This document shows positions 1 through 22,021 of a stretch of DNA of 22,021 nt, one piece after another. Made by a program: the position numbers and the translations under genes. The stretch is from a virus. Within the stretch, counting starts at the first letter, position 1. The number at the start of each line of letters is the position of its first letter. Location of the stretch: positions 1-22,021 of the IMG/VR virus record IMGVR_UViG_3300040807_002991; one strand, written 5' to 3'. The notes beneath the pieces are model-generated. The model saw only the letters and a program-made list of their open reading frames with translations, searched no databases and had not been told where the DNA came from.

Positions 1-165
1 GTTAACATTTATTCTGAAGTTGAATGGTTCTTTCCAAGGGTTAGGACCAATCATTTATTAACCACACCCATAAGCACAAATGAAAATCCCCAGTGTGCTT
101 TTTTTATAAAGGATATTAATCGCAACACTGACACAGTCAGTTTGCATAATTTATTTCATGCTTAA
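1..165 (+). CDS. C-terminal end of an unrecognised protein (cut by window start)
   Basis: An open frame runs in from the left edge without a stop and ends with TAA at 163-165, giving 54 residues ending in SLHNLFHA. Its end overlaps the kdsA start by 8 bases, the same tight packing seen through the rest of this strand, which supports it being a real gene end. I do not recognise the family. Because kdsA follows directly, a sugar-related function is possible, but that rests on position only. Confidence 0.5.
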   Translation, partial: VNIYSEVEWFFPRVRTNHLLTTPISTNENPQCAFFIKDINRNTDTVSLHNLFHA

Positions 166-958
166 TTTTACATTCAACAATTCAGCACCTTTGAAGGTAA
201 TTGCTGGTCCTTGTCAAATAGAATCAATGCAACATACACTAGAAATGGCGGACAGGTTAGCAATCATATGTTCAGAAATAGGAATCAGATGGGTATATAA
301 ATCCTCTTTCGATAAAGCCAATCGTTCATCGATAACGGGAAAAAGAGGCCTTGGCATCGATGAGGGATTGAAGTGCTTACAGAAAGTTAAAGAAGACTAC
401 AAAGTCCCGGTGATAACAGATATTCACCACCACGAACAAGCATCGGTGGTTGCAGAAGTTGTCGACATAATCCAAATACCTGCTTTCTTATGCAGACAAA
501 CAGATTTAATTGTAGCCGCAGGCGAAACTGGAAAAATTGTTAATGTTAAGAAAGGTCAATTTTTATCATACAAGGAAGTTGCTAACATTAAAGACAAATA
601 TCCAAAGAACAAGAACTTTATGATCACCGAAAGGGGAACCACATTCGGCTATAACAATCTAGTTGTCGATATGAGAGGAATTCACTCAATGCGTGATCAT
701 TACCCAGTGATCATGGACGGCACACATTCTGTGCAACAGCCAGGAGGAATGGGATCATCATCCGGAGGCGACAGAACCTATGTCGAACCGCTATGCAGAG
801 CCGCCGTATCCATCGGCATCGCTGGTGTGTTCTTAGAGGTTCACAATGATCCAGATAATGCTCCATCCGATGGACCTAATATGTTAACTCCTGAGTCGTT
901 CAGAAAACTTTTGATAAATCTGAAGGAGTTAGATACCTGTGTTAAACAAAAACTCTAA
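158..958 (+). CDS. kdsA: 3-deoxy-8-phosphooctulonate synthase, metal-dependent type
   Basis: This enzyme condenses phosphoenolpyruvate with arabinose 5-phosphate to make KDO 8-phosphate, the precursor of the inner-core LPS sugar KDO. At 266 aa it is near full family length. Recognisable segments are AGPCQIES (16-23), KSSFDKANRSS (48-58), the PAFLCRQTDL stretch (about 108-117) and SDGPN (237-241). The metal ligands of the metal-dependent class are all present: Cys19, His190, Glu227 and Asp238; the E. coli non-metal class has Asn where Cys19 sits. The ATG at 158 puts the conserved core near the N-terminus as expected. It overlaps the genes on both sides. In a phage it probably alters or supplies host surface sugar, or makes a KDO-like sugar for the virion; which of these is not shown by the sequence. 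Confidence 0.93.
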   Translation: MLNFTFNNSAPLKVIAGPCQIESMQHTLEMADRLAIICSEIGIRWVYKSSFDKANRSSITGKRGLGIDEGLKCLQKVKEDYKVPVITDIHHHEQASVVAEVVDIIQIPAFLCRQTDLIVAAGETGKIVNVKKGQFLSYKEVANIKDKYPKNKNFMITERGTTFGYNNLVVDMRGIHSMRDHYPVIMDGTHSVQQPGGMGSSSGGDRTYVEPLCRAAVSIGIAGVFLEVHNDPDNAPSDGPNMLTPESFRKLLINLKELDTCVKQKL

Positions 959-2243
959 GTACAACCGTCGCAGAATCTGGAAGCCTCACCACCAACTCAA
1001 TCAAGAAACGAGATATCGATTCAGAGATCCAGATGTAGTGTATCCAAAAAAATATCTAAATGTATTAGAGTGGTTGCAAAACCCAAAAATCATACTAGAC
1101 GAGTTTTACACAAGTTTTTGGCAGAGAATTCAAAACTTCCAAAGCAATCCTGGTAAAAAAGTTTACTTCCAATCACAGTCAACCAATAGTATCCTCAACA
1201 AATCAGATGTGACCGAACGTTCACCTTTTGTTGCTCATCACGGAAAAGATTACTATGTCAATCGTGGCAAAGACACCTGCATGGTAGTGCTTGGTGGAGA
1301 TTGGACCAGTGGAAACAAGATGTGGGTCGATCACGAATTGCAGATCGATTTAAAAGACAACTTCGACACATTGGACTTTAGATTAGAGCAAAGCTATGCG
1401 GGAATATTAGCAAAAAAATGTAACACAGATCTTTATTTTGCATCATCAAACGATAATTCTAATAATACAGACAATGTATTTTCGTTGATAGCAATCCTCG
1501 ATTGGTTGCAAGAAAAAAATTATAGAGAAATTTTTGTCGTGTTCGACTTCCAATGTGCAGAACAGGATTGGACATACTCTGTGGTGTGGGGCGATCAAAC
1601 CTTGACCAGTAGATATGGTAAGTTCTATAAACCAAATCTCAAAGGTGCCGGAGACAGAACCGTGTCTAATATGCCTGATCAGTCAACACCTTGGGCATAT
1701 TATTTTTGGCATCTAGGAGCAAAAAGAGATGATGTGCTTAACAATGGTTGGAACTATATGGAGCAATGGCCATATGGATTTTTCAAATACGAAGAATACT
1801 TCAAATATTACGATCTATGTATCTTGGAACTATTGGATGCCATCACCGATAAGTGGCTGAACGTATCGACCACAGTGATGAAGACAAATCACTATTGGAA
1901 GGAATTCGAATTTGGTAAATTAAAAATAATAGAAAAACCATGGATGCAAACTGTGTTAGAACACTTCGGACATAATCTAGAACTATCTCCTATAAACGAT
2001 GATAAAATGCTGATCGAAATCCAAGACCTCTTCATTGTAAATCCATTGCCAATACAAAAGCATCAATACTCTATGTTAAGAGAAGAACGTTTCCTGCAAG
2101 ACGCTGTTAACAAAAAACAAGAAGTACACAAGATCTTAAACAATCTCAAAGACAAAGACTATTTCTACGAAGGATATCCACAAAGAGAATGTCATCACGA
2201 ACTAGCTTGGTATCTTATTGACAAATGCAAATGGAAGTTATAA
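939..2243 (+). CDS. SGNH-hydrolase-like protein with a degenerate nucleophile block
   Basis: A 434-aa soluble protein starting with GTG at 939, preceded by AAGGAG at 923-928; it overlaps kdsA by 20 bases. The central part looks like the SGNH hydrolase fold: GGDWTSG (119-125) sits where block I (GDS) is expected, SSND (169-172) resembles the block III G-x-N-D region, a beta strand REIFVVFDF follows, and HHELAWYL near residue 420 resembles the C-terminal block with the catalytic His. The Ser expected after GD is replaced by Trp, so it may lack hydrolase activity or use another residue. Such proteins in phages often sit with glycan genes; kdsA is immediately upstream. The family call is by motif pattern only and the substrate is unknown. 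Confidence 0.5.
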   Translation: MLNKNSKYNRRRIWKPHHQLNQETRYRFRDPDVVYPKKYLNVLEWLQNPKIILDEFYTSFWQRIQNFQSNPGKKVYFQSQSTNSILNKSDVTERSPFVAHHGKDYYVNRGKDTCMVVLGGDWTSGNKMWVDHELQIDLKDNFDTLDFRLEQSYAGILAKKCNTDLYFASSNDNSNNTDNVFSLIAILDWLQEKNYREIFVVFDFQCAEQDWTYSVVWGDQTLTSRYGKFYKPNLKGAGDRTVSNMPDQSTPWAYYFWHLGAKRDDVLNNGWNYMEQWPYGFFKYEEYFKYYDLCILELLDAITDKWLNVSTTVMKTNHYWKEFEFGKLKIIEKPWMQTVLEHFGHNLELSPINDDKMLIEIQDLFIVNPLPIQKHQYSMLREERFLQDAVNKKQEVHKILNNLKDKDYFYEGYPQRECHHELAWYLIDKCKWKL

Positions 2244-2246
2244 AAT
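2218..2246 (+). promoter_or_regulatory. sigma70-type promoter for the gp62-like gene, leaderless layout
   Basis: TTGACA at 2218-2223, a 17-base spacer, and TAAAAT at 2241-2246. The ATG at 2253 is 6 bases past the -10 box, so the expected transcript start falls on or next to the start codon. The -35 box lies in the end of the preceding gene and the -10 box contains its stop codon. Confidence 0.65.
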
Positions 2247-2252
2247 AGTATC

Positions 2253-2702
2253 ATGGCTGGAAAATTCTTAGACATCAAAGCAATGATGAATGCAGTGGAT
2301 TCTAGAAACAAAACTTGGTATCAAAATCTAAGTCCAGAAGATCAAAAACTATATTCTCCATATATGGCAATGAAATGGACAGCATCTGTTGAACATCCAG
2401 AACCGAGCATTCAAGAATTTTATATAGAAGAAATTAATGAAAATGTTAATAAACATCATTGGACACTGACAAAATCACATAAAAGATTGCTTTGGAGACT
2501 TACAGCTATGTGCGGTTCTACATTTAAAATGTTCCACAAATGGATATATCCAAAAAAGAAAAAGACTTCGGAAAAATCCAAAATCAAGGACCTGCAAGTG
2601 ATGTTTCCAAATGCAAAAATGCATGATCTTGAAGTTTTAGATAAAACTTTGAGCACAAAAGAACACAAAGAACTTAAACTACAATACGGAATAGAAAAAT
2701 GA
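2253..2702 (+). CDS. Probable clamp-loader small subunit, gp62-like
   Basis: 149 aa, basic. The pattern [13 protein letters not shown] (33-45), a spaced hydrophobic helix, [10 protein letters not shown] and then [11 protein letters not shown], followed by a short helical tail, matches the layout of T4-type gp62: Y-x-P/K-F-M near the N-terminus and a later R-Y-x-K-W-x-K basic motif. In T4, gp62 with four gp44 subunits loads the gp45 sliding clamp. No gp44 gene is in the window, so the partner would lie elsewhere. It has its own leaderless-type promoter and abuts the ferredoxin gene with a 4-base overlap. The call rests on pattern resemblance to a fast-evolving family; an unknown small phage protein is the alternative. 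Confidence 0.55.
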
Positions 2703-3022
2703 CTTATCTAGTAAATGACAAATGTGTGATGTGTAAACATACCACCTGTGTGTCGGTGTGTCCTGTAGACTGTTTTTATGAGGGTGAAAATATGCTAGTG
2801 ATCAATCCCGATGAATGCATTGATTGTGGTGTGTGCGAACCAGAATGTCCTGAAGAGGCGATCATCCCTGACAGCCAAGATACCAACGGCTTTTGGAAGG
2901 AAGTAAACACAAAATACTCAAACATCTGGCCAAACATAGCAGACGAGAAGGAGCCATTGCCCGATTACGAGAAGCACTCCGGCGAAGAAGGTAAATGGGA
3001 GAAATATTTTAAAGAAAAATAA
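2699..3022 (+). CDS. fdxA: 7Fe ferredoxin (3Fe-4S plus 4Fe-4S), FdxA type
   Basis: A small cytoplasmic electron carrier of 107 aa. The cysteine layout is that of Azotobacter ferredoxin I: Cys9, Cys17 and Cys50 would bind the 3Fe-4S cluster, and Cys21, Cys40, Cys43 and Cys46 the 4Fe-4S cluster; Cys12 and Cys25 are extra, as in the family. The stretches [10 protein letters not shown] (20-29) and NPDECIDCG (36-44) are strongly conserved, and the acidic C-terminal tail with WPNI and PLPD is also typical, so it is complete. It begins inside the end of the gp62-like gene (ATGA overlap) and its stop overlaps the next start. Neighbouring radical SAM genes suggest it could reduce their clusters; host reductases would have to feed it. 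That role is inference. Confidence 0.93.
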
Positions 3023-3216
3023 TGTACGAGTGGATATTTTTTACAGTACCAACAAAACTGGTTCCATTATATTGTAGGAAACTGATATGGAACTTATGGA
3101 TACTTTTTTTCTTTTCAGTCATACTTTTTGGCTACCTGCCTAGTGCATTGTTAATTTTTGTTTGGTTTCTTATTACTGATTTTTCATTTTACATACAGGT
3201 CACTTTAAAAAAATGA
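3022..3216 (+). CDS. Small membrane protein, unknown function
   Basis: 64 aa with two hydrophobic segments, roughly residues 22-38 (NLWILFFFSVILFGYL) and 42-57, so it is probably a two-span inner-membrane protein. Its ATG overlaps the ferredoxin stop (TAATG) and its TGA overlaps the ATG at 3213, so it sits in a translationally coupled chain. No family recognised. Confidence 0.6.
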   Translation: MYEWIFFTVPTKLVPLYCRKLIWNLWILFFFSVILFGYLPSALLIFVWFLITDFSFYIQVTLKK

Positions 3217-3257
3217 GTCATCCATCGATTTTTAATTATCAACCTGCTAAAATAAAA
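3208..3257 (+). repeat. 50-bp direct repeat, copy 1 (duplicated gene start)
   Basis: Positions 3208-3257 match 4410-4459 at 48 of 50 bases (differences at 3226/4428 and 3236/4438). Both copies include an A-run, an ATG and 15 codons. Copy 2 is the true start of the zinc-finger gene at 4415. Copy 1 continues for only 6 more codons before a stop. Confidence 0.95.
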
Positions 3258-3278
3258 TCGGTGGAATATTCACAATGA
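3213..3278 (+). CDS. 21-aa leader ORF copied from the start of the zinc-finger gene
   Basis: ATG at 3213, TGA at 3276-3278. Residues 1-15 match residues 1-15 of the protein at 4415 except Ser5 (Leu) and Asn8 (Lys). It then diverges and stops. Its stop overlaps the radical SAM ATG at 3275 (ATGA), and its start overlaps the previous stop the same way. It could be a relic of a recombination event or a short coupling peptide that carries ribosomes into the radical SAM gene. Translation is inferred only. Confidence 0.45.
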   Translation: MSHPSIFNYQPAKIKSVEYSQ

Positions 3279-4411
3279 AATGCTTATGGCCTGTTAATCA
3301 TATAAGCATAGATGCGTATGGTTATGTTCGACCTTGCTGTGCTTGGGAATTATGGGATGTTAAGACCCCTCCATTTAATATCAACGAGAACACGCTAACT
3401 GATTATTTTAAATCTGACTCTTACACTTCATTAATAGAAAAAATGAAAAATAATCAATTCGGTGAAGGTTGTAGATATTGCATGGTTCAAGAAAGACAAG
3501 ATATCTATAGTATGAAAGATGAAAGTTTCGAAGATTACGAATTTAGCGATACTTTCAAAATATCTAATATGGAAATAAAATTTGGTAACCTTTGTAATCA
3601 AGGATGTGTGATGTGCTCGCCTCGTAATTCGTCTGTGCTAGAACAAGAACAAATCAAATACAAAATCGACACCAAACAAGAAAAGTTTAAATATCATTTA
3701 GAACATCAAGCAAGATCAAAAATAGTAGACAACCCCTGGTACAAAAATGAACAAAGATTGAATGAAGTTGTAGAAATGGCAAGCAAATCTAAATTGGTTA
3801 GATTCACAGGCGGTGAACCAACCGTTAATAATAACCTTTTTACTTTTCTTTCAAAATTGGAAAAATTGAATTCCAAAGTCACTATAAGAATTACTACTAA
3901 TGGACATACTTTTAATCAAAATTTAATTAACATATTAGAAAAGTTCGACAATGTGATACTGCAAGTTAGCATAGATGGGTACAAAGAAGTGCAAGAGTAT
4001 ATTAGATGGCCGAGTGTTTGGTCAAAGATAGAAACCAATTTAGATAAAATGATCAATATGAAAAATTCATATGTGACAGTAATTTCTACCGTGCAAGTTT
4101 TGAACGTGGGAGAAATAGACAATCTAATAGATTGGGCACTAAAAAAAGGAATAGACTATTTTAATGCATACCCTGTTTGGTCTCCTAGTTACTTTAAACC
4201 TTCACTTGCTTCACAACAACGGAAAGATCATTTCATTAACTCGATCGAAAAATATAAAGACCATGATCGTGTGGATTACAGCAGTCTTCTTAGCATAAAA
4301 AAAGCACTATCTAACGAGCAAGATAAGAAATCATTAGAACACTTGTATTTGTATTTAGAAAGATTAGACAAAGTAAGGAAAACCAATTTCGGTAATTTGC
4401 TTAAAATATAA
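3275..4411 (+). CDS. Radical SAM protein with N-terminal twitch-like cysteine domain
   Basis: 378 aa. The [4Fe-4S]/SAM motif CxxxCxxC is at Cys107, Cys111 and Cys114, followed by FTGGEPTVN (SAM-binding GGEP) and a TNGH strand and QVSIDG strand typical of the TIM-barrel core. Upstream of the barrel, residues 1-70 hold ISIDAYGYVRPCC (Cys21, Cys22) and CRYC (Cys66, Cys69), a half-SPASM (twitch) type auxiliary-cluster region, here placed before the barrel rather than after it as in the other two radical SAM genes of the window. Such enzymes generate a 5'-deoxyadenosyl radical; the substrate is unknown. It lies between the two copies of a 50-bp repeat, which suggests later insertion into the operon. 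The 7Fe ferredoxin upstream is a candidate reductant (inference). Confidence 0.88.
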   Translation: MKCLWPVNHISIDAYGYVRPCCAWELWDVKTPPFNINENTLTDYFKSDSYTSLIEKMKNNQFGEGCRYCMVQERQDIYSMKDESFEDYEFSDTFKISNMEIKFGNLCNQGCVMCSPRNSSVLEQEQIKYKIDTKQEKFKYHLEHQARSKIVDNPWYKNEQRLNEVVEMASKSKLVRFTGGEPTVNNNLFTFLSKLEKLNSKVTIRITTNGHTFNQNLINILEKFDNVILQVSIDGYKEVQEYIRWPSVWSKIETNLDKMINMKNSYVTVISTVQVLNVGEIDNLIDWALKKGIDYFNAYPVWSPSYFKPSLASQQRKDHFINSIEKYKDHDRVDYSSLLSIKKALSNEQDKKSLEHLYLYLERLDKVRKTNFGNLLKI

Positions 4412-4459
4412 AAAATGAGTCATCCATTGATTTTTAAATATCAACCTGCTAAAATAAAA
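4410..4459 (+). repeat. 50-bp direct repeat, copy 2
   Basis: Same 50 bases as 3208-3257 with two differences. This copy forms the 5' end of the intact gene at 4415. The two copies bracket the radical SAM gene. Confidence 0.95.
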
Positions 4460-5140
4460 ACTGATATGCCTACTTGCAACTATTGTTCCAAATCTTTTTC
4501 AAAACAAACCACTTTAGATGTGCATATGTGTGAATCTAAAAGAAGATGGCAACAAAAAGACAACAAGGTGCACGTCTTAGCTTTTGAGATATTTAGAAGA
4601 TTCTATGAGATCAATTATTCAAATCAGCGTGAAAAACAATTTGTAGATTTTGTAAATTCTCAATACTACAGAGCGTTCGTAAAGACAGCAGAATTTATCA
4701 CAGCCAACACACCCATCGAAATTGGTGCTTTTATTGATTGGCTCTGCACATCGAAAATACGTATAGACAGTTGGCCCAAACAAACAACCATAGACACATA
4801 CATCAAACACATCGTAAGAAATGAGCCAGTGCCACAAGCATTGAACAGAACGATCACCGAAATGGGCAACTGGGCTACTGAACAAGATGCAAGGTTAGAA
4901 GACTTTTTCAAATATATCAATCTCAATAGAGCCACCCAATTGATTGCAAATGGAAAAATATCCCCATGGGTGATCCTCAACAGTGAGACTGGCAAAGATA
5001 TGATTTCTATTATGCACGATGATCAGATCAAAATTGTGTATGAAATGATAGACCCTGAGTATTGGAAACGAACATTTAAAAAACGTGAAGAAGATCATGA
5101 GTTTGTGAAGCAAACATTGGCAGAGGCAGGTATAGAATGA
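4415..5140 (+). CDS. Zinc-finger protein, unknown (possible helicase-loader-like)
   Basis: 241 aa. Near the N-terminus CNYC (about 21-24) followed by HMC (about 37-39) forms a C2HC-like zinc finger with the SFSKQTTLDVH spacing of a classical finger. The rest is helical. The middle (VDFVNSQYYRAFVKTAEFI) and the C-terminal GKISPWVILNS faintly recall the T4 gp59 helicase loader, whose order is a charged helical domain and then an ISxETFxxL segment; this is weak and gp59 has no zinc finger. The replication and repair neighbours fit a DNA-binding role. It overlaps the glycosylase start by 4 bases. Function is best left as unknown. Confidence 0.85.
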   Translation: MSHPLIFKYQPAKIKTDMPTCNYCSKSFSKQTTLDVHMCESKRRWQQKDNKVHVLAFEIFRRFYEINYSNQREKQFVDFVNSQYYRAFVKTAEFITANTPIEIGAFIDWLCTSKIRIDSWPKQTTIDTYIKHIVRNEPVPQALNRTITEMGNWATEQDARLEDFFKYINLNRATQLIANGKISPWVILNSETGKDMISIMHDDQIKIVYEMIDPEYWKRTFKKREEDHEFVKQTLAEAGIE

Positions 5141-5526
5141 TGAAAGAACATCTCATGGTGCAACAGCAGGTAAAAAATAAATGGCAACATATGGTGGGAG
5201 TGATTTGTTTAAATCAAACATACAGAAAACAAGTAAAAGAAGTTTTGCCTAAACTTTTTGCAAGATATCCTGATGCAAAGGCATTCTTGCGGGGCAGAGT
5301 AAAAACACAGGAAAATATGTTACGTCCTTTGGGTATGTGGAGTGTTAGAACCAAAAGACTGAGGCAGATGAGCAAGGAATTCCTAACTTGGAATGGCAAA
5401 GAAGCCAGTGATCTACACGGCATTGGCAAGTACGGAAGTGATAGTTACAAAATTTTTTATCTAAACATAATTCCAGATGATGTACAAGATAAAGAACTAA
5501 AGAGGTATATTCAAAATGCAAGTTGA
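5137..5526 (+). CDS. MBD4-like HhH-GPD mismatch DNA glycosylase
   Basis: 129 aa, matching the glycosylase domain of MBD4, which removes T or U from G mismatches. Matching stretches: ICLNQT (23-28) for the MBD4 FLNRT segment, LRPLGMW (62-68) for LKPLGLY, and the helix-hairpin-helix LHGIGKYGSDSYKIF (93-107), almost identical to the MBD4 LHGIGKYGNDSYRIF. The catalytic Asp is predicted as Asp118 in QDKELKRY, lining up with the MBD4 EDHKLNKY segment. There is no methyl-CpG-binding domain and no Fe-S cluster loop of the endonuclease III type. The C-terminus ends soon after the catalytic helix, so the protein is minimal. It overlaps the zinc-finger gene (ATGATGA). It likely repairs deaminated bases in phage DNA, or acts on host DNA; activity is inferred. 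Confidence 0.82.
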   Translation: MMKEHLMVQQQVKNKWQHMVGVICLNQTYRKQVKEVLPKLFARYPDAKAFLRGRVKTQENMLRPLGMWSVRTKRLRQMSKEFLTWNGKEASDLHGIGKYGSDSYKIFYLNIIPDDVQDKELKRYIQNAS

Positions 5527-5576
5527 CACAGAATTTCCGTATTGTTGGAAATATCTAAGAAGTTAAAAAATATCAG

Positions 5577-5604
5577 TTGACGTAAACACTTTTTTGTGTA
5601 AAGT
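5577..5604 (+). promoter_or_regulatory. sigma70-type promoter overlapped by a palindrome
   Basis: TTGACG at 5577-5582, a 16-base spacer, TAAAGT at 5599-5604; the ATG at 5615 lies 10 bases further. A 9-base inverted repeat (5582-5590 and 5605-5613) brackets the -10 box, which would suit a repressor or activator site. Confidence 0.5.
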
Positions 5605-5613
5605 AGTGTTTAC
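5582..5613. repeat. Inverted repeat over the promoter (operator candidate)
   Basis: GTAAACACT at 5582-5590 is repeated as its exact reverse complement AGTGTTTAC at 5605-5613, with a 14-base centre. There is no T-run after it, so a terminator is unlikely. It ends one base before the ATG at 5615. Confidence 0.7.
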
Positions 5614-5614
5614 A

Positions 5615-5788
5615 ATGGAAGTTATTCAAGAAAAAACAGGCGGAGCATTAAAAAAGAAACTGCTGTCCTGTAAAAGCAAGGCCGCTAAGAAAGGTTGGAG
5701 AGATCCACGCAATTCTCAGCAATGGGCAGAAAAATTATTGTATTTGCGATTAGCAGACATTGTAAGAAAAAGATATAACATTTACTAA
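5615..5788 (+). CDS. Small basic protein, unknown
   Basis: 57 aa, rich in Lys and Arg, with no recognised domain; it contains WRDPRNSQQWAEKLLYLRLADIV, which looks helical. The ATG at 5615 is preferred over an upstream in-frame TTG at 5594 because the TTG lies inside the promoter and palindrome. No ribosome-binding site is visible. It is first in a run of four tiny genes, typical of phage early regions; a host-takeover or DNA-binding role is only a guess. Confidence 0.6.
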   Translation: MEVIQEKTGGALKKKLLSCKSKAAKKGWRDPRNSQQWAEKLLYLRLADIVRKRYNIY

Positions 5789-5800
5789 CTTCGGAGGTTT

Positions 5801-5995
5801 ATGACGAGAAAAATACAAGTAAAGATTACAGATGGCAGAGAGTTTAGCGAGGAAAAAGAAGGTTTGGGTTTGAAAAAAATATTCAAATCAGTGGCGGGTG
5901 GAGCACCAAAAGGAACCACACGTTTGCGAGTACAATACACAAATCGCAAAGGCACAGAAATCGATAGATGGGTCAAGGTTCCTAAAACCAAATAA
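5801..5995 (+). CDS. Small basic protein, unknown
   Basis: 64 aa with alternating charged and beta-strand-like stretches (KIQVKITDG, TRLRVQYTNRKG). There is a strong Shine-Dalgarno GGAGG at 5793-5797, only 3 bases before the ATG, closer than usual. It follows the previous gene by 12 bases. No family recognised. Confidence 0.65.
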   Translation: MTRKIQVKITDGREFSEEKEGLGLKKIFKSVAGGAPKGTTRLRVQYTNRKGTEIDRWVKVPKTK

Positions 5996-6003
5996 TTATT
6001 ATT

Positions 6004-6159
6004 ATGAAAACTAAAAATAAAAAACAGAAAAAAGATCGACCTAAGATCTTCGAAAGAAATCCTGACACCGATGTTATCCGCTGGCGGTACATAGACGAGT
6101 CACCTGATAAATTTGGCTGGCCCAACTATGGTAGGATTTTAAAACAAAAGAAAAAATAA
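6004..6159 (+). CDS. 51-aa lysine-rich protein, unknown
   Basis: ATG at 6004, TAA at 6157-6159. The N-terminus is a run of Lys, Gln and Asn, then a more structured middle (VIRWRYIDESPDKFGWPNYG). It is on the same strand and within 12 bases of both neighbours, filling the space between them, which supports it being real. No family recognised. Confidence 0.55.
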   Translation: MKTKNKKQKKDRPKIFERNPDTDVIRWRYIDESPDKFGWPNYGRILKQKKK

Positions 6160-6171
6160 ACAAGGACTTAT

Positions 6172-6390
6172 ATGGTTTTTACTAAAAAGACTGCAAAGGG
6201 GAGATACAAATCTATTTCTATTCCTTTAATCAATAAAGAACACACAGATAATCAGATAGACGAAATAAAAGAAATACAAAGGCAATCCATTGCAAACTTC
6301 ATTGCTCACAAGGGAATAGAACTTATACCTTTTGGTCAATCTGGAAATCCAGAAATGATCAAAAAAAGAGGATGGGGCAGGAAAAAATAA
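6172..6390 (+). CDS. Small protein, unknown
   Basis: 72 aa, mostly helical and basic at both ends (ending KKRGWGRKK). AAGGAC at 6163-6168 is a plausible ribosome-binding site. Its TAA is directly followed by the ATG of the membrane protein at 6391, indicating co-translation. Confidence 0.65.
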   Translation: MVFTKKTAKGRYKSISIPLINKEHTDNQIDEIKEIQRQSIANFIAHKGIELIPFGQSGNPEMIKKRGWGRKK

Positions 6391-6693
6391 ATGTCACAGT
6401 ACAAGAACTACAGGCAATATCTTATACGTTGGCTGAAGAAAGATTACGTAGAGAACCGGCCTAGATTCTTCGCTGAACTTTTAGGACTTATACTAGGCAT
6501 AGGTGCGACCACTGTGATGGCATTCACTATGCCTCAACCAAATCTCTTTATATCTTACTGTATGTGGGAGATGTCCGCAGTTTGTTTGATATTCGGTGCT
6601 GTTTCTAGAGGGTCCGTTGGTTTAACTTTGTTATATGTTTTATACTTTACCATCGACGGATTTGGTTTGATTCGACTCTTAGGTTGGTTGTAA
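6391..6693 (+). CDS. Integral membrane protein, unknown
   Basis: 100 aa. A basic, soluble N-terminus (KNYRQYLIRWLKKDY) is followed by three hydrophobic segments, about residues 28-45, 50-68 and 76-97. This is consistent with a small three-span inner-membrane protein. The start directly follows the previous stop. I do not recognise the family. Its stop codon forms part of the next gene's -35 box. Confidence 0.7.
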   Translation: MSQYKNYRQYLIRWLKKDYVENRPRFFAELLGLILGIGATTVMAFTMPQPNLFISYCMWEMSAVCLIFGAVSRGSVGLTLLYVLYFTIDGFGLIRLLGWL

Positions 6694-6716
6694 AATTTAC
6701 ACAAATCAGTTATAAT
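6688..6716 (+). promoter_or_regulatory. sigma70-type promoter for the mini polymerase, leaderless layout
   Basis: TTGTAA at 6688-6693, a 17-base spacer, and a perfect TATAAT at 6711-6716. Six bases later comes the ATG at 6723, so the predicted +1 is the A of the start codon. There is no room for a Shine-Dalgarno site. Confidence 0.7.
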
Positions 6717-6722
6717 AGTAAT

Positions 6723-7283
6723 ATGCCAGACATAGATATAGACTTCGCTGATAGACAAGGAATATTAGATAAGATACCACACACTAGAGCAAGTATCATC
6801 GATGCCAAAGGTACCAAATCACACAACACAGGAGTTTACTTTACTGACTGTCCAGTTATACCACAAACGAATCAATCTTCAATAGATTACAAAGTATTAG
6901 AGTCATTAGGATATTTTAAATTAGATCTATTGAATGTTAATATCTATTCAATGGTTAAATCAAGACAACATCTACAAGATTTGATCGACACAGAACCTCA
7001 ATGGGAAAAATTACAGGATCGATCATTTGTCGACCAACTGTTCCATTTGAACGGACACTTCGAAGTTGTCTCTAAACTAAAACCTAAAACACTGGAAGAG
7101 ATAGCTTGTTGTCTTGCTATCATTAGACCTGCTAAACGACATCTCTTAAACAAGTCTTGGAACGATATACACAAAGAGGTTTGGACTAAACCCAATGACG
7201 GACAATATTTCTTTAAGAAAGCACACGCAATATCATATGCGATGGCAGTCACAGTGCATATGAACTTACTTTGTGGTGCGTAG
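6723..7283 (+). CDS. Miniature C-family DNA polymerase (DnaE-like) palm/fingers protein
   Basis: 186 aa from the ATG at 6723, chosen because a strong promoter abuts it. It starts with the catalytic motif PDIDIDF at residues 2-8, matching DnaE PDFDVDF (Asp3 and Asp5). His34 in KSHNTGVYF matches the DnaE MHAGG segment, FKLDLL carries the third catalytic Asp (Asp68), and the fingers motifs IRP (134-136) and FKKAHAISYA (164-173) match DnaE IRPG and FNKSHAAAYA. The PHP domain, the glycine-rich GxGS segment, the thumb and the OB/clamp-binding parts are missing. It could be a reduced polymerase, a nucleotide-binding accessory, or an inhibitor of host DNA polymerase III; activity cannot be judged. 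It converges with the minus-strand gene at 7266 with an 18-base overlap. Confidence 0.75.
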   Translation: MPDIDIDFADRQGILDKIPHTRASIIDAKGTKSHNTGVYFTDCPVIPQTNQSSIDYKVLESLGYFKLDLLNVNIYSMVKSRQHLQDLIDTEPQWEKLQDRSFVDQLFHLNGHFEVVSKLKPKTLEEIACCLAIIRPAKRHLLNKSWNDIHKEVWTKPNDGQYFFKKAHAISYAMAVTVHMNLLCGA

Positions 7284-7640
7284 GAGTTGAACTGTCTTTC
7301 TTCTTATTCTTTTTGATTCAGCAAAGTCGCTCAATCTAATCACAGGACCAAAATTAACTTTGATTTCTTTCATCGAATATGTCCTTAGATAAGGTCTGAA
7401 TTTTACGAATTCGGAACCTATGAAGATGTTGATTGGTATTTTCCTGTTAGATTCCCACCACCAGTTTGCACCGTACTCTAGAAACTTTGCTTTTAATTCA
7501 GCGGGTAATAGTTCAAAGACATAGATACTCATTACTTTGCTGTCGCAGTTTTGTATGATACCTATAATTTCTTGCTTTGCTACGGTGATCAAAGACAAGA
7601 ATGGGTGAGAAGTTTGTATTTCGTTGGGATCTACTGACAT
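7266..7640 (-). CDS. Conserved phage protein of unknown function
   Basis: 124 aa from the ATG at 7640; in-frame ATGs at 7649, 7658 and 7691 are alternatives, but the conserved-looking part begins after the last one. The core HPFLSLITVAKQEIIGIIQN, YGANWWWESNRKIPINIFI and GPVIRLSDF, ending in RRKTVQLLR, resembles a protein often seen in T4-like cyanophages without assigned function (from memory; not checked). It is the only minus-strand gene within the left 14 kb and faces the structural gene at 7709 head to head, with about 70 bases between. Confidence 0.75.
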   Translation of the reverse strand: MSVDPNEIQTSHPFLSLITVAKQEIIGIIQNCDSKVMSIYVFELLPAELKAKFLEYGANWWWESNRKIPINIFIGSEFVKFRPYLRTYSMKEIKVNFGPVIRLSDFAESKRIRRKTVQLLRTTK

Positions 7641-7689
7641 TTTATACATAATTACCATGATGTGTTTGTAACAATGATGTTTTTGGTAC

Positions 7690-7697
7690 AATAAATA
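7690..7697 (+). promoter_or_regulatory. T4-like late promoter motif
   Basis: AATAAATA, one base from the T4 late consensus TATAAATA and matching the relaxed NATAAATA form described for marine T4-like phages. It lies 11 bases before the ATG of the structural protein at 7709, the only virion-type gene in the window, which fits late expression. Confidence 0.6.
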
Positions 7698-7708
7698 CTT
7701 TAAATGCC

Positions 7709-8518
7709 ATGCAATACAACATCGGATACATATTACCCAACCTTGTCGATGTATACATACACACAGACGGGACTGTAAGGAGATACGAAAAAGTGTACGA
7801 AAGATCTATTAAGTTGTACAAAGAAGTAGACAACACTTTTACTTTAGTAGTGCGTAATCAAGATCAAAAGGCACAATTTGTAGACGGCACGTCGACTGTG
7901 CTACAGATAAGCGACAGCAACGACAAATTGCAGATTACAAAGGTCGGTGTTGTTGTGGACGACGGTTCGAGTACATCAACGAAAGGACACGTGAAATTTA
8001 CTATAACCGAAAGCGATATGCTTAAACTAAAAACTGGTTTTTATCACGGTGCTATCAAACACACGGACACATCCAGCACCACACAGATTGTATATGCTGA
8101 CACAAGATATGATGCGGCGGTAAGGTTTGAAGTAGTTGATAAGACATTTCCAGCATTGGTTGATAGCACAGAAATTTCATCTTTCTCACTACTCGAAGGC
8201 AAACATATTTCTAGCACTGTAACAGCAAATGCAAATCAAAATTCCAATCAAGCTTTACACACTGTAGCAGTTTATACAAATGACTTTTCCGGTGACTTAC
8301 ACGTCTATGGCACACTGACTCCTAATATGAGTTATGCAACTGACTCACACCAATCTTCATTCTATAAAATTACCACACAAACATATAGCAATGCATCTGG
8401 AGTGAAATATTTTAATTTCACAGGTGTACACACTTCGGTAGCATTTGTATTCGTTCAAGAATCTGGTGATTCTTCTACTGTGCTCGGCGGCATTGACAAA
8501 CTACTTTACAGATCGTAA
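7709..8518 (+). CDS. Virion structural protein, tail/baseplate type
   Basis: 269 aa, rich in Thr, Ser, Val and Asp with alternating beta strands and almost no long helix. The N-terminal half (KLYKEVDNTFTLVVRNQDQKA, then VKFTITESDMLKLKTGFYHGAI) resembles the BppU-like N-terminal beta-sandwich of baseplate proteins, with the typical property-then-limit strand order. The C-terminal half (HTVAVYTNDFSGDLHVYGTL onwards) looks like a second beta-sandwich. A late promoter motif precedes it. A tail-fibre attachment or virion-surface role is likely but the exact position in the particle is unknown. Confidence 0.7.
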   Translation: MQYNIGYILPNLVDVYIHTDGTVRRYEKVYERSIKLYKEVDNTFTLVVRNQDQKAQFVDGTSTVLQISDSNDKLQITKVGVVVDDGSSTSTKGHVKFTITESDMLKLKTGFYHGAIKHTDTSSTTQIVYADTRYDAAVRFEVVDKTFPALVDSTEISSFSLLEGKHISSTVTANANQNSNQALHTVAVYTNDFSGDLHVYGTLTPNMSYATDSHQSSFYKITTQTYSNASGVKYFNFTGVHTSVAFVFVQESGDSSTVLGGIDKLLYRS

Positions 8519-8521
8519 ACT
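8493..8521 (+). promoter_or_regulatory. sigma70-type promoter for the DUF3307 gene, leaderless layout
   Basis: TTGACA at 8493-8498, a 17-base spacer, TAAACT at 8516-8521, and the ATG at 8528 six bases later. The -10 box includes the stop codon of the structural gene. The -10 match is 4 of 6. Confidence 0.5.
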
Positions 8522-8527
8522 GATACT

Positions 8528-8932
8528 ATGTTACTTCATTTGTTTTTTTTATTACTAGTAAAACATTTTATCTGCGATTTTGCACTGCAAGGAAGATTCC
8601 AAGGACCCAAAGACAAATATAAATTAACTTCAGTGAATGGACATCTACACGCTTTGGATCACGCCGTAGGCACTGCATTCATTTTTGCCTGCTTGTCCAT
8701 CGTAATTTATTTTTACAACCATAGTGCTGTGTTTACCAGTGTGATAGTATTTGCAGTCTTAGATTATGTTCTGCACTTTTTTATTGACTGGATAAAAAAT
8801 AATTTTGTCAAAGCCAATGGTTGGGTCAGCAACCAGAGAGAATTTTGGATTTTAACTTCAATTGATCAATGCCTACACGCTGGTTGTTATTTGTTGTATT
8901 GTGTTCTATTTGGTATTTGGTTTATAGGTTGA
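8528..8932 (+). CDS. DUF3307 family membrane protein
   Basis: 134 aa. It has the DUF3307 pattern: a hydrophobic N-terminus with KHFICDFALQ (about 12-21), HLHALDHA (39-46), a central HFFIDWIKN segment and a C-terminal DQCLHAG segment. These His and Asp residues repeat within or next to hydrophobic spans, giving about four membrane segments. The family is common in phages and bacteria; its role is not established. Transcription may start at its own leaderless-type promoter, separate from the late structural gene just upstream. Confidence 0.85.
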   Translation: MLLHLFFLLLVKHFICDFALQGRFQGPKDKYKLTSVNGHLHALDHAVGTAFIFACLSIVIYFYNHSAVFTSVIVFAVLDYVLHFFIDWIKNNFVKANGWVSNQREFWILTSIDQCLHAGCYLLYCVLFGIWFIG

Positions 8933-8957
8933 CATATTAGTTCTTTATTTTTATAAT
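8929..8957 (+). promoter_or_regulatory. Perfect-consensus sigma70 promoter for the primase, leaderless layout
   Basis: TTGACA at 8929-8934, a 17-base spacer, and TATAAT at 8952-8957: 12 of 12 consensus bases. The primase ATG at 8963 is only 5 bases beyond the -10 box, so the transcript should start at the start codon. The -10 box lies within the palindrome at 8941-8963. Confidence 0.8.
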
Positions 8958-8963
8958 AAAGAA
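8941..8963. repeat. Perfect 9-bp inverted repeat covering the -10 box
   Basis: TTCTTTATT at 8941-8949 pairs with AATAAAGAA at 8955-8963, with a 5-base centre. It spans the -10 box of the primase promoter and ends on the A of the start codon. No T-run follows, so it reads better as a protein-binding site than as a terminator. Confidence 0.65.
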
Positions 8964-9925
8964 TGCTTCCGGATTTACAACATACTCTCGAATCACATCT
9001 ACCTCCCAAACGTAAAAAAACTCCTTCAGGATGGATATCATTCAACGCACCTTGTTGTCATTTTAATGGCGAAACACAAGACACCAGAGGCAGAGGAGGC
9101 ATTATGTATCTAGGTGACGGATCAATACAGTATCACTGTTTTAACTGCGGCTACAAAACTAATTTCACTCCAGGAAGATATCTAAGCAACAGATTTAGGA
9201 AGTTGTTAAGATGGTTAAATGTTGACCAATCAACTATTAGTAAATTGTCAATGGCGGCAATGAAACTAGCACAAGAAGTATCACCTAATAAGAATGTTGA
9301 GAAAGTAGATATCACATTTGACAGTTTCAAACTTCCCGATGACGCTACACGCATAAATGATGATCACTCTAATTACGTAAAATATTTGAACACTAGAGGA
9401 ATCGATCACAACGAATATCCTTTTTACGCATCAAAAACATTAGACAATAGAATATTAGTTCCCATATACAAAGACAAAAAATTGATTGGACAAGTTGCCA
9501 GATCAATTGATCCCAATACAAAGCCAAAATATTATGCACAGGTCCAACCAGGTACATTGTTCAACTTGGACAATCAACATTGGTCAAGAAAATTTATAAT
9601 ACTAGTGGAAGGGGTGTTTGATGCCATAGCCATCGATGGTGTGGCTATATTGGGCAGTGAGATTAGCAACAAACAAAAATTACAGATTGAATCGCTCAAT
9701 CGAAAAGTTATCATAATGCCTGATCGTGACAAAGCCGGAAGCAAACTCATTGATCAGGCGTGTGATTGGGGATGGTCAGTATCTATGCCACCGTGGCAAG
9801 AAGGCATTAAAGATATTAATAATGCTGTATTGACATATGGCAAGATGCTGACCATCCAAGCAATCCTCAAATATACACACGACTCGAAAACAAAAATTAA
9901 ATTGAGTGAGAAATTATGGCTATGA
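8963..9925 (+). CDS. DNA primase, T4 gp61 type
   Basis: 320 aa. The zinc-binding region has Cys31, Cys32 and His33 followed by YHCFNCGY (Cys59, Cys62). The Toprim catalytic core has Ile-Leu-VEGVFDA (Glu216) and MPDRDKAG (Asp254, Asp256), which bind the metal for RNA primer synthesis. In T4, gp61 works with the gp41 helicase, which is encoded 2 kb downstream here. The ATG at 8963 is the only Met before the zinc region, and a perfect promoter abuts it. Its end overlaps the nucleotidyltransferase start by 10 bases. Confidence 0.9.
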   Translation: MLPDLQHTLESHLPPKRKKTPSGWISFNAPCCHFNGETQDTRGRGGIMYLGDGSIQYHCFNCGYKTNFTPGRYLSNRFRKLLRWLNVDQSTISKLSMAAMKLAQEVSPNKNVEKVDITFDSFKLPDDATRINDDHSNYVKYLNTRGIDHNEYPFYASKTLDNRILVPIYKDKKLIGQVARSIDPNTKPKYYAQVQPGTLFNLDNQHWSRKFIILVEGVFDAIAIDGVAILGSEISNKQKLQIESLNRKVIIMPDRDKAGSKLIDQACDWGWSVSMPPWQEGIKDINNAVLTYGKMLTIQAILKYTHDSKTKIKLSEKLWL

Positions 9926-10287
9926 CTTGGGATAATAAAAAACCAACAGCACAAATGCTAGGAAGATGGCAACCATTCCACGACGGACACTATAAATTAT
10001 TCAAAGAAATAATAAAAAAGACTGGTCAAGTCTGTATCCAAATTAGAGATGTACAAGGTGTAGACGATAATCCTTTTGATTTTGAAACGGTGAAAAAGAA
10101 CATTGAAGACAGATTAAATCCTGAATTTGAAGGACAATTTAAAATTATGCTTGTGCCAAACATCACAAACATATGTTATGGACGAGGTGTAGGCTACAAG
10201 ATCGAAGAAATTGTTCTTGACGAAGAAACACAAAAGATATCTGCAACCAAGATAAGAGCAAAAATGAGGGAAGATGGTGAACTATAA
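9916..10287 (+). CDS. Nucleotidyltransferase of the HxGH superfamily (cytidylyl/NMN adenylyl type)
   Basis: 123 aa. GRWQPFHDGHYKLF (17-30) is the HxGH nucleotide-binding motif, and ISATKIRAKMREDG near the C-terminus matches the ISSTxIR motif. These enzymes join a nucleotide to a phosphate group, e.g. NMN to NAD or glycerol 3-phosphate to its CDP form. At 123 aa it is shorter than NadD/NadM (about 170 aa or more) and near the size of TagD-like cytidylyltransferases. The motif GRWQPFHDGH is closer to the NadM/NadR pattern (GRFQPxHxGH). The substrate is therefore uncertain: NAD supply or a sugar/polyol precursor are the main options. It overlaps both neighbours. Confidence 0.8.
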   Translation: MAMTWDNKKPTAQMLGRWQPFHDGHYKLFKEIIKKTGQVCIQIRDVQGVDDNPFDFETVKKNIEDRLNPEFEGQFKIMLVPNITNICYGRGVGYKIEEIVLDEETQKISATKIRAKMREDGEL

Positions 10288-11131
10288 TCCTGTAAAATAT
10301 AAAACTCCTTTAAGATATCCTGGAGGTAAATCTCGGGCTATTAAGTTTTTGCACAACTTCCTTCCTGATCGCATTCAAACGTATTGCGAACCTTTTATGG
10401 GAGGTGCGTCCATGGCTCTTTACGTCACCCAAAGATATCCTGATGTTTTGGTTACAGTCAACGATGCATACTATCCATTATTCAATTTCTGGCGTATGCT
10501 ACAGAGTCAAGGCAAGGAAATGGCGATGAGGTTAGAAGAAATTAAAAGAAGTTGTGAGAGCGACAAGGACAAACAGAGAGAAATCTATCAGCAATCGCAA
10601 GTATGGATGGAAGACAAACAATTGGACCATTTCACATCTGCCTGTAGTTTTTATATCGCAAACAAATGTTCGTTTTCAGGTTTGGCTTCTTCTTCTTTTT
10701 CACAACAGGCTTTCGATGGAAACTTCACAATCAACAATATTAGAAAACTTCCTGAGTACCAGGAAATAATCTATATGTGGAACATCACCAATTTTGATTA
10801 CCAAATGTATATGCATCCGGATTATGATCAAGATTTTATATTCCTAGATCCGCCATATGACATCAAATCTTTTTTATATGGCAAAGACGGAGATAAACAC
10901 AAAGGATTTGATCACAACAATTTCAAAGAACATATTGATAGATTAGATAGATGGGGAATAAATTTTATGGTGACTTACAACGCAGATCCAAATTTGATCG
11001 ATGCGTATGCAACCTATAAATGTTTGACCTGGGATCTAAAATATACTTTGCGTTCAACTGGTACATACAGAGAAGATCAAAAACAAAGAAAAGAATTACT
11101 GGTATACAATTATGACAACACAAACAAATAA
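10274..11131 (+). CDS. dam: D12-class DNA adenine N6-methyltransferase
   Basis: 285 aa. SAM-binding motif LRYPGGKS (13-20), EPFMGGASM (39-47) and the catalytic DPPY (192-195) occur in the order of the Dam/DpnM class. It methylates adenine in a short site, in Dam relatives GATC; the actual target is not shown. Near full length for the class. ATG at 10274 with GAGGGA just upstream as a possible ribosome-binding site; it overlaps the genes on both sides. Likely roles are protection from host or rival nucleases, or marking of replicated phage DNA. No partner restriction enzyme is visible. Confidence 0.93.
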   Translation: MVNYNPVKYKTPLRYPGGKSRAIKFLHNFLPDRIQTYCEPFMGGASMALYVTQRYPDVLVTVNDAYYPLFNFWRMLQSQGKEMAMRLEEIKRSCESDKDKQREIYQQSQVWMEDKQLDHFTSACSFYIANKCSFSGLASSSFSQQAFDGNFTINNIRKLPEYQEIIYMWNITNFDYQMYMHPDYDQDFIFLDPPYDIKSFLYGKDGDKHKGFDHNNFKEHIDRLDRWGINFMVTYNADPNLIDAYATYKCLTWDLKYTLRSTGTYREDQKQRKELLVYNYDNTNK

Positions 11132-11549
11132 GGTACTTGCAAAAATAGATGAATGGTCAGAAAATCTTGCTTTGCTGGAGGGACACAGTCGTTTAGAGTA
11201 TTTGATAGATCTGGCCAGACATTCAACAACCATGGATCAAAGCAAACGTATAGAAGAGCGTTTGGTTACAGGTTGTATCAGCAAAATATGGGTAGATGTC
11301 ATTATAGAATCAGATACAGTTAAAGTAGAATATGACAGCGATGCAATGATTACCAAAGGCATCACAAGAATAGTATGCGATTGTTTTAACGACAGCACAG
11401 TAAATGAATGCAAAGGAATCAATCCTGAAGATTTTTTAAAATTAGGAATTGTAGAATTACTAACAGCACAAAGAAGAAATGGATTGGGCAATCTAATTGC
11501 GACAATTATAAGTAGATTCAATCAACTAACCAAAGAGACACAACAATGA
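11112..11549 (+). CDS. sufE: SufE-like sulfur acceptor protein
   Basis: 145 aa. SufE accepts a persulfide from the cysteine desulfurase SufS and passes it to Fe-S cluster assembly. The signature VTGCISKIWV contains the sulfur-carrying Cys55, followed by the conserved SDAMITKGI segment and the C-terminal AQRRNGLGNLIATI helix, as in E. coli SufE. No SufS or scaffold gene is in the window, so it would act with the host machinery. The phage also carries three radical SAM enzymes and a ferredoxin, all needing Fe-S clusters; raising sulfur flow during infection is a reasonable inference. It overlaps dam by 20 bases and speD by 4. Confidence 0.88.
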   Translation: MTTQTNKVLAKIDEWSENLALLEGHSRLEYLIDLARHSTTMDQSKRIEERLVTGCISKIWVDVIIESDTVKVEYDSDAMITKGITRIVCDCFNDSTVNECKGINPEDFLKLGIVELLTAQRRNGLGNLIATIISRFNQLTKETQQ

Positions 11550-11944
11550 AACACAAACATATGATAGTGAGGGCAGAAGCATTCAACGTGCCTAAACACG
11601 AAATCACAATCGTGGATTGGACCAGTAATTTAATACGAGATATAGGAATGAAAATAATGATGGGACCATACGCAAAATATTGTGAAATGCCTGGCAACAG
11701 AGGATTTACTTGTGTGGCCATAATAGAAACATCACACATAGCGTTGCACGTCTGGGATGAACCAAAACCAAATTTAATACAACTGGACGTTTACACTTGC
11801 GGAGAACTACAAAAAGAATTGGTTTTTGATGCACTAGGTAAGTGGGACGCAGAAAAAATAGAGTACAAATATTTGGATAGAGAAAATGATCTCAGAGAAG
11901 TAAATTTTGAAATGACAAGTCCGATGAAAGAAGTTATAATATAA
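11546..11944 (+). CDS. speD: S-adenosylmethionine decarboxylase proenzyme
   Basis: 132 aa, prokaryotic class. The enzyme makes decarboxylated SAM, the aminopropyl donor for spermidine. It cleaves itself to form a pyruvoyl group; the expected cleavage Ser is Ser63 in ETSHIALHVW, with His68 and Cys85 (DVYTCG) as the partner catalytic residues. The usual Glu-Ser-His order is Glu-Thr-Ser-His here, a small deviation next to the cleavage site. speD is a recurring auxiliary gene in T4-like marine phages, probably for polyamines used in DNA packaging or translation. It overlaps sufE and is 2 bases from the helicase start. Confidence 0.9.
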   Translation: MKHKHMIVRAEAFNVPKHEITIVDWTSNLIRDIGMKIMMGPYAKYCEMPGNRGFTCVAIIETSHIALHVWDEPKPNLIQLDVYTCGELQKELVFDALGKWDAEKIEYKYLDRENDLREVNFEMTSPMKEVII

Positions 11945-11946
11945 GC

Positions 11947-13362
11947 GTGGAATATACTAAAGACCTACAGAAATTATTTTTGGAAATGTTCCTTGCGGAT
12001 GCACAGTCATTTGTGAGAGCACAGAACATTTTCCGTTATGCACACTATGATGCACAACTGAGAGAGCCTGCAAAATTTATTTTCGATTATGCTAATGAAT
12101 ACAAGACACTGCCAGATGTTGAGATGGTCAACGCCAAGACTGGTGCAGAACTACAATCAGCGGCGGATATCGATCCTAAACATTTTGACTGGTTCCTCGA
12201 TGAGTACGAGCGATTTGCTAGACACAAAGAGTTAGAGTCGGCTATACTTGCTTCGGCAGATATGTTGGAAAAAGGTGACTATGGCTCTGTGGAAGAGAAG
12301 ATCAAGAAGGCTGTGCAGGTTGGACTCACAAAAGACATGGGTCTGGATTACTTTGAAGATCCCAAAGCAAGATTACAAGCACTCAAAGACAACAACGGAC
12401 AAATACCAACCGGATGGAAGAACTTCGATAAGAAACTGTTTGGTGGTTTCAACAGAGGCGAACTGAACATCTTTGCAGGTGGTTCAGGTGCTGGTAAGAG
12501 TTTGTTCCTACAGAACTTGGCCTGCAACTATGCTGAACAAGGATTGAACTGTGTGTATGTCACACTGGAGTTGAGTGAAAATCTTACAGCAATGAGAATT
12601 GATGCAATGATGACTGAGACTGCTACTAGAGAAATATACAAAGATCTAGACACAGTTGATCTAAAAGTAAAAATGAAAGCAAAGACATCTGGTAAACTTA
12701 GAATCAAATACATTCCGTCTGGAGCAACAGCACTTGATGTGAGAGCATATATTAAGGAATTTGAAATACAGCACAACATCAAATGTGATGTAATTCTAAT
12801 TGACTATTTAGATCTTTTGATGCCACAAAACAAACGAGTGTCTCCATCGGACTTATTTGTGAAAGACAAATATGTGTCAGAAGAACTAAGAAACGTTGCT
12901 GTAGATTTGAATGCATTATTGATAACAGCATCGCAGTTGAACAGAGCATCCGTAGAAGAAATTGAATTTGATCACTCGCACATATCAGGCGGACTATCTA
13001 AGATACAAACAGCAGACAATGTGATTGGTATCTTTACAAGTAGAGCAATGAGAGAACGTGGCAAGTATCAGATACAGTTCATGAAGACTAGATCATCGTC
13101 GGGCGTTGGACACAAGGTTGACTTAGAGTTCAATGTTGATACACTGCGAATACTCGACTTGGCGGAAGATGAAGAATATCAAACATTTAAGAAACAAGCA
13201 CCAAGCATATATTCAAATCTAAAGAGGACCAGCACAGTGACTTCGGAACCAAAAGATGAACATAAGTCGGACGAGCCTCTGAGAGATGACATAGGGAAAG
13301 TAAAAGCAAACATAGAGTCAAGCAAGATCAAACAATTGATCCAAAATATGAACAAGAAATGA
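11947..13362 (+). CDS. Replicative DNA helicase, T4 gp41/DnaB type
   Basis: 471 aa. An N-terminal helical domain (1-130) is followed by the RecA-like motor: Walker A GGSGAGKS (178-185), VTLELSE (205-211), Walker B VILIDY (282-287), TASQLNR, and ISGGLSKIQTADNVIGI with the later KTRSS arginine-finger region. It unwinds DNA ahead of the fork and stimulates the gp61 primase, present upstream. The C-terminus ends with a short tail IKQLIQNMNKK, similar to T4-like phage helicases. The start is GTG at 11947, directly after speD, with no clear ribosome-binding site, so coupling is likely. It overlaps the next gene by 4 bases. Confidence 0.95.
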   Translation: MEYTKDLQKLFLEMFLADAQSFVRAQNIFRYAHYDAQLREPAKFIFDYANEYKTLPDVEMVNAKTGAELQSAADIDPKHFDWFLDEYERFARHKELESAILASADMLEKGDYGSVEEKIKKAVQVGLTKDMGLDYFEDPKARLQALKDNNGQIPTGWKNFDKKLFGGFNRGELNIFAGGSGAGKSLFLQNLACNYAEQGLNCVYVTLELSENLTAMRIDAMMTETATREIYKDLDTVDLKVKMKAKTSGKLRIKYIPSGATALDVRAYIKEFEIQHNIKCDVILIDYLDLLMPQNKRVSPSDLFVKDKYVSEELRNVAVDLNALLITASQLNRASVEEIEFDHSHISGGLSKIQTADNVIGIFTSRAMRERGKYQIQFMKTRSSSGVGHKVDLEFNVDTLRILDLAEDEEYQTFKKQAPSIYSNLKRTSTVTSEPKDEHKSDEPLRDDIGKVKANIESSKIKQLIQNMNKK

Positions 13363-14036
13363 TAGATAGAATACTATCCGTTGGGTGTTCTTTTTCTGCT
13401 CTGCGTCCCTCAAATGATATAAAAACCTGTATAGGCAACGAGTTTGCAAAAAACTATGATATTCCCGCTGACATCCTTGCGTGGGCAGGAAATGGTAACA
13501 GAAGAATTAACATAGACACGCAATTATATTTTGAAACTAGGCCAGATCAAAAACAAAACACATTCGCTGTGATACAATGGTCTACACCCGTCAGGCGTGA
13601 CTTTCCTGCAATAAAATACGGATATTCAAATGATCTCAAACCTATCTACTGGAAGAGCTGGAAGAGTCACAAACAAAGAGAAGCACAGTATATCAAAGAT
13701 CGTGCTTGGGATCTAGATATGGATCAACCATTAGTTGAACTAGAAAATTTGATCAGTCTACAAAATTATTTCAAACTGAACAAAATTGCTTATGTGATGT
13801 ACTTTGGGTTGGATCCCGAGATACACGTTGACTTACCGCAAATTAAAATATTGCTAAATCAAGTTGACAAAAAAAGAATCTTTAATTATAATACTCATCA
13901 TATGGAATGGTGCATCGAAAACAATTATACTTGTACTGATCAAGATCCTCATCCTAATGAAGATGGCATTCGAATTTGGTGTGAGTCTATGTTCAACTGG
14001 ATTGAAGAAAATAAATTTTTCGACACTATTTCATAA
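13359..14036 (+). CDS. SGNH-hydrolase-like protein
   Basis: 225 aa. Blocks of the SGNH fold are in order: VGCSFS (8-13) with the nucleophile Ser11, AGNGNRR (43-49) for the Gly/Asn oxyanion residues, a VIQWSTP strand (71-77), and DPHPNEDG (196-203) with the Asp-His pair. The family includes esterases and acyltransferases acting on sugars or lipids. Unlike the protein at 939, all catalytic residues are in place. It overlaps the helicase end (ATGA). Glycan modification is the likely field, but the substrate is unknown. Confidence 0.75.
   Translation: MIDRILSVGCSFSALRPSNDIKTCIGNEFAKNYDIPADILAWAGNGNRRINIDTQLYFETRPDQKQNTFAVIQWSTPVRRDFPAIKYGYSNDLKPIYWKSWKSHKQREAQYIKDRAWDLDMDQPLVELENLISLQNYFKLNKIAYVMYFGLDPEIHVDLPQIKILLNQVDKKRIFNYNTHHMEWCIENNYTCTDQDPHPNEDGIRIWCESMFNWIEENKFFDTIS
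13864..13892 (+). promoter_or_regulatory. Intragenic perfect-consensus sigma70 promoter
   Basis: TTGACA at 13864-13869, a 17-base spacer, TATAAT at 13887-13892, lying within the coding sequence of the SGNH-like gene. An in-frame ATG (codon 182) follows at 13902. It may drive the micro-ORFs at 14085 and 14222, or be chance in AT-rich DNA. Confidence 0.45.
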
Positions 14037-14084
14037 TTTTTTATCCAAAAAGATAAAATAGCATAAAACTTAGACTTAAAAAAT

Positions 14085-14213
14085 ATGCTGACTTATAAAA
14101 AAATGATTGTACGACTACGAATGTGGTATGCTAAGTTGCGAGGCCATCCTGGTAAAAGATGGAATTATGAGCCTGGCGATCACTATATGGGTAGAGCTAG
14201 ATATAGAAAATAG
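14085..14213 (+). CDS. 42-aa basic micro-ORF
   Basis: ATG at 14085, TAG at 14211-14213; an in-frame ATG at 14103 is an alternative start. The protein is basic and aromatic-rich (RLRMWYAKLRGHPGKRW, then YMGRARYRK). It fills the space between two larger genes and is followed 8 bases later by another micro-ORF on the same strand. No family recognised. Confidence 0.5.
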   Translation: MLTYKKMIVRLRMWYAKLRGHPGKRWNYEPGDHYMGRARYRK

Positions 14214-14221
14214 GAAAAACT

Positions 14222-14278
14222 ATGTGGCCATACACTGACGAAGAAAACGATATGTTGAGCAAACCAAAAAAAGGTTAA
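14222..14278 (+). CDS. 18-aa micro-ORF
   Basis: ATG at 14222, TAA at 14276-14278, encoding WPYTDEENDMLSKPKKG after the Met. AGGAAAA just upstream is a possible ribosome-binding site. The WPxTxEE start recalls tiny proteins seen in T4-like marine phages (from memory, not checked). Its stop overlaps the stop of the convergent polymerase gene. Confidence 0.4.
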   Translation: MWPYTDEENDMLSKPKKG

Positions 14279-15966
14279 TCGTAGAACTGATTGATCTTCA
14301 TCGATTTGCACTCCAGCACCTCTATGTAATCAGAATTATTTAGGTGCTTGACCTTGCCAATACCCTGTATTACATCATAATCGGAATAAGGAAACGGTTT
14401 GTTTATATTCAAATCAACGTAATAACCATTATCAATACCAAGTGTAACGAAGGTTACATACTTCTTATCGCCCGATTTATACACTCTACCATTGGCAACT
14501 AATCCGGCAAATTCGATACGATCGAGATATAGATGTTTGGTATAGAAACCAGGCAAGAACTTTTTATCCGACCACCAACCATATTTTTTGAACTGATATA
14601 CTGGATCGTCCCAACTATCCGACTTGCTAACAGTCACAGGACTCAATCCAACTCTCTTTGCTTCTGTCTTGTACACCCATCTCCTATAGGATCCATGGCA
14701 GTGTTTGAGTGCGGCTTGCCAAAATCCTTTTTGATTGTGTGCTTTTTGATAAGCCAATGCCCATATCAATCTACCTAGATTTACTGCATGAGCTCTGCAC
14801 AAACCAAATCCACTTAGGCTTTGTAAAGACTTGAACACTTCATCTTTGCGAGGATGATCACCAAGCCTAGTCATAAATTCCATTACACGTTCTTCGTTCT
14901 TTTTGGCGAATGCTCTGCGGTACATATCTGCTTCGTAGAAATCACATCCTATGAGTTTTGATATTTGTACAATGGCGTCATCTTCACATACCACAACATC
15001 CGATATCCTGTCGGAAGTCCAGTCATTAAAAAAGGCCGCCTTACGTCTTCCTTGCAGTGCTACGGGGCGTATCAATGCTGTGGCAAACACACAATCAAGC
15101 ATCGATCGTGGACGTATTGCCCTAAACAATCTCCTCATTGCAGGTGATTCTCCTTGGGTCACTCCCAACACGTCTCCCCGACTCAACAAAGACGAAGTAG
15201 CCTCGTCGATCTCTGGATATTCGTATAACTTTGTCTGTGCGTCGATGTCCAAAAGTTGGCTCAGGCCTCGATTGGCCAGGATGTCCACTTTGAGGTGTTC
15301 TAGATCCTCCACTTCGTTTTTGTCTAACAGTATCTGATTGGTTTGTGATATTAAAGATTTTGGTAATTGCCTTGTAAACATTAAGATGCCTCCACAGTGT
15401 TTTGATATGCATTTTTTCTTGCCTTTCAATTTTGATTCTATTCGTTTTGCCTCAACGGGATCAACTCCCAGCGATTCGTAGGTGAACTTCCTGGGCAGGC
15501 GTCCCCGGTACCCTAACCTTTTAGCTGCCTCACGTCTAGCTGACTTGTCTTGATACAACACATAGTTTGATATCCTTGCCGACTTGCCAGGCCATTTTTT
15601 GAATATGCGATTCATGACTTCTTCCTGACGATAGTGTGGATAGTCAATGTCCACATCAGGTAGATCATCTCGCTTGGGATTGAGGAATCGAGCCACAGGA
15701 ATGTCCCACTGGATGGGGTCAACATCTGTGATGCCCATAAGGTAACACACCAGAGAGGAACCAGCCGACCCTCGAGTCATATGAGGAATGTCTTGAGTAA
15801 GATCAAGAATATCACGGATTTGGAGAAAGTAATCCACAAACCGGAGATCAAGAATGATCTCAAACTCCTCTGCGAGTCTAGATTGGTATTCTGGTGTTAG
15901 GGGACAGGTACGTGTGAAACGTTCAGTGAGTTTGCCTATTAGTTCTATCGCCTTTACGTCTTCCAT
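14275..15966 (-). CDS. PHP-less C-family DNA polymerase catalytic subunit (DnaE-like)
   Basis: 563 aa, about half of a bacterial DnaE. It keeps the core in order: TRGSAGSSLVCYLMGIT (64-80), the glycine-rich nucleotide motif; ARFLNPKRDDLPDVDIDY with catalytic Asp104 and Asp106; KHCGGILMF (189-197); LKVDIL with the third catalytic Asp (Asp228); TALIRPV (296-302); and the fingers motif GLCRAHAVNLGRLIWALAYQKAH (388-410). Residues about 440-563 look like a small beta-rich, OB-type end. The whole N-terminal PHP domain is absent and no clamp-binding peptide was noticed. All three Asp residues are present, so it may be active. Its relation to a T4-type gp43 polymerase, which is not in this window, is open. 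Start at 15966 keeps the full glycine-rich region; a divergent promoter region lies upstream. Confidence 0.85.
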   Translation of the reverse strand: MEDVKAIELIGKLTERFTRTCPLTPEYQSRLAEEFEIILDLRFVDYFLQIRDILDLTQDIPHMTRGSAGSSLVCYLMGITDVDPIQWDIPVARFLNPKRDDLPDVDIDYPHYRQEEVMNRIFKKWPGKSARISNYVLYQDKSARREAAKRLGYRGRLPRKFTYESLGVDPVEAKRIESKLKGKKKCISKHCGGILMFTRQLPKSLISQTNQILLDKNEVEDLEHLKVDILANRGLSQLLDIDAQTKLYEYPEIDEATSSLLSRGDVLGVTQGESPAMRRLFRAIRPRSMLDCVFATALIRPVALQGRRKAAFFNDWTSDRISDVVVCEDDAIVQISKLIGCDFYEADMYRRAFAKKNEERVMEFMTRLGDHPRKDEVFKSLQSLSGFGLCRAHAVNLGRLIWALAYQKAHNQKGFWQAALKHCHGSYRRWVYKTEAKRVGLSPVTVSKSDSWDDPVYQFKKYGWWSDKKFLPGFYTKHLYLDRIEFAGLVANGRVYKSGDKKYVTFVTLGIDNGYYVDLNINKPFPYSDYDVIQGIGKVKHLNNSDYIEVLECKSMKINQFYD

Positions 15967-16016
15967 TGTCTTTTGCCTTGTTGCCTTAGTAAGCCTGAGA
16001 GTTGCCTCAAACAGTA

Positions 16017-16044
16017 ATCATATTTATCAAAAATTAATTTCCAA
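16017..16044 (-). promoter_or_regulatory. Putative sigma70-type promoter for the C-family polymerase
   Basis: On the minus strand: TTGGAA (16044-16039), a 16-base spacer, TATGAT (16022-16017), about 50 bases before the start codon at 15966. An ATAAATA late-type motif (16027-16021, minus strand) overlaps the same place, so the timing of expression is unclear. Confidence 0.35.
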
Positions 16045-16052
16045 ATTAATTT
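16031..16052. repeat. Two identical 10-bp palindromes in the divergent promoter region
   Basis: AAATTAATTT, itself a perfect palindrome, occurs at 16031-16040 and again at 16043-16052, with centres 12 bases apart. The pair lies between the minus-strand polymerase promoter and the plus-strand AlgH-like gene promoter, a position suited to a shared operator. AT-richness makes chance a real alternative. Confidence 0.5.
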
Positions 16053-16061
16053 TTTTGGCAG

Positions 16062-16090
16062 TTGACAGACCAAAGTTATACCTTTAAAAT
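16062..16090 (+). promoter_or_regulatory. sigma70-type promoter for the YqgE/AlgH-like gene
   Basis: TTGACA at 16062-16067, a 17-base spacer, TAAAAT at 16085-16090. The ATG at 16104 is 13 bases further, giving a leader of about 7 nt with a partial AGG at 16094-16096. Confidence 0.65.
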
Positions 16091-16103
16091 AGTAGGTAAA
16101 TAT

Positions 16104-16670
16104 ATGAGTATGATAGATAATTCAATCTTGCTTTCTACAGCACATCTTAATGCTGGAGTTCATGACCTGTGGCGCTACGCAGTAATTAATATGTCGAACT
16201 ACGAAGATACTCACACAGTAGGCTTCATAATGAATCAACAGGTAGTAAACTTTGATGTGAAATCCATACCTCAGGTGTATAGCATCAAGGCACCGATGCC
16301 CACAAGTCCTTGCCCGATATACTGTGGTGGACCTGTGTCTACAGATAAAATTACTATTTGTCACTCATCTGAATATGCCAATAAGCATACTACCCCACTC
16401 AACGATCATTCATCATTAACTTTTAATGAACAGATATTTGTAGACATCAATCAAGGCAAAGGTCCTAAGCATTGGAAAATTATGCTTGGTTATTGTGCTT
16501 GGTTGCCAGGACAATTAGAATCAGAGATTAAACAAAAAAATTCTTGGATGGTTGCTGATATCGATGACTTTATGTGGGGCAAGTACAAACGCAAGGCAAA
16601 AATGTGGACAAGAATTTGTGAGAAAAAAGGTTCGGAACAAGCCAGCCAATTTCTATCAACCCTAGCATAA
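16104..16670 (+). CDS. YqgE/AlgH (UPF0301) family protein
   Basis: 188 aa, full family length. The start at 16104 is preferred over an upstream TTG at 16062 because that lies in the promoter. Family features: DNSILLSTAHLN near the N-terminus (YqgE HFLIAMPAL), RYAVINMSNYEDTHTVGFIMNQ (YqgE VVYICEHN-GAMGIIVN), GGPVSTDKI, and near the C-terminus LGYCAWLPGQLESEIKQKNSW, matching YqgE GYASWEKGQLEQEILDNAW. The biochemical function of this family is not established; bacterial members were linked to regulation of surface alginate and other traits. It is followed 18 bases later by a nucleotide-sugar dehydrogenase, consistent with a surface-glycan context, though this is inference. Confidence 0.85.
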   Translation: MSMIDNSILLSTAHLNAGVHDLWRYAVINMSNYEDTHTVGFIMNQQVVNFDVKSIPQVYSIKAPMPTSPCPIYCGGPVSTDKITICHSSEYANKHTTPLNDHSSLTFNEQIFVDINQGKGPKHWKIMLGYCAWLPGQLESEIKQKNSWMVADIDDFMWGKYKRKAKMWTRICEKKGSEQASQFLSTLA

Positions 16671-16688
16671 CAGCAAATAAAATACATT

Positions 16689-17843
16689 ATGAAAGTAACA
16701 ATGATAGGCCTAGGCAAACTAGGATTACCTGTTGCAGAGTCGATGGCCCAACATTACAAGGTAGACGGGTTTGACATTGGAGACACAGTAACAGATAAAG
16801 TTTATAAAAGACCAAGTTTAGAAGTTGCAATCGAAGATGCTGATATTATTTTCATCGCTGTACCTACTCCACACGACAAGGAATATGGGGGCGAAACACC
16901 ATCATCTCATCTTCCTGTAAAAGATTTTGATTATCAATATCTAGACAGTGTATTAGACAAAATTAAAAAATCAACACACAGAGATCAAATCATTGTTAAT
17001 ATTTCAACCACACTACCTGGAACTATCAGACCTTTAATAGAGAAGTATCAACTTGCGGATCAATTCATTTATAATCCATATTTGATAGCAATGGGCACAG
17101 TGTCGGACGATTTTTTAAATCCGGATCTATTAATGATAGGTACCGATTCAGGCCAAGAAGATCACAAAACAAAAACATTGATAGAATTCTACAAAAAAAT
17201 AATACAAAGAGAACCCTACACAATGATCGGCACTTTTGAAGATGCTGAATGTTGTAAGATATTTCATAACACATATATTAGTGCCAAGGTTGGCATAGCA
17301 AATATGATACAGGATGTTACACACAAATTAGGCAATGCAGATCCAGACAACATTTGTCGAGCACTGCAACACGCTGATAGGGTAGTAGGTAAAAGATATA
17401 TGATGCCTGGTATGGGCGACGGTGGACCTTGTCATCCTAGAGACAACATCGCTTTGAGTTGGCTGGCAAACAAACTAGATCTTGGTTATGACTTATTCAA
17501 AGATATAATGACTTCACGTGAAGTTCAAACACAGAATCTACAAAAGTTTGTCAGTGAGTTCAGTGGTAATCTACCAATCTGTATCGTAGGTTCTTCTTTC
17601 AAACCGGAAACACATCTTACAGATGGATCTTCTTCACTGCTATTAGGTCATTACCTAAGTGAAAACAATCATCCTGTATTCTATGATACTGTTACATCTG
17701 ATAGTGCATATTGTTATGTTTTGTGTCACGATAAGGATTATTCGGATTATCAATTCAATCCAGATTCGATAGTTATTGATGTGTTTAGAAAATTTACCAC
17801 TGAAAGAAACGACTTAGAAGATTTTTACTACGGAAAAAATTAA
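16689..17843 (+). CDS. UDP-glucose/GDP-mannose 6-dehydrogenase family protein
   Basis: 384 aa. The enzyme oxidises a nucleotide sugar twice with NAD to the uronic acid. The NAD-binding motif GLGKLGLP (7-14) starts the protein; AVPTP (57-61) and STTLPGT (106-112) follow. The central catalytic residues Lys190 and Asn194 lie in EDAECCKIFHNTY, and the nucleophile Cys248 is in GGPCHPRDN. The C-terminal substrate domain (PICIVGSSFKPETHLTDGSS) is present, a little shorter than in most family members, giving a slightly short protein. Substrate (UDP-glucose, UDP-N-acetyl sugar or GDP-mannose) cannot be told. With KdsA it indicates that the phage makes or edits acidic surface sugars. A TAAAAT box at 16678-16683 sits 5 bases before the ATG, without a clear -35. 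Confidence 0.9.
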   Translation: MKVTMIGLGKLGLPVAESMAQHYKVDGFDIGDTVTDKVYKRPSLEVAIEDADIIFIAVPTPHDKEYGGETPSSHLPVKDFDYQYLDSVLDKIKKSTHRDQIIVNISTTLPGTIRPLIEKYQLADQFIYNPYLIAMGTVSDDFLNPDLLMIGTDSGQEDHKTKTLIEFYKKIIQREPYTMIGTFEDAECCKIFHNTYISAKVGIANMIQDVTHKLGNADPDNICRALQHADRVVGKRYMMPGMGDGGPCHPRDNIALSWLANKLDLGYDLFKDIMTSREVQTQNLQKFVSEFSGNLPICIVGSSFKPETHLTDGSSSLLLGHYLSENNHPVFYDTVTSDSAYCYVLCHDKDYSDYQFNPDSIVIDVFRKFTTERNDLEDFYYGKN

Positions 17844-19024
17844 GATCGATGCATAAAAAATTCTGAGGAATGATCTGTTTCAGATCCGATAGGATCATAG
17901 AAATTACATTTACCACAATTAATAATACAAGCAGGATTAACATTTTTAGAACTTGCCTTTTCTAAATTGTTAAACTCTTTCGTTATGAATGGAGGAAATA
18001 TTTCTGTTTTTAATATATCATCTAAAGACTTGTGATATAAATTGTTCCAGTTAGCGCCATATTTTTCGTCTAGTGTTTTTCTTTTATCTTGCCAATAAGA
18101 ACTAATAAGATTGTTAGAATAAAACTCTAACACAGCAATAAAACAGCAAGGCCAAACAGAACCGTCCGCTTCAATGAAAATTTTAGTAGTGGTGTTGTTT
18201 TTAAGAAACTGACTGGGCCTCTGAGATACGTAATAGTTCGAAGCACATTCTGGTTCTATAAATCCTCCTTGTTCTATAAACTTGTCTAGATTCTGTTGCA
18301 ATTTATCCTTGTAATCAACTGTAACTTTTGTTTTTCCTGTATATGGAATCTTTGGATTTTTATTTTTACTTTGTTGTAGTATAAGATTGTCCATCCATCT
18401 AGTAGGCGAGTGCCTAGATACAAGATTAAAATTTTGAAATCCTAGATCTTCTGCCATTTTCCTAGCACGTGGTATCTGATATCTGTTGTGGGGGAATGCA
18501 ACATACTTCCATTCTGCTTTACCGCCTTCTGTGATAAAAAGTTTTACATTCGTCATCACAGATTCCCATTTTACATTTCTCCTGTAAATATGATTGGTTT
18601 CTTCTAATCCATCTATTGCAAATTCAACGGTGACATTTTTAATTTTTGCAAGGTTCTGCCATATTTCAGGTTTACCTAAAGAGCCGTTTGTGTGCATTAT
18701 GATCTTAATTTTAGGATACAAAGATACAAGATCCTGGCACACCAAGTCAATCTCAGGATGTGATAACGGGTCTCCTGTGGTTCCAATTAATAGAACCTGT
18801 TCTAATTTCTTTGCTTGTTTGAAAGTTTCGTATAAAGTTTTCCTGTCAATAATTTTGTTAAGGGCAGGATTGTTTTTATTAACGAAAAGTTTGTCATTGT
18901 CTACTATAGACCATCGTTCGCAATCAACACAGCCAGCATTACATCTACCGCTGATTCCAATTTCTATTTCTTTAAGGTACGCGAGAGACCGTGGAACAGA
19001 GTTATCTCTTAGTTGTGATACCAT
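17840..19024 (-). CDS. Radical SAM protein A with C-terminal twitch/SPASM-type domain
   Basis: 394 aa. The SAM-cluster motif is RCNAGCVDC (Cys28, Cys32, Cys35). GTTGDPLSHPEI stands at the GGEP position, followed by MHTNGS and EFAIDGLEETNHIYRR strands of the barrel. After the barrel, IEADGSVWPCC and a terminal CxxxCGKC segment carry extra cysteines for an auxiliary cluster. It is a clear paralogue of the gene at 20235, sharing the DGLE(E/D)TNHIYRR, EGG-AEWK and YG-WNNLYH blocks. It ends a minus-strand operon, starts on the stop of the nitroreductase-like gene (TAATG), and converges with the dehydrogenase gene with a 4-base overlap. Substrate unknown; peptide or small-molecule modification are both possible. 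Confidence 0.88.
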   Translation of the reverse strand: MVSQLRDNSVPRSLAYLKEIEIGISGRCNAGCVDCERWSIVDNDKLFVNKNNPALNKIIDRKTLYETFKQAKKLEQVLLIGTTGDPLSHPEIDLVCQDLVSLYPKIKIIMHTNGSLGKPEIWQNLAKIKNVTVEFAIDGLEETNHIYRRNVKWESVMTNVKLFITEGGKAEWKYVAFPHNRYQIPRARKMAEDLGFQNFNLVSRHSPTRWMDNLILQQSKNKNPKIPYTGKTKVTVDYKDKLQQNLDKFIEQGGFIEPECASNYYVSQRPSQFLKNNTTTKIFIEADGSVWPCCFIAVLEFYSNNLISSYWQDKRKTLDEKYGANWNNLYHKSLDDILKTEIFPPFITKEFNNLEKASSKNVNPACIINCGKCNFYDPIGSETDHSSEFFMHRS

Positions 19025-19812
19025 TATACAACTTTGACCGACAACTCTCTTTCGACAGGTTCGCCCGAATCTGGATCAGCACTCAATGGACCAAATGTTC
19101 TAAGTGGTATATCTGTCCAAGTTTTGCGTATTCCCTTGTAGTCTTCCAGCATTGTTTTTTTATCTAAATCTTCTTCTCTGGGATCAGGAGCTATGTATTC
19201 TAGATCTCTGCTTTCGAACCATCTCAATGATGGGTCAGGATGACCTATGCCTAAAATGACTCTTGGTCTAAAATATTCCTTGTAACCCAACAACTCCATC
19301 CAATCCTTGTGATTATGTTTGTTATAGATGACGTTGGTGTTGAAACCTGTATGGTATCCCATATTGCCGGCCGAGAAAGCAGTGATGCCCATTGCTATAC
19401 CTATGTCTCTGTTAAAATTGATGTCAGATCGATAATCGAACCCGTCACTGACATTATCGGAATCCCTGTCATTGTCAACACCAACTACATCATTCTCGTT
19501 ATCTGTGAAATTTTCTGTCTCGCCAAAGATGAAAAGAACATTGGCTCCGACCTGAGTGTTCCTGCCTGCATCAGTGCCATGACGGTGGCTTCCCCAGCAG
19601 TAGTCATCATATATTGTATTTCTAATTTTTGGATCTGTAACAACGCACAATGCATACCTGGATTCATCCTGTTTGGTTGGTGCATTCTTGCAAAGATACA
19701 CCCAATGATCGATGTGTTCTTGTGGAATTGTTTTTGAAATGTCCCAATTGCGTTGGCACTTTCTAATTTTAACTATGGTTTGTTTTTCATGATCTAGGTT
19801 CATAACAAACAT
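19024..19812 (-). CDS. Nitroreductase-like flavoprotein
   Basis: 262 aa. The N-terminus KIRKCQRNWDISKTIPQEHI followed by CKNAPTKQDESRYALCVVTD matches the FMN-binding start of the nitroreductase fold (R-R-S-x-R-x-F, then APS-x-N-x-Q-P). DIGIAMGITAFSAGNMGYHTGF matches the conserved helix that ends in G-Y/L-G, and RVILGIGHPD matches the late beta strand. Residues about 100-130 form an Asp/Asn-rich loop not usual in the family. The family reduces nitro groups, quinones or flavins, or oxidises azolines in peptide modification. Start: ATG at 19812 (alternative at 19803). A TATAAT on the minus strand (19827-19822) sits 9 bases before the start. Operon position between two radical SAM genes is the best clue to its role. 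Confidence 0.75.
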   Translation of the reverse strand: MFVMNLDHEKQTIVKIRKCQRNWDISKTIPQEHIDHWVYLCKNAPTKQDESRYALCVVTDPKIRNTIYDDYCWGSHRHGTDAGRNTQVGANVLFIFGETENFTDNENDVVGVDNDRDSDNVSDGFDYRSDINFNRDIGIAMGITAFSAGNMGYHTGFNTNVIYNKHNHKDWMELLGYKEYFRPRVILGIGHPDPSLRWFESRDLEYIAPDPREEDLDKKTMLEDYKGIRKTWTDIPLRTFGPLSADPDSGEPVERELSVKVV

Positions 19813-19822
19813 ATTTAATCAA

Positions 19823-20242
19823 TTATAGATCGGGATCAAAAGTTTGTGATCTATCTAGGTATTCAGACCAACGTAATTTCCATACAAGGAAATCTTTCTC
19901 ATGACCAACAAACCAATATTCAACTGTGTCGTCACTAGGAAAAGACGTTTCCAATTGATTGTTATCACTTAGTTCTTTGAGATGAGGTTTATTTTTTATA
20001 TAAGATTCTACCTGCCACTGTGGGTTTTCGTCTGCTAGGTGTGAAGAATGTAACCATTGTGACATAATGTACTGTCTAAACAATTCCTGTTGTTTGGGTG
20101 GATCGTACTGATCAACCGGACCTAGGTTAATGGTGTATCCGCCATTAGAAAAATCAATCTCAGGAAAGTTGTAATCAATATATTCTAAATCATCAGCATC
20201 GACTTCAAAATCTGTGTCGTTAATCTTGTCTTTATCAGTCAT
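19823..20242 (-). CDS. Acidic 139-aa protein, unknown
   Basis: The start is put at 20242 because an upstream in-frame start at 20416 would bury 180 bases in the radical SAM gene; the chosen ATG overlaps that gene's stop by 8 bases (ATGACTGA), a normal coupling. The N-terminus is strongly acidic (DTDFEVDADDLEYIDYNFPEID), followed by PPKQQELFRQYIMSQWLHSS and a C-terminal half with EYWFVGHEKDFLVWKLRWSEYLD. No known domain. Its place between two radical SAM genes and a nitroreductase-like gene makes it a possible partner, carrier or substrate of these enzymes; this is inference only. Confidence 0.65.
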   Translation of the reverse strand: MTDKDKINDTDFEVDADDLEYIDYNFPEIDFSNGGYTINLGPVDQYDPPKQQELFRQYIMSQWLHSSHLADENPQWQVESYIKNKPHLKELSDNNQLETSFPSDDTVEYWFVGHEKDFLVWKLRWSEYLDRSQTFDPDL

Positions 20243-21344
20243 TGAGTTTGTCTTGTATTCTTTCAGGCCTATCCCTGCAGGTACCACAGTTCTCCAAACA
20301 CATGAAGTAAGATTGTTTTGGATTTTTCCAGCTGTTGGGGAGATCTTCTTTGAACCAATCAGTGTCAAGTATGTCGACCAATGATCTATGATAGAGATTG
20401 TTCCAGTGTTCGCCATATTTCAATTTGTATTTGCGTTCAATACTTTGCCAATGCAATGCAACAGCGGTGGATGAGAAATGCAGATTACTTGCGAAACAAC
20501 AAGGCCATATGGTGCCTTCAACATTGATCTGGAAGTTCGGCCAGTGCCCTACTTCGTTGCTGTCTACATTCATACACTTGGGAGTGATCGCAAACCCTTC
20601 CTGATCGGCAAAATGATCGACCATCTTCTGATGTTGGATGATGGCTTGTTCTTCCGTTGTGTCCGGCATAGGAGCTGTGACCTTGCTTACTGCTTTTATT
20701 GATTGGTCTAAAATTTTTTGATCAAACACAGGAGTTGGCGTTTGTCTTGGAAACACAGTGAACTGTTTGAATCCCATTTTTTCTGCCAATAGTCTTGCTT
20801 CTTGTCTTTGATCTAGATTGTATGGAAAATCGATCATCTTCCATTCTGCCCAACCGCCTTCGCCGATGTACAGTTTGACTCTTTCCATTAATCGATTCCA
20901 GTCAACACCTCTCCTATAAATGTGATTGGTGTCTTCTAGACCATCGATGGAAAACACAAATGTAAGTTGCTTGCCTAACTGTTTACTGAGTGCAGAAAGT
21001 TTTTTCCAGGTGTTGAGTGATCCGATCGATCCATTTGAATTTATTTCTATCCTTGCTTGTGGATGATGTTTGTGTGCTATTTCTACAAATTTATCTATGT
21101 GTGGATGCACCATAGGGTCACCTACATTCCCTAGCAGTTGCACATATTTGAGATCAACGAACTGTGCGATCATAGGTTCCCATTTATCAACATCTGCCAA
21201 CTTGTTCATCGCAGGATGCAACACATTGAGCTTGTATTCGTCATCCTGTTCGTGGTAAAAGAATCGATTACAGTCTATGCAACCTGCATTACAAGAAGCG
21301 GATATATCAACGTCTAACCATTTTATGTCTTGTGGTTGCCACAT
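20235..21344 (-). CDS. Radical SAM protein B with C-terminal twitch/SPASM-type domain
   Basis: 369 aa. Cluster motif SCNAGCIDC (Cys18, Cys22, Cys25); LGNVGDPMVHPHI at the GGEP position; INSNGS and FSIDGLEDTNHIYRR barrel strands. The C-terminal half holds NVEGTIWPCCFAS and CLENCGTC for an auxiliary cluster. Paralogue of radical SAM A at 17840, with the same domain order and several shared blocks but many differences, so the duplication is not recent. The gene lies 13 bases after the SGNH-like gene and overlaps the acidic protein gene. Substrate unknown. Confidence 0.88.
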   Translation of the reverse strand: MWQPQDIKWLDVDISASCNAGCIDCNRFFYHEQDDEYKLNVLHPAMNKLADVDKWEPMIAQFVDLKYVQLLGNVGDPMVHPHIDKFVEIAHKHHPQARIEINSNGSIGSLNTWKKLSALSKQLGKQLTFVFSIDGLEDTNHIYRRGVDWNRLMERVKLYIGEGGWAEWKMIDFPYNLDQRQEARLLAEKMGFKQFTVFPRQTPTPVFDQKILDQSIKAVSKVTAPMPDTTEEQAIIQHQKMVDHFADQEGFAITPKCMNVDSNEVGHWPNFQINVEGTIWPCCFASNLHFSSTAVALHWQSIERKYKLKYGEHWNNLYHRSLVDILDTDWFKEDLPNSWKNPKQSYFMCLENCGTCRDRPERIQDKLND

Positions 21345-21357
21345 AATAAACTAGTAT

Positions 21358-22021
21358 TTAACTTTTGGAACTCCACTGTGATATCAGCCAGGGACCTAAC
21401 TGTGTTTGGATCCACTTCTCATAGGGTTCCATCACAAAATGGATCGAATCTGCCAGCCAACTTTTCACTGTTTCTTCTCCGTGGGTTTCGATCAACCATG
21501 GTTTGAATGCGAATCTTTCCTTGCCTAGCAACCAGTTGTTGCTCCATCTTGGTTTGAAAATATTATTGTATGCATCCGATTTACTCCATTCATCTGTGGG
21601 GTGCTGGAAGTAGAGCCAACAGTTGATGTTGTTGTTCCTACAGATTTCAGTGATATAATCTATGTGCTGTAGGTACAGGATGACATTGCGGTCGCTCACT
21701 GATTCGTACACTGCCCGGAAGTACATATAGTCCACCAAAATTTCCAGTGCCCGATCCGTGCCAGGCATATGTTCAACGAGATTGCCGAGTTTGTTGATGA
21801 CAAACTGCTTGGTATTGTCATTGAGGATGCCGTCTCTCATCTCAGTGGCCATCCTTTGGATGGTATCAATATCCTGTGTACTGCGTGTCTTGTACAAGGC
21901 CTCATAGTATGACAACGCTTCTGTGCTGGACACCGAAGTCCTGTATGATCTCAGTTTGTCGGTGAATGGTGTCCTTCCTTGGTTCGTGGCCATGGTCCAT
22001 CTGTCTTCGATGGCCGTTCCA
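21358..22021 (-). CDS. SGNH-hydrolase-like protein, C-terminal part (cut by window end)
   Basis: The minus-strand frame stays open to the right edge, with at least nine codons (GTAIEDRWT) before the first ATG at 21993, so it is probably the end of a longer gene. The visible part is helical with a strand NINCWLYFQHPTDEW and ends with ADSIHFVMEPYEKWIQTQLGPWL. The DSIH placed 25-30 residues before the C-terminus and followed by a helix and PWL resembles SGNH block V (D-x-x-H) and its closing helix. The nucleophile block would be beyond the window. It begins the visible minus-strand operon with the radical SAM genes. If the family call is right it is the third SGNH-like gene here. Confidence 0.5.
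   Translation of the reverse strand, partial: GTAIEDRWTMATNQGRTPFTDKLRSYRTSVSSTEALSYYEALYKTRSTQDIDTIQRMATEMRDGILNDNTKQFVINKLGNLVEHMPGTDRALEILVDYMYFRAVYESVSDRNVILYLQHIDYITEICRNNNINCWLYFQHPTDEWSKSDAYNNIFKPRWSNNWLLGKERFAFKPWLIETHGEETVKSWLADSIHFVMEPYEKWIQTQLGPWLISQWSSKS

What the first reader, a model, noticed from the sequence alone, without database searches (positions are those of the whole stretch)
6723..7283. A 186-aa polymerase palm/fingers protein that begins at its catalytic motif
The protein starts Met-Pro-Asp-Ile-Asp-Ile-Asp, so the C-family catalytic motif is at residues 2-8. It retains the His of the HAGG-like segment, the third catalytic Asp (Asp68) and the fingers motifs, but has no PHP, no glycine-rich segment, no thumb and no clamp-binding region. 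Either this is a working minimal enzyme, a subunit complementing another protein, or a decoy of host DNA polymerase III.
Basis: partly seen in the sequence, partly recalled or inferred. Interest (0 to 1): 0.75.

Follow-up and report, generated by a model that had tools for sequence, protein, structure and literature searches.

The report
Half of a split phage polymerase
[quoted passage not shown] the arrangement was noticed by computation in 2021 but I found no report of it being tested.

Summary
The ORF at 6723-7283 is the C-terminal half of the minimal, two-gene DNA polymerase III alpha of group 2.2 jumbo phages, published as a computational finding in 2021 (PMC7824862). It belongs to PHROG 11778. 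In 101 distinct homologues Asp3, Asp5, Asp7, His34, Lys66, Asp68, Arg135-Pro136, His168 and Tyr172 are invariant. AlphaFold2 (pLDDT 93) matches DnaE/PolC palm and fingers along the whole length, minus the thumb. The missing glycine-rich palm segment is a second gene, PHROG 11127, usually tens to hundreds of kb away. 59 of 60 listed phage records with the C-half also hold it; the exception is a 109-kb fragment. The two proteins tile DnaE with a gap of about 5-7 residues. Inferred mechanism: the N-half supplies the glycine-rich segment, the C-half the metal-binding Asp residues and fingers, together a thumb-less, PHP-less C-family polymerase beside a family B replicase. A decoy or decaying gene is not supported.

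The parts
6723..7283 (+). C-terminal half of split minimal DNA polymerase III alpha (186 aa, PHROG 11778)
6729..6743 (+). catalytic motif D3-I-D5-I-D7 (equivalent of E. coli D401/D403)
   Evidence: invariant in 101 of 101 sequences; aligned to MPDIDIDF of M. tuberculosis DnaE1
6822..6833 (+). His34-x-x-Gly37, remnant of the HAGG segment
   Evidence: H34 and G37 invariant in 101 of 101
6918..6926 (+). Lys66 and Asp68, third catalytic Asp (equivalent of E. coli K553/D555)
   Evidence: invariant in 101 of 101; aligned to the KMD segment of DnaE1
7122..7136 (+). fingers motif I134-R135-P136-x-K138 (DnaE RPG motif)
   Evidence: invariant in 101 of 101
7218..7238 (+). fingers motif K166-x-H168-A-x-x-Y172 (DnaE NKSHAAxY motif)
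   Evidence: H168 and Y172 invariant in 101 of 101
7266..7691 (-). convergent conserved gene of unknown function (PHROG 11637), 3' end overlaps the C-half by 18 bp; constant neighbour
   Evidence: a convergent gene of similar size lies at the same place in all the annotated phages read (XacN1 has one extra gene between)
7709..8518 (+). virion structural protein (PHROG 14467), syntenic neighbour
8963..9925 (+). DNA primase, syntenic neighbour
   Evidence: PHROG 47
11947..13362 (+). DnaB-like replicative helicase, syntenic neighbour
   Evidence: PHROG 19
14275..15966 (-). separate, unsplit, PHP-less DNA polymerase III alpha (563 aa); probably not the partner of the C-half

Best explanation
The protein is the C-terminal half of a DNA polymerase III alpha core that jumbo phages encode as two genes. 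Shown: it folds as palm plus fingers of DnaE/PolC without the thumb, keeps every catalytic residue, and the genomes that carry it also carry a roughly 170-188 aa N-half with the glycine-rich GxGRGS palm segment that ends where this half begins. Inferred: the two proteins bind each other and rebuild the composite palm. The N-half holds the incoming nucleotide's phosphates; Asp3, Asp5 and Asp68 of the C-half bind the two metal ions; Lys66 and the fingers residues Arg135, Lys166, His168 and Tyr172 position nucleotide and template. The result would be a small templated nucleotidyltransferase without thumb, PHP or the rest of the C-terminal region, so of low processivity unless helped by other phage replication proteins. 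It would work beside the family B replicase, for instance in primer extension after primase, gap filling or lesion bypass; which of these is a guess from its place in the primase-helicase cluster and the N-half's place next to the clamp loader.
For: Family: PHROG 11778 E=1e-64. Conservation: 101 distinct sequences, catalytic residues 100% invariant, while many other positions vary and identity falls to about 34%. Selection: dN/dS 0.04-0.12. Fold: AlphaFold2 pLDDT 93.1; Foldseek's 16 best PDB hits are all DnaE/PolC, VIA Z 9.7 to 5lew over 184 residues, model 1-186 on chain 419-805, PolC ternary complex 3f2c Z 9.2. Partner: an N-half (PHROG 11127, PF07733) in every complete jumbo genome tested, GxGRGS in all 79 aligned sequences and a constant C-terminus xLDxxEFL(R/K). 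Complementarity: N-half model 69-185 lies on E. coli 275-393, Mtb 304-413 and Taq 292-455; C-half begins at E. coli 400/401, Mtb 419 and Taq 461. Co-occurrence: 58 of 60 listed records in both lists, plus Vibrio phage 2.275.O by profile, and two 236-kb marine contigs with both halves. PolB in all 12 jumbo records tested and in G008, G009, G032. Published reading: PMC7824862.
Against: No N-half lies in this 22-kb fragment, nor in related fragments up to 108 kb that carry the 563-aa gene, so the pair is not shown for this particular phage. Binding and activity are untested. Without a thumb or clamp-binding region the reconstituted enzyme may be a poor polymerase, so the chemistry could be something other than DNA synthesis. 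The N-half model alone has low confidence (pLDDT 65.5), including the glycine-rich segment.
Confidence: 0.8

Rival explanations
1. The C-half's partner in this lineage is the 563-aa C-family protein encoded about 7 kb away, either by borrowing its glycine-rich palm segment or as a regulatory subunit.
For: The two genes lie 5-9 kb apart in about 30 distinct marine contigs. No N-half was found in the sampled fragments of 563-positive phages, up to 108 kb.
Against: The 563-aa protein carries its own complete and invariant motifs, so it needs no second active site. 563-positive rows are scattered on the C-half tree, at least 7 changes forced by well-supported branches, and some are sisters of 563-negative contigs that do have the N-half: L080 with L093, and L051 beside L085. 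The fragments lacking the N-half also lack its usual GroES-like neighbour, so that part of the genome was not sampled.
Confidence: 0.08
2. The split pair binds metal and nucleotide but is not a DNA polymerase: it is a nucleotidyltransferase that modifies a protein, RNA end or small molecule.
For: Pol III belongs to the Pol-beta-like nucleotidyltransferase superfamily, which includes many non-polymerases (established knowledge). Thumb, clamp-binding region and the regions after the fingers are absent. Every genome tested already has a PolB.
Against: The fingers motifs that read template and incoming dNTP in DnaE (RPG, NKSHAAxY) are invariant, and both genes sit among replication genes.
Confidence: 0.12
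3. It is a decoy or inhibitor of host DNA polymerase III.
For: It resembles the host enzyme's catalytic core and lacks accessory domains.
Against: Metal-binding Asp residues buried in the active site are invariant in 101 sequences; the family spans phages of hosts from Vibrio and Klebsiella to Agrobacterium; the split partner is kept with it.
Confidence: 0.03
4. It is a decaying fragment of a full-length DnaE.
For: It lacks most of the domains of DnaE.
Against: dN/dS 0.04-0.12, near-constant length and an identical start across at least 546 loci, conserved gene order, high-confidence fold.
Confidence: 0.01

Closest known systems
Split minimal DNA polymerase III alpha of group 2.2 jumbo phages (Iyer, Anantharaman, Krishnan, Burroughs and Aravind 2021, PMC7824862); PHROG 11778 (C-half) and PHROG 11127 (N-half)
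   Same: Same family, length, missing domains and genomic setting; isolated relatives include Sinorhizobium phage Phosso (57% identity), Agrobacterium phage Atu_ph07, Pseudomonas phages PA5oct and Paride, Klebsiella phage RaK2, Escherichia phage 121Q, Pectobacterium phage CBB and Xanthomonas phage XacN1.
   Different: The window's lineage is marine and also carries an unsplit 563-aa C-family polymerase near the C-half; the paper states that jumbo phages with the split version hold no other Pol III domains.
Cellular DnaE (Escherichia coli, Thermus aquaticus, Mycobacterium tuberculosis) and PolC
   Same: Palm and fingers fold, three catalytic Asp residues, Lys before the third Asp, RPG and NKSHAAxY motifs.
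   Different: Single chain of 900-1400 residues with PHP, thumb, helix-hairpin-helix, clamp-binding and OB domains, all missing here; here the palm is divided between two genes just before the catalytic strand.
Split DnaE of cyanobacteria (split intein)
   Same: A DnaE encoded by two separate genes (recalled from general knowledge, not tested).
   Different: There the halves carry intein sequences and are spliced into one chain. Here neither half has residues beyond the polymerase junction, so trans-splicing is not indicated.

Membership tests
Split minimal Pol III alpha of jumbo phages (C-half, PHROG 11778) | Sequence match to the C-half family | tested here: met
   PHROG 11778, E=9.7e-65, residues 3-185 on profile 8-193 of 197
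Split minimal Pol III alpha of jumbo phages (C-half, PHROG 11778) | Begins at or just before the DxDxD motif, no glycine-rich segment, PHP or thumb | tested here: met
Split minimal Pol III alpha of jumbo phages (C-half, PHROG 11778) | N-half encoded elsewhere in the same genome | tested here: inconclusive
   Not in the 22-kb window. Present in 59 of 60 listed records with the C-half (one is a 109-kb fragment) and in 236-kb marine contigs G008 and G009
Split minimal Pol III alpha of jumbo phages (C-half, PHROG 11778) | Family B polymerase in the same genome | tested here: inconclusive
   None in the window. Found in all 12 jumbo records tested and in G008, G009 and G032; none in the shorter 563-positive fragments
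Split minimal Pol III alpha of jumbo phages (C-half, PHROG 11778) | Gene order C-half, convergent small gene, structural gene, primase, helicase | tested here: met
C-family DNA polymerase (DnaE/PolC) | Palm and fingers fold | tested here: met
   VIA Z 9.7, rmsd 3.9, 184 residues to 5lew; the 15 best-ranked entries are all DnaE or PolC
C-family DNA polymerase (DnaE/PolC) | Three catalytic Asp residues | tested here: met
   D3, D5, D68 (and D7) invariant in 101 sequences
C-family DNA polymerase (DnaE/PolC) | Glycine-rich GS segment in the same chain | tested here: not met
   Absent here; supplied by a separate gene in relatives. So it is not filed as a complete C-family polymerase, only as half of one
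C-family DNA polymerase (DnaE/PolC) | PHP domain and thumb | tested here: not met
   No Pfam match other than fingers; 186 residues span about 375 residues of DnaE
C-family DNA polymerase (DnaE/PolC) | Binding to the sliding clamp | not tested
   No motif search or binding prediction was run
C-family DNA polymerase (DnaE/PolC) | Template-directed DNA synthesis | not testable with these tools
   Needs biochemistry

The most novel reading that the evidence does not exclude
Some marine jumbo phages run two distinct C-family enzymes, a two-gene thumb-less one and an unsplit 563-aa PHP-less one, in or next to one primase-helicase cluster, probably with a family B polymerase as well; the split enzyme is an obligate two-subunit active site with a dedicated role such as primer hand-off or lesion bypass.
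Probability: 0.3. Interest if true: 0.75.

Novelty: new member of a known kind. Interest (0 to 1): 0.5.

Why it matters
A polymerase active site divided between two independently encoded proteins, with the cut just before the strand that carries the metal-binding residues, would be the smallest C-family polymerase known to me and a test of which parts of DNA polymerase III are needed for catalysis. The family is widespread (at least 546 encoding loci in one viral collection, and phages of E. coli, Klebsiella, Salmonella, Pseudomonas and plant bacteria), yet many of its genes are still labelled hypothetical and I found no experiment on it in the papers searched. The exact junction and invariant residues given here define the constructs and point mutants for that experiment.

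Tried and rejected
Trans-splicing by a split intein: rejected, because the N-half ends at EFL(R/K) plus 0-2 residues and the C-half starts at MPDIDIDF, with no extra sequence. Frameshift or sequencing break: rejected, because the halves lie at separate loci up to hundreds of kb apart. The TTG start at 6684 (199 aa): unlikely, because several relatives have a stop directly before MPDIDIDF. Use of the GroES-like neighbour of the N-half to judge whether 563-positive fragments lack the N-half: it matched none of them, so their missing N-half means nothing. Search for N-half and C-half, or N-half and 563-aa gene, on shorter N-half contigs: none, but the contigs are too short for the usual spacing. 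A scan with the Phosso N-half as a single sequence gave nothing. dN/dS of the window against its nearest relatives: synonymous sites saturated in all but one pair, so mainly pairs among its relatives were used. Literature searches for any experiment on the split enzyme found only the 2021 computational paper. Not attempted: a two-chain complex prediction, which the structure tool does not offer.

Full report
Observation. The ORF 6723-7283 (+) encodes 186 residues beginning MPDIDIDF. It matches PHROG 11778 ('DNA polymerase') at E=1e-64 and, weakly, the Pfam fingers domain of DNA polymerase III alpha. Homologues of nearly the same length occur in jumbo phages of Sinorhizobium, Agrobacterium, Pseudomonas, Klebsiella, Escherichia, Salmonella, Xanthomonas, Erwinia, Vibrio and others at 57-34% identity, and in at least 546 IMG/VR loci. 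The window itself is a 22,021-base IMG/VR virus record.

It is under strong constraint. In 101 distinct sequences Asp3, Asp5, Asp7, His34, Gly37, Pro44, Lys66, Asp68, Leu70, Trp94, Pro121, Ile134, Arg135, Pro136, Lys138, His168 and Tyr172 are invariant. Most marine members start exactly at MPDIDIDF, several with a stop codon directly before it. dN/dS among relatives is 0.04-0.12. It is a gene, not a remnant.

Fold. AlphaFold2 with 83 sequences gives pLDDT 93.1. Foldseek's 16 best PDB matches are all DnaE or PolC. VIA-align places model residues 1-186 on M. tuberculosis DnaE1 419-805 (Z 9.7, rmsd 3.9, 184 aligned), T. aquaticus 461-835, E. coli from 400/401 to 778, and PolC 971-1293. So 186 residues cover about 375 residues of DnaE; what is missing is mainly the thumb. 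A profile search against PDB sequences gives only DnaE chains and aligns the four motifs in order to DnaE1.

The missing piece. Searching whole jumbo-phage records for the Pol III alpha palm domain found, in each, a separate gene of about 170-188 residues with the glycine-rich segment. It is PHROG 11127. In 79 aligned sequences it always has GxGRGS and ends xLDxxEF(L/F) plus 0-3 residues. Its profile matches E. coli DnaE 216-393. Its AlphaFold2 model is poor overall (pLDDT 65.5), but its confident part, residues 69-185, lies on E. coli 275-393, Mtb 304-413 and Taq 292-455. Together with the C-half ranges this leaves a gap of about 5-7 residues in each reference: the loop before the catalytic strand. 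The two proteins therefore tile palm and fingers without overlap.

Co-occurrence. Of 60 listed phage records with the C-half, 58 are also in the N-half list. Vibrio phage 2.275.O has the N-half by profile search; the last, PP728206, is a 109-kb fragment of an otherwise about 350-kb phage type. Two 236-kb marine contigs, G008 and G009, have both halves. The spacing between the genes ranges from about 15 kb (XacN1) to more than 200 kb (Phosso). A family B polymerase is present in all 12 jumbo records tested and in G008, G009 and G032.

Neighbourhood. The C-half is always followed by a convergent small gene, a structural gene, primase and a DnaB-type helicase, with UvsW/UvsX-type genes upstream in the annotated phages; the window keeps this order from 6723 to 13362. 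XacN1 is a partial exception. The N-half is followed by a small gene (PHROG 14844), a GroES-like gene and, in several phages, a clamp loader.

The 563-aa protein. The gene at 14275-15966 (-) is a complete but PHP-less Pol III alpha core with its own invariant motifs. It lies within 5-9 kb of the C-half in about 30 distinct marine contigs. It is missing from all the isolated split-polymerase phages tested and from G008 and G009, and stands without either half in the 484-kb record LR756508. On the C-half tree its presence changes at least seven times, and 563-positive rows sit next to G008 and G009, which have the N-half. I conclude that it is an independent, mobile addition and not the partner; this rests on bracketing, because no complete 563-positive genome was available. 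Note that '563-negative' was called for some contigs from about 10 kb of downstream sequence only.

Prior knowledge. [quoted passage not shown] The marine jumbo-phage survey PMC9123017 found the PF07733 domain in 51.9% of its cluster A. The finding is therefore a new member of a known kind.

Mechanism and confidence. That the protein is the C-half of this split enzyme is close to certain (about 0.95). That the halves bind and form a nucleotidyltransferase site is inferred from complementarity, co-occurrence and invariance (about 0.85). That the chemistry is templated DNA synthesis is likely (about 0.75). Its role beside PolB is open.

Noticed in passing
window 14275-15966 (-): Unsplit PHP-less DNA polymerase III alpha core of 563 aa, common in marine viral contigs (81 encoding stretches, 60-96% identity), repeatedly gained or lost near the split C-half. 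Worth its own study.
   Followed up: partly
window 7266-7691 (-): Convergent gene of PHROG 11637, unknown function, overlapping the C-half's 3' end; a convergent gene of similar size is in the same place in distant jumbo phages.
   Followed up: partly
L189 2071-2451 and 2454-2858; same order in L008-L011, L184, L185, L190: The N-half is followed by an uncharacterised protein with a conserved VNARGD segment (PHROG 14844) and a GroES-like protein, a second conserved cluster.
   Followed up: partly
L003 9992-10567 (Agrobacterium phage Atu_ph07, NC_042013.1 gp074): The annotated start (10073) cuts off the catalytic DIDID motif; the frame is open from 9992.
   Followed up: no
window 6712-6717: TATAAT lies just upstream of the C-half's ATG (6723) with no clear ribosome-binding site between; in AT-rich sequence this may be chance.
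   Followed up: no
window 158-958, 2699-3022, 3275-4411, 11112-11944, 16062-16670, 17840-21344: Many metabolic-looking genes in a short stretch: KdsA-like, ferredoxin, radical-SAM-type proteins, SufE-like, SpeD-like; named by eye from the translations except the AlgH-like one at 16062 (Pfam).
   Followed up: no
window 4415-5140: Protein with a C2H2-type zinc-finger-like N-terminus, member of phage family PHROG 11058 of unknown function.
   Followed up: no

Follow-up and report, generated by a model that had tools for sequence, protein, structure and literature searches.

The DNA primase gene in a 22,021-base virus record, probably a fragment (the window; this is the whole stretch of DNA analyzed), begins directly downstream of a strong sigma70-type promoter. 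We consider it likely that this start-codon promoter gives rise to a leaderless mRNA, and that it is one case of a layout, found in a T4-like phage lineage, that extends to early and late promoters alike.

The primase promoter and its conservation

The primase gene (8963..9925, + strand) matches phrog_47, DNA primase (E 2.3e-44), and the match starts from residue 1 in most loci; we take T4 gp61 to be the protein with which it is to be compared. Its promoter, TTGACA-17-TATAAT, scores 12/12 matches with a spacer of 17. The -35 (TTGACA, 8929..8934, +) contains the TGA stop (8930-8932) of the upstream neighbor, a DUF3307 membrane protein gene (8528-8932, +), and the -10 (TATAAT, 8952..8957, +) ends 5 nt before the primase ATG (8963-8965). 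One other 12/12 site with a 17-nt spacer occurs in the window, at 13864-13892, inside gene 13359-14036.

In the usual sigma70 geometry, a 6-nt gap between the -10 and the start codon places +1 on the first base of that codon. Initiation by host RNA polymerase would be expected at the A of the primase ATG or next to it. With a gap of 5 nt, as in the window, or of 7-8 nt, the start could lie 1-2 nt off the first base; at the window's 5-nt gap the purine preference of RNA polymerase would select the A. We infer that the resulting message is translated from its 5'-terminal start codon.

Only protein-level searches brought up relatives of the primase. Megablast of the window gave no match in 50,697 phage records (very near records were possibly left out), and the 282 named phage records that matched the primase were all <60% identical to it, the 20 best listed matches being 30-36% identical and including the jumbo phages Atu_ph07, PA5oct and PBECO4. 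A total of 286 primase loci, which include repeatedly fetched contigs, represent 153 distinct upstreams, assembled from earlier loci and four further protein-guided scans, three of them covering the best 80 loci. Loci were dropped when there was <60 nt upstream of the match or when the match began after query residue 30; the corresponding limits for the table of orthologues of window genes were <45 nt and residue 40.

All of the first-tested primase orthologues (26/26, some of them near-copies) had a -10 ending 5-8 nt before the start. In these first relatives the -35 stays TTGACA-like and the -10 TATAAT-like, and both the spacing and the 5-8 nt gap persist; the left arm of a palindrome described below occurs only in two near-identical contigs. 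Across the full set, 143 of the 153 distinct upstreams carry a sigma70-like promoter (≥9/12) that leaves 5-8 nt between its -10 and the start codon, and a leaderless primase mRNA is therefore predicted. The perfect primase promoter and the leaderless transcript proposed in an earlier note on this DNA thus both stand, the first as a conserved and hence real element, the second as a prediction in which the transcription start is inferred from promoter position. Among 139 unique primase promoters (the window's own is one of them; promoters with N were excluded), the gap is 6 nt in 94 and the start codon is GTG in 19. Because GTG is also kept at most orthologues of the window's helicase gene, initiation seems to tolerate GUG. 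Among the ten exceptions without the promoter are Atu_ph07, Phosso and PBECO4, where AAGG-like sites precede the primase start instead, and two loci (L245 and L272) in which, by eye, a TATAAT lies 5 nt before an ATG but no good -35 accompanies it.

Could this conservation be a by-product of coding, with the C-terminus of an upstream protein spelling out the promoter? In 61 of the 143 distinct upstreams (where an upstream ORF of ≥60 codons was found), as such a reading would have it, the upstream stop falls at the -10, 23 nt past the point where the -35 begins. However, the stop lies elsewhere in the other 82 (offsets -30 to +26; +1 in the window), so that the same promoter is combined with different frames and neighbors, and a search among the distinct primase upstreams for confinement of the promoter to one upstream protein end revealed none. 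Because the upstream stop takes many positions relative to the -35, upstream coding alone is insufficient to account for the conservation, and we regard this explanation as extremely unlikely.

Early and late promoters at start codons

The primase is one of five window genes (2253, 6723, 8528, 8963 and 11947) with leaderless-type promoters, all on the + strand. The other four promoters each end 6 nt before the start codon. TTGACA-17-TAAAAT (2218..2246) precedes the ATG at 2253 of a gene without assigned function (2253-2702), 11/14 of whose orthologues keep such a promoter. TTGTAA-17-TATAAT (6688..6716) precedes the ATG at 6723 of a DNA polymerase fragment (6723-7283; best PHROG phrog_11778), and TTGACA-17-TAAACT (8493..8521) the ATG at 8528 of the DUF3307 gene. 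ATGACA-17-TATAAT (11912..11940) precedes the GTG at 11947 of a DnaB-like helicase (11947-13362, identified by PHROG match), and 23/27 helicase orthologues keep the arrangement. Leaderless positions are not kept for every gene: the polymerase fragment retains one in 6/20 orthologues and gene 8528 in 4/17.

In the window, the last codons (IDKLLYRS-stop) of a structural-type gene, 7709-8518, spell out the promoter of the next gene. An early-type promoter was found before 0/21 orthologues of this structural gene; many of the 21 tested have a late-type ATAAATA motif ~11 nt before the ATG, which corresponds to a short leader. A second DNA polymerase piece lies at 14275-15966 on the - strand (best PHROG phrog_405; Pfam DNA_pol3_alpha plus finger domains), 7 kb from the fragment at 6723-7283 on the + strand, and the two are possibly a split polymerase III alpha.

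We compared the number of genes with start-abutting promoters to that in 50 shuffles; genes were ORFs of ≥80 codons picked by length, with several candidate starts each, and the shuffles used identical candidates. Early-type sites were in excess in the window (5 vs 0.1) and in three relatives that are contigs of 86-108 kb (G005, 8 vs 0.4; G007, 12 vs 0.3; G014, 12 vs 0.6). The same three relatives have a T4-type late class, with the motif NATAAATA before virion genes, also in excess over shuffles (13 vs 2.4, 12 vs 1.9 and 14 vs 2.4 genes, respectively); in the window itself, no late-type excess is apparent (1 vs 0.7 expected). When 584 genes of 11 contigs, among them the window, are taken together, early-type sites number 7, 26, 13 and 8 at gaps of 5, 6, 7 and 8 nt, versus ~1.5 per gap at 9-60. 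The late motif TATAAATA (7/8 matches) peaks at gaps of 5 and 6 nt (16 and 19 genes), versus ~2 per gap elsewhere, with single gaps reaching 8. Three longer contigs with primase relatives (G034, G035 and G036) exhibited excesses of both types, with 8, 3 and 8 early sites vs 0.9, 0.4 and 0.4 in shuffles and 22, 7 and 14 late sites vs 7.8, 2.4 and 2.8; the first of these contigs has many leadered promoter matches too. Part of the genes rely on Shine-Dalgarno-like sites, which were present in 127 of 949 upstreams, compared to 40 at a control position.

We compared nine late-type proteins, our choice from 38 listed in the three 86-108 kb relatives, with PHROGs. Matches to virion, tail or connector families account for eight of them (for two of these the best match is without known function), and the ninth matches an HNH endonuclease. 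Ten early-type proteins, likewise our choice from 37 listed in the three contigs, comprise one DNA helicase, one deoxynucleoside monophosphate kinase, six members of families of unknown function and two with no match. A few genes are in both lists. The division into early and late timing is imperfect, because a portal protein gene in this set carries an early-type site and some entries in the late-type list do not resemble virion genes. A gp55-like late sigma is encoded in G007 and G014 and was not found in G005, which may be incomplete. Early sigma70-like and late NATAAATA promoters would both often set the transcription start at the start codon, the late ones presumably being read by the phage's gp55-type sigma.

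The palindrome and hairpins around the -10

The earlier note had also pointed to a palindrome that covers the -10 of the primase promoter and reaches the start codon. It is present, as read directly from the window: TTCTTTATT-TTTAT-AATAAAGAA at 8941-8963 (+), with the left arm at 8941..8949, the loop at 8950-8954 and the right arm at 8955..8963, which extends from within the -10 as far as the A of the primase start codon. That A is the 3' end of the palindrome; the end at 8965 given earlier is that of the start codon.

We favor, with some reserve, a chance origin for this palindrome: the near-palindromic TATAAT would act as a seed between a spacer rich in AT and, ahead of the ATG, a run rich in A. 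Requiring perfect 9-bp arms separated by a loop of 3-8 nt yielded four matches at two places in the window (the primase palindrome, and three overlapping matches at 16029-16031), and 200 first-order Markov simulations gave a mean of 1.05 such repeats, with at least one in 53.5%. Because about one is thus expected per window, the primase palindrome is not unusual window-wide and is weak evidence when taken alone. At the primase promoter itself, a 9-bp arm arose in ~1.5% of 3000 shuffles confined to the spacer and to the bases ahead of the start codon. Conservation of the left arm, which the earlier note had named as its own test, was absent: TTCTTTATT occurs in three contigs only, the window and two near-identical ones (through repeated entries, these contigs fill 5 of the 286 locus rows), and the palindrome is missing from the closest diverged relative, L019, whose primase has 91% amino acid identity. 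On the sequences compared, the window palindrome is a species-level feature of the primase promoter. Another palindrome, GTAAACACT-N14-AGTGTTTAC, covers a promoter-like site at 5582-5613 of the window, just before an ATG (~5615); among three contigs checked (G010, L003 and L019), it was found only in the near-identical L003.

Against a chance origin stands a recurrent excess of hairpins in other primase promoters. Perfect inverted repeats overlapping the -10, with arms of ≥6, 7, 8 and 9 bp, are present in 18, 7, 3 and 2 of the 139 promoters, respectively, vs 8.9, 2.65, 0.79 and 0.23 expected from shuffles. These shuffles preserved the -35, the -10 and the start codon (only its first base in the arm-length count) and used single-base shuffling elsewhere. 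The hairpin sequences differ between promoters, and by eye the 3' arm often reaches the start codon.

One reading of this excess is an RNA switch, in which a hairpin occludes the primase start in read-through transcripts from upstream while transcripts that begin inside it, and so have no left arm, are translated; T4 lysozyme mRNA is a precedent for such a switch. Besides the arm-length excess (arms ≥7 bp: 7 vs 2.65), folding is stronger on the mRNA-sense strand, the pattern expected of an RNA-level role, to which it lends limited support. Mean folding z over the 139 promoters is -0.60 mRNA-sense vs -0.18 on the opposite strand; in a thinned set of 41 dissimilar promoters the two values become -1.05 and -0.44 (paired p=0.003). 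These p-values rest on related sequences, and the thinning corrects for kinship only partly. Furthermore, 9.4% of the 139 primase promoters have a rank ≤0.01, compared to 0/59 other leaderless promoters.

Several results stand against the switch. Start-codon pairing does not rise above shuffles: the start codon is unpaired at 0.370 in read-through RNA vs 0.385 with shuffled upstream sequence (p=0.27, n=139), the mean rank over 60 leaderless genes is 0.483, and at the window promoter the start codon is unpaired at 0.34 vs 0.26 with shuffled upstream. The 85-nt region around the window site folds no better than shuffles (z -0.15). Most relatives are without a strong hairpin: z falls below -2 in only 19% of 93 representative promoters (12% on the opposite strand), and the L034 group (n=54) gave no significant folding effect. 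Nor is the effect strictly confined to the primase, because the other leaderless promoters shift mildly too (mean z -0.32, p=0.03), and hairpins at the leaderless promoters of the three longer contigs were not clearly different from shuffles. Overall, we hold a functional switch to be rather unlikely, and we rate the window's own palindrome as more likely due to chance. Hiding of the start codon, which had been proposed for read-through transcripts, is not borne out as a general feature. The read-through hairpin itself is sustained in part: different -10 hairpins recur above shuffles and fold more strongly mRNA-sense, whereas the window's own left arm is not conserved.

The earlier note had further suggested that the symmetrical site serves tight control of replication onset. 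Read as an operator, the dyad over the -10 would be bound by a dimeric repressor that controls primase transcription. The window's dyad is perfect and centered near the -10, and 60 leaderless promoters yielded three dyads with arms of ≥8 bp (0.27 expected), each different and each at a primase gene. However, there is no dyad sequence in common between promoters, the opposite strand gives a weaker symmetry signal that is non-significant after thinning, and the window's left arm is limited to one species. We therefore do not uphold the operator and judge it very unlikely.

A chance origin thus remains our preferred account of the window's palindrome. The other hairpins, present in a minority of primase promoters, may weakly control translation from read-through transcripts. 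A broader scheme can be envisaged for the T4-like lineage, in which much of the early and late programme is leaderless and, in part of the lineage, a read-through hairpin at the primase would let replication proteins be made from the early leaderless message and not from late read-through; we think it unlikely that this full scheme is correct.

Known systems, named phages and the host

Elements of this layout are familiar. Leaderless genes with a -10 abutting the start codon are described for Actinobacteria and Deinococcus-Thermus in the available parts of two papers (PMC3160421, PMC12340547). The likeness extends to the position of a TANNNT/TATAAT motif ~12 nt upstream of the start in the portions available, which leaves space for neither a leader nor a Shine-Dalgarno site; in contrast, the layout reported here belongs to a phage lineage, includes a -35 and involves both early and late promoter classes. 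The accessible text of the first paper also notes that leaderless initiation occurs in phage lambda (PMC3160421). As in lambda, a phage gene here would be transcribed from its own start codon, whereas the present contigs have several to a dozen such genes each and the arrangement is conserved at the primase across many phages. The leaderless gene of lambda is cI, to our knowledge the only one in that phage.

Further parallels are in T4. The T4 late promoters (TATAAATA, gp55 sigma) share their motif with the late class described here, and two of the relatives encode a gp55-like sigma; the T4 spectrum, however, is highest 22 and 28 nt before starts, whereas that of the relatives peaks at 5-6 nt. 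In the T4 genes e, soc and I-TevI, a hairpin masks the ribosome site of early transcripts, and the late promoter is located within this hairpin. The primase promoters resemble these in having a promoter within a hairpin near the start, and differ in being early-type and leaderless, with a sporadic hairpin and a start codon that is no more paired than in shuffles.

Other phage reports touch on parts of the subject. The portion seen of a paper on AR9 remarks in passing that phage transcripts are 'often leaderless' (PMC5312081), and the word 'leaderless' does not appear in a jumbo-phage review (PMC13282480). For a T4-like methylophage, 31 early and 15 late promoters were predicted and, in the text available, not called leaderless (PMC9004378). 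For pelagimyophages, a different group, the available text reports that prediction of middle and late promoters was unsuccessful (PMC7029224). Among the matches listed in the open-access literature, we found no description of a phage lineage that places early and late promoters at start codons. A start-abutting -10 and leaderless initiation in phages are therefore already known; the placement of both promoter classes in a phage lineage would appear to be new. Should the starts be confirmed, a promoter and its start codon would make up a single unit in these phages. Start-codon annotation would then change, promoters could be found where standard methods failed, and the question would arise of how the infected cell favors leaderless translation.

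We scanned named phages for the same excess. T4 showed none over shuffles (0 early; late 6 vs 5.4; 159.3 of 168.9 kb scanned), nor did S-PM2 (0 early, 0 late; 139.4 of 196.3 kb). Pelagibacter phage HTVC008M exceeds shuffles (139.4 of 147.3 kb scanned), with 12 late sites vs 4.5 (max 9), 10 genes being at gap 5, and 4 early sites vs 0.5 (max 3). Mosig has no excess (late 8 vs 4.5, max 10; early 2 vs 0.5, max 2; 139.4 of 141.5 kb scanned). A SAR11-specific rule is not established, because HTVC008M exceeds shuffles but Mosig does not.

The PA5oct primase has a leaderless-looking layout; genome-wide, this phage shows no excess (early 4 vs 1.5, max 5; late 8 vs 13.7). Its annotated GTG start (locus L072, 485-493) directly follows TATAAT, and the leaderless layout agrees better with a GTG located 6 nt downstream. 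The layout predicts that this second GTG, 6 nt after TATAAT and two codons past the annotated start, is the true start of the PA5oct primase.

A layout driven by the host was considered and rejected, since no clear leaderless peak was seen in seven Pelagibacteraceae loci nor, separately, in 378 kb of one Pelagibacteraceae contig. Because of this result, a Pelagibacter-type host and a marine habitat for the phage lineage remain guesses. The pointer to such a host is a ferredoxin gene in the window (2699-3022), which is 72% identical to that of Candidatus Pelagibacter, the best of 80 among at least 592 matched stretches. The window also has two host-like metabolic genes, encoding SufE and S-adenosylmethionine decarboxylase (11112-11944), between its methyltransferase and helicase genes.
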